Virus record (IMG/VR): IMGVR_UViG_3300045999_009387
Location: 1 to 40,158 of that record
Length of the DNA stretch: 40,158 bases
Direction: 5' to 3' (one strand)
Origin: a virus
How positions within the stretch are numbered: position 1 is the stretch's first letter; each line of letters opens with the position of its first letter. Of this stretch, positions 1 to 40,158 are shown piece after piece. Below the pieces are notes generated by a model that worked only from the letters and a program-made list of their open reading frames with translations, did no database searches and was not told the origin of the DNA. The position numbers and the translations under genes are program-made.

Positions 1-168
1 TGGAAAGATGAAACATTTCAAGAAAGAGGTTATGTATTAGTTATACACGGACTTCCTTATGCTGTTGAATCATTAGAAATGTCAGGTTTTATAGATGATT
101 GCATTTTTGATAATAAAAGTTATAGATTTAAAAAACTAGAAAACGCACAGGTTACACTTCAATTTTAA
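1..168 (+). CDS. C-terminal end of an unknown protein (5' truncated)
   Basis: The first frame is open from base 1 to a TAA at 166-168 and encodes 55 residues ending in LENAQVTLQF. The 5' part lies outside the window. I recognise no domain. The fragment is mixed alpha/beta in character, with the segment GYVLVIHGLPYAVESLE. It is followed at once by a tRNA-like 3' half. That the frame is coding is likely from its codon use and its continuity with the gene-dense layout; the function is unknown. Confidence 0.5.
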   Translation, partial: WKDETFQERGYVLVIHGLPYAVESLEMSGFIDDCIFDNKSYRFKKLENAQVTLQF

Positions 169-170
169 TT

Positions 171-216
171 TCTGGTTGTGATCCAGAGGAAGAGAGTTCG
201 ATTCTCTCAAACCCTA
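171..216 (+). tRNA. tRNA-His-like 3' half (anticodon GTG), 5' half not found
   Basis: Bases 171-187 form a 5-bp anticodon stem (TCTGG/CCAGA) closing the 7-nt loop TTGTGAT, with anticodon GTG (His) at 178-180. A 4-nt variable region follows. A perfect T arm comes next: GAGAG, loop TTCGATT, CTCTC, at 192-208. Bases 209-215 (AAACCCT) would be the 3' acceptor strand. No matching AGGGTTT strand or D arm exists upstream; that space is the end of the preceding gene. It is therefore either a degraded tRNA, a recombination scar, or an attachment-type tRNA fragment. No CCA is encoded. Confidence 0.5.
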
Positions 217-232
217 TTTAAAAAGGATAAAT

Positions 233-559
233 ATGAAAAAAGATATTAAACAAAAATGGGTAAAAGCCTTGCGTTCGGGTAGATATAAACAGTGTACCGA
301 AGAATTATGTAATGGTACTGGATATTGTTGTCTTGGTGTTTTGGCACAAATCTCAGGTTCTAAAAAAGACGATATTTTCAATTTTTTGAAACGTATGAAC
401 AATAAAGATTACAGATTATCTAAAGATGCTGAACTGTTATCAAATAAATTTTTAAAAGAAGTTGGAATGAAGAAATCGACGCAAGAAAATTTAGCCAATA
501 TGAACGACGATGGAAGTTCTTTTGAAGAAATCGCCGATTATATCGAAAAGACACTATGA
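233..559 (+). CDS. Conserved phage protein of unknown function (KWVKALRSG family)
   Basis: The gene encodes 108 residues. The ATG is preceded by AAGGA with good spacing, so this start is secure. The opening KWVKALRSGRYKQ, a CCLGVLA segment near residue 40 and a late NDDGSSFEEIADYIE segment resemble a small protein family that I know from many phages and that has no assigned function. The paired Cys residues (38-39) are typical of it. It overlaps the next gene by 4 nt (ATGA), which suggests co-translation. Family resemblance is from memory; the role is unknown. Confidence 0.7.
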   Translation: MKKDIKQKWVKALRSGRYKQCTEELCNGTGYCCLGVLAQISGSKKDDIFNFLKRMNNKDYRLSKDAELLSNKFLKEVGMKKSTQENLANMNDDGSSFEEIADYIEKTL

Positions 560-1032
560 ATCACTTCATTCATCTAATTCGACACTATAAAAAACAAAGG
601 GTTAATTTTATCCTTTTGGGCGGCGGTGGATTTTTAGCGGAACTTATTAAGTATCCCGGTTCATCCGCACTTATCAATAATATAAGTATTCCATATAATT
701 CTGACGCTTTTATAAAAGCTAATAACATTGTAACCACTAAAATTGTTTCACAAGAAACCAACGAAAAGATAGTTGAGAAGTTTAGAGATAATTTCTATAT
801 TACGGTGGTGGTTAATGCATCACTAACAACAAATAGAATTAGAAAGGGCAAAAACGAAGCCTACCTAGCAATAGATATACCGGGTAAAAGTTGCTTTTAT
901 GAGCATATCCGATTTTCCAAATTTACAGAAGAAAAAGATTATACCGATTATCTAGAAAAAAGAGCAGATGAAGATTTTGAATTAAGTTGTTGGATTATAG
1001 ATCAATTAAGGAAACACAATGAAACCGATTAA
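556..1032 (+). CDS. CinA C-terminal-like (PncC fold) protein, catalytic Ser absent
   Basis: This 158-residue protein follows the layout of the CinA C-terminal/NMN deamidase domain. A glycine-rich turn (LGGGGF, about residues 21-26) leads to a PGSSALI segment, then IPYNSDAF, then VSQET, then a NASLTTNR segment followed by a lysine/glycine turn. In PncC enzymes the glycine turn carries the catalytic Ser of ESxTGG; here that position is hydrophobic or glycine, so classical NMN amidase activity is doubtful. It resembles, from memory, the N-terminal part of eukaryotic proteins that fuse a CinA-like domain to a nucleotidylyltransferase. The matching transferase is encoded two genes downstream (1365-1967), which supports a joint function in NAD or related nucleotide metabolism. 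Confidence 0.6.
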   Translation: MNHFIHLIRHYKKQRVNFILLGGGGFLAELIKYPGSSALINNISIPYNSDAFIKANNIVTTKIVSQETNEKIVEKFRDNFYITVVVNASLTTNRIRKGKNEAYLAIDIPGKSCFYEHIRFSKFTEEKDYTDYLEKRADEDFELSCWIIDQLRKHNETD

Positions 1033-1375
1033 TGTTAATAGAAAAAATTTAGTATCTAAACTTATTGCAAATAGAGAAGTTCATATTTCTAATTATAAAA
1101 AAGCGATTAGAGGTTATTATGAAGAACGCAATCGCATCATTCGAGAAATGTATCATAAAGTTATGGAAAATGAAGGATTTTCTCATAATGAAATGTTGGC
1201 CGATTTAGAAAAACCAATTTCTCACGAAGAAGATTATAATACATATATCGAAATGTACTCAAATTCTGTCGATGAAACGATAGAATTAACCGAGGGCGAA
1301 TTTAGAATGCTGTTTTTAGACAAATGGAACTGGAATCACTCCTTTACTAGTACGGTTACAAAATATGTTAAATGA
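1019..1375 (+). CDS. Conserved phage hypothetical protein
   Basis: The gene encodes 118 residues and starts inside the previous gene (14-nt overlap). It is a charged, mostly helical protein. The pattern N-R-x3-H-x3-Y-x2-A at residues 18-29, and a C-terminal EFRMLFLDKWNWNHSF segment, recall a small family widespread in tailed phages whose function is not known. It sits between the CinA-like gene and the adenylyltransferase gene and overlaps both, so the three are probably translated together. Confidence 0.6.
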   Translation: MKPINVNRKNLVSKLIANREVHISNYKKAIRGYYEERNRIIREMYHKVMENEGFSHNEMLADLEKPISHEEDYNTYIEMYSNSVDETIELTEGEFRMLFLDKWNWNHSFTSTVTKYVK

Positions 1376-1967
1376 TTTTGACGACAGAATTTCTAAAGGA
1401 CTTATTATCCATGAAGATGGAAGTGAGTCATTATTGCCGGGCTATTTTGCACCCGGATATATTCTTCATATCTATCCCGGATCATTTGATCCGTTGCATG
1501 ATGGACATAAAGAAATATTTGATTCAATTAAAACCGATGGCTCTCATGAATATAAATTCTATGAAATTTCTACCAAGCGATTTGGTAAAAACAATTTGTC
1601 TGAATTTGATATTTTAGACAGAGCAAAACAATTTGATTATTACGCGAAACTTTTAGTAACCGATAAGTCTTTATTTATTGATAAATTATCTTTGATTAAA
1701 AGACATAATCCGGGCGTTCAAATTATATTCCATATTGGCGATGATACTTTTGTTAGATTAACACAGCATCACGCTCCAAGAGTATTAGAGAATCTAGATT
1801 GTGGTTTTGTTGTTTATCCGCGTTCTCTAGAAAAACTACAGGAAATGAAATATCTTTGTGATAATAAAGAATGTTTCGGAAATTACTATGCTTCTAATTT
1901 TATGATAAATTTACAAACCAGAAAATACTATCATCTTTCATCGACGAAAATTAGAAATGGACTATAA
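1365..1967 (+). CDS. NMNAT/NadD-like nucleotidylyltransferase
   Basis: This 200-residue protein has the signature of the nucleotidyltransferase alpha/beta phosphodiesterase superfamily: PGSFDPLHDGHKE at residues 38-50, with the (H/T)xGH motif as H45-D-G-H48, and the C-terminal SSTKIRNGL, which matches the ISSTxIR motif of NMN/nicotinate-mononucleotide adenylyltransferases. An internal FHIGDDTFVRL segment fits the substrate-binding strand. The expected reaction is transfer of AMP or CMP from NTP to a mononucleotide; the exact substrate is inferred. The first ~30 residues are extra relative to NadD. The start overlaps the preceding gene by 11 nt. Together with the CinA-like gene it suggests NAD resynthesis or a related nucleotide pathway. 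Confidence 0.75.
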   Translation: MLNDFDDRISKGLIIHEDGSESLLPGYFAPGYILHIYPGSFDPLHDGHKEIFDSIKTDGSHEYKFYEISTKRFGKNNLSEFDILDRAKQFDYYAKLLVTDKSLFIDKLSLIKRHNPGVQIIFHIGDDTFVRLTQHHAPRVLENLDCGFVVYPRSLEKLQEMKYLCDNKECFGNYYASNFMINLQTRKYYHLSSTKIRNGL

Positions 1968-1973
1968 AAATCT

Positions 1974-2056
1974 GCCGCTATGCTCCGAATTGGCAAGGAA
2001 CCGTTTTTGTAAAGCGGGGAAAAAATTCATTACAGGTTCGAGTCCTGTTAGCGGCT
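1974..2056 (+). tRNA. tRNA-Thr (anticodon TGT) with extended variable arm
   Basis: A complete cloverleaf of 83 nt is visible. The acceptor is GCCGCTA (1974-1980) with TAGCGGC (2049-2055), all 7 bp paired. The D arm has a GG in its loop. The anticodon stem CCGTT/AGCGG (2001-2005, 2013-2017) closes the loop TTTGTAA, with anticodon TGT at 2008-2010. The T arm is ACAGG, TTCGAGT, CCTGT (2032-2048). The variable region is 14 nt (2018-2031) and can form a 3-bp GAA/TTC arm, unusual for Thr. G1:C72, C2:G71 and G35/U36 fit threonyl identity. The discriminator is T and CCA is not encoded. It occupies DNA that would otherwise be read as the N-terminus of the RNA ligase. Confidence 0.85.
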
Positions 2057-2061
2057 TTTAT

Positions 2062-3168
2062 ATGAATCCAGCAACAATAGTTAATAATTTTGGTTCCATA
2101 GCAAATCTACTAGCGGAACTAGATCGTCTTGTCAAAGATGGTTACATTTATGAATCCAAAAAGGGTACTTTATCACTCTTTAATTATTCTGACAAATGTA
2201 CCTTTGAAAAAACATGGAATCCAGCCACTCGATTAGCTCGTGGTCTTATTATTGATCGTGAAACTAACACAATCATTTGCTGGCCCATGTCAAAGTTTTT
2301 TAACTATCTAGAAAATCCCAACGACACTATTCCAAACGAGGGTTTTCAAGTACAAGAAAAAGTAGATGGTTCTTGTATATTTTTATGGATGTATCAAGGC
2401 GAATGGTTTTGTTCTACGCGGGGTTCTTTTAATAGCGATCAGGCTATTTGGGCACAAAAATATATTGATAGTATATTACATCAGCTAAATCTTTATGCTG
2501 ACACAACTTATATATTTGAAGCGGTTTATCCCGGCAATAAAATTGTAGTTAATTATGATGGCTATGCTGGTCTATATGCTTTAACCGCCTACCAAAATGG
2601 CATTGAGGTTAGTAAGCAGTTTCTTTGTGAAGCATTTGACTCTGTTAATCATGAGACTGCTGATGATACTATTCGATATCCATTGATTTATTCATATGAC
2701 AATATTGAATCTTTAGTAGAACTATGCAAGACAATTCCTAAAGACGAAGAAGGTTTTGTTGTTCGATGGAATAATGGTTTTCGCCTAAAATTTAAAGGTG
2801 CAGAGTATCTTCGCGTTCATAAATTAATTAGTCACGTTACTCCATTGGGTATTTGGGAACTATTAGTTAATAACGATAATATCGACGCCGTAAAACAACA
2901 ACTACCAGAAGAATTCTGGACTGATTTTGACGGCATAGCCGAAAAACTTAAGTCTAAATTTCAACATATAAAATCTCATAATATTCTTTGGGTTTTAGCT
3001 GAAGAAAAAATGAATAATTTAGATCGAAAAACATTTGCGAAACAAGCTATAGAATCCGCTAAAAAAGATTCTCTTTTAAATACTGCTTTATTATTTAAAA
3101 TATATGATGATAAAGAATTAGACGATATGATTTGGAAAATGATTCGACCCACAGGAAACAAGATTTAA
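2062..3168 (+). CDS. T4 Rnl1-like RNA ligase
   Basis: The protein has 368 residues from the ATG just after the tRNA. The frame stays open to an ATG at 1957, but that extension is the tRNA gene, so 2062 is chosen. Covalent nucleotidyltransferase motifs are in order: RGLIID near 60-65, motif I EKVDGS with the AMP-accepting Lys at about 100, motif III YIFEAVYPGNKIVVNY, motif IV EEGFVVRW, and motif V RLKFKGAEYL. It should seal 3'-OH and 5'-phosphate RNA ends with ATP. In T4 this enzyme repairs anticodon-nicked tRNA, so the adjacent tRNA gene and the nearby P-loop kinase and phosphoesterase genes fit an RNA-repair role (inference). Confidence 0.85.
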   Translation: MNPATIVNNFGSIANLLAELDRLVKDGYIYESKKGTLSLFNYSDKCTFEKTWNPATRLARGLIIDRETNTIICWPMSKFFNYLENPNDTIPNEGFQVQEKVDGSCIFLWMYQGEWFCSTRGSFNSDQAIWAQKYIDSILHQLNLYADTTYIFEAVYPGNKIVVNYDGYAGLYALTAYQNGIEVSKQFLCEAFDSVNHETADDTIRYPLIYSYDNIESLVELCKTIPKDEEGFVVRWNNGFRLKFKGAEYLRVHKLISHVTPLGIWELLVNNDNIDAVKQQLPEEFWTDFDGIAEKLKSKFQHIKSHNILWVLAEEKMNNLDRKTFAKQAIESAKKDSLLNTALLFKIYDDKELDDMIWKMIRPTGNKI

Positions 3169-3200
3169 AAAGGTATTTGATAAAATTTTTAGGAAGAAAA

Positions 3201-3329
3201 ATGAAAATAGAAATAGTTAGTCTAACTAGTCAGTATAAATACAGTAAAAAAAGTTTTGATCTTGTGTATTATGCCGTCGTAACTCAGACAGAAAAGGATT
3301 GTCCTTTTTTAGAAGGGGAAAGAGTATGA
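3201..3329 (+). CDS. Small hypothetical protein (42 aa)
   Basis: The frame starts at an ATG 5 bases after AGGAAG, a good ribosome-binding site, and ends at a TGA that overlaps the next gene's ATG. The product begins MKIEIVSLTSQYKYSKKS and has no recognisable domain. An in-frame upstream extension to 3132 exists but runs through the end of the RNA ligase gene and lacks a site of its own, so the short version is preferred. Confidence 0.55.
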   Translation: MKIEIVSLTSQYKYSKKSFDLVYYAVVTQTEKDCPFLEGERV

Positions 3330-3694
3330 GTAAAGAAATCTTTACATTTGGATCGAATTTAGCAGGCAGGCATGGCCTAGGATCGGCCCTAGAAGCCCGC
3401 CAGAACCACGGAGCCAAATACGGATGCGGGGTTGGTCGTCAAGGTCAATCCTACGCGATCCCCACCAAAGACAAAAACCTAGTGGTCCTAGATTTAGATG
3501 TAATTGGAAAATATGTGGATGAGTTTATTGCTTACGCAATATCGAATCCCGATTTAATCTTTAATGTAGTTAAAGTCGGATGTGGATTAGCGGGTTATAA
3601 AGATGAAGATATGGCACCGCTATTTAAAAATGTACCAAATAATGTAAAATTACATCCCGATTGGGATAGAATATTAGGGAGAAATTATGAATAA
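3326..3694 (+). CDS. FGSN-type, macro-domain-like phage protein
   Basis: The protein has 122 residues from the ATG preceded by GGGGAAAG. It begins with an EIFTFGSNLAGRHGLGSA segment, followed by GRQGQSYAIPTKD and GCGLAGYKDEDMAPLF. I know this pattern from a conserved phage/bacterial family resembling macro domains, which bind ADP-ribose; the glycine-rich loops are compatible with nucleotide binding. Activity is not established. The 5' third is noticeably richer in GC and rarer codons than its neighbours. Overlap with the upstream small gene and proximity to RNA ligase and adenylyltransferase suggest a part in RNA repair or NAD/ADP-ribose handling (inference). Confidence 0.6.
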   Translation: MSKEIFTFGSNLAGRHGLGSALEARQNHGAKYGCGVGRQGQSYAIPTKDKNLVVLDLDVIGKYVDEFIAYAISNPDLIFNVVKVGCGLAGYKDEDMAPLFKNVPNNVKLHPDWDRILGRNYE

Positions 3695-3902
3695 TTGCAT
3701 TTGCTATTTTACCAATACAGCATATCCTTTATCTGATTATCATAATATAGCAATTTCTGAATTAGTGTTATCTGCTGATGGAAGTAAAGTAATTAAAAAT
3801 AGATTTGGACCAACCGGAAGAATAGTTGGAAGCGATGAAAAATCAGAACTTGCTGAGTTAGAAAGGCTAATAAATAAATATGTCTTATCTAGAAAATCTT
3901 AA
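3687..3902 (+). CDS. Hypothetical protein (71 aa)
   Basis: It overlaps the previous gene by 8 nt, and a GGGAG lies just before the ATG. The product begins MNNCICYFTNTAYPLSDYHN and has a GPTGRIVGSDEKSELAELERL segment. No domain is recognised. It is the last intact + strand gene before the lysozyme-like remnant and the homing endonuclease insertion. Confidence 0.6.
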   Translation: MNNCICYFTNTAYPLSDYHNIAISELVLSADGSKVIKNRFGPTGRIVGSDEKSELAELERLINKYVLSRKS

Positions 3903-3936
3903 AGAAGATGAAGGCACAAGGTTGCATCATAATTAA
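3880..3936 (+). pseudogene. Probable N-terminal remnant of a T4-type lysozyme gene
   Basis: A short frame of 18 codons reads MSYLENLKEDEGTRLHHN and then stops. The LKEDEGTRL core matches the start of phage GH24 lysozymes, in which the Glu of (D/E)EGxRL is the catalytic acid and is followed by a Y/DTxGxxTIGYGH segment. That continuation is missing: the frame stops exactly where the 3' end of the minus-strand homing endonuclease gene begins (3933). The rest of a lysozyme gene is not found on the other side (4632-4668). A chance 18-codon match cannot be excluded. Confidence 0.45.
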
Positions 3937-4631
3937 AATGAAATAAACTTGTATTTTAAATTTTTAATTTTTGGATTATTGCTAGGATTGTTTATTGATT
4001 TTTTCCATCTTTCTTTAATGAACAAATATTTTTCCTTTTTTCTAGATAAGCTTAAAATTGGATTATTATGATATAATAAATCTAAAAATTTTATTACATT
4101 TTTATATCCAATCATTCTAATAAAAGAATGTTTACTATTAGTATTACTGACATGTTTTGTAATTTTATATTCAATATTATTATTTTTTAAATAAATTTCT
4201 AAAAACTTCCAATCTTGTTCGTAAGGTGCTGAAAAGCTAACGTGGTTACGATCTTTGTCTATACAACCATCTGCATCAAGCAATCCTAATAAAAAATATT
4301 TTTTTAAATCATCGCTTAATTCATAAAAAATTGTACAATCGCTTGATTTAGTAGTATAATTATATTTTTCTAAAAATTTTTTAAATTTTATATCAGATGT
4401 TCTTATTGTTGTTTGGGGTTGACGGTTTTTTCTTGTCCTTTCATAAAACGTCCATCTTCCTATTTTTTTTAATATTTTGATAATTTGATGTGCATCTTTT
4501 GAAACAATCTCTATTCTGATTTCATTTAATTTTTTAACTACATGTCCGTCGCCCCAAATAAAACCTAAACTATAGGCAAATTCTGGAGTAAGGTCTATAT
4601 TTATATTTTCTTGATAAGTGTATTTCCTCAT
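3933..4631 (-). CDS. LAGLIDADG homing endonuclease
   Basis: This 232-residue protein has two LAGLIDADG motifs: EFAYSLGFIWGDGHV at about 17-31 and YFLLGLLDADGCID at about 112-125. Each carries the acidic residue that binds metal at the active site, so it is a single-chain, two-motif enzyme. It would cut a long target site and promote its own spread. It lies on the strand opposite to its neighbours, is strongly AT-rich, and has its own AGTGTATAAT box 5 nt before the ATG, all signs of a mobile free-standing gene. It abuts a truncated lysozyme-like frame. No group I intron core or intein junction was seen around it. Confidence 0.85.
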   Translation of the reverse strand: MRKYTYQENINIDLTPEFAYSLGFIWGDGHVVKKLNEIRIEIVSKDAHQIIKILKKIGRWTFYERTRKNRQPQTTIRTSDIKFKKFLEKYNYTTKSSDCTIFYELSDDLKKYFLLGLLDADGCIDKDRNHVSFSAPYEQDWKFLEIYLKNNNIEYKITKHVSNTNSKHSFIRMIGYKNVIKFLDLLYHNNPILSLSRKKEKYLFIKERWKKSINNPSNNPKIKNLKYKFISF

Positions 4632-4636
4632 ACAAC

Positions 4637-4646
4637 ATTATACACT
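4637..4646 (-). promoter_or_regulatory. AGTGTATAAT promoter box of the homing endonuclease
   Basis: On the minus strand AGTGTATAAT ends 5 nt before the ATG at 4631. The same ten bases at the same distance precede the genes at 6692 and 19357. The spacing would place transcription start at or next to the A of the ATG, giving a leaderless mRNA. No consensus -35 hexamer is evident. Confidence 0.55.
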
Positions 4647-4667
4647 ATTATGTATAAGGACGTTATT

Positions 4668-5258
4668 ATGAATATTTTTTTTACTGGATGCAGTCATATA
4701 AATCACAAAAATATAATCAATTATTCAAATAGACCATTTGATTCGGTGCAAGAAATGAATCAGTTTCTTATTAAAAACTGGAATAATATAATACAATCAG
4801 ACGATGAAGTATATCATTTAGGAGATATGTTTCTTGGTCCTAAATCAGAAATGAAAAATTATTTAGATAAAATAAATGGAAAAATTTTTTTGATAAGAGG
4901 GAATCATGAAGGAATAGAAAAAGTATGTCCCGAGCGTTTTGAGTGGATTAGAGATTATCATAAAGACTTTTTTTTGATAAATCAAATAAAACAACAAGTA
5001 ATTTTTTTTCATTACCCGATAGAATCTTGGGATGATAGACACCACGGGTCAATTCATGTTCACAGTCATACTCATGGTTTATCTAATAAAATTTCACGAA
5101 GATTTGATGTCGGGGTCGATAGCGTAGCTTCTTATTTAACTCAAAAAGACCGAGATAATGGTTCATGGAATAGTATTAAGAATAATCCAAAACATTATCG
5201 TCCGATTAGTTTAGAAGAATTGGCAGAAATTTTTAGCGAAGATTACAATGTTAAATGA
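4668..5258 (+). CDS. Calcineurin-like metallophosphoesterase
   Basis: The protein has 196 residues. The start at 4668 is chosen because AAGGA lies 7 nt upstream; an in-frame ATG at 4650 is the alternative. The fold signature is clear: GCSHINH (7-13), HLGDM near 47, IRGNHEG near 77, FFHYPIESW, and HVHSHTHG. This matches the bacterial/phage phosphoesterase family that usually begins with SDTHFGH. The first metal-binding Asp appears to be Cys (GCSH), which could weaken or alter metal binding. It overlaps the P-loop kinase gene by 11 nt. A role in end-processing or cyclic-phosphate removal is plausible but inferred. Confidence 0.8.
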   Translation: MNIFFTGCSHINHKNIINYSNRPFDSVQEMNQFLIKNWNNIIQSDDEVYHLGDMFLGPKSEMKNYLDKINGKIFLIRGNHEGIEKVCPERFEWIRDYHKDFFLINQIKQQVIFFHYPIESWDDRHHGSIHVHSHTHGLSNKISRRFDVGVDSVASYLTQKDRDNGSWNSIKNNPKHYRPISLEELAEIFSEDYNVK

Positions 5259-5799
5259 TAAACCATATCTTATCTTAATAGGAGGGCCGAGTGGAAGCGG
5301 TAAGTCCACTTTGGCTAGAACTATTATAAACAGTTATCACCCTTTACCATTTTATATGTTTGAAGCAGATGATTATTTTTCCAAAAACGGAAAGTATAAT
5401 TTTGATGCCAAGGGATTAGGACAGGCTCATAAAGAATGCTGGAACAACGTTTTACACAATTTAAAATCCGGGTGCAACACAATTGTTTCTAATACTTTCA
5501 CGACTCATAAAGAGACGGAAAAATATTTAAATTTGAGAAATTACCAAGTTTATTATACCTTTCCTAATCGCATTCGGAATATGGATATAAGTGATTTTTG
5601 TAAATCCTCAATACACAAAGTCCCCAAAGAAACTATATCTAAACAATACAAGCGATGGCTAGATTATGTGAATAATAATATGGATTTGAGTCATTATCTA
5701 ATTGAAGAAGAAAGTTTGTTAGAAAAATTAGAAAAAGAGAGAGATAAATATGTTGAGTCTAGAAATACTGTACTACATGGAGAACCGGAGTCAAGATAA
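5248..5799 (+). CDS. P-loop kinase of the N4BP2/polynucleotide-kinase-like AAA_33 type
   Basis: The 183-residue protein begins with a beta strand and Walker A GGPSGSGKST (about 12-21), followed by FEADDYFSKNGKYNFDAKGLGQAHKECW, the DADDYF/LGxAHxxC pattern of NEDD4-binding-protein-2-like and polynucleotide-kinase-like P-loop proteins. A short strand IVSNTFTTHKE follows. These enzymes are thought to phosphorylate nucleic acid ends or small substrates. Overlap with the phosphoesterase upstream resembles the split kinase and phosphatase functions of T4 Pnkp. The substrate is not shown by the sequence. Confidence 0.7.
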   Translation: MLNDKPYLILIGGPSGSGKSTLARTIINSYHPLPFYMFEADDYFSKNGKYNFDAKGLGQAHKECWNNVLHNLKSGCNTIVSNTFTTHKETEKYLNLRNYQVYYTFPNRIRNMDISDFCKSSIHKVPKETISKQYKRWLDYVNNNMDLSHYLIEEESLLEKLEKERDKYVESRNTVLHGEPESR

Positions 5800-6049
5800 G
5801 AATAGAACTATAAACGAAACAGTATATTTGGGAATTAATGAGAAAAAAGAATATTATTACGGATACGAAACAAATAATCTTTATAAATCTGGTATCAAAG
5901 CTAGTGACGACCAACAGTATGGCCCGTATACTAAGGGCGATATTCTAGAAATAGCAAAGAAACGCGATAATCTTACTAATTGTTCCGAAAAAAATTGGTA
6001 TTTATTATGGTGTGCTTTGTATGATGAAGTTTTGACAAATGTTAGATAA
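5750..6049 (+). CDS. Hypothetical protein (99 aa)
   Basis: It starts inside the kinase gene after a GAGAG stretch; a later in-frame ATG at 5777 is possible. The product has a central LGINEKKEYYYGYETNNLY segment and a C-terminal NWYLLWCALYDEVL segment. I recognise no family. It ends TAATG with the next small gene, so the two are translationally linked. Confidence 0.55.
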   Translation: MLSLEILYYMENRSQDKNRTINETVYLGINEKKEYYYGYETNNLYKSGIKASDDQQYGPYTKGDILEIAKKRDNLTNCSEKNWYLLWCALYDEVLTNVR

Positions 6050-6207
6050 TGGACGAATTTAAAAAACATTTCTTTGAAAGATTTGTAAGATCAGGATGTC
6101 CCTGTTGTCAAGGGCCGGGTACACAAAAATCCTATAAAAAGAAAACTCGTAAGATAACAAGAAAGAGATTGAAAAACGCCGATGAGAAACAAACCAAATC
6201 AATATGA
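6049..6207 (+). CDS. Small basic CPCC protein (52 aa)
   Basis: The ATG overlaps the TAA of the gene before (TAATG) and the frame ends inside the nucleotidase gene. The product is very basic in its second half (KKKTRKITRKRLK) and has a GCPCCQGPG motif at 16-24, a half zinc-knuckle. This suggests nucleic-acid binding, although two Cys pairs would be needed for a full site, so dimerisation or another partner would be required. It overlaps the next gene by 26 nt. Confidence 0.5.
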   Translation: MDEFKKHFFERFVRSGCPCCQGPGTQKSYKKKTRKITRKRLKNADEKQTKSI

Positions 6208-6685
6208 TCCACGCGGATATGTTAAAGATAAACTAACTATCTATCTGGACATGGACGGTGTTCTGAGCGATTTTCAAGGACACTTAAATAATTATAATAA
6301 GTCTTTGGGATTAAAAATAACTCCATATCAAATCAATCTAGTGGATTATCACTGGTGGTCGTCTATGCCTTGGACACGATGGGGCAGAGAATTGTATGAC
6401 TATTGCAATAGTCTGTGCTATACATGCATTCTAACTTCTGCGGGTGGACATCCAGAAGCCTCAAAAGGTAAAACAATCTGGCTAGAAAAAGAAGGAATAA
6501 AGGACTATATTCTTTCTGGATCAAAATGGGCGGTAGCAAACGATAAAACTGTCCTTATTGACGACACTCCTAAGAAAATAGATAAATTTATTTTGGCCGG
6601 GGGTGTGGGTTTATTATTTAGTGAAGAAAAGCTAGAAGGTATTTATAAAGCCGTAAAAGAATGGGTAGATTTGCATAGTGTATAA
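6182..6685 (+). CDS. HAD-family 5'(3')-deoxyribonucleotidase-like phosphatase
   Basis: This 167-residue protein has HAD motif I DMDGVLSDF, with nucleophile D23 and general acid/base D25. Motif II lies in CILTSAGGH. A lysine follows in GSKWAVANDKTVLIDD, which also supplies the motif IV acidic pair. Size and motif I match the NT5C family, which dephosphorylates dNMPs. In a phage this can adjust nucleotide pools or remove host nucleotides. It overlaps the CPCC gene upstream. The gene downstream has its own promoter box, lying at the end of this one. Confidence 0.75.
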   Translation: MRNKPNQYDPRGYVKDKLTIYLDMDGVLSDFQGHLNNYNKSLGLKITPYQINLVDYHWWSSMPWTRWGRELYDYCNSLCYTCILTSAGGHPEASKGKTIWLEKEGIKDYILSGSKWAVANDKTVLIDDTPKKIDKFILAGGVGLLFSEEKLEGIYKAVKEWVDLHSV

Positions 6686-6686
6686 T
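6677..6686 (+). promoter_or_regulatory. AGTGTATAAT promoter box before the 6692 gene
   Basis: The box overlaps the last codons of the HAD gene. Five bases (TATGC) separate it from the ATG at 6692. Its sequence and spacing are the same as at 4637-4646 (minus strand) and 19342-19351. There is no ribosome-binding sequence between box and ATG, consistent with a leaderless transcript. Confidence 0.55.
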
Positions 6687-6691
6687 TATGC

Positions 6692-7570
6692 ATGAACAAA
6701 ATAATATTTGATAATCTTTCTTACCGTGAAGGCAAACCATCGGCTGAACAATTAGGCTTTATTCCTCTCAATTTTTGTAATAGAGGTTTTTATGGACTAA
6801 TTAATGGTAATATATCTTATGATTTTCCGCCAAATCCTAATGATATTAATGCTACGTTAAGCACTTTAAGACAAGATCAAGATATTTATTTTGATTTAGA
6901 GCCTTGGTTTTGTTTACCGGACACCGCTTCTAGAGTTGAACAATTAAAAAAGAAAATGTATGCTCTAGATTTGCTTTCTAGATTCAGACAAATTCATCCA
7001 AATTTTAATAAAAAAATTGGCTGTTTTGGATTACCGGATGGAAATATACATCCCGAAAATCCTCCTGCTGCAATAGAATTTTGGAAAAACAAAAATCGTA
7101 AATTAATGAGTGGTGAAATTTGGGATATTATTTACGATACCATGAATTGTATGTTTCCGTGTTGTTATCCGTATGATTACGGAAACGGAGATTCAAAAAA
7201 GACCAACGATCTTCAGTTAGTTTACAATCAATTAAAACTTGATATAACTAAAGAACATAATGTTAAAAATTATCCGGTTTATGTTTTTTGGCAACCGAGA
7301 TTAAAAAAGGCTGATGGTTCTAGACCTTTTATGACTTATCAAGATACGGTACTCCAATTAAATTGGTTAATGTCTCGTTGTGATGGTATTGTATTGTGGG
7401 ATTGGGATGGTCAAATAGACCCGCAGACAGGAGATATAGCTGTGTGGGATGATGGTGCCGATTGGTTAAGGGCCGTAAAAGATGTTCAAAAAACATTTAA
7501 TACGCCACCAAAAGTACAAACCATGCATTATACAAGCGGTACTCCTTTTAAAACCCGTTTTTCAGGTTAA
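6692..7570 (+). CDS. Putative TIM-barrel, glycosidase-like protein
   Basis: The protein has 292 residues and no signal peptide. Features fit an alpha/beta barrel: IYFDLEPWF near residue 70 (an acidic pair at a strand end, as in glycoside hydrolases), IGCFGLPDG, a YPVYVFWQPR strand near 200, and CDGIVLWDWDGQ near 230, followed by DDGADWLRAV. The strand-end D/E residues and a late W-D-W recall hyaluronidase-like or GH-type barrels. I cannot assign a substrate. It could act in cell-wall or surface polysaccharide degradation. It has its own promoter box, so it may be expressed at a different time from its neighbours. Confidence 0.4.
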   Translation: MNKIIFDNLSYREGKPSAEQLGFIPLNFCNRGFYGLINGNISYDFPPNPNDINATLSTLRQDQDIYFDLEPWFCLPDTASRVEQLKKKMYALDLLSRFRQIHPNFNKKIGCFGLPDGNIHPENPPAAIEFWKNKNRKLMSGEIWDIIYDTMNCMFPCCYPYDYGNGDSKKTNDLQLVYNQLKLDITKEHNVKNYPVYVFWQPRLKKADGSRPFMTYQDTVLQLNWLMSRCDGIVLWDWDGQIDPQTGDIAVWDDGADWLRAVKDVQKTFNTPPKVQTMHYTSGTPFKTRFSG

Positions 7571-7584
7571 AAAAGATAAAATCT

Positions 7585-7594
7585 AAGATAGAAT
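7585..7594 (+). promoter_or_regulatory. Promoter-like box AAGATAGAAT before the RlaP-type gene
   Basis: A -10-like TAGAAT ends exactly 5 nt before the ATG at 7600, the same spacing as the AGTGTATAAT boxes elsewhere. The sequence is a weaker match. There is no ribosome-binding sequence before the ATG. Confidence 0.4.
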
Positions 7595-7599
7595 AGTCA

Positions 7600-8454
7600 A
7601 TGGAATATCCAAAATTTTGTGATTACCCGGATTTTACTGCATTAACGGGGTCAAGATTATACGGTTATCATACCGAAAAATCGGATTATGATTATAGAGG
7701 ATTTGTGGTGCCTCCATCTAAGTACCTTTTAGGTATAGATAATTTTCTTTTTCACCAGAAAAAAGATACCGATAATATTGTTTTTTCACTAAAACATTTT
7801 ATTGATGTTACTTTAAAAGGTAATACTCAAACATTTGAAATATTATTTTCTAATGATATAACTTATAGTCCAATAGGATATCAATTACTTCAGCTAAAGG
7901 AAAACTTCTTTAGTCAAAAGATAATTCGTTCTACTCTTGGTTTCGCTTTAAGCGAATGGCGAAAAACCCTATCGCAAGCTCTTGTATTTGAATATAGAGA
8001 TTCAAAACAACAAGATATTCTTGTTAATTTAGCCGGGACATTTCAATTAAAACGCGACGAGATAAAAGAAATATACGATATAATCTTTAGAGATAGAGTC
8101 GAAGATGATCCTCGTCGATATGTACCTAATGATAGAATTGGTGAAAAAGCTAGACTAGATATAGAACGCTATGGATATCAATTAAAACCGGCGTGCAATA
8201 CTATTCGTTTAATATGTCAGGCTATAGAATTTGTCCAAACCGGCAAAATAACTTATCCTCGCCCCGAATCACCCACTTTAAAAGATATCCGATCTGGATT
8301 AATTCCTTATGCTAGCGTAAACGATATGTTTAATGAATATTACAACAAGCTAGCTAAAATGGATTTATCGTCATTGCCGATAAAACCAAATCATAACGCT
8401 ATTATGGAATGGTATCAAGATGTAGCAGAAAAGGAAATAAAAAAGGACAATTAA
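7600..8454 (+). CDS. RlaP/YcgL-type nucleotidyltransferase (Pol beta superfamily)
   Basis: The protein has 284 residues. The catalytic signature GSRLYGYHTEKSDYDYRG spans residues 17-34, with GS followed by DxD (D29, D31), and continues into FVVPPSKYLLG. This is the pattern of the DNA polymerase beta-like nucleotidyltransferases of COG3541. Phages often carry them, but the substrate is unknown. The C-terminal helical part (RYGYQLKPACNTIRL) is also typical of this family. Its stop overlaps the ATG of the methylase (TAATG), so the two are co-translated. Confidence 0.8.
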   Translation: MEYPKFCDYPDFTALTGSRLYGYHTEKSDYDYRGFVVPPSKYLLGIDNFLFHQKKDTDNIVFSLKHFIDVTLKGNTQTFEILFSNDITYSPIGYQLLQLKENFFSQKIIRSTLGFALSEWRKTLSQALVFEYRDSKQQDILVNLAGTFQLKRDEIKEIYDIIFRDRVEDDPRRYVPNDRIGEKARLDIERYGYQLKPACNTIRLICQAIEFVQTGKITYPRPESPTLKDIRSGLIPYASVNDMFNEYYNKLAKMDLSSLPIKPNHNAIMEWYQDVAEKEIKKDN

Positions 8455-9179
8455 TGCATTATCACGGCGGAAAAGCAAATCTATCAAAATATATAGCACC
8501 GTTTATTAATGATCGACTAAATAGATTACAATGGGGCTATAGACGTTATATAGAACCGTTTGTTGGTGGTTGTAATTTTATTGATAAAATAGATTGTGAT
8601 ATGGCACTTTTAAATGATATCAATTTATCCCTTATCAATATGTATAAGGCTTTACAAAAAGATTGGATTCCTCCGACCGACCTATCGGAAGATCAATATT
8701 ATTTTTTACGCGATCAAAAAGACCCGGAAAGACCCGAAACAGCGTTCGCCTCTTTTGGATGTTCTTTTGGCGGCAAAGAATGGGGCGGATATGCTCGCGG
8801 TGTAGACAATAAAGGTAAACCCCGCAATTATGCTTTACACGCTCATAAAAAACTTATGAGATTAAAAAATGTACTTCAAAATAAACGAGTGGAATTTATT
8901 TGCGAAAATTATTTATCAGTATTAGAATCGGCTAATTATAGCGTGATATATTGTGATCCACCGTATGAAGGCACTTTAAAATATAAAACGGGCCTTTTTG
9001 ATAATAATAAATTTCTAAATGATTTAGAGAAAAATAAAGCAGATAATTATATATTATTGTCTGAATTTTCTAACCCTAGAAATTACAACGTGATATATCA
9101 AAAAGATCGTGCAATCAGTATGAAATTAACCAAAGATGAACCGCAAAAAAGAAAACTGGAACTCTTACTAGAAATATGA
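8454..9179 (+). CDS. D12-class DNA N6-adenine methyltransferase (Dam-like)
   Basis: The protein has 241 residues from the ATG that overlaps the previous stop; an in-frame start at 8409 would lie inside the upstream gene. Motifs are: YHGGK (3-7) for AdoMet binding, EPFVGG (34-39), a middle INLSLINMYKAL helix, and the catalytic YCDPPYEG with DPPY at 168-171. It should methylate adenine in DNA, probably protecting phage DNA or changing its recognition. No matching endonuclease gene is adjacent. The C-terminus ends in LKLTKDEPQKRKLELLLEI-like basic text. Confidence 0.85.
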   Translation: MHYHGGKANLSKYIAPFINDRLNRLQWGYRRYIEPFVGGCNFIDKIDCDMALLNDINLSLINMYKALQKDWIPPTDLSEDQYYFLRDQKDPERPETAFASFGCSFGGKEWGGYARGVDNKGKPRNYALHAHKKLMRLKNVLQNKRVEFICENYLSVLESANYSVIYCDPPYEGTLKYKTGLFDNNKFLNDLEKNKADNYILLSEFSNPRNYNVIYQKDRAISMKLTKDEPQKRKLELLLEI

Positions 9180-9190
9180 ACTATTGATGG

Positions 9191-9214
9191 TACTCTCTGT
9201 GTAATACGAGAGTA
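9191..9214 (+). repeat. Perfect inverted repeat before the nrd genes
   Basis: TACTCTC (9191-9197) and GAGAGTA (9208-9214) are perfectly complementary around a 10-nt loop. A TATAAT (9213-9218) overlaps the right arm, and the nrdB ATG is at 9242. It could be an operator covering the -10 element or a stem-loop in the 5' leader. It lacks a T-run, so an intrinsic terminator is unlikely. Confidence 0.5.
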
Positions 9215-9241
9215 TAATATTTACTACTATTGAAGAAAATT

Positions 9242-10216
9242 ATGAGCATATTTGACAAAAGAATTGCGTTTAAACCTTTTGAGTATACCGAATTAACTAA
9301 ATTTAAAGACGCTATAAATCATAGCTATTGGTTAGTAAGCGAATGGAATTTTATAAGTGATATTCAAGATTTTAATGTAAAATTAAATGATGTTGAAAAA
9401 AGTGCAATAAAAAACACTCTACTAGCCATTTCTCAAATTGAAGTATCGGTAAAAAAATTCTGGACCAAATTAGGTGAAAGATTTCCTAAGCCCGAATTTG
9501 AGCAGGTTGGGGTGACCTTTGGTGAATCGGAAGTTAGACATGCTGACGCTTATTCTCATCTACTTCAAATCTTAAATCTTAATGGCGATTTTGAGATGCT
9601 TCTGCAAAATCCTGTTATTCAAGGTAGAGTAGATTATTTGACAAAATACCTAAAGGGTGCATCAGACAACAGTAATGAAAATTATACGTTAACTTTAACT
9701 TTATTTTCTCTATTTATAGAAAATATAAGTCTTTTTAGTCAATTTGCTATTATTAAATCATTCAATAAACATAAGAATATTTTAAAAGATATCGACAATG
9801 TTATTCAGGCAACCCAAAAAGAAGAGTTAATTCACGCTATGTTTGGTACTTATGTTATCAATCAAATTCATAAAGAATTTCCTGAATGGTTTAATGAAGA
9901 ATTTTTTGAGAAAATTTACCGTGCCTCTAAAAAAGCATATGAAGCTGAATCCAAGATTATAGATTGGATTTTTGAAAAAGGTGATGTAGATTTTATATCC
10001 AAAGAATCTCTAAAAGAATTCATTAAAAATAGATTTAATGAAAGTGTAGTAGGAGTCGGAGGAAAAGAAGTTTTTGAGATTAATAAAGAACTCATAAAAC
10101 AATTTGATTGGTTTAATCAAGAAATATACGCTGAAATCAGTACGGACTTTTTCCATAAAAAACCAACTACTTATAGCAAAAAAACAAAACCCGTAACTGA
10201 AAACGATTTATTTTAA
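9242..10216 (+). CDS. nrdB: Class I ribonucleotide reductase, small (beta) subunit
   Basis: The protein has 324 residues; the ATG at 9242 after a GAAG is preferred to a TTG at 9230. Metal ligands and radical site are visible: E67 in SQIEVSVKKFW, E97 and H100 in GESEVRHADAY, and a Tyr at 104 in the place of the E. coli radical Tyr122. The other iron-binding residues are the Glu in LFIENISLF and the E-x-x-H of KEELIHAMFG. It supplies the radical for dNTP synthesis and works with the alpha subunit next door. A palindrome and a TATAAT upstream suggest its own promoter. Confidence 0.92.
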   Translation: MSIFDKRIAFKPFEYTELTKFKDAINHSYWLVSEWNFISDIQDFNVKLNDVEKSAIKNTLLAISQIEVSVKKFWTKLGERFPKPEFEQVGVTFGESEVRHADAYSHLLQILNLNGDFEMLLQNPVIQGRVDYLTKYLKGASDNSNENYTLTLTLFSLFIENISLFSQFAIIKSFNKHKNILKDIDNVIQATQKEELIHAMFGTYVINQIHKEFPEWFNEEFFEKIYRASKKAYEAESKIIDWIFEKGDVDFISKESLKEFIKNRFNESVVGVGGKEVFEINKELIKQFDWFNQEIYAEISTDFFHKKPTTYSKKTKPVTENDLF

Positions 10217-10235
10217 ATTTAAGAAAGAGAATACT

Positions 10236-11882
10236 ATGTCTGAATTTGTATGGTATAATGATCTGTCCAAACAGTTTCTAGAAAAAGATTATTTACTTCC
10301 CGGTCAAACTCTAGAAGAAAGAGTTGATGTTATTTGTAATGCTGCCGAAAAAATATTAGGTATTAAAGATTTTGCAAATAGATTTAAAAACAATCTCAAA
10401 AAAGGTTGGTATTCTTTATCTACTCCTATATGGACAAATTTTGGAAATACTAGAGGTTTGCCGATTTCCTGTTTTTCTTCTCATATTGAAGATACTATGG
10501 AATCCATCTTATCTACAAATGCAGAAGTTGGAATGATGACTAAATACGGCGGCGGCACTGCTGCTTATTTTGGCGAACTAAGACCTAGAGGCAGTCTTAT
10601 TAAAAATAACGGCGAATCGTCTGGTGCGGTGCATTTTATGCAAATGTTCGATACTACTATGACAACGGTAAATCAAGGCAGTACACGCAGAGGTAATTTT
10701 GCGGCATATTTACCAATTGACCACGGCGACATTGAAGAGTTTCTTAATATACGAGCGGAAGGAAATCCTATTCAGGATATTTCGTTTGGTGTCTGTGTAC
10801 CCGATTATTGGCTAGAAGAAATGGTAGCGGGAGACGCTGTAAAACGTAAGATATGGGCAAAGGTTCTACAGAGTAGAATCAATACAGGATATCCGTACAT
10901 TATATTTACTGGCAACGCCAATAAAAATAAACCGCAAGTATATAAAGATAAAAATCTAAAGATTACCCACAGTAATTTGTGTTCGGAAATTTTTCTCCAT
11001 ACAAATAAAGACGAGTCTTTCGTCTGTGATCTTTCTTCTATGAATATTGTCCATTTTGATGAATGGAAAAATACTGATGCCGTAGAACTTCTTACTTATT
11101 TCTTAGACGCTGTTATGACAGAGTTTATAGAAAAAGCAAGAGATATTCCTTTTATGAATCGTGCAGTCAACTTTGCTGAAAATCAAAGAGCATTAGGAAT
11201 AGGTTGGATCGGTTATCATTCTTATCTGCAAAGTAAAATGATTCCATTTGAAAGTATGGAGGCAAAGTTTGCTAATTTAGAAATCGCAGAAACTATCAAA
11301 ACACAAGCTGAAGAAGCATCTAGAAAGCTAGCAAAAGAATACGGAGAACCGGCTCTGCTAAAGGGGTACGGAATGAGAAACGTTACCCTTATGGCAATTG
11401 CACCTACCAAATCTTCGGCTTTTATTTTAGGTCAAATCTCAGAGGGTATAGAGCCTAATAAATCTAATTACTATATTAAAGATTTAGCTAAGGGAAAATT
11501 TACTGTAAAAAATCCGTACTTAACTAAAATTCTAGAAGATCGTGGATATAATACGAGCGAAGTTTGGGATTCAATTTTAAAAAATAAAGGCGGTGTACAA
11601 CATCTGACATTCTTAGATGAAAAAGAAAAAAGCGTATTCAAAACTTTTAGAGAAATATCTCCCAAAGAAATTATAATCCAAGCTGCACAGCGTCAAAAAT
11701 TTATAGATCAAGGGCAATCTTTAAATCTTATGATTCATCCATCTACACCAACAAAAGATTTAAATACTCTAATTTTAGAGGCTTGGAGATTGGGTGTAAA
11801 AGGATTGTATTATCAAATCAGCGTTAATGCGGCACAAGAATTTGCTTCAAATATTTTAGAATGTAAGAGTTGTGAGTCGTAA
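10236..11882 (+). CDS. nrdA: Class I ribonucleotide reductase, large (alpha) subunit
   Basis: The protein has 548 residues, much shorter than the ~760 of E. coli NrdA. It begins directly in the catalytic region and has no N-terminal ATP-cone, so it lacks the usual dATP overall-activity switch. Active-site residues are C79 (PISCFS), N247/C249/E251 in SNLCSEIF, and C264 (FVCDLSSMN). The radical-transfer tyrosine pair is LYYQ near 529, and the C-terminal redox pair is in LECKSCES. A ribosome-binding site AAGAAAGAG precedes the ATG, 19 nt after nrdB. The pair forms a two-gene operon. Confidence 0.92.
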   Translation: MSEFVWYNDLSKQFLEKDYLLPGQTLEERVDVICNAAEKILGIKDFANRFKNNLKKGWYSLSTPIWTNFGNTRGLPISCFSSHIEDTMESILSTNAEVGMMTKYGGGTAAYFGELRPRGSLIKNNGESSGAVHFMQMFDTTMTTVNQGSTRRGNFAAYLPIDHGDIEEFLNIRAEGNPIQDISFGVCVPDYWLEEMVAGDAVKRKIWAKVLQSRINTGYPYIIFTGNANKNKPQVYKDKNLKITHSNLCSEIFLHTNKDESFVCDLSSMNIVHFDEWKNTDAVELLTYFLDAVMTEFIEKARDIPFMNRAVNFAENQRALGIGWIGYHSYLQSKMIPFESMEAKFANLEIAETIKTQAEEASRKLAKEYGEPALLKGYGMRNVTLMAIAPTKSSAFILGQISEGIEPNKSNYYIKDLAKGKFTVKNPYLTKILEDRGYNTSEVWDSILKNKGGVQHLTFLDEKEKSVFKTFREISPKEIIIQAAQRQKFIDQGQSLNLMIHPSTPTKDLNTLILEAWRLGVKGLYYQISVNAAQEFASNILECKSCES

Positions 11883-11886
11883 TAAT

Positions 11887-12054
11887 ATGGATACCTATTC
11901 AAAAATTAATAGAAACAAGATACTTGAAACAATAGAAAAATTACAAGAACTTTTGGGTTCTTCTAAAAAAGATTATTTTGATCTTGAAATTTCTTCTGTC
12001 CATCCGACAGAAGGATATGTTATTATTGAAAGAAAGACTATTATAGAAACGTAA
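11887..12054 (+). CDS. Small hypothetical protein (55 aa)
   Basis: The first in-frame ATG is 4 nt after the nrdA stop; a GTG at 11872 would extend it into nrdA. The product MDTYSKINRNKILETIEKLQELLG begins with a helix and has a later HPTEGYVIIERKT strand. No domain is recognised. It lies in the short-gene run after the reductase. Confidence 0.5.
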   Translation: MDTYSKINRNKILETIEKLQELLGSSKKDYFDLEISSVHPTEGYVIIERKTIIET

Positions 12055-12056
12055 GT

Positions 12057-12317
12057 ATGCTAAAACTAAATGAAACAGAAAAAAGAATTTTTAGTGATTT
12101 TTTAGATCAATTATCTGATTATATGTCTAACGCTGGATGTAATGATTATGATTTACCAAATAGCGAAGAAGGAAAGATGCTGTGGCTAGAAAATGAAAAT
12201 CGGGTAAAAAAAGATAACTATGAACCATTATTAGATAAAATTCCAGAGAATCAAAAAGATTTTTGCACTTTTGACTGGATTTTACTGAGTACTCTACGAA
12301 AAAAGATAGGACTATAA
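12057..12317 (+). CDS. Hypothetical protein (86 aa)
   Basis: It starts 2 nt after the previous stop. The acidic product begins MLKLNETEKRIFSDFLDQLSD, contains a CNDYDLPNSEEGK segment, and ends with CTFDWILLSTLRKKIGL. I recognise no family. Confidence 0.55.
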   Translation: MLKLNETEKRIFSDFLDQLSDYMSNAGCNDYDLPNSEEGKMLWLENENRVKKDNYEPLLDKIPENQKDFCTFDWILLSTLRKKIGL

Positions 12318-12320
12318 TTT

Positions 12321-12499
12321 ATGAAAATTGAAACAGTTCCGGCAAAAACTATATTTACATTTAAATTGGTGGGTAAAAAAAAGAACAAAATGTATCAACG
12401 GTAGTATCAACAAAAGATAAAGTTGCCTGTCCTACCTGCGGACGCAATTCAAAAACAAATTGTAAATTTTGTAAAAATTGCGGAACGTGCTTAATATAG
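12321..12499 (+). CDS. Small zinc-ribbon protein made by a -1 frameshift
   Basis: The zero frame from the ATG at 12321 encodes only 27 residues and stops at 12404. The -1 frame is open from 12377 to 12499, without a start codon of its own, and encodes a cysteine-rich segment: CPTC, then CKFC, then CGTC. The two meet at an A8 run in which the zero frame reads A-AAA-AAG (12377-12383), the slippery heptamer known from E. coli dnaX. A -1 shift there joins MKIETVPAKTIFTFKLVG to the zinc ribbon, about 59 residues in total. A sequencing error in the A run is the alternative. Confidence 0.5.
12377..12383 (+). promoter_or_regulatory. Slippery heptamer A AAA AAG for -1 frameshifting
   Basis: Read in the frame of the 12321 ATG, the heptamer is A-AAA-AAG, as in dnaX. 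The zero frame ends 21 nt later at TAG. The -1 frame continues for about 38 codons through the zinc ribbon. No strong downstream stem is evident by eye, and the upstream stretch is not clearly a Shine-Dalgarno enhancer. Confidence 0.45.
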
Positions 12500-12510
12500 A
12501 ATATATTATT

Positions 12511-12765
12511 ATGAAAATTAAAGACTTAATTAAAGAATTGTCGGAGTTAAATCAAGAGCTAGAAATTATTGTTTCAAGAGATGCGGAGGGTAACGGTTAT
12601 AGTCCTATGTATTCTTTTTATCAAGCTAAATATCATCCTAATAACGATTGGTCTGGTGAAATTATAGATGTCGAGTTAAATTCAAACGATAAAGAGTATT
12701 TAGAATACGCAGATGAAATAAAAGATGAATGTATTGATTGCGTTGTTTTTACTCCGTCAAATTAA
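12511..12765 (+). CDS. Conserved phage hypothetical protein (84 aa)
   Basis: The start at the ATG is preferred to an upstream TTG at 12478, which would lie within the zinc-ribbon gene. The product MKIKDLIKELSELNQELEI followed by VSRDAEGNGYSPMYS matches a small protein widespread in phages, with unknown function. It ends in CVVFTPSN, similar to the usual VVLWP-like end of that family. Confidence 0.6.
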   Translation: MKIKDLIKELSELNQELEIIVSRDAEGNGYSPMYSFYQAKYHPNNDWSGEIIDVELNSNDKEYLEYADEIKDECIDCVVFTPSN

Positions 12766-12780
12766 ATTTTCCTAAAATTT

Positions 12781-12789
12781 AGATATAAT
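12781..12789 (+). promoter_or_regulatory. Promoter-like AGATATAAT, 5 nt before the 12795 start
   Basis: TATAAT at 12784-12789 ends 5 nt before the ATG at 12795, the same spacing as the AGTGTATAAT boxes. The intergenic gap is 29 nt and contains no ribosome-binding sequence, again fitting a leaderless transcript. Confidence 0.45.
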
Positions 12790-12794
12790 ACATA

Positions 12795-13235
12795 ATGCAA
12801 ACCTTTTTGCCATATGCCGATTTTAACGAGTCGGCACAATGTTTAGATTGGCGTAGACTAAATAAGCAAGTTATAGAGGCGATGCAAATCGCCAATGTTT
12901 CTATTTTACTCCAATCAAAAGAAAAAACCGGTTGGTCCAATCATCCCGCTAGGCGTATGTGGTTTGGTTATGAATATCAACTTTGTAATTATGCTCTAGC
13001 CTGCCGAGATGAATGGGTAAAACGCGGCTATAATTCTAATACAAAAGATAAAATCTTAAAGATTCAATCTCACTATCAAGATACCGGACTGCCATCATGG
13101 ATAGGTCGGGAAGATTTTCATCTGTCTCATAAAAAAGCACTACTATATAAAGAGATAGATCGTAACGAACCTGTATGGTATAGAAATTTGTGGCCTGATT
13201 TAAAGCCAGAACTTAATTATGTTTGGCCGGTATAA
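12795..13235 (+). CDS. Pyrimidine-dimer DNA glycosylase-like protein (MSMEG_6728 family)
   Basis: The protein has 146 residues. It opens with MQTFLPYADFNESAQCLDWRR and LNKQVIEAMQI, then GWSNHPARRMWFGYEYQL, and ends ELNYVWPV. This order of motifs matches the MSMEG_6728-like family related to T4 endonuclease V (pyr_excise fold). The HPA segment and the early Arg-Leu-x-Lys segment are conserved in it. A DNA repair role against UV damage is likely from family knowledge; activity is not proven. It ends exactly at 13235, where the minus-strand tail genes stop at 13236. Confidence 0.75.
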   Translation: MQTFLPYADFNESAQCLDWRRLNKQVIEAMQIANVSILLQSKEKTGWSNHPARRMWFGYEYQLCNYALACRDEWVKRGYNSNTKDKILKIQSHYQDTGLPSWIGREDFHLSHKKALLYKEIDRNEPVWYRNLWPDLKPELNYVWPV

Positions 13236-13589
13236 TTAATAAGTAAAAGTTGGACTGTAATTTATTTTTACATTATCACCATAAGCAACTACTTTACGAT
13301 TTCCAGATGTATCAGTAATAGCGGCCTCATGGTAATATTGTCCCCAAAGATTTTGAGTATCCGTCGCTAATAAAGAAACCAACATTAATCCGCTTTCCGG
13401 AGACGGGAAAGTTATTCCTGCTGTTGTTGTTTTTTTAATTGATGGACTACTTATATTATTTCTAGATAATATCCATTCTGCGGTAGAACCGGTCAAATCA
13501 AATAAATCACCATTACTATCGCGGATAGTAAAAAGTAATCCTTTATCTTCACCTTTAAATAAATTAAAATTTTGATTATTACTAGACAT
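13236..13589 (-). CDS. Tail/baseplate accessory protein, Ig-like
   Basis: This 117-residue protein begins MSSNNQNFNLFKGEDKGLLFTI and reads like the N-terminal beta-sandwich of BppU-type baseplate proteins: FTIRDSNGDLFDLTGSTAEW, later SGLMLVSL, and YYHEAAITDTSGNRKVV. It is the last gene of the minus-strand fibre run. Its stop abuts the stop of the convergent + strand gene, and no terminator lies between. A role in host binding with the fibre is inferred from context. Confidence 0.6.
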   Translation of the reverse strand: MSSNNQNFNLFKGEDKGLLFTIRDSNGDLFDLTGSTAEWILSRNNISSPSIKKTTTAGITFPSPESGLMLVSLLATDTQNLWGQYYHEAAITDTSGNRKVVAYGDNVKINYSPTFTY

Positions 13590-13843
13590 TAAATAAATTC
13601 CACTGTTGTATTATACACACCGCTTAAACTTGCGTTATCATAAGTGCCCAACAAATTAATATTTCCAAAAACACCATCTATGTTAATTGCGTCTATTTGA
13701 CCGTTTAATGTATTATCAGCGTTAACACCATTTAGGTTGATAATATTAATTATTGGTGGAGCTATTACGGTTGTAGAAAATAACTGCCAATATCTTATAG
13801 GCCAATAATTTATAGGAAAGTAGTTTTTTGGAAAACTAATCAT
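13589..13843 (-). CDS. Small tail-associated hypothetical protein (84 aa)
   Basis: It overlaps both neighbours by one nucleotide in the minus-strand tail cluster. The N-terminus is aromatic (FPKNYFPINYWPIRYWQLF). The rest alternates polar residues in IxLxGxY-type turns (INLNGVNADNTLNG, INIDGVFGNINLLGTY), like a short beta-repeat. No family is known to me; it probably belongs to the fibre or baseplate. Confidence 0.5.
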   Translation of the reverse strand: MISFPKNYFPINYWPIRYWQLFSTTVIAPPIINIINLNGVNADNTLNGQIDAINIDGVFGNINLLGTYDNASLSGVYNTTVEFI

Positions 13844-14634
13844 TATAGATTTAGAGTTGGGTTGCTGGATGAATTACCGTTTGAGTCAACCTGCATTGTT
13901 ATTCTTGTGGTGCTATTATCTAATCCTTTGAAGGTTACGGTCGATGTGCCGCCACCCGCTCTATAGCCACCCAAAGCCGCCCCAATCAATTTGAACACCT
14001 GAGCAACGGTATAACCCGCTTCAACCGGCGAATTTAAAAGACCGCTAATAGCCTCGTTTGTGAATCCGGTTGTTTGGACATAAAGATTACCATTATTAAA
14101 TGTAAATTGATCTGTAGTTGATTTGATTGATAGGATATCACTATTAGAATTTATATTTACATTATTATTAACTGTATTAACGAATGGAATCGTAACGTTT
14201 GGATGTAGGCCTGTAGCTAAGGTAACTTTATCGACCGATGGATTAAATCCGGTAGTCGAAGCATTTACTCTAGAACCGTCAAAAGTAAATCTAGAATTTT
14301 GACTATTTAATAGTCCAAGATCAATTTCTTTTGATCCATCCCAATAAAAAGTATCACATATAAAAATGTAGTCATTTACTCTATCATAATTAGATGAGAA
14401 CTTTCTTATATAATCGACATCATAAGTTCCGCTCGCTCCGCTAAAATCAATTACATTGTAATAATGACCATTTCTAAGTGTACCGGTTAAAGAGATAGCA
14501 TATTGAGATTGTTCATTAAGTAAATAATTTTTAAATAATCCTGATACAGGAACATAAACTTCACCAGAAGCATTTAATAAATTAACATAGTAGTTTCCGG
14601 TTGGTCCAACAAATTGAAATTGTAAATTGCTCAT
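13843..14634 (-). CDS. Tail fibre/baseplate protein with conserved phage C-terminus
   Basis: The protein has 263 residues, rich in Ser, Asn, Thr and Gly. The N-terminus QFQFVGPTGNYYVNLLNASG resembles a beta-rich tail module. Near residue 210 comes a segment common at the end of phage tail proteins: EAGYTVAQVFKLIGAALGG, then GGGTSTVTFKGLDNSTTRI, then VDSNGNSSS. It is separated by 6 nt from the gene upstream. A structural or receptor-binding role is inferred from composition and neighbours. Confidence 0.6.
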   Translation of the reverse strand: MSNLQFQFVGPTGNYYVNLLNASGEVYVPVSGLFKNYLLNEQSQYAISLTGTLRNGHYYNVIDFSGASGTYDVDYIRKFSSNYDRVNDYIFICDTFYWDGSKEIDLGLLNSQNSRFTFDGSRVNASTTGFNPSVDKVTLATGLHPNVTIPFVNTVNNNVNINSNSDILSIKSTTDQFTFNNGNLYVQTTGFTNEAISGLLNSPVEAGYTVAQVFKLIGAALGGYRAGGGTSTVTFKGLDNSTTRITMQVDSNGNSSSNPTLNL

Positions 14635-14640
14635 ATATGT

Positions 14641-15666
14641 TTATCCACCAAAATAGTTATATCTTTCAAATGTTGGGGTTAAAATTATGGGGGTTATTCC
14701 AAAACAATCTTTGCCGTTTTGTGAATAAGTCCAAGTAGGAGGTGATCCAGCCGTATTTCTATTTACACCGCTACACGTTCCCGTGATTTTTTCTCTTTCA
14801 TTTAATCCTACAAAGTCTCTGACAACTCTAGTATAGTTACCGGTAGTTAAAGGTCTAATAGTTGCGATATATCTTTTATTCGCTGATAATTGAACAGGAT
14901 TAAATTCAATTATAGTTATTCCTTGTGTACTAGCTAAATTCTGTAAGCCTCCATTAATTAATCCTGATGCAATCAAATTTTGACCCGTAGAACTTATTTT
15001 TTCATATAAACATAATCCAACATCGCTGTTGTTATTAAGAAGACGTAAAGACGCTTTAAGTCCAATACACGAACAATTAAATTCTTGTAACCACTCCATT
15101 CCATATTCATTTGGATTTGATGTAGAGCTTGTATTTGCTGTTGTCGAACGAGATAGAGCAAATGTATTTTCTAAAATTGATCCGTCATTAAATTTTACTG
15201 AAACTACCGGGGCACCGTTTAGTTTTGACCATGTAGAACCTGCCGATGATAATGCATATGGTAATCTAGTTAAATTATAAACGCCAATAATTGTATTTAA
15301 TGTTGCCTGTGCCCCGCCGCTTGCTCTTGTAATATATAAGGAACATCCGCTATTTGGTAACAAGGTTTGTGGTTGTTGTAGAGGTATCCATTGCCAACCG
15401 GTTACAGCAGCAAACGTATTAGTAATAGCACCGGTAGATAATATAGAACCGCTATTAGGAGTATAATTAGTTGGATTTATATTACACAAAGTAGCCCGTA
15501 AAAATGGTGTACCTACAACCGCCGAAACGTTTAAACCAACGTGAGTTACGGTTCTACCTATTTGTTCACGCCACATCAAACCGACGTTATTTGCACCAGT
15601 AACAGCGTTAGTTGATAAAGCACCAGCACTTTCCCAATCTATATTGAATAAATTATATGTTCCCAT
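14641..15666 (-). CDS. Tail protein with two tandem beta-sandwich modules
   Basis: The protein has 341 residues. Its two halves resemble each other: an N-terminal NVGLMWREQIGRTVTHVGL followed by TPFLRATLCNI, and a second copy near 180 with EYGMEWLQEFNCSCIGL followed by VGLCLYEKI. Each has a (V/Y)G(L/M)xW turn, then a GL strand, then a LxLC-type strand. This suggests an internal duplication of a carbohydrate- or receptor-binding module. It overlaps the large fibre gene by one nucleotide. Function is inferred from position in the fibre cluster. Confidence 0.55.
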   Translation of the reverse strand: MGTYNLFNIDWESAGALSTNAVTGANNVGLMWREQIGRTVTHVGLNVSAVVGTPFLRATLCNINPTNYTPNSGSILSTGAITNTFAAVTGWQWIPLQQPQTLLPNSGCSLYITRASGGAQATLNTIIGVYNLTRLPYALSSAGSTWSKLNGAPVVSVKFNDGSILENTFALSRSTTANTSSTSNPNEYGMEWLQEFNCSCIGLKASLRLLNNNSDVGLCLYEKISSTGQNLIASGLINGGLQNLASTQGITIIEFNPVQLSANKRYIATIRPLTTGNYTRVVRDFVGLNEREKITGTCSGVNRNTAGSPPTWTYSQNGKDCFGITPIILTPTFERYNYFGG

Positions 15667-18600
15667 TAATTATTTTCCAGTGTCAAATGTATATTCAAAT
15701 TATTAATACCGCTCACATTAACCACATTGAATCTTAATAAATCTCCAGCCGCCAATCCCGTAGTCCAGTTAGAGATAGATTGATTATTATAGTTTTGATT
15801 TGACAAAGTTATTAAAGAATTATTTAATATGCTACTAAAAGTAGGATAAGAAACCGAATTAGATTTTTGTAAATCAACTTGGATAGTGCCCGTCGCAGAG
15901 GAAAAGATATCGCATTTATTTATAATAGATGCTGAGGCTATTCTGGAGAAACCTTTTGATCCAGTTGCTATTGGATAGCCCTCTATATTAATACCAAAAT
16001 TATATTCATTTTTTCTAAAATATGGATTAATACCATCGGTGAATAAGAATCTTCCAGATGTTTGAGTAGGTAATAAATTATTTAAAGCTTGACCGGCTGT
16101 TGAAGCATTTGTACCGCCTCTAGATATTGATAAAATCCCGGTAGTATTGTTGATGTTTAAATTAGATTCAATTACCAGTCCAGAAATGGCATTTGAAGCA
16201 TCATTATAATATAATTGTAAATTGTTACTATTATTTAGTATAGAACCAATAGCATCTTGTGCTTGTTCATCTGTATATGATCCGCCGCCACTTGATGATA
16301 CGGTAGTCCAAGAAGTAATACCGAAGCCATCTGTACTAAGAACTTGACCATTAGAACCATTGCTGGTTGGAAGCTGGAAAGTTACATCAGATGATAATGA
16401 TCCTACTTGAACAGAAACAAAGTTTGTGTATGCGGAATTATACATCCGCAATGGTACTGTTTGTCGGACTTGTTGAAAAATACCGTCATTATTTAAAAGC
16501 ATCCATGCGGGGTTAGTGCCGCCGTGCTTCCACACACCGAAGTAAGGCTGATCGGTTCCATAGCCGGGAAAAGTACTAGGGTCCGACTGTTGAACTACTA
16601 AACCGTTAACATGGACCGAAAGACCCGGAGTTATTATATTTCTACTATCGCTTCCCGGTGATGTTGAAATATATTGAGTATGAGGGTCGCCAACAGTTAA
16701 ATTTTGCAAAGAATTATGGTTTATGCCTGTTGGTTGAACATTGATTCTTAATATACCGTTTGCACCGCTATCTGTAAAATTAATACCTGTACCAGCAGTT
16801 AGGACTCTTTCATTAGCTAGAGACGAATCGGTTGATAAAGTTAAGTAAGTTGATCCGGTTGGTGCAAATGTACCAGCAGCAACAGAAACCCAACTTAATT
16901 GACCACCAGCACCGAATTGAAGCACTTGTCCTACTAGTCCGGTAGTTGTAGGTAATTTGAGATTATAACTTAGAGGTATACTTGTTGGAGACGATAAAGA
17001 AACATAATTTGATCCTGCAGAATTAAAAAATCTTATTTCATTATTACTAAATATTTCAAAAGGTGAATAAATTCTAATCTTATCCGGTGTTTCATCTAAA
17101 GTAGTGATTCTAAAGACAGGATCACCATTAGCTTTATCAAAAGAAATAAAAGTGCCCGAACCAAATACGGGACTGTCTTGATGACATCCTTGTATTATTA
17201 AAGCTGTTTCAATATCAAAATCTGGTTTTATAAAATTTCTACCAGTCGTTGATGGTGTCTTATGAAGATATTGAGTGTGAGAATCGCTACTTAAATTTAA
17301 AAGTAAAGAGTGATTTATTCCTGTCGATTGAACATGAATAACAAAATTATTATTAGCACCGTTATCTACAAAATTAATACCAGAACCAGCGGTTAGAATA
17401 CGCTCATTAGTTAAATTAGAATCGCTACTTATAAGTACATACGAAGCACCAGTTGGAGCGTATGCGGGTAATGTATTAGAAGTTATAGAAGTGATTAATC
17501 CTTTATTATTTACGGTTAGTGTTGGATAAGAATATACTCCTGTTGTAGAATTTACTATAGCTAACGTAGTACCGATAGAAGTAGTACCGGTTCCTGTAAT
17601 ATCGCCGGTTAAATTGATTAATTGATCGCCGGTATTATTACCGGAAAGATTTATTCCAGAGATAAAACCTAAAGAATTAATTGATTGAGGCGTAATATTT
17701 CCTAAACCAAGTCTTAATACAGGAATACTTGATGAATTAAAAACATCTCCAAAAATACCGCTTTGATTATTAAATACAAAATTAGTTAAAGTTCCGCTAC
17801 TCTTAGAATTTAATTGAGTTTGTACATTAGAAGTTAATGTTGATAAGAAATCAAATTTAGTATTATCTACAGTACCTAATCCAATTTTTGTAGTATTAAT
17901 ACCGGTTGGAATTAAATAATCGGCAAGTCCAGATATATTAATGTACCAATTTGTATTAACACCAGACAACTGAATACCGTTGCCCGCTCTTAAAGTACCA
18001 GTTATTTCGTTTCTTACTCTAGATGCTTGATAATAGAGATTTGTACCTTCAGGTAAATCTGAAGTACTTCTTGTCCCAAGCCATGTTAAGCCTCTGGCAT
18101 CATTATGGTATTGTGTGTGAGGATCACCAGCGGTTAAATTCAACAATAAGTTGTGATTAATACCTGTAGGCTGAACTTGAATAGTAAATGTACTATTTGC
18201 TCCACCGTCAATAAAATTAATTCCTGATCCGCCAGTAATAGCTCTTTCGGCACCTAAAGAAGAATCGTTTCCTATGGTGATATATGAAGCTCCGGTAGGT
18301 GCATATACTATTGATGATGCACCATTAGATGCGGCGGTAATTAAACCTTTAGAGTTAACGGTTATATTAGCGTTTGTAAAAGAGCCAATATTACTGTTTA
18401 CATTTGCTAAAGTTGTAGTTATAGAAGTATTACCCGTTCCTGAAATGTCTCCAGAAAGATTTATTAGTTGGTCGCCTGTATTATTTCCTGTTAAATTTAT
18501 TCCAGAAATATGTTGACTGGCAACTATAGAAATAGGAACTATTCGTTGTAAACCAATTTCAACTACAGGAGTCGAGGTTGGATTTGTCACATTTACAACA

Positions 18601-19310
18601 ATTCCGCTAGTATTAACAAAATTAATATTTGTTACGGTGCCGGTAGTCGGTATATTATTAGTTGCTGATAAAATTCTTCCTTTATTATCTATAGATAGAG
18701 TTGGATAAGAATAAACACCTGAAGAAACTCCGGTATTAATCAAAGAGACATTAATATTTGTTATACCAGTTCCTATTATGTCACCAGTAACAGTTATTAA
18801 TTGATTTTGAGATAATTTGTTATTTAATTGATTTTGTATAGAAGATGTAACACCATCTAGATAGCTAAATTCAGTATCATTGACCGTTCCGTTTCCAATT
18901 AAAGATGCTGAATACCCTGTAGGCAAAAGGTTGTTAAGACCAGAAATAGAAAATTGCAATGAATTATTTAAAACATTAAAATTTATACCATTTCCGGATA
19001 TAAATTTACCAGTAAGCCAAGGATTTACAGCATCGTATACTCCGGTAGTAAAATTAACTATTTGACCGGTCGTATGAGTATGATTTAATAAAGCAAAATC
19101 ATTACTTGTTAATCCATTTAAATAATTACTATTTAATCCAGAAATTAAAATACCGTATCCATCACCTGCGATAGAAAAAGGAATTAGTCCAGAAAAAGTA
19201 TGGTTTGCAGTTATTAATCTTGGATTAGATAAATGCAAATATTGTAAATGATCGTCATTATTAAGACCAAAAACAAAAGAATGATATATATTAGGATACT
19301 TAGGATTCAC
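15666..19310 (-). CDS. Large repetitive tail fibre protein (1214 aa)
   Basis: The protein starts at GTG. The N-terminus includes NNDDHLQYLHLSNPR, the D-H-x-Q-Y/x-R type motif seen in trimeric tail fibres. The body has three copies of a module that opens with APTG(A/S)xY, runs through TGINHxLLxNL and ends in a DPHTQY-type turn (DNA about 18109-18307, 17262-17465 and 16670-16870). Copies of a GDIxGTG and SxNxGVYSYPTL module alternate with them. The rest is Ser/Thr/Asn/Gly-rich beta fibre. It should form an elongated trimeric fibre for receptor contact. The C-terminus shows no obvious chaperone motif. A promoter box AGTGTATAGA lies 5 nt before the GTG. Confidence 0.8.
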   Translation of the reverse strand: MNPKYPNIYHSFVFGLNNDDHLQYLHLSNPRLITANHTFSGLIPFSIAGDGYGILISGLNSNYLNGLTSNDFALLNHTHTTGQIVNFTTGVYDAVNPWLTGKFISGNGINFNVLNNSLQFSISGLNNLLPTGYSASLIGNGTVNDTEFSYLDGVTSSIQNQLNNKLSQNQLITVTGDIIGTGITNINVSLINTGVSSGVYSYPTLSIDNKGRILSATNNIPTTGTVTNINFVNTSGIVVNVTNPTSTPVVEIGLQRIVPISIVASQHISGINLTGNNTGDQLINLSGDISGTGNTSITTTLANVNSNIGSFTNANITVNSKGLITAASNGASSIVYAPTGASYITIGNDSSLGAERAITGGSGINFIDGGANSTFTIQVQPTGINHNLLLNLTAGDPHTQYHNDARGLTWLGTRSTSDLPEGTNLYYQASRVRNEITGTLRAGNGIQLSGVNTNWYINISGLADYLIPTGINTTKIGLGTVDNTKFDFLSTLTSNVQTQLNSKSSGTLTNFVFNNQSGIFGDVFNSSSIPVLRLGLGNITPQSINSLGFISGINLSGNNTGDQLINLTGDITGTGTTSIGTTLAIVNSTTGVYSYPTLTVNNKGLITSITSNTLPAYAPTGASYVLISSDSNLTNERILTAGSGINFVDNGANNNFVIHVQSTGINHSLLLNLSSDSHTQYLHKTPSTTGRNFIKPDFDIETALIIQGCHQDSPVFGSGTFISFDKANGDPVFRITTLDETPDKIRIYSPFEIFSNNEIRFFNSAGSNYVSLSSPTSIPLSYNLKLPTTTGLVGQVLQFGAGGQLSWVSVAAGTFAPTGSTYLTLSTDSSLANERVLTAGTGINFTDSGANGILRINVQPTGINHNSLQNLTVGDPHTQYISTSPGSDSRNIITPGLSVHVNGLVVQQSDPSTFPGYGTDQPYFGVWKHGGTNPAWMLLNNDGIFQQVRQTVPLRMYNSAYTNFVSVQVGSLSSDVTFQLPTSNGSNGQVLSTDGFGITSWTTVSSSGGGSYTDEQAQDAIGSILNNSNNLQLYYNDASNAISGLVIESNLNINNTTGILSISRGGTNASTAGQALNNLLPTQTSGRFLFTDGINPYFRKNEYNFGINIEGYPIATGSKGFSRIASASIINKCDIFSSATGTIQVDLQKSNSVSYPTFSSILNNSLITLSNQNYNNQSISNWTTGLAAGDLLRFNVVNVSGINNLNIHLTLENN
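16670..18307 (-). repeat. Three diverged copies of a ~65-residue fibre module
   Basis: The module APTGxxY...SGINFxDxGAN...TGINHxLLxNL...HTQY occurs at about 18109-18307, 17262-17465 and 16670-16870, roughly 800 and 600 bases apart. Protein identity is high in the motif positions. The DNA copies are diverged, so recombination between them is possible but not shown. Confidence 0.7.
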
Positions 19311-19315
19311 AATAA

Positions 19316-19325
19316 TCTATACACT
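19316..19325 (-). promoter_or_regulatory. AGTGTATAGA box of the large tail fibre gene
   Basis: On the minus strand AGTGTATAGA ends 5 nt before the GTG start at 19310. It faces AGTGTATAAT on the plus strand; together they form an 8-bp inverted repeat (TATACACT at 19318-19325, AGTGTATA at 19342-19349). The two divergent genes share this 46-nt control region. Confidence 0.5.
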
Positions 19326-19341
19326 TGGGGACTTTTTAAAG

Positions 19342-19351
19342 AGTGTATAAT
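19342..19351 (+). promoter_or_regulatory. AGTGTATAAT promoter box of the lipoprotein gene
   Basis: The box ends 5 nt (TTTAT) before the ATG at 19357, as at 6677-6686 and the homing endonuclease. Its upstream half is the mirror of the fibre-gene box. No Shine-Dalgarno sequence lies before the ATG. Confidence 0.55.
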
Positions 19352-19356
19352 TTTAT

Positions 19357-20040
19357 ATGAGATTTTTTATTCTTTTGTTTTTAAGTTCTTTAATTTTAAT
19401 CGGTTGTAATTCTTCTTTCACTGATGGTGGAAATACGGTTTTTTCTAAAATAACTGAAGAAAGTTTAGCGGATGGTGGAACTAAGAAAACATCAATTAGT
19501 GTGGCTGTACAGCAACCAGAGGCACCAAAAGATGGTGCAGTAATTTCATTTAAAGATAAACCAGATGGAACTGTAGATGTTTCAACTTCGACAGGGCAAT
19601 CACAAGATATTAGTAATATTCAGGCGGCGGTAGCTAAAATAGGTATGTTACATCCATTAGTATGGGCTGGTGCGGCTTTATGTGTTTTAGGAGTATTAGC
19701 TGCCGCAATAGCTGGACAATATAAGTGGGGTGCTGGTCTATTTATTGGTGGTTTAGCTATGGCTTTAGGTGCTGCTATAATTGCAGAATATGCTGTATAC
19801 TTTGGGATAATAGGAATTATAGTAGTAATTTGGTTGCTATATGTTTTATGGGATAATAAAGTAAATAAAAAAGGATTTATTGAAAATACTAAAGTTATAG
19901 AAAGAATTAAGAAAGAATTACCAGACGATAAGAAAGAACAACTATTTAATGAAAAATCAGGCGATGTAGCATTAATTCAAAGCTCATCGACTAAAAATCT
20001 GGTTAAGAATACAAGAAATAAACTATTCTCTAAAAGATGA
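19357..20040 (+). CDS. Membrane lipoprotein with three hydrophobic segments
   Basis: This 227-residue protein begins MRFFILLFLSSLILIGCNSS, a lipoprotein signal with LIGC cleavage before Cys17. A polar, Thr/Asp-rich stretch follows. Then come about three hydrophobic segments between residues 110 and 170 (VWAGAALCVLGVLAAAIAG, GAGLFIGGLAMALGAAII, IIGIIVVIWLLYVLW), and a basic tail ending KNTRNKLFSKR. It is membrane-anchored. It could act in lysis, superinfection exclusion or host takeover; the sequence does not decide. It is the first gene of the + strand replication run and has its own leaderless-type promoter. Confidence 0.6.
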   Translation: MRFFILLFLSSLILIGCNSSFTDGGNTVFSKITEESLADGGTKKTSISVAVQQPEAPKDGAVISFKDKPDGTVDVSTSTGQSQDISNIQAAVAKIGMLHPLVWAGAALCVLGVLAAAIAGQYKWGAGLFIGGLAMALGAAIIAEYAVYFGIIGIIVVIWLLYVLWDNKVNKKGFIENTKVIERIKKELPDDKKEQLFNEKSGDVALIQSSSTKNLVKNTRNKLFSKR

Positions 20041-20369
20041 TCTACGAATTTAAAAATAAAAACGGGGATATTGTTGAAAAACAATATAGAGTAGGTAAAT
20101 GCCCCAAGTCAATTAAGGTCAACGGCGTTAAATACGAAAGGATTATTTCTCTTCCGTATGTAATAATGGACCCTGATAAGCCAAAAACTGTTGGCGGATT
20201 GATAGATCAACAAAAAAGAAGTGACGAGAAAAAGGGCAAAGTTAATAAAGAAAAAGAAGTTCCTACTCCTTGGTGGAGAAAAGGTAAGAAAAAGGTTGAT
20301 ATGGATTTGGCTAAAATGTCTACAAAACAAAAGGAAAACTATATCATGACGGGGGAAAAGAAAATATGA
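20037..20369 (+). CDS. Hypothetical basic protein (110 aa)
   Basis: It overlaps the lipoprotein gene by 4 nt and the next gene by 4 nt (ATGA). The N-terminus MIYEFKNKNGDIVEKQYRVGKC resembles the strand pattern of FmdB-like zinc ribbons but lacks their Cys pairs. The second half is highly charged: KKGKVNKEKEVPTPWWRKGKKK. No function is assigned. Confidence 0.55.
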   Translation: MIYEFKNKNGDIVEKQYRVGKCPKSIKVNGVKYERIISLPYVIMDPDKPKTVGGLIDQQKRSDEKKGKVNKEKEVPTPWWRKGKKKVDMDLAKMSTKQKENYIMTGEKKI

Positions 20370-20638
20370 GTAAGGATTTTGACGAATCAAAAGTTATCAA
20401 ATTAAAGTGTACTGACTGCGGTAGAAAACTAATGAATCTTTTACCGGTCAAATCCGGCCCGACCGAACAAAAATTCCAAGCAATTTGCTATTTTTGCCAA
20501 GGATTATCGCAAATAGAGACTATTACTGGTATTTGTTACACAGGACCGATAGGCGAGGACGAATCTTCAAGACAAACGAATATAGAAGATGTTTCGTTAG
20601 ATGGTAATATTTACTTATTCAAGATAAAGGCGTTATAA
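20366..20638 (+). CDS. Zinc-ribbon protein (90 aa)
   Basis: This 90-residue protein has CTDCG at 15-19 and CYFC near 40, two CxxC pairs that should bind one Zn. A short acidic tail with FKIKAL follows. Probable roles are nucleic acid or protein binding in replication or transcription. It overlaps the neighbours by 4 nt and by one nucleotide, so it is co-translated with them. Confidence 0.6.
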   Translation: MSKDFDESKVIKLKCTDCGRKLMNLLPVKSGPTEQKFQAICYFCQGLSQIETITGICYTGPIGEDESSRQTNIEDVSLDGNIYLFKIKAL

Positions 20639-21162
20639 TGGTTCACAACACAAAATATAAAAACTGTATACAAGAAATAACTGCAACATCAACTCTAACA
20701 AAAGAGAAAGATAATACAAAACTATATGACATATCTGGTTCTTTAAACAATAAGTTGTCAAAAGAAGGGGATATATTTGCAAAGTTGATAGTAAAAAGCG
20801 GCGAGATAACTTATTATCTAAAGGCCGATAAAAACTTACAAATTCTAAATCCTCATGATGACAATAAAGTTAACTACGTTTTTTCTAAATCAATAAACGA
20901 TAATCCATTATCAATGGTGAAAGTTAATCAGAAATGTTTTGAACACTATGTAGCTTTTCTACAAACAAAAGATTTAACTCATTATAGACATTCCCAAAGA
21001 GAACTTTCCCAACAAGGATTCATTAATAAAGAATTTATACAAAATACTCCAGATGATCAGAATTTTCCTCAATTCAAAATGTATAATAAGATAGAAGAGG
21101 AATCTACTGATGTTAAACCTGAGAATAAAACTAAAAAATCAAGAAGTCGTAAATCTAAGTAA
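20638..21162 (+). CDS. Hypothetical protein (174 aa)
   Basis: It starts on the stop of the zinc-ribbon gene (TAATG). The product contains KLYDISGSLNNKLSKEGDIF and a KADKNLQILNPHDDNK segment, and ends in a Lys/Ser/Arg-rich tail (NKTKKSRSRKSK), a likely nucleic-acid-contacting tail. I know no family. The position before recA may mean a replication or recombination accessory role. Confidence 0.5.
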   Translation: MVHNTKYKNCIQEITATSTLTKEKDNTKLYDISGSLNNKLSKEGDIFAKLIVKSGEITYYLKADKNLQILNPHDDNKVNYVFSKSINDNPLSMVKVNQKCFEHYVAFLQTKDLTHYRHSQRELSQQGFINKEFIQNTPDDQNFPQFKMYNKIEEESTDVKPENKTKKSRSRKSK

Positions 21163-21451
21163 AGATTATAGTTGGTGGCAAAAAAATAGAAATCTAGCTC
21201 AAATAGAGCAGATGGAATTATTATGGGACGACTCTTTATTATGTGGCGTTCATAACTATCAATATTTTTTTCTAGGATTAAAACAAATTTCTATTTCTTT
21301 TATGGAACCCCATGAACTAATAGGTATTGGGGCCGAAAAGGACGACGGAAACATGGAAGTTTGTTGGTTCTTTGTAAAAGACGGTTCTTTCTATGAAAAA
21401 GAAATCAGAACAAAAGATTCCGCAGGATTTTTCTTACACAAAAACATATAA
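21110..21451 (+). CDS. Hypothetical protein (113 aa)
   Basis: It starts 53 nt inside the previous gene after an AGAGGA site at proper spacing. The product contains a DYSWWQKNRNLAQIEQMELLW segment and GIGAEKDDGNMEVCWFFV. There is no recognised domain. The overlap with both neighbours indicates tight co-translation. Confidence 0.5.
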   Translation: MLNLRIKLKNQEVVNLSKDYSWWQKNRNLAQIEQMELLWDDSLLCGVHNYQYFFLGLKQISISFMEPHELIGIGAEKDDGNMEVCWFFVKDGSFYEKEIRTKDSAGFFLHKNI

Positions 21452-21881
21452 ATCAAAGTTTGTTCCAGAACTAGACGTTGATATAAGTAATTATCTAACG
21501 GAAATACTTATTTCTAGAAACTGGAAATATAAAGGAAATAAAGTTCCACCTTTAGCGTTTTGGACAAAAGAACATAAAGATAATTACAAAGAACTTGTCA
21601 CTGATTATGTTTATGAACTTACGCAAGTAAAAAAAATACTTAAAGTATTTAGTCCGGGTGTAGTTCTCTCGTATTTAAAAAATAATGAAATATCCTCATT
21701 AAGATATATTAAAAAAGAAGATTTTAAAGACATGCTTTTTGGGCTTTTTAAAGACCAACTATCTTTTCTCAATACTTTAGAGGAAATTTCAAAAACCGAG
21801 ATAGAAAACGAGCAAGATAAGATAGAGTATATAGCCAGAAAGACTCAAAAGACAGATAACTTGTTTGCTAAAGGATTATAA
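21393..21881 (+). CDS. Hypothetical replication-module protein (162 aa)
   Basis: It overlaps the previous gene by 59 nt and the recA-like gene by one nucleotide. It is mainly helical, with an early DISNYLTEILISRNWKYKG segment, a central KILKVFSPGVVLSYLKNNE and an acidic C-terminus. No domain is identified. Its place immediately before a RecA-like gene suggests a loader or accessory role, by context only. Confidence 0.5.
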   Translation: MKKKSEQKIPQDFSYTKTYKSKFVPELDVDISNYLTEILISRNWKYKGNKVPPLAFWTKEHKDNYKELVTDYVYELTQVKKILKVFSPGVVLSYLKNNEISSLRYIKKEDFKDMLFGLFKDQLSFLNTLEEISKTEIENEQDKIEYIARKTQKTDNLFAKGL

Positions 21882-22882
21882 TGAAAAAATTAGACGCTTT
21901 ACTTAAAGACCTAGAAAAAAAATATGAATGTAGTCCAGTCTCCGCTACCTATTTAAAAGATCATGTTGGTGAATATATTCCAACTACCTTAAGTATGGAT
22001 ATTGCCCTAAATGGCGGAATTAGAGAAGGAACTATTACAACTATTTCGGCCAAGCCTGCCGCAGGGAAAACCTCTTTTTGTTTGACTGTTGCTGTAAACG
22101 CTCAAAAAATGGATAAGAATGTCTATTTTGTAGATGTAGAAGGGCGTTTACAAAACGAACTATTAGAATGTTTTCCTGAACTAGATAAAGAAAAATTAAT
22201 TGTTATCCGTTCTACGGCGGATAAATTTTTAACTGCCGAATCCTATATGAATATTATTGAAACAATTCTTAAGGATGATCCGGGCTGTTTAGTAATATTG
22301 GATTCTATTGCGGCACTTTGTTCTGAAAATGAACACGGCGAAGAAGTTAAAGGAAATACAAGATCAATCGTTCCAAAATTAATGTATTCTTTTTATCGTA
22401 AGATAGCTCAGATTATAGGTCCAAACAGATCATCGTTTATTGCTATTACCCATCAACAGGCTAATACTTCCGGTTATGGTGCAGCTACTGTAGAAGTAGG
22501 CGGTAATGCTAATGCCTACTTTGCCTCGAATTGGCTCATTGCTAATAAGACCGAAAACCTAGTAGATGATAAAACTAAAAAATCGTATGGTAAAAATACA
22601 ACATTCCAAATTAAAAAGGCCGCGTCTGGTCCACCGGACGGAACCCCTACAATCTATGTTCGATATGGAAAAGGTTTAGATAAATACGAAGATATTATTG
22701 CCCTTGGCACCGAATTTGGTTTTATAGAAAGAAAAGGTGCATGGTATAACTTTAACAATATCAAAGAACTCGAAGAATTAAAATTCCAAGGACAAGACGC
22801 TTTAAAAGAATTTCTAGTAAAAAATCCCGATAAAAGCGATAGAATAGAACAAGAAATTCGTTCTATGGTTTTTGGAAAATAA
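21881..22882 (+). CDS. RecA/UvsX-like recombinase
   Basis: The protein has 333 residues. It has a short N-terminal helix, then GGIREGTITTISAKPAAGKT: Walker A at 57-64 with the usual first Gly replaced by Ala. FVDVEGRL follows, with the catalytic Glu at 87, and Walker B LVILD is at 137-141, followed by SIAAL. ITHQQANTSGYG lies in the L2 position and SGPPDGTPTIYVRYGKGLDK in the C-terminal part. It should form filaments on single-stranded DNA and pair homologous strands, in phage repair and recombination-dependent replication. The gene follows several small genes and precedes a coiled-coil gene. Confidence 0.8.
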   Translation: MKKLDALLKDLEKKYECSPVSATYLKDHVGEYIPTTLSMDIALNGGIREGTITTISAKPAAGKTSFCLTVAVNAQKMDKNVYFVDVEGRLQNELLECFPELDKEKLIVIRSTADKFLTAESYMNIIETILKDDPGCLVILDSIAALCSENEHGEEVKGNTRSIVPKLMYSFYRKIAQIIGPNRSSFIAITHQQANTSGYGAATVEVGGNANAYFASNWLIANKTENLVDDKTKKSYGKNTTFQIKKAASGPPDGTPTIYVRYGKGLDKYEDIIALGTEFGFIERKGAWYNFNNIKELEELKFQGQDALKEFLVKNPDKSDRIEQEIRSMVFGK

Positions 22883-22884
22883 TA

Positions 22885-23283
22885 ATGTCAGCAAAACAAG
22901 ATTTAGATGTATTGTGCGATGATCTATACGATCACACTATTGACCTATTATCTGATTATACAAAAATCGAAGCAAATGAAAAGAGTAAAATTTTAAATCT
23001 GGTTAATAACCATAGAGATGGTGTCGCCGATATTATAGAAAAAGTAGAATGCGAAAATGATTCATTTGATAGCCAAAAAGAAGAAGAAATAGACGATCTT
23101 CAAGATGAAATTAACGATCTTACCGAAGATAATGAATTAATGCTATCATTAATTATAAAATATAAAGCATATCTTGAAGATATTGTTTTATTTAAAAGAA
23201 GAGATTTTTCTAAGCAAAATTTAATAGATATGGAAAATGATCTTAATTGTATAAAAGATGAAATTAAAAAACTCACACAATAA
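22885..23283 (+). CDS. Acidic coiled-coil protein (132 aa)
   Basis: This protein is highly acidic, with a heptad-like run around residues 66-90 (EEEIDDLQDEINDLTEDN). It starts 2 nt after the recA-like gene and overlaps the following nuclease gene by 26 nt. No domain is recognised; a dimeric coiled-coil is likely from the composition. Confidence 0.55.
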   Translation: MSAKQDLDVLCDDLYDHTIDLLSDYTKIEANEKSKILNLVNNHRDGVADIIEKVECENDSFDSQKEEEIDDLQDEINDLTEDNELMLSLIIKYKAYLEDIVLFKRRDFSKQNLIDMENDLNCIKDEIKKLTQ

Positions 23284-23653
23284 AATTGTAAAGATTTCTA
23301 CAAAAGAATCTGATTTTCCAATTAAAACAGAGGCTTCTTGTAAATCTAAAATACAATACGCGGCGGGTCAAAAAATAAAAGATAAGTTTCCATCCGATGC
23401 TATTCTAGAGGATGTACCGGTAGACGGTGCATCTTTTTACTTTGATTTCTGGCTTCCTAGAAGAAAATTAGTATTTGAGATTCAAGGTAGACAGCATGAC
23501 GAATATGTAAAATTCTTTCATAAATCAAAAACAGATTTTCATAAAGCGATAGGGCGAGATTTAAAAAAAGAAGAGTTTTGTCGTATAAACGATATTACTC
23601 TATACTGTGTTTCCACTTTAGAAGAGTTGGAGAAAATTCTTGAACAGATATGA
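23258..23653 (+). CDS. PD-(D/E)XK, VSR/DUF559-like endonuclease
   Basis: The protein has 131 residues. The core SFYFDFWLPRRKLVFEIQGRQHDEYVKFFHKS fits a VSR/DUF559-type nuclease: an Asp in a strand (FDFW), then E-x-Q (EIQGRQH), then a basic helix. The EIQG in place of E-x-K is the usual form in VSR-like enzymes. The N-terminus (KIVKISTKES) is unstructured. A DNA repair or recombination role beside recA is probable. It overlaps its neighbours on both sides. Confidence 0.6.
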   Translation: MKLKNSHNKIVKISTKESDFPIKTEASCKSKIQYAAGQKIKDKFPSDAILEDVPVDGASFYFDFWLPRRKLVFEIQGRQHDEYVKFFHKSKTDFHKAIGRDLKKEEFCRINDITLYCVSTLEELEKILEQI

Positions 23654-24122
23654 TTCAAAAGAAATAGTAAGCGAAATAGAATTGATGAAAACTGAATTTA
23701 ATTTTCCCAATATTTCATCACCAAAAGATATTAACGATATTATTCATTCTATTAATAATGACAATTTACTAAATATATCAGTAGAAGATTTGCTTGTTTA
23801 TTCTACAAAATTAATATCTTATAGCCTATATCTAGTACATGAAACAAATAGAATTAAAGCTAAGATAGATTGGTTAGAATCAAATATAAAACATATTGTA
23901 GGTAAAGAACTAGCAAATTCAAGAGGTTTCACTTTTGAAGAAAAAAATACAGATATACGATCAAATCATGAATTAGCTGATAAACTAGAAGAACAAAAAC
24001 TTGTGGAATCCGCTAAATACGAAGTAATGAAAAATCTACCATTTAAGATTCAGGCACTCGCCGATCAATTAAATATGATTATTAGAGAAAGAAACAATTT
24101 CAATAAGAGAACTCATCAATGA
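23640..24122 (+). CDS. Hypothetical helical protein (160 aa), TTG start
   Basis: The first start codon in frame is TTG at 23640, overlapping the nuclease gene by 14 nt. The protein is helical and charged (NISVEDLLVYSTKLISY, ALADQLNMIIRERNNF). It contains RIKAKIDWLESNIKHIV and ends in KRTHQ. It overlaps the AT-hook gene by 4 nt. No family is known to me; it may be a recombination/replication accessory by context. Confidence 0.5.
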   Translation: MNRYDSKEIVSEIELMKTEFNFPNISSPKDINDIIHSINNDNLLNISVEDLLVYSTKLISYSLYLVHETNRIKAKIDWLESNIKHIVGKELANSRGFTFEEKNTDIRSNHELADKLEEQKLVESAKYEVMKNLPFKIQALADQLNMIIRERNNFNKRTHQ

Positions 24123-24550
24123 ATATTAAACAATTAAAAAAAGCTATTGAGACGCAAGATTGGGATTTGGTCATATCTTTTTATGAATATATGACGGGCG
24201 AGGACTTACAAAAAAAAGAATCTAAGAAATCTCCTGTAAAAACCAAGCCTAATAAAAAACCCGGTCGTCCAGCTAAAAGTAAATTAATTTTACCATCAGA
24301 CGATGAAATGAAGTTTTACGGAGGGGAAGATTACGAGGGCGAAGATAATAGCATACTAGTAAAAGCCACTAAAGCTTTAAATAAAAAACCTAAAAACCGC
24401 TCGTATAGAGAAGAATATAAACCAGAATTAGTTAGTTGTTTTAAATGTGGAAAGTCTTACGATAAAAATAAAGAAACTAATTCGGTTATTATTGGTGAAA
24501 AAGTAGAAAATTATCAACAAATTTGTAATAAATGTATCAAAAATAGATAA
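24119..24550 (+). CDS. AT-hook plus zinc-ribbon protein (143 aa)
   Basis: This 143-residue protein has a central AT-hook-like KPGRPAKSK, a basic minor-groove motif. Its C-terminus has CFKCG near 112 and CNKC near 136, two CxxC pairs that make a zinc ribbon. It probably binds AT-rich DNA, fitting the base composition of this genome. It precedes the dnaB-like gene by 2 nt, so a helicase-loading or DNA-binding role is plausible but only inferred. Confidence 0.55.
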   Translation: MNIKQLKKAIETQDWDLVISFYEYMTGEDLQKKESKKSPVKTKPNKKPGRPAKSKLILPSDDEMKFYGGEDYEGEDNSILVKATKALNKKPKNRSYREEYKPELVSCFKCGKSYDKNKETNSVIIGEKVENYQQICNKCIKNR

Positions 24551-24552
24551 TT

Positions 24553-26001
24553 ATGAAAAACGCTATAGCTAGTCTAGATTTAGAAAAATCAATGGTTGGA
24601 ACCATAATAAAGAATGGTTCCGATTCTTTTTATGAAGTTGCTGATTTACTTGACAATAATTGTTTTTATTATCCTGAAACACAGATTATATTTAATGCTT
24701 TGAATTCCTTAATCAAAAAAGGTATACATAAATTTGATAATACCACTTTAATTCAAGAAATTAAATCTGTTGATAAAAACGCTATTGAAAAATACGAAAT
24801 TAATGAGGTTCTTAATGATTCTATAAAGTACAGCGTATTGCCGGAGAATATAACAAATACAGCAAAGGGTCTACTAAGAATAGCTTTATTAAGAGGACTT
24901 GATCAGGGGATTGTGGCGGCAAGAGAGAATCTTAAAAACGTCGATCCAAATTGTACTCTCTTTGATATTACGTCTGTTGTAGAAAAAGTATTATTTCAAT
25001 TCACTTCAAATATTATTAATCAACAAAATTCTACGATTAAAGTACAAAAAGATATTCATGATTTTATTGAGTACTTAGCTGCAAATCCTCAATCTAGCCG
25101 AGGAATCCCCACCGGATTTCCATTATTTGATAAGGCTATTGGTGGAGGTTTAAGACGCGGAGGATTTCATGTTATTGGCGGTCGTGCTAAATCATTAAAA
25201 TCAACCACCGGATTTAACATGGCTAATAACGCAGCGTCTTTAGGAATTCCGGTATTATTTCTTGATACCGAAATGAATAAAGAAACTTGTATGTCTAAGC
25301 TATTAGCCATCAATTCTAATATGCAAATAAAAGATATTGAAAGTGGTAATTTTGCTAAAACAGAGCAGGGTATGAAATCTATAAGTGAGGCGGAAAGAAA
25401 GATAGATGCTTTAAACTTTACTTATTGTCAAGTGGCGGGATTTAGTCATCATAAGATTATCTCTGTGGCTAAAAAATGGTTACTTAAAGATGTAGGATTA
25501 GATGAAAACGGAAAATTCAAAGATTGTTTAATCATTCTTGATTATCTAAAGACTATGGACCTAAAAGAAAAAGGTAATGATCAAGAATATCAATACTTAG
25601 GTCAGATAGCTACCGATCTACATAATTTTGCTGCACAATACGATGTTCCAGTATTAACATTTGTTCAATTAAATAGAGATGGTATAGATAGAGAAGATTC
25701 TGGCGTTGTATCTGGTTCGGATCGTATTTTATGGCTATGTACATCGCTATCTATCATAAAAAAGAAAACAGATGAAGATAGAATAAACGATCCGGATATC
25801 AACGGCGATAGAAAATTAATTGTAATTGCAGCTCGATATGGTTCTGGATTAAGAGATAAAGAGTATATTAATTTATTCGCGGAACCAGAAAAGGGCATAG
25901 TCAGAGAAGGTAAATCGAATTTAGAAAATATGGTCAATAACGGAAGTTCGTCTAAGAAGAAAAAAGATAACGATTATAACGACGATTCTTATGGATTATA
26001 A
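24553..26001 (+). CDS. DnaB-like replicative helicase
   Basis: The protein has 482 residues. The N-terminal domain resembles DnaB (SLDLEKSMVGTIIKN, then FYYPETQIIFNAL). The RecA-like core has GIPTGFPLFDKAIGGGLRRGG, then the P-loop at about 209-217, GGRAKSLKST, where the second Gly of GxxxxGK(S/T) is Leu. FLDTEMNKE follows, then Walker B LIILDYLKT, and QLNRDGIDREDSGVVSGSDRI late in the core, which is the motif for DnaB linker/arginine contacts. It should unwind DNA at the fork with the primase encoded next. Confidence 0.85.
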   Translation: MKNAIASLDLEKSMVGTIIKNGSDSFYEVADLLDNNCFYYPETQIIFNALNSLIKKGIHKFDNTTLIQEIKSVDKNAIEKYEINEVLNDSIKYSVLPENITNTAKGLLRIALLRGLDQGIVAARENLKNVDPNCTLFDITSVVEKVLFQFTSNIINQQNSTIKVQKDIHDFIEYLAANPQSSRGIPTGFPLFDKAIGGGLRRGGFHVIGGRAKSLKSTTGFNMANNAASLGIPVLFLDTEMNKETCMSKLLAINSNMQIKDIESGNFAKTEQGMKSISEAERKIDALNFTYCQVAGFSHHKIISVAKKWLLKDVGLDENGKFKDCLIILDYLKTMDLKEKGNDQEYQYLGQIATDLHNFAAQYDVPVLTFVQLNRDGIDREDSGVVSGSDRILWLCTSLSIIKKKTDEDRINDPDINGDRKLIVIAARYGSGLRDKEYINLFAEPEKGIVREGKSNLENMVNNGSSSKKKKDNDYNDDSYGL

Positions 26002-26932
26002 GCAATCTGTTTATAGCTTATTCAAAGATTTAGGATTTCCCGAATTTCGGGATCAATTAAGATGCCAGTGTCCTATTCACGGCGGCGACAATTCTACGGC
26101 CTTCAGTTTTAATTTTGAATTCGGATGGCAGTGTTGGACCAATCGCTGCCACGAAGATTATCCAAAGGGTTTAATCGGCCTAATAATGGCTACGCAGAAG
26201 TGCGAACACGAAGAAGCTAAGGAAATTCTTCAAAAATACATAGACAATGCTAACTTAGAATTAAGTAAGGGTACTTTTAAATCTTACGAAAGAAAAGAAA
26301 ATAAAGTATTTGACCAATCATTAATCCCAACAAAAGGTAATTCTTCCTATTTCCAAAATAGAGGATTTAAAAAAGAAACAATAGAACATTTTCAATGTTT
26401 TGATTGTCTTAATCAAAAGAAAAATCTTTATAATAGAGCAGTTGTTCCTATTTTTGACGACGAGAGTAGACTGGTTGCTTTTACAGGAAGATCAATTGAA
26501 AATAGTTACATAAAATGGCTACATCAACCAAAATCATTTTATAAAAGCGGTGTTCTTTATAATCTTAATAATGCTAAATACTATATTTCTAGATTAGGAA
26601 CGGTTATTTTAACAGAAGGACCGTTAGATGTATGGAAATTACATGAGGCAGGAATATATAATTCAGTCGCTCTATTAGGAACTACTATTAGTAATGAACA
26701 AATTAATTTACTTAAAAAGTATTCTACAAAAAAAACTATACTTATGGTTGATCCAGATCGTGCCGGATTAAAAAGTATGCTTAAAAAAAACGGACTATTT
26801 GATAAATTAATAAGTCATTTTTCAGTTTATAGTTTACGTCATTTACTAGAAAATGATATTGGTGAAACAAATATAGAATATATCAATTCTACGATTAAGC
26901 CCGAATTAAGAAAAATTATTTATGACAAGTAA
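25991..26932 (+). CDS. DnaG-type DNA primase
   Basis: The protein has 313 residues. The N-terminal zinc-binding segment is RCQCPIHGGDN with Cys/His at 25-30, followed by WQCWTNRCHED. The TOPRIM core has VILTEGPLDVWK (the catalytic Glu) and ILMVDPDRAG (Asp pair). The protein lacks the long C-terminal helicase-interaction domain of bacterial DnaG, as is usual in phages. It overlaps the helicase gene by 11 nt, so the two are produced together as a helicase-primase pair for lagging-strand priming. Confidence 0.85.
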   Translation: MDYKQSVYSLFKDLGFPEFRDQLRCQCPIHGGDNSTAFSFNFEFGWQCWTNRCHEDYPKGLIGLIMATQKCEHEEAKEILQKYIDNANLELSKGTFKSYERKENKVFDQSLIPTKGNSSYFQNRGFKKETIEHFQCFDCLNQKKNLYNRAVVPIFDDESRLVAFTGRSIENSYIKWLHQPKSFYKSGVLYNLNNAKYYISRLGTVILTEGPLDVWKLHEAGIYNSVALLGTTISNEQINLLKKYSTKKTILMVDPDRAGLKSMLKKNGLFDKLISHFSVYSLRHLLENDIGETNIEYINSTIKPELRKIIYDK

Positions 26933-27635
26933 AATAATAATTATTAGTGGTAAAAAACAATCAGGTAAAAGTTCCGCTAGAGGATTTTTAACATCTGAAT
27001 TATCAAAAGGTTACGGAGTAGACGGGACTTATACGGAATGGTATAATCCAACAGTCGTACATTATTCTTTTGCAGATGAATTAAAAAGAATCGCGGTCAA
27101 TTTATTTGGACTAAAAGAAAAATGGGTATTTGGAACAAACGAAGAGAAAGAAGAAGAAACTCATATTAAATGGAGCGATCTTCCATTTGTGGGTTATAGC
27201 CTTCATGATTTAAAACAGGAATTATGGACCGTAAATGGTGTTTATAAAAACCATCAACGATCTTATTTAACTGGACGAGAATTTCTAAAGATATTCGGAA
27301 CATACATTTGTCGTAAAATATATCCTGATTGTTGGGTTTTGTCCACAATTAATAATATCAAAAAAAATAAGCAGGATTACGTCATAATAGACGATGCTCG
27401 TTTTCCAAACGAAATCAGTTTATTATACAATGAATTTAAAGAAAACTGTATCGTTATTAGATTACAAAGAAACACTTTTCATGATTCTGATATTACAGAA
27501 ACGGCTTTAGATAATTTTGATTTTAACGCGATTAACTCAATTATTATAGACAATCAAAGTCTTTCAATAGACGAAAAAAATCAAATCTTACTACAAAAAA
27601 TAAAGGAAAACAATATTTATGCTTTCATGGCTTGA
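26922..27635 (+). CDS. Deoxynucleoside monophosphate kinase (T4 gp1-like)
   Basis: The protein has 237 residues. It begins with IIIISGKKQSGKSSARGF, a P-loop at 10-18. A substrate-binding YSFADELKRIAVNLFGL segment, the FLKIFGTYICRKIYPDCWV helix and the VIIDDARFPNE strand are in the order seen in phage dNMP kinases. It phosphorylates dNMPs (classically dGMP, dTMP and hydroxymethyl-dCMP) to dNDPs. The actual substrate range is inferred. It overlaps the primase gene by 11 nt and the IMPDH gene by 17 nt. Confidence 0.8.
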   Translation: MTSKIIIISGKKQSGKSSARGFLTSELSKGYGVDGTYTEWYNPTVVHYSFADELKRIAVNLFGLKEKWVFGTNEEKEEETHIKWSDLPFVGYSLHDLKQELWTVNGVYKNHQRSYLTGREFLKIFGTYICRKIYPDCWVLSTINNIKKNKQDYVIIDDARFPNEISLLYNEFKENCIVIRLQRNTFHDSDITETALDNFDFNAINSIIIDNQSLSIDEKNQILLQKIKENNIYAFMA

Positions 27636-28680
27636 AGAAACTTATTCTTTTGATGATGTTTTACTTGTACCTAATTTCTCTAATATAAAATCAAGACGAG
27701 ATTCGTCATTAAATTTATCTACTAATATTGGAAATATCAAACTTGATATTCCTATTATATCAGCAAATATGGATTCTGTTACTGAAATTAATATGGCAAA
27801 ATCTATGAGAGAATGTAGGGGTCTTGGAATATTTCATAGATTTTATAAAAGTAAAGATAAATATCAAGCTCAAATAAAAGAATACCAAATAATTACTAAA
27901 GAATTACCATTCTTAAGTATTGGTATAAAAACCCAACAAACCGAAATAGACGAAATATCAAATCTACTAAATTCCGATAAATTAAATTTATGTTTAGATA
28001 TTGCTAATGCCGACAATTTTCATGTGCATGAATACATTAAAGAATTACTAAAGAATAATAAAAATATCAATTTAATTGTTGGAAATATATGCACCGGAGA
28101 TGCCGCGTTAAGATTATTTGATCTTGGTGTTATTAATTTTAAATGTGGAATAGGTCCGGGTGCAGCTTGTACAACAAGAATTATGACCGGATGCGGAGTA
28201 CCTCAAATATCGGCAATTGCAAATATTAAAAAGGCTCTATGTACTAGAGATTTATGCAATCAAAATAAATATCATATTATAGCCGATGGTGGTATTAAAA
28301 ATTCAGGAGATATAGTCAAAGCCTTAGCTGTTGGTGCAAATAGTGTTATGATAGGAAAAATACTAGCATCCTGTGATGAATCGCCTTCTTCGATTATTCA
28401 TTCAAATGGTCATAACTATAAAGAATACAGAGGCCAGTCGTCTTACGAATTTCAAAAAGATAATAATATTTATAGATGTGATATCACGCCAGAAGGCGAA
28501 AGTTTCTTAATAGATTCTAGCGGTCCTGTAAAATCTACACTAGACCTTTTAGTGGGTGGTATTAAGTCGGGCATGTCTTATCTCGGAGTCAATAATATAA
28601 CAGAATTATATGAACAATCTAAATTTGTAAAAATTAGTCAGGCTGGATTAAATGAATCGAAACCTCATGGCAAAAACTAA
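27619..28680 (+). CDS. IMP dehydrogenase/GMP reductase family, CBS-less
   Basis: The protein has 353 residues. Family motifs include [29 protein letters not shown], and the catalytic loop [11 protein letters not shown] with Cys184 as nucleophile. [21 protein letters not shown] and YRGQSS follow. The C-terminus ([26 protein letters not shown]) reads like IMP dehydrogenase (ESHPH) more than GMP reductase. The CBS regulatory domains are absent, so the allosteric nucleotide control of cellular enzymes should be missing. It would raise GMP supply for replication. It overlaps both neighbours. Confidence 0.8.
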
Positions 28681-29155
28681 TAACATTATCAATGTTGGAA
28701 TTATAGGTCCAAAAGGATATCAATTAGGCGGATATGATTTTGATTATCCGTCAAGAAAAATTCTTCAAGATTACATTTCTTATATTTTTAAATCAGAAAA
28801 AAACAAAAAGAATTCAATAATCGGTTACTGCGGATTAAATAATGGTATAGATTATGAATTTGCCGTTTCTTGTTTTAAAAATTCTATAAAATACAATATA
28901 TATTTAGCTAATGAGTACGAAGAAGATTTATGGATTTCTAATTTTGATAAACTTAACAATATAATTAAATACGCTAATAATATTGAATTATTGTATAAGG
29001 GCGAATATTCTCCTAAAAAAAATATCAACAGAAACAATTTTATTATAGAAAATTCTGATGTAATTATCTATGTTAAAAACATATACAAAACCAAATGTTC
29101 TTTACTTACTAAAAGTTTGAAAAACAATAAAAAAATTTACTACATCTCTTTATGA
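28667..29155 (+). CDS. SLOG/YpsA-like nucleotide-binding fold protein
   Basis: The product has 162 residues from ATG 28667; an ATG at 28652 would add 5 residues. The order IINVGIIGPKGYQL, IIGYCGLNNGIDYEFAVSC, NIYLANEYEEDLWIS, ELLYKGEYSPKKNINRNNF and SDVIIYVKNIYKTKCSLLTK matches SLOG/YpsA-type Rossmann folds, which bind nucleotides or nucleotide signals (glycine turn, then a second GxxxGxE-like turn). The ligand is unknown. A second SLOG gene lies at 32873-33373. The gene shares 14 nt with IMPDH and 4 nt with RNase H. Confidence 0.6.
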   Translation: MAKTNNIINVGIIGPKGYQLGGYDFDYPSRKILQDYISYIFKSEKNKKNSIIGYCGLNNGIDYEFAVSCFKNSIKYNIYLANEYEEDLWISNFDKLNNIIKYANNIELLYKGEYSPKKNINRNNFIIENSDVIIYVKNIYKTKCSLLTKSLKNNKKIYYISL

Positions 29156-29547
29156 AATTAATTTGTTATTTTGACGGCGGATTTAAGTGTGCTAAAAAAG
29201 AAATGTCTTGGGCTTTCATAATTAAAAATGAAAAAGAAGAGATTATAAAGCAAAAGCAAGGAATTAAAAAGGGAAATATATGCACTTCTAATTTAGCAGA
29301 GTTTTTAGCATTAGAAGAACTTTTGACAGATTTATTAGAATTTGAGGGTCTATCTTCTATAGAAATATACGGTGACTGCAAAAATTTGATAGATCAAATG
29401 AATAAAGAATCTAAGGTAAAACCTCCTCATTTAAAAGAGGTTTACATCAGATGTCTAGAAAAAATAGATCAACTAGATATTGAAGATATCTCTTTTAGTT
29501 GGATTTCAAGAGAAAATAATAACGCTTGCGATAGATTGATGAGATAA
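29152..29547 (+). CDS. Ribonuclease HI-like protein
   Basis: The protein has 131 residues. Catalytic acidic positions are in order: D8 in CYFDGGFK, a Glu in NLAEFLALEEL near 50, an Asp in IYGDCKNLI near 75, and an Asp in NNACDRLMR at the C-terminus. It should cut RNA in RNA-DNA hybrids, removing primers in lagging-strand synthesis. The family normally has about 150 residues; the short form is typical of phages and some bacteria. It overlaps the SLOG gene by 4 nt. Confidence 0.75.
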   Translation: MKLICYFDGGFKCAKKEMSWAFIIKNEKEEIIKQKQGIKKGNICTSNLAEFLALEELLTDLLEFEGLSSIEIYGDCKNLIDQMNKESKVKPPHLKEVYIRCLEKIDQLDIEDISFSWISRENNNACDRLMR

Positions 29548-29548
29548 A

Positions 29549-29758
29549 ATGGCAAAAAATAAAAAAGAAAAACCAACAATTGAATTTGTGGCAAATTATG
29601 TTTTAGATCAAATTATTAACAAAGAACTTCCTATTGAAGTCAAAACCCCTATGGGATTTCTTCCGGAAGATCAAATAAAATATCTTTCTAGAAAAGGATA
29701 TAAGATAGAAATTATCACACAAGATATAAAAGGGACTTTGTATAAATTATGCAAATAG
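29549..29758 (+). CDS. Hypothetical protein (69 aa)
   Basis: It starts 1 nt after RNase H and overlaps the Cas4/RecB-like nuclease gene by 10 nt. The product KEKPTIEFVANYVLDQII and LPEDQIKYLSRKGYKIEI has no domain I recognise. It is a probable small accessory of the replication run. Confidence 0.5.
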   Translation: MAKNKKEKPTIEFVANYVLDQIINKELPIEVKTPMGFLPEDQIKYLSRKGYKIEIITQDIKGTLYKLCK

Positions 29759-30735
29759 AACGAGCGTCTAAAAGTGCTTTAGAAACTTATCAAGATTGTG
29801 CTTGGAAGTACTATCTAAATTATTATTGCAAAATTCGTGAACCGTCCGGAAAAGCGGCGGTAATAGGTACGGTAGTCCACAAGGTTATGGAAATTCTTTC
29901 TAAGGCAAAAAAAACCGGACACCATTTATTAAATGATAAATACGTTGATATAATATATTTATCTAAAATTTGTCTAGCAAGAGAAAGTAGAACAAATCCA
30001 CATCTTCATTTTACTGACGGTGATTATAAAACCATTCTAAAATTATGCGAGAGTATAATGAAAACAATGTATAATCCGCTTAAAATGGAAACAATTGCTG
30101 TCGAAATGGGCTTTGAAATTCAAATACAAAAAAAAGGATTTTCGTATAAATATACCGATTTTAAAACCAACGAAGAAAAGACCGGGTTTTTTACTATCAA
30201 TGGTTTTATAGACTTAATTACAAAAGTCAATGATAATATCATTGAAATCGTTGATTACAAGACCGGCCAACGAAAAGACTGGATAACAGGCAAAGATAAA
30301 ACTCACGAAAATATTGATCAAGATTTACAAATACAAATATATAATCTAGCTGCTCATTATGCCTTTCCAAACAAAAAAAGGTTATTGACTCTTTACTATC
30401 TCAAAGAAGGTGGTCCATTTACAGTATCACTAGATGAAACTAGCGAGGCCGATATCTTAGATAAGATAAGAAAAATATTTAGAGCGATAGTTTTAGATAA
30501 TGATCCTAAAAGATTAAAAGATAATGATGAAAGAAAACATCAACATTTTAAATGTAGAAAAGTGTGTTATTTTGGAAGAACAGAAGAAAATGGTGTTTCT
30601 TTATGCGATAAATACTATAAAATGTACAAAGAACACGGTCTTAATGGGGCGGCTTTAAAAATACAAGAACTTACTGTAAATGGTAAAAAAACCAACAGAA
30701 CCTTTAAGAAAATGTTTAAAGGAGTAATTCAATGA
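29749..30735 (+). CDS. Fe-S PD-(D/E)XK (RecB/Cas4-type) nuclease
   Basis: The protein has 328 residues. RASKSALETYQDCAWKYYL is the N-terminal box, with a Cys at 17 for an Fe-S cluster. GTVVHKVMEIL is a RecB-family motif. The catalytic core is GFIDLITKVN, then IEIVDYKTGQRKDW, then DLQIQIYNLAAHYAF (the QxxxY motif). The C-terminus has FKCRKVCYF followed by LCDKYY, giving three further cysteines; with Cys17 these could bind a 4Fe-4S cluster, as in AddB/Cas4 nucleases. It is a likely DNA end-processing exonuclease. It overlaps the next small gene by 4 nt. Confidence 0.75.
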   Translation: MQIERASKSALETYQDCAWKYYLNYYCKIREPSGKAAVIGTVVHKVMEILSKAKKTGHHLLNDKYVDIIYLSKICLARESRTNPHLHFTDGDYKTILKLCESIMKTMYNPLKMETIAVEMGFEIQIQKKGFSYKYTDFKTNEEKTGFFTINGFIDLITKVNDNIIEIVDYKTGQRKDWITGKDKTHENIDQDLQIQIYNLAAHYAFPNKKRLLTLYYLKEGGPFTVSLDETSEADILDKIRKIFRAIVLDNDPKRLKDNDERKHQHFKCRKVCYFGRTEENGVSLCDKYYKMYKEHGLNGAALKIQELTVNGKKTNRTFKKMFKGVIQ

Positions 30736-30911
30736 GTATAATAGAATATTTAGATTCTGAACTATCATTACTAGATAAAACTATAGAGATATTAAATAAA
30801 AAACGCGACACTCTAACAAGTTATAAGAATAGTATCATGAAAGATGATAAGAAGCAAAAGACAGTTAAGGTCGATTGGTCGCCTGCCGATAACGAAAACT
30901 TAAAATCATGA
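30732..30911 (+). CDS. Small coiled-coil protein (59 aa)
   Basis: The gene is bounded by ATGA overlaps on both sides: its ATG is on the stop of the nuclease gene, and its stop is on the ATG of the polymerase gene. The product MSIIEYLDSELSLLDKTIEI is a helix rich in heptad leucines and isoleucines, followed by a basic KDDKKQKTVKVDW tail. It may dimerise. It could help the polymerase N-half; this is inference. Confidence 0.5.
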   Translation: MSIIEYLDSELSLLDKTIEILNKKRDTLTSYKNSIMKDDKKQKTVKVDWSPADNENLKS

Positions 30912-32575
30912 TTAATCTTTTTTACACTCATTATTCTATACAACAGGCATTTTGTCATATTGATGAAATGATTGACAAATTGTATGAATATAAAATTCCA
31001 GCTTTTATCATTGCTGATATCAATTCTGTATCTGGATGCCCTGAAATAATACAGTTGATTTTAAAAAGAAATAAAAAATCAGAACATAAAGTTCTACCAA
31101 TTTTAGGTTTTACGTCTTTTTACAACAAAAACAAGATACATATTTTAGCTAAAAATAAAGATGGATGGTTTAAGCTAGTACAAACTATTTCATCATTAAA
31201 CTCTAAAGAACACTATGAAAAATATAAAAGTTCTGATATCTTTGATGAGGACTTAGAAAAAATTAAACAAGAAAAAGATTTATTGGTCGAATTGTCGGAT
31301 AATAATAAATTTAAAGAAATCTATTATCTTGACGAAAAAGATCGAGTTTTCCAGCAAATTATTATCTGTAGTAAATTAAAAACGAATATAGATAACCAAC
31401 AAGAAATCATCAAAAATTACCCCGAATACAAGAAATTTTTTGACGGTACAAACAATTATTTTGAAAACAACGTAAAATCCATCAATAATAACGACACTAA
31501 ATTCATAGAACAATTTGAATTCTATGACATCGCTATGCCTTCGAGATTACCTATATTTAAAGATGATCAAAATAAAGCCGTAAATCCAAATGACTATCTT
31601 ACATCTCTTTGTAGAAAAGGGTGGACAGAAAGAAATCTAAATGTAAGATTAAAAGACAATCCAGAACTAAAATCAGTTTATGTAGAACGAATTAAAGAAG
31701 AACTAGAAACCTTAAACAAATACAATATTTCTAACTATGTTTTACTAGTAAGAGATTTTACAAATTATGCCAAAGAAAATAATGCTAGAGTTGGATTAAG
31801 AGGATCGGCGGTTGGCAGTTTGGTATTCTATTTAATCGGCGTTACAAATATTGATCCAGTATGGCCCGATCCTACAATACCATACGATCCAGACAAATCT
31901 TTACTCTTTTCGCGTTTTATTAACAAAGGACGTTTGGCGGAAGGTAAAAACGCTTTACCAGACGTAGATATAGATATTCCTATTGCTTTTAGAAACAAAC
32001 TAAAAGAATATATTTACAAAAAATACGGGAAAGAAAATACCGCCCATATTGCAGCCTTTGGTAAAATTAAAGCAAAAATGGCTATCAAAGAGGTTTTCCG
32101 TATTTATGATAAATCTTTTGATCTAGCCAACGAAATTACTCAAAATATGATTGACGAAGCAAAGGTTCAAGACGAACTAGAAGATTTAAAACAAGTTGAT
32201 CCAAAATATAACATTATTAATTACAATGTTGACTATATAGAAAACATTAATAAATATTATCAAGAAAATAAAAACGAATTCGATAAAGCAATCCGCCTTA
32301 ATAATACAATTAGAAATTTTAGTCAACACGCGGCTGGATTGGTCTTGGCCGACATCCCTTTGAAAGATTTTTTGCCAATTTACTACGATCCCGAAAAAGA
32401 TTCAGAGATAGTTGCACTAAAAATGCAGGACGTAGAATACTGCGGTGCCGTAAAATACGATTTGCTGTCTGTTGCAGCATATTCTAAAATAGATGAAATT
32501 TGTAAAATGGTGGAAATGAATTTAAGTGAGCCTGAGATTATAGAATACGAAACAGAGGAATCAAATGATATATAA
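30908..32575 (+). CDS. DNA polymerase III alpha, N-terminal half (PHP-like and palm)
   Basis: The protein has 555 residues. The first ~270 form a degenerate PHP domain (THYSIQQAF, FIIADINSVSG, VLPILGF). GLRGSAVGSLVFYL is near 295. The palm active site is PDVDIDI, with catalytic D352 and D354; FSQHAAGLVLAD follows, and the third Asp is in VKYDLL near 518. The frame ends soon after, before the IPLDD-type linker that starts the fingers. That linker and the rest are in a second gene at 34536. It contains all palm catalytic Asp residues but no fingers, so it cannot act alone. Confidence 0.85.
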   Translation: MINLFYTHYSIQQAFCHIDEMIDKLYEYKIPAFIIADINSVSGCPEIIQLILKRNKKSEHKVLPILGFTSFYNKNKIHILAKNKDGWFKLVQTISSLNSKEHYEKYKSSDIFDEDLEKIKQEKDLLVELSDNNKFKEIYYLDEKDRVFQQIIICSKLKTNIDNQQEIIKNYPEYKKFFDGTNNYFENNVKSINNNDTKFIEQFEFYDIAMPSRLPIFKDDQNKAVNPNDYLTSLCRKGWTERNLNVRLKDNPELKSVYVERIKEELETLNKYNISNYVLLVRDFTNYAKENNARVGLRGSAVGSLVFYLIGVTNIDPVWPDPTIPYDPDKSLLFSRFINKGRLAEGKNALPDVDIDIPIAFRNKLKEYIYKKYGKENTAHIAAFGKIKAKMAIKEVFRIYDKSFDLANEITQNMIDEAKVQDELEDLKQVDPKYNIINYNVDYIENINKYYQENKNEFDKAIRLNNTIRNFSQHAAGLVLADIPLKDFLPIYYDPEKDSEIVALKMQDVEYCGAVKYDLLSVAAYSKIDEICKMVEMNLSEPEIIEYETEESNDI

Positions 32576-32876
32576 ATGCGAATCATATTTATCGGATGAT
32601 GGAAAAGAAGTCAAAGTATTAGTTGATGTTGATAATCCTAATACTATCAAGTATACCACACCTGTTCCAGTACTACACCCTGAAATGGGGATTATGGAAG
32701 CATCTTGTGTTATGAAGGTTTCCTCTCTAAAAGAGGCATTTGAAAAAATAGACTCAGTAAGACAGGAATATATGGAAATTATGGAGAAAAAAGCGGAACA
32801 GATGAGAAATCAATTAGTTGTGGCTCAAAATGTTCCTTCGGACTTATCTAACAGATCGGGTAAATTAATAGTATGA
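32565..32876 (+). CDS. Hypothetical protein (103 aa) between polymerase halves
   Basis: It overlaps the polymerase N-half by 11 nt. The product has a TTPVPVLHPEMGIMEASCVM segment, a SSLKEAFEKIDSVRQEYME helix and a Ser/Asn-rich end. I know no family. The position inside the split polymerase locus may mean it is a subunit, but nothing in the sequence shows this. Confidence 0.5.
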   Translation: MIYKCESYLSDDGKEVKVLVDVDNPNTIKYTTPVPVLHPEMGIMEASCVMKVSSLKEAFEKIDSVRQEYMEIMEKKAEQMRNQLVVAQNVPSDLSNRSGKLIV

Positions 32877-33373
32877 AAAAATTAACAGGCATAACGTTTT
32901 TAGGAAAACGACCAAAAGATTTGATCCAAGAATATGGGGATGACGCTTTAACCAAAGTGGAGCATCATCTTGAAAAAATCTTATTGGAAAACAAGAATAT
33001 ACAGGTATTTACATCTTTATCATACGGTATCGAATTCATTGTTGGTAAATTATGTAATCGACACAATATACCATATCATGTGTTTTTAACGTTTAATGAT
33101 CAAGAAAAAATTTGGCCCAAATCATCGCAAGAAGAATATCAAAACCTACTTTTATCAGCCAAATCAGTAAATCAAGTAGAAAACGGCGAATGGTCTTTAG
33201 ATAAACTTAAAAAGAAAGATTCTATTCTTATAGAACAAAGCGATATAGTATATTATCTATTAGATAAGTTATACTTTAAAAAAGACAATAATAAAAAATA
33301 TATAAAAATTGAACTAAATACAGCAACTAAAGATACCGCCTCTAACGAAGAAAATGAGGAGATTTTGTTTTGA
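32873..33373 (+). CDS. Second SLOG/YpsA-like protein
   Basis: This 166-residue protein begins LTGITFLGKRPKDL, the G-(F/H)-x-G-x-RP-x-x-L start seen in YpsA-like proteins. It continues VFTSLSYGIEFIVGKLC and PYHVFLTFNDQEKIW in the usual SLOG order, with an acidic C-terminal tail. It probably binds a nucleotide. The other copy (28667) is diverged and lies 4 kb away. The gene overlaps its neighbours by 4 nt each. Confidence 0.55.
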   Translation: MKKLTGITFLGKRPKDLIQEYGDDALTKVEHHLEKILLENKNIQVFTSLSYGIEFIVGKLCNRHNIPYHVFLTFNDQEKIWPKSSQEEYQNLLLSAKSVNQVENGEWSLDKLKKKDSILIEQSDIVYYLLDKLYFKKDNNKKYIKIELNTATKDTASNEENEEILF

Positions 33374-34008
33374 ATAAACAGCCTTTTATTTTTTTAGATA
33401 CCGAAACAACTGGTCTTGATCCTAAAGAGGGTGCAGAAATCATACAAATTGCGGCGGTAGCTATTAATCCTACTACCCTAGAATTTTATGAAGATGGCGA
33501 ATTTCAAATTTTTCTGAAACCTCTTACTCCAGAATTAGCTAGTCCTAAAGCCATAGAAGTTATTGGACAAGACGTTTTTGAAAAATGTAAAAAAGAGGGT
33601 ATAGAACCTAAAGTGGGACTTCAGAAATTCATGGATTGGATTAATAGTTATAACACCACTCCGGGTAAAAAGTTTTATGGACAGCCATTTGTTGTTGGTC
33701 ACAATATTACATACGATTTAATGATGATTCATGATGCCTTATTTGATAAACATAAATTATACAAAAAAAGAGACGATTTACCCTTTTGTTCTAGACCTTT
33801 AGATACTTGGGCTTTCTTTTTTAGTCTTTACGAATCCGATCCGGAAGTTTCAAAGTATACACTAGATTCTTTGGCAAGCGTATTAGGTATGTCAAGAACG
33901 GCAGCGACTCACGATGCTCTAGAAGATGTAAAGATCGGAGCTAAAGCATTTATCAGATTTATGAAACTATATCGACAATTTAAGAAAAAGATTAAAGTAA
34001 ACAATTAA
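33370..34008 (+). CDS. DnaQ-like 3'-5' exonuclease (proofreading)
   Basis: The gene starts at TTG, overlapping the SLOG gene by 4 nt. The 212-residue product has ExoI motif FLDTETTGLDP (D10, E12), ExoII VVGHNITYDLMM, and ExoIII THDALEDVKIG. These are the DEDDh family motifs. In bacteria such proteins proofread for the alpha subunit, and here the gene lies between the two alpha halves, so a proofreading epsilon-like role is strongly suggested by context. Confidence 0.85.
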   Translation: MNKQPFIFLDTETTGLDPKEGAEIIQIAAVAINPTTLEFYEDGEFQIFLKPLTPELASPKAIEVIGQDVFEKCKKEGIEPKVGLQKFMDWINSYNTTPGKKFYGQPFVVGHNITYDLMMIHDALFDKHKLYKKRDDLPFCSRPLDTWAFFFSLYESDPEVSKYTLDSLASVLGMSRTAATHDALEDVKIGAKAFIRFMKLYRQFKKKIKVNN

Positions 34009-34033
34009 TCAATCGTGCATAACTCGAAGTTAA

Positions 34034-34555
34034 TTGAAAGATTTATTTCGGGCTTTGAATTATAGAAAAGACAATCGCACTAAAAATCAATTCGCCAACG
34101 ATATAATAGAGTGTACTAAGATAGAGCGTGAATTGATGTGTTTGTATGTAGACGACCTTAATAAAAGAAAAGGTGGACTGGTCTATACATTTATAGACAA
34201 CGGTATTGATAATAGTGGTAAATTAATTGAAAAAGATAGAGAAGTAACAACTAAGGCCGATTTTCTATTAAAAAAAGCTAAAGGAAAAGATAGAGCAATA
34301 GAAATCAAATTTTGTCGAAAAGACTTTAAAATCTTTCACTTAAAAACATCTCAGCTTAAAAGCTATATAAAACAAGATTGTTGTGTAGTAATGTTTATGG
34401 GAATTGATACGGAAAATATCCGTTACACAATATTAACGCCCCTTGATATGCAGGCGGTATTAGATGGATATCCAGATGTCTTTTTTTGGGGCAAAAAACA
34501 AAAAAGACTACCTATAAAAGATTTTAATTGGTTCTATGTTAATAGAAATAGATAA
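34034..34555 (+). CDS. PD-(D/E)XK nuclease-like protein, TTG start
   Basis: The TTG at 34034 is the first start codon after an in-frame stop at 34031. The 173-residue product has ADFLLKKAKGKDRAIEIKFCRKDFKIFHLKTSQLKSYI: an Asp followed by E-x-K in strand positions, then a basic helix with a QL-x-x-Y turn. This fits a PD-(D/E)XK nuclease, possibly a Holliday-junction-like or homing enzyme. It lies directly before the polymerase C-half and overlaps it by 20 nt. Homing activity is a possible explanation for the split but is not shown. Confidence 0.5.
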   Translation: MKDLFRALNYRKDNRTKNQFANDIIECTKIERELMCLYVDDLNKRKGGLVYTFIDNGIDNSGKLIEKDREVTTKADFLLKKAKGKDRAIEIKFCRKDFKIFHLKTSQLKSYIKQDCCVVMFMGIDTENIRYTILTPLDMQAVLDGYPDVFFWGKKQKRLPIKDFNWFYVNRNR

Positions 34556-36080
34556 ACTTCCTTTAGACGACCAAAAAACTTGGGATTTAATTGCTAGCGG
34601 AAAAACGAACGGAGTTTTTCAATGCGAAAGTCCACTAGTACAAAATTGGTTATCTAAGATTAAACCTAGAAATATATGGGAATTATCGGTAGTTATTGCC
34701 GGTGTTCGACCCGCCAGTTTACAATCTGGTGCTATGGATCGCTATTTGAAATATAAAAACGATCCATCAAAAATAGAAAAAACAAATCATCCAATTGTAG
34801 ATTCTATTTTGAAGAGTACTAATTTTAATATCTTTTTCCAAGAACAATTAATTCTTTTAGCTCAAAGAGTAGCGTGGCAACATTTACCAGAACTTGAAAG
34901 ACTATCTAAATCAGATGATCTAAGAAAAGCGGTAGGTAAAAAAGATAGTGCAAAAATTCTTTCTATAGGAAAAGAATTCACCGATGGATGTATTCAAAAC
35001 GGCGTAAGCGAAGAACTATCAAAAACTCTTTTTGATGTACTTAAAAATGCCGGTCGCTACGCTTTTAATCTTTCACACTCAATTAGTTACGCATTTGTTT
35101 CTTATCATACAGCATATTTAAAAACCCATTATCCAAAATACTTTTTCGCCACCTATCTTTCCTACAGTAAAGAAAAGATAAAGCCATTCTATGAACTTAA
35201 TAAAATGGCACAGGACGCAAAAAGATTTGGTATAAAAATACTCCCACCAAATATTAACTCTAAAAATCTAGAATTTAAAATAGAAAATGACACCATTCGT
35301 TATGGATTATCTCATATTAAATTTATTGACGGAAAAATAAAAAATAACATAAGAAATATTCCCACGATTAAATCTATCCAAGATTTTCTTTATTTTATTT
35401 TACGCGGATTCAAAGTAGACAACGAATACATTAAATGTAATTCAAGATGTTTAGAGTCACTAGTCTTAGCTGGATGTTTTGCTGATCTTTCGATATCTAG
35501 GAATGATCTTTTAAACATAATTACTTTACTAGACAATCTTACCGATAAAGAACAAAAGGGATTTATCTCTATAATTGATGAATGTCGCTCAATAGACGAT
35601 ATCCCAAATATGGTAGATCGTGTAGCTAAAACAGTTTCTGTTAAAAAACGCCGACCAATTATTGAGAGCGAATCAAAATTTTTAGCTAATTCATTACATA
35701 AAAAAGACACCGAATTCGCTATCGAAAAAGCAGAAAAAGAATACTGCGGCACAATTATAACGGCGGATGTTTTAGGAGATAAATCAAAATATTCTACTCG
35801 ATCCTGCCTTGAATTAAATGATTTCAATCAAGAAGATGATCAGTTTTTAATCTGTATTATTGATAAAGTTGAAATAAAATTCATTAAATCTGGAAAAAAT
35901 AAAGGGAAAAAGATGTGTACTTTATCAGTTCATGATTCAAGCGGTACACTTGAAAATATTTGTATATTTTCAGAAATTTTTGAAAGATCGGGCGATATAA
36001 TACGAGAAGATGCGATTGTTCAATTGACAATTAGCAATAAAAACGGTAGATGGATTACACGAGGAATTTGTCTAGTATGA
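34536..36080 (+). CDS. DNA polymerase III alpha, C-terminal half (fingers to OB)
   Basis: The protein has 514 residues. It begins MLIEIDKLPLDDQKTWDL and continues NGVFQCESPLVQNWL, the alpha segment just downstream of the palm (IPLDD, then FQ(L/C)ES). The fingers (RPASLQSGAMDRYL, IFFQEQLI, NLSHSISYAFVSYHTAYLKTHY) follow, then a helix-hairpin-helix-like region and an OB fold at the C-terminus (GKNKGKKMCTLSVHD, GTLENICIF). It has no intein sequence before it. It would have to bind the N-half to form a polymerase. The start overlaps the PD-(D/E)XK gene. Confidence 0.85.
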   Translation: MLIEIDKLPLDDQKTWDLIASGKTNGVFQCESPLVQNWLSKIKPRNIWELSVVIAGVRPASLQSGAMDRYLKYKNDPSKIEKTNHPIVDSILKSTNFNIFFQEQLILLAQRVAWQHLPELERLSKSDDLRKAVGKKDSAKILSIGKEFTDGCIQNGVSEELSKTLFDVLKNAGRYAFNLSHSISYAFVSYHTAYLKTHYPKYFFATYLSYSKEKIKPFYELNKMAQDAKRFGIKILPPNINSKNLEFKIENDTIRYGLSHIKFIDGKIKNNIRNIPTIKSIQDFLYFILRGFKVDNEYIKCNSRCLESLVLAGCFADLSISRNDLLNIITLLDNLTDKEQKGFISIIDECRSIDDIPNMVDRVAKTVSVKKRRPIIESESKFLANSLHKKDTEFAIEKAEKEYCGTIITADVLGDKSKYSTRSCLELNDFNQEDDQFLICIIDKVEIKFIKSGKNKGKKMCTLSVHDSSGTLENICIFSEIFERSGDIIREDAIVQLTISNKNGRWITRGICLV

Positions 36081-36544
36081 ACCTACAAAAAAAGATACTT
36101 TATGATTTTGATTATTATCCTAAATACACTTATATAAATGATAATCAAATTACATTAGAATTGCCTAATAATTTTTATCAGTTTATTGTTAAAGATAATA
36201 ATGTATTATTTTCTTACATGAAAGATAAAGAAAATAAAAAATTCTTTATAGAAGCTGATAATAACAGTAAACGATCAATAATTGATCTTCAAGTAAGAAA
36301 CATACTAACTCTTCATAATTTTCCTTATGAATTTATGACTTGTAAAAATGACGATGTTCTATGCAAAGAGGTTTATGCGGGTAAAATACAAAATAAAAAG
36401 AAAGAAAAAGATGTTTTTGAGGCGTATCTAAATACGCTTGCTTTTGGTGTTACACCAGAAATAATAGACAAAATAAAAGAAAAAGATTTACTAAAAAGCT
36501 ATTCTTTTATACTTCATGCTTACTTAGGAATAAAAATATGTTAG
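36077..36544 (+). CDS. Hypothetical protein (155 aa)
   Basis: The ATG at 36077 overlaps the polymerase stop (ATGA); an in-frame ATG at 36050 is less likely because it lies inside the polymerase gene. The protein has a repeated Asn/Lys-rich, beta-strand character (NNFYQFIVKDNNVLFSYM) and a helix at its end. It is unrecognised. It overlaps the sigma-like gene by 7 nt. Confidence 0.5.
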   Translation: MNLQKKILYDFDYYPKYTYINDNQITLELPNNFYQFIVKDNNVLFSYMKDKENKKFFIEADNNSKRSIIDLQVRNILTLHNFPYEFMTCKNDDVLCKEVYAGKIQNKKKEKDVFEAYLNTLAFGVTPEIIDKIKEKDLLKSYSFILHAYLGIKIC

Positions 36545-37170
36545 AAACAGAAATTGACTCTCTATTACGGACAAAAGAATTCTTAGCTAAAAATTCAGCA
36601 AAAAAATACGCAAGACTTTTTGGTAAAAGACATTATAAAGATTTCTTACAAGAAGCAAGGATTCTTTTATATCACGGAATTAAAGAATTTATAAAGTCAG
36701 AAAAAAAAGACAAAGACAAAACTATGGACAGCTATTTGTCCAAAATTATTAAAAATGGGTTGAGCAAAATTGCGTTAAAGTATAATTCTGATTTTAAAGT
36801 TTCGGTATCTACTAGAGAACAAGTCAACAGGATTAATAAACTAATCAAAGAAGGATATTTAATTTCTGATATATCAAAGAAACTTCAGATTTCCGTAAAA
36901 AGAATAAATAGACTTATTAAGTATAATTTTAATTTTTATAGACCTTCCGATAAATCAGCAGTAAATATCTGTCAAGATCAAAAGGTTAATTACAACAATC
37001 GAATGTTTGAAATCTTGGACGGATTAAATGATTTAGACAAAGAAATCTTTACAAAAATTTGCGAAAACAAAACTATATCTGATATAGTTTCAGAAACCGG
37101 CCTGCAAAGATATTTAGTAAGAGATCGACTATTGGTAATTAATGACAGAATTAAACAGAATACTTTATGA
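36538..37170 (+). CDS. Sigma-70-like RNA polymerase sigma factor
   Basis: The 210-residue protein has an N-terminal helix set with HYKDFLQEARILLYHGIKEF, resembling sigma region 2 (DLxQEGxIAL). A middle helix LIKEGYLISDISKKLQISVKRINRLI could be a helix-turn-helix, and the C-terminus (TISDIVSETGLQRYLVRDRLLVIND) is in the position of region 4. This suggests a phage sigma factor that redirects host RNA polymerase. It could read the AGTGTATAAT boxes described elsewhere; that link is inference. The start overlaps the preceding gene. Confidence 0.6.
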   Translation: MLETEIDSLLRTKEFLAKNSAKKYARLFGKRHYKDFLQEARILLYHGIKEFIKSEKKDKDKTMDSYLSKIIKNGLSKIALKYNSDFKVSVSTREQVNRINKLIKEGYLISDISKKLQISVKRINRLIKYNFNFYRPSDKSAVNICQDQKVNYNNRMFEILDGLNDLDKEIFTKICENKTISDIVSETGLQRYLVRDRLLVINDRIKQNTL

Positions 37171-38828
37171 GAAAATTAAGAGTTTTATTTGATTGCGAAT
37201 TTTCACAACTAAATACCGGGTTTTCCAATATTTCCAATGAAATATTAAAACGTCTACATAAAACCGGCAAATACGAAATAGCTGAATTGGCTAGCTATGC
37301 ATCACCTACCGATTCTAGGATTAATGATGTTGATTGGATGGTATATCCAGTAGTTCCGCATCCAAATGATATTGAATATCAAAATGCTTATAACTCTACA
37401 AGAGAAGCACAGTTTGGATCATTAAAACTAACAGAAACTCTACTTCATTTTAAACCAGATATTGTTTGGGGTTGCCGCGACCCTTGGATGACCGGCTATC
37501 ATTTTAGTAATCCTTACAGACAGTACTATAAATTTTGGTGGATGGTGTGTGCCGACAGCGAGCCGCAACAAAAAATATGGATAGACTGGTATAAAAAATG
37601 CGATTATGTTACTACTTATACCGAGTGGGCTAAATCTGTTTTAGAAAATGATAATATTAATGTTTTTTCCGTCACCCCTCCCGGCACCGATACAAAAGTA
37701 TTTAAGCCCGCAACCAATAAAAAAGAGCTAAGAGAAAAATTAGGATTAAATCCGGATTGGTTCATTATTCAAACGGTAATGAGAAATCAAGGGCGTAAGC
37801 TATATCCTGATCTATTTAAAGCATTCGCTCAGTTTCTACAAATTTGTAAAGAACAGAATAATGAACAACTGGCACAAAAAACCTATCTTCATATTCATAC
37901 ATCTTTTGTTGATGTAGGATTTGATTTAAAACATGAAATACAAAAATACGGATTAGGCCACAAAGTTTTAATTACATATCTCGATCATAAAACAAAACAA
38001 TACGAATTTTCTTTTTATAAAGGAATCAACGCTTATACTAATTTTACGAGAGAAAAAACAGCACAAACAACTAATACTTCTGTTGGTGTAACTCGTGAAC
38101 AAATGGCGGAAATAATGTCTATTGCGGACTTATATGTCCAGTATAGCGTAGCTGGTGCTGCCGAGATGCCTATTATGGATGCTAAGGCTTGCGGTGTTCC
38201 AATTATGGCTACAGCTTATGCTGGCATGGCCGAACAGACAATAAATGGTGGAGGTATACCATTAAAGGTAATATATTATGTACAAGAATCAAGCTTGCAA
38301 GAAACGGGACAATTAAGAGCAAGACCGGATTATGAATACGCCGCTAAGAAATTCTATGAATTTTTTAATTCCCCTCAATCTTATAGAGATCAATTATCAA
38401 AAGATGCTAGAGAATGTTCATTAAAATATGATTGGGACGTTATTGCGAAAAAATTTGAAGAACTACTAGATCAAGTCGCAATTAACGAAGATTCTCAATG
38501 GTTATCTAAACCCTTTATTCATAAACCAGAAAATAATGTACCTTTTGTTGATAGTAATAAATCTTTTATTGACTGGTGCTATACGAATATTGTTGGTCGT
38601 CCTTGGTTTAATACGCTAGAACTTTCTAACAAAATTCTACACTGTCTAGAAAGCGGTTTTGAAACTATAATAGATAATGGTCAACATAAAAACGCACCTT
38701 TTGGAAGAAAAGAATTAGCTGAAAAACTATTTAGATATTGTGAATTTTTGAATCAACAAGAAGAGATACGGTACAATTCATTGGTTCCAAATAATCAAAA
38801 GAAACAAATAGGATTTGTAAAACTATGA
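37167..38828 (+). CDS. Glycosyltransferase, GT4-like (553 aa)
   Basis: The protein has 553 residues. The N-terminus (RVLFDCEFSQLNTGFSNIS) and the C-terminal Rossmann part (KACGVPIMATAYAGMAE preceded by GAAEMPIMD) fit a GT-B fold, GT4-type retaining transferase; the E-x7-E-like acceptor loop is EMPIMDAK. It probably transfers sugar from a nucleotide sugar. Possible targets are phage DNA, tail proteins or host surface, none decided by sequence. It overlaps the sigma-like gene by 4 nt and the next transferase by 4 nt. Confidence 0.75.
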   Translation: MRKLRVLFDCEFSQLNTGFSNISNEILKRLHKTGKYEIAELASYASPTDSRINDVDWMVYPVVPHPNDIEYQNAYNSTREAQFGSLKLTETLLHFKPDIVWGCRDPWMTGYHFSNPYRQYYKFWWMVCADSEPQQKIWIDWYKKCDYVTTYTEWAKSVLENDNINVFSVTPPGTDTKVFKPATNKKELREKLGLNPDWFIIQTVMRNQGRKLYPDLFKAFAQFLQICKEQNNEQLAQKTYLHIHTSFVDVGFDLKHEIQKYGLGHKVLITYLDHKTKQYEFSFYKGINAYTNFTREKTAQTTNTSVGVTREQMAEIMSIADLYVQYSVAGAAEMPIMDAKACGVPIMATAYAGMAEQTINGGGIPLKVIYYVQESSLQETGQLRARPDYEYAAKKFYEFFNSPQSYRDQLSKDARECSLKYDWDVIAKKFEELLDQVAINEDSQWLSKPFIHKPENNVPFVDSNKSFIDWCYTNIVGRPWFNTLELSNKILHCLESGFETIIDNGQHKNAPFGRKELAEKLFRYCEFLNQQEEIRYNSLVPNNQKKQIGFVKL

Positions 38829-39952
38829 GAATAGAATATATTGGTGTTTATAAAGATGGAACCGGTTATGGACGAGCGGCTGAAGATCATATTTTAGCTA
38901 TGGATTCCGTAAATCTTCCAGTAGTTCCCCGTCATGTTAAATTAAATAATATGAACGGTGAATATAACGAAAAATTAAAAGAATTAGAAAAAAACAAATT
39001 AAACGGTATTACTCATATTATCCAACACTATCTACCAAATATGTTTGTTAGAAAAGAGGGTGTACAAAATATAGGAGTATTTGCCTATGAAACAAATAAC
39101 ATTCAACCTTCTAACTGGCATCTTTATTGCAATCTGATGGATAAGATTGTCGTTTTTTGCGAGCAAAATAAAAAAATGTGTTTAGAAAGCGGCGTAACTA
39201 AACCAGTTTTTGTTGTACCGCAGGCTGTAGATGTTGAAAAATTTAAAAAACCAAGAAAGTCTTTAGAAGAATTAGATTTAAAAAATAAATTTGTCTTTTA
39301 TGCTATTGGTGACTTTTCATCTAGAAAAAACTATATAAGTTTGATTAAAACGTACTTAGCTAATTTTGACAGAAGCGAAAAAGTTGTATTGATTTTAAAA
39401 ACTTTTATTTCCGGTCAAACTCCTAAAGGTTCTCTTCAAGAAATTACAAACGTAATTAATACGGTAAAAAACAAATTACGAAAAGGGCATCCATCATCAT
39501 ATCCAGAAATAATTCTACTTCCCGAATTTATAAGTAATGACGATATTCTAGATTTACATGCTAATTCACACTGTTTTGTATCTGTTGAAAAAGGAGCAGC
39601 GACTTGTCTGCCAGCATTAGACGCTATTGGTTTTAATAATTCAGTTATAGCTCCTAACTGGGGAGGTACGGCAGATTTTGTTCCGTCAAATAATCTACTG
39701 TCTGGTAAAATGGAAATGGTCTTTGGAATGGATACTTGCCCACAGCAAGAACTCTATACTTGCTATGAAGATTGGTTTAGTATTAGTGAAGATGATTTAA
39801 GAGATAAGATGCGAAGAGAATACAACATTTGGAAAGACAGTCCTTTATCTTATAAATCTAATTTAAGTAAAGAGGTTTATAATAACGGTAATTATATAAA
39901 TCAATTTTCTTATCAAGAAATTGGAAAAATTTGGAAAGAGGTTTTATCTTGA
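38825..39952 (+). CDS. Glycosyltransferase, GT4-like (375 aa)
   Basis: The protein has 375 residues. It opens RIEYIGVYKDGTGYGRAAEDHIL, has VFVVPQAVDVEKFKK near 140 and ends with the donor-binding part (HCFVSVEKGAATCLPALDAI, SVIAPNWGGTADFV). This fits a GT-B GT4-like enzyme. It forms a pair with the larger transferase upstream, so a two-step modification of the same target is plausible. The target is not evident. Confidence 0.75.
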   Translation: MRIEYIGVYKDGTGYGRAAEDHILAMDSVNLPVVPRHVKLNNMNGEYNEKLKELEKNKLNGITHIIQHYLPNMFVRKEGVQNIGVFAYETNNIQPSNWHLYCNLMDKIVVFCEQNKKMCLESGVTKPVFVVPQAVDVEKFKKPRKSLEELDLKNKFVFYAIGDFSSRKNYISLIKTYLANFDRSEKVVLILKTFISGQTPKGSLQEITNVINTVKNKLRKGHPSSYPEIILLPEFISNDDILDLHANSHCFVSVEKGAATCLPALDAIGFNNSVIAPNWGGTADFVPSNNLLSGKMEMVFGMDTCPQQELYTCYEDWFSISEDDLRDKMRREYNIWKDSPLSYKSNLSKEVYNNGNYINQFSYQEIGKIWKEVLS

Positions 39953-40158
39953 AAAGAACTATAAAAAAATATTTATTCAAATTTATCGAACGTTTTCTCA
40001 TAAAAGATTTGCATTTTTGTGAGGTAACACAAAGACACTATGGTAAACTTTTAGGTATTAGTATCATGTTTACTGATTCATCTTATGCACCTAATAATGC
40101 TAAAACCGGATTACATCAATGCGGAAGCATCTATTGGGTTTTTGAAGCTTTTGATTTT
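39949..40158 (+). CDS. Partial hypothetical protein (3' truncated)
   Basis: A TTG at 39949 overlaps the stop of the transferase before it and the frame stays open to the window end, giving 70 residues. It begins MKRTIKKYLFKFIERFLIKD, basic and helical, then FCEVTQRHYGKLLGISIMF. No family is recognised from this part. An alternative start is possible. Confidence 0.45.
   Translation, partial: MKRTIKKYLFKFIERFLIKDLHFCEVTQRHYGKLLGISIMFTDSSYAPNNAKTGLHQCGSIYWVFEAFDF

Follow-up and report, generated by a model that had tools for sequence, protein, structure and literature searches.

A start-codon-proximal promoter box in an uncultured phage and its putative role in leaderless messages

How close to a gene can a promoter sit, and what becomes of the message when nothing is left between the two? 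The question is raised by a box built around TATAAT that stands exactly 5 nt before several start codons of a 40,158-base virus record, a fragment of a phage that we analyzed at its full length and refer to as the window. A preliminary description of this DNA took the box for a -10 element, saw no shared -35, and argued that so close a spacing leaves no room for a leader, so that mRNAs should begin at the initiation codon itself. In this paper, we ask what kind of box this is, where its messages might begin, and what might read it. Our answer, to which as a whole we give a probability of roughly 0.7, is that the box is a lineage-specific promoter with the start codon at +1, giving leaderless mRNAs and read by a phage sigma factor.

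A box at a fixed distance from start codons

The copies of the box are collected in Table 1. Every position given for them in the preliminary description, including the 5-nt spacing, proved correct, and the copies absent from it are marked as new. The window contains three exact copies of AGTGTATAAT, all of them 5 nt from an ATG; the boxes at 19316 and 19342 are divergent and 16 bp apart; and an SD-like (Shine–Dalgarno-like) GGGGAAAGAG lies between the candidate leadered copy at 3263 and its ATG. The boxed genes had been described as those not overlapped by an upstream gene; the box at 6677 departs from this, for the TAA of its TATAAT is itself the stop codon of the upstream ORF.

Table 1. Box copies, boxed genes and candidate sigma factor, in positions of the 40,158-nt window
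Feature	Position	Strand	Remarks
Box AGTGTATAAT	6677..6686	+	5 nt before ATG 6692; overlaps stop of ORF 6182-6685
Box AGTGTATAAT	19342..19351	+	5 nt before ATG 19357; first promoter of long replication-gene run
Box AGTGTATAAT	4637..4646	-	5 nt before ATG 4631 (LAGLIDADG homing endonuclease)
Box AGTGTATAGA	19316..19325	-	5 nt before GTG 19310 (fibre-like gene)
Weaker box GGTGGATAAA	14640..14649	-	5 nt before ATG 14634; new
AGATATAAT, without GTG	12781..12789	+	5 nt before ATG 12795 (pyrimidine-dimer glycosylase)
AAGATAGAAT, weak	7585..7594	+	5 nt before ATG 7600 (nucleotidyltransferase)
TGTGTATAAT, candidate copy with short leader	13610..13619	-	20 nt before ATG 13589; new
TGTGTATTAT, candidate leadered copy	3263..3272	+	53 nt before ATG 3326; new
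LAGLIDADG homing endonuclease, boxed	3933..4631	-	
292-aa protein, boxed	6692..7570	+	without family match
1214-aa virion structural (fibre-like) protein, boxed	15666..19310	-	
Predicted lipoprotein, boxed	19357..20040	+	lipobox LIGC, read by eye
Phage RNA polymerase sigma factor, candidate reader of box	36538..37170	+	region-2 and region-4 folds

How special is the spacing? TATAAT stands exactly 5 nt before 4 of the 59 gene starts in the window, against 0.077 expected, and at no other spacing from 0 to 29 nt does it precede more than one of them; with GTGTATAAT as the template and at least 7 of 9 positions matching, five genes carry it at spacing 5 and never more than two at any other spacing from 0 to 60 nt. 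The 5-nt spacing is enriched across the 40-kb window. A scan of the window for the box with two mismatches was not above chance (94 vs. 91), so the significance lies in the exact box together with its spacing; a position weight matrix built from loose matches (112 sites) was rejected as too noisy, with shuffles scoring equally and only spacing plus score being informative. A bias toward this spacing is possible, in that the TAA of a TATAAT at 5 nt is in frame, 9 nt ahead of the start, and thereby favors the choice of that start as the “first start codon.” The window has no peak at spacings 2 and 8, which share this property. The 5-nt rule holds at only four to five sites in 40 kb, and this small number counts against our reading.

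The box in related phages

The window encodes ribonucleotide reductase (RNR), a UvsX-like recombinase, a DnaB-like helicase, primase, exonucleases, glycosyltransferases, RNA ligase and, in two ORFs, a DNA polymerase. Its best-placed matches among deposited phages share only about 24% identity in DnaB, and no cultured relative of this phage or of its clade was found here. A polymerase search led to four contigs, among them one of 142 kb, that keep the window’s gene order at about 30–50% identity, and an alignment of DnaB (568 candidates, 80 kept) led to a clade of uncultured phages with the replication gene order of the window, whose loci have in common UvsX, DnaB, primase, exonucleases, both polymerase parts and a glycosyltransferase. 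A search for close relatives through the 19357 protein and UvsX returned only an identical contig (100% from 14947 onward), useless for footprinting; because no close relative is known, footprinting of the window boxes themselves is not possible. Relatives gathered through RNR (80 loci) were dropped for synteny, having little in common beyond the RNR genes, which have probably been transferred horizontally.

Some other features of the window deserve a record. Its DnaE-type polymerase is split (30908-32575 and 34536-36080), with an exonuclease gene (33370-34008) and others in between, an order that recurs in relatives (e.g., L087, where the first half is interrupted further, by about 1.4 kb). 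The RNA ligase ORF (1957-3168) takes in a tRNA-Thr (1974-2056) at its called start, and its real start is probably ATG 2061. A perfect inverted repeat, TACTCTC...GAGAGTA (9191-9218), lies over a TATAAT 23 nt before the ATG of the RNR small subunit (9242) and is a possible operator, and ORF 27619-28680 resembles, by eye, IMP dehydrogenase (GuaB).

Does the box belong to the lineage or to this one fragment? We counted k-mers upstream of genes in genome stretches from ten relatives (0.97 Mb, genes called by a simple script), unseeded and with the window left out. GTGTATAAT is the top enriched 9-mer (13 sense, 0 antisense, 0.65 expected), and GTGTAT is the most enriched 6-mer after Shine–Dalgarno words; in a larger set (1.7 Mb, 823 non-redundant genes), GTGTATAAT occurs 17 times in sense and twice in antisense, with 1.0 expected. 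None of its 27 single-base variants exceeds four occurrences in the larger set, so GTG is as indispensable as TATAAT. The -10 element of the preliminary description thus stands as a promoter and falls as a plain -10, the box being the whole of GTGTATAAT. An excess of GTGTATAAT 3 nt before xTG in the relatives was set aside because most of it is coding, coming from a protein gene with a conserved VYNIM motif.

For 41 good copies, aligned by seeding on GTGTAT, only the columns outside the seed are informative. Among these, T is found at offset 13 in 28 of 41 (p 1.5e-6) and a purine at offset 14 in 33 of 41 (p 6e-5), the fifth and sixth bases after TATAAT; G or T precedes the box, with A/T-rich bases before that; and between -45 and -15 relative to the box no column is conserved. 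The T–purine signature, which was found post hoc, is likely to mark a transcription start, T at -1 and purine at +1. The purine falls where, in the window, the first base of the start codon lies, so messages there should begin with AUG or GUG. It is chiefly from this match of the relatives’ signature to the window’s spacing that we infer leaderlessness, and the proposal that the window’s messages start at the initiation codon is to that extent supported.

The -35 is missing, as the preliminary description had it: besides the lack of any conserved upstream column, the mean best TTGACA match of the box is 3.1, the background further upstream being 3.0. A match of at least 5/6 to TTGACA accompanies 3 of 48 boxes vs. 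9 of 52 other TATAATs in the relatives’ genomes, which on this account are probably host-type promoters. Sense-strand enrichment upstream of clade genes, the missing -35 and the T–purine 5 nt downstream together bear out the claim of a phage promoter.

The distance from box to gene is bimodal in the relatives, with six copies at 4 to 7 nt and most at 29–45 nt; it is exactly 5 nt in 4 of the 41 aligned copies. In the long-distance group, 41 of 42 have an SD match of at least 4/6, a share that genes in general nearly reach. Five related records retain one copy, GTGTATTATACATTATG, at a distance of exactly 5 nt (one control match in all 47). The replication module alone, across the clade loci, has no 5-nt peak because it is a long run of overlapping genes; whole genomes are needed for this. 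“Leaderless,” then, describes a placement in the window phage and not a promoter class, the relatives’ boxes mostly driving leadered genes.

Similar boxes turn up outside the clade. A scan of viral contigs for AGTGTATAATN5ATGA returned at least 119 stretches; among those listed, 69 are at ORFs of at least 60 aa (control of ATGA plus in-frame TAA, 109 of 369). We rejected them as the same class, some having TTGACA and being other promoters of similar arrangement. One 168-kb virus record (L131, G051) carries 17 copies of GTGTATAAT, all on one strand; several follow a TGACAC and have leaders of about 25 nt. Because of this TGACAC, and because it lacks a clade DnaB, it too was rejected and apparently represents a different, sigma-70-like promoter family. 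In many viral contigs (L091, L095, L109, L118, L121, L122, L124, L125, L127 and L130), a gene of ~284 aa starting MSK has GTGTATAAT exactly 5 nt before its ATG, some with TTGACA upstream, an arrangement that reads as a conserved leaderless-type start in other phages.

Boxed genes, a candidate reader and rival readings

Are the gene starts behind the boxes to be believed? We find them credible, because the 19357 protein begins with what by eye is a lipoprotein signal (MRFFILLFLSSLILIGC, ending in LIGC), the match of the 12795 protein to the Pyr_excise profile begins at residue 1, and a search for alternative in-frame starts within 80 codons in the boxed ORFs 3933, 6692 and 13843 found none. The ORF upstream of the 6692 gene ends 6 nt before it, and translational coupling from that ORF, which could be conceived of here, counts against the leaderless reading.

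In the relatives, three of the boxed genes have weak matches, one each to a portal, a head protease and a major head protein (E 0.002–0.005), and further ones encode RNR, a HAD phosphatase and a DUF1501 protein. The boxed genes look late or mixed in timing; the head-gene matches, at E-values of only 0.002–0.005, suggest lateness, and a strictly late class is a poor fit because the box at 19342 heads replication genes. The DUF1501 gene (E 1.7e-82) stands behind a GTGTATATT box in the relative G018 (L342:16634-17923); DUF1501 proteins are typical of Planctomycetota, which is a possible host hint.

What, then, reads the box? ORF 36538-37170 has a match to the phage sigma-factor PHROG (E 8e-8), and among PDB entries its family profile picks out bacterial sigma factors (E 5e-18). 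A predicted model of the protein (mean pLDDT 76, pTM 0.45) has a region-2 domain in residues 1–83 (Z 12.2, 1.7 Å over 77 residues) and a region-4 domain in residues 148–209 (Z 10.5, 2.0 Å over 62 residues). The gene has dnaE on one side and a glycosyltransferase gene on the other, an arrangement shared with the relative G001. No match to this sigma was found by tblastn in the phage collection, nor by single-sequence search in four relatives; the family profile does find sigma genes in those four. Sigma genes occur in 10 of the 15 clade genomes searched and are of two types, one with regions 2 and 4 and the other, like the window’s, beside the polymerase gene, and at least one genome (G014) has both. 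The reader is most likely a phage-encoded sigma factor directing host RNA polymerase, because two kinds of sigma are encoded, a -35 is lacking, and the box differs from the extended -10 of sigma-70. Two things count against this assignment: the predicted region-4 fold of the window’s sigma is unlike a factor that ignores -35 sites, and the clade has a second sigma type.

Put together, the scheme would run as follows. The box would be the core of a lineage-specific promoter with the consensus (T/A)GGTGTATAATA, used without a -35 in a clade of large uncultured phages, and transcription would start at the purine 5 nt behind TATAAT (to judge from the relatives’ T–purine), which places TGTATAAT at -13 to -6. 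Most relatives would have a leader of roughly 25–40 nt from the start point to the gene; in the window phage, the box would be so placed that +1 falls on the start codon’s first base, and at least four genes (homing endonuclease, 292-aa protein, fibre and lipoprotein) would be leaderless and initiate without a Shine–Dalgarno site. A phage sigma with host RNA polymerase would read the box, probably at late times. One may go further and imagine that a single sigma switches on both the transcription of a gene set and its SD-independent, leaderless translation, that the relatives have kept their leaders, and that one promoter class has shifted from leadered to leaderless, perhaps to keep translating under a host initiation shutdown; we offer this as speculation that is probably wrong in its full extent.

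What else might the box be? It could be an ordinary host sigma-70 -10, used by the main RNA polymerase of a leaderless-tolerant host, with nothing phage-specific about it, and leaderless genes are tolerated by Actinobacteria, Deinococcus and Chloroflexi. TATAAT is, after all, the sigma-70 -10, and unrelated phages, those of our RNR loci among them, have sigma-70-type TATAATs 5–6 nt before ATG, often along with a TTGACA-like -35. A clade-type DnaB lies on two contigs of a MAG of the SAR202 cluster (Chloroflexota; L385 and L386, 64 and 152 kb), a possible host or a binned phage, and -10-only leaderless genes are widespread in bacteria (PMC3160421, PMC12340547). We nevertheless hold this reading to be unlikely, for GTG is required just as TATAAT is and differs from the sigma-70 extended -10 (TGn), the box lacks the -35 that other TATAATs of the same genomes more often have, it recurs in many different phages of the clade, and no GTGTAT stands upstream of genes at the two SAR202-MAG loci.

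Less probable by far is an operator or other DNA-binding site in place of a promoter core. Some copies do form part of an imperfect inverted repeat, the divergent pair (19316-19351) giving one of TATACACT/AGTGTATA and the copy at 6677 having palindrome-like flanks, GCATA...TATGC, but the relatives have single boxes, nearly always sense to the downstream gene (13 to 0), and an operator has no need of a start-site signature at a fixed distance. Could it all be chance, an AT-rich genome in which the in-frame TAA of TATAAT makes starts 5 nt downstream look special? The two-mismatch scan and the in-frame TAA at spacing 5 might encourage the thought, which we find scarcely believable in view of the four exact TATAATs at that spacing against an expectation well below one, the absence of a peak at the spacings of the same frame property, and an independent enrichment in the clade.

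If the promoter reading is right, a clade for which no cultured member was found here gains a promoter consensus with which transcription units and gene starts can be called, along with a candidate sigma–promoter pair that is testable in vitro. Gene finders that require an SD may misplace such starts. Because the same promoter appears leadered in the relatives and fused to start codons in the window, why phages abandon a leader becomes a question testable by comparison.

Comparison with known promoters

Our literature search found no paper joining GTGTATAAT with phage and promoter. Late transcription in T4 uses gp55 with gp33 and the clamp gp45. The T4 late promoter, TATAAATA at -13 to -6, is read by the phage sigma gp55 (PMC1524935), and homing endonuclease genes can have T4-type late promoters (PMC2988022). 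Like T4, the window phage has one -10-like element without a -35 and encodes its own sigma, and a +1 at the conserved purine (offset 14) would put the element at -13 to -6 as well. It differs in that the box is not TATAAATA but GTGTATAAT, with each position required; the candidate sigma has region-2 and region-4 folds and is not assigned as gp55; neither gp33 nor the clamp was seen within the window’s 40 kb; and the start codon would lie on +1.

In the Kayvirus Staphylococcus phage vB_SauM-515A1, the late promoter is a long -10 box, TGTTATATTA, without a -35, from which transcription starts 6 bp after the box, before morphogenesis genes, and which is attributed to a phage sigma (PMC7698491). 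Here, the -35 is likewise missing, and a purine as the sixth base after the box and a sigma gene (the candidate reader) would fit the same arrangement; the comparison is one of promoter features. The box does not have the sequence TGTTATATTA, and leaderless transcripts are not reported in PMC7698491. We file the box under neither the T4 nor the Kayvirus type because its sequence differs from both, although the geometry appears the same.

There remain the leaderless genes led by a TA-type -10 beside the ORF, common in several bacterial phyla (PMC3160421, PMC12340547); phage transcripts, too, have been described as often leaderless (PMC5312081). The resemblance lies in a TATAAT some 11 nt ahead of the start codon and the lack of an SD (PMC3160421, PMC12340547): four genes of the window have TANNNT about 10–12 nt before the start and no SD, and their upstream regions hold only the box (SD scores 2–4 of 6). 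Those systems, however, are host genes under the primary sigma, whereas the box is GTG-extended, specific to a phage clade and, in most of its copies, leadered. What is new is a promoter consensus for a clade of uncultured phages, one member of which has the promoter fused to start codons.
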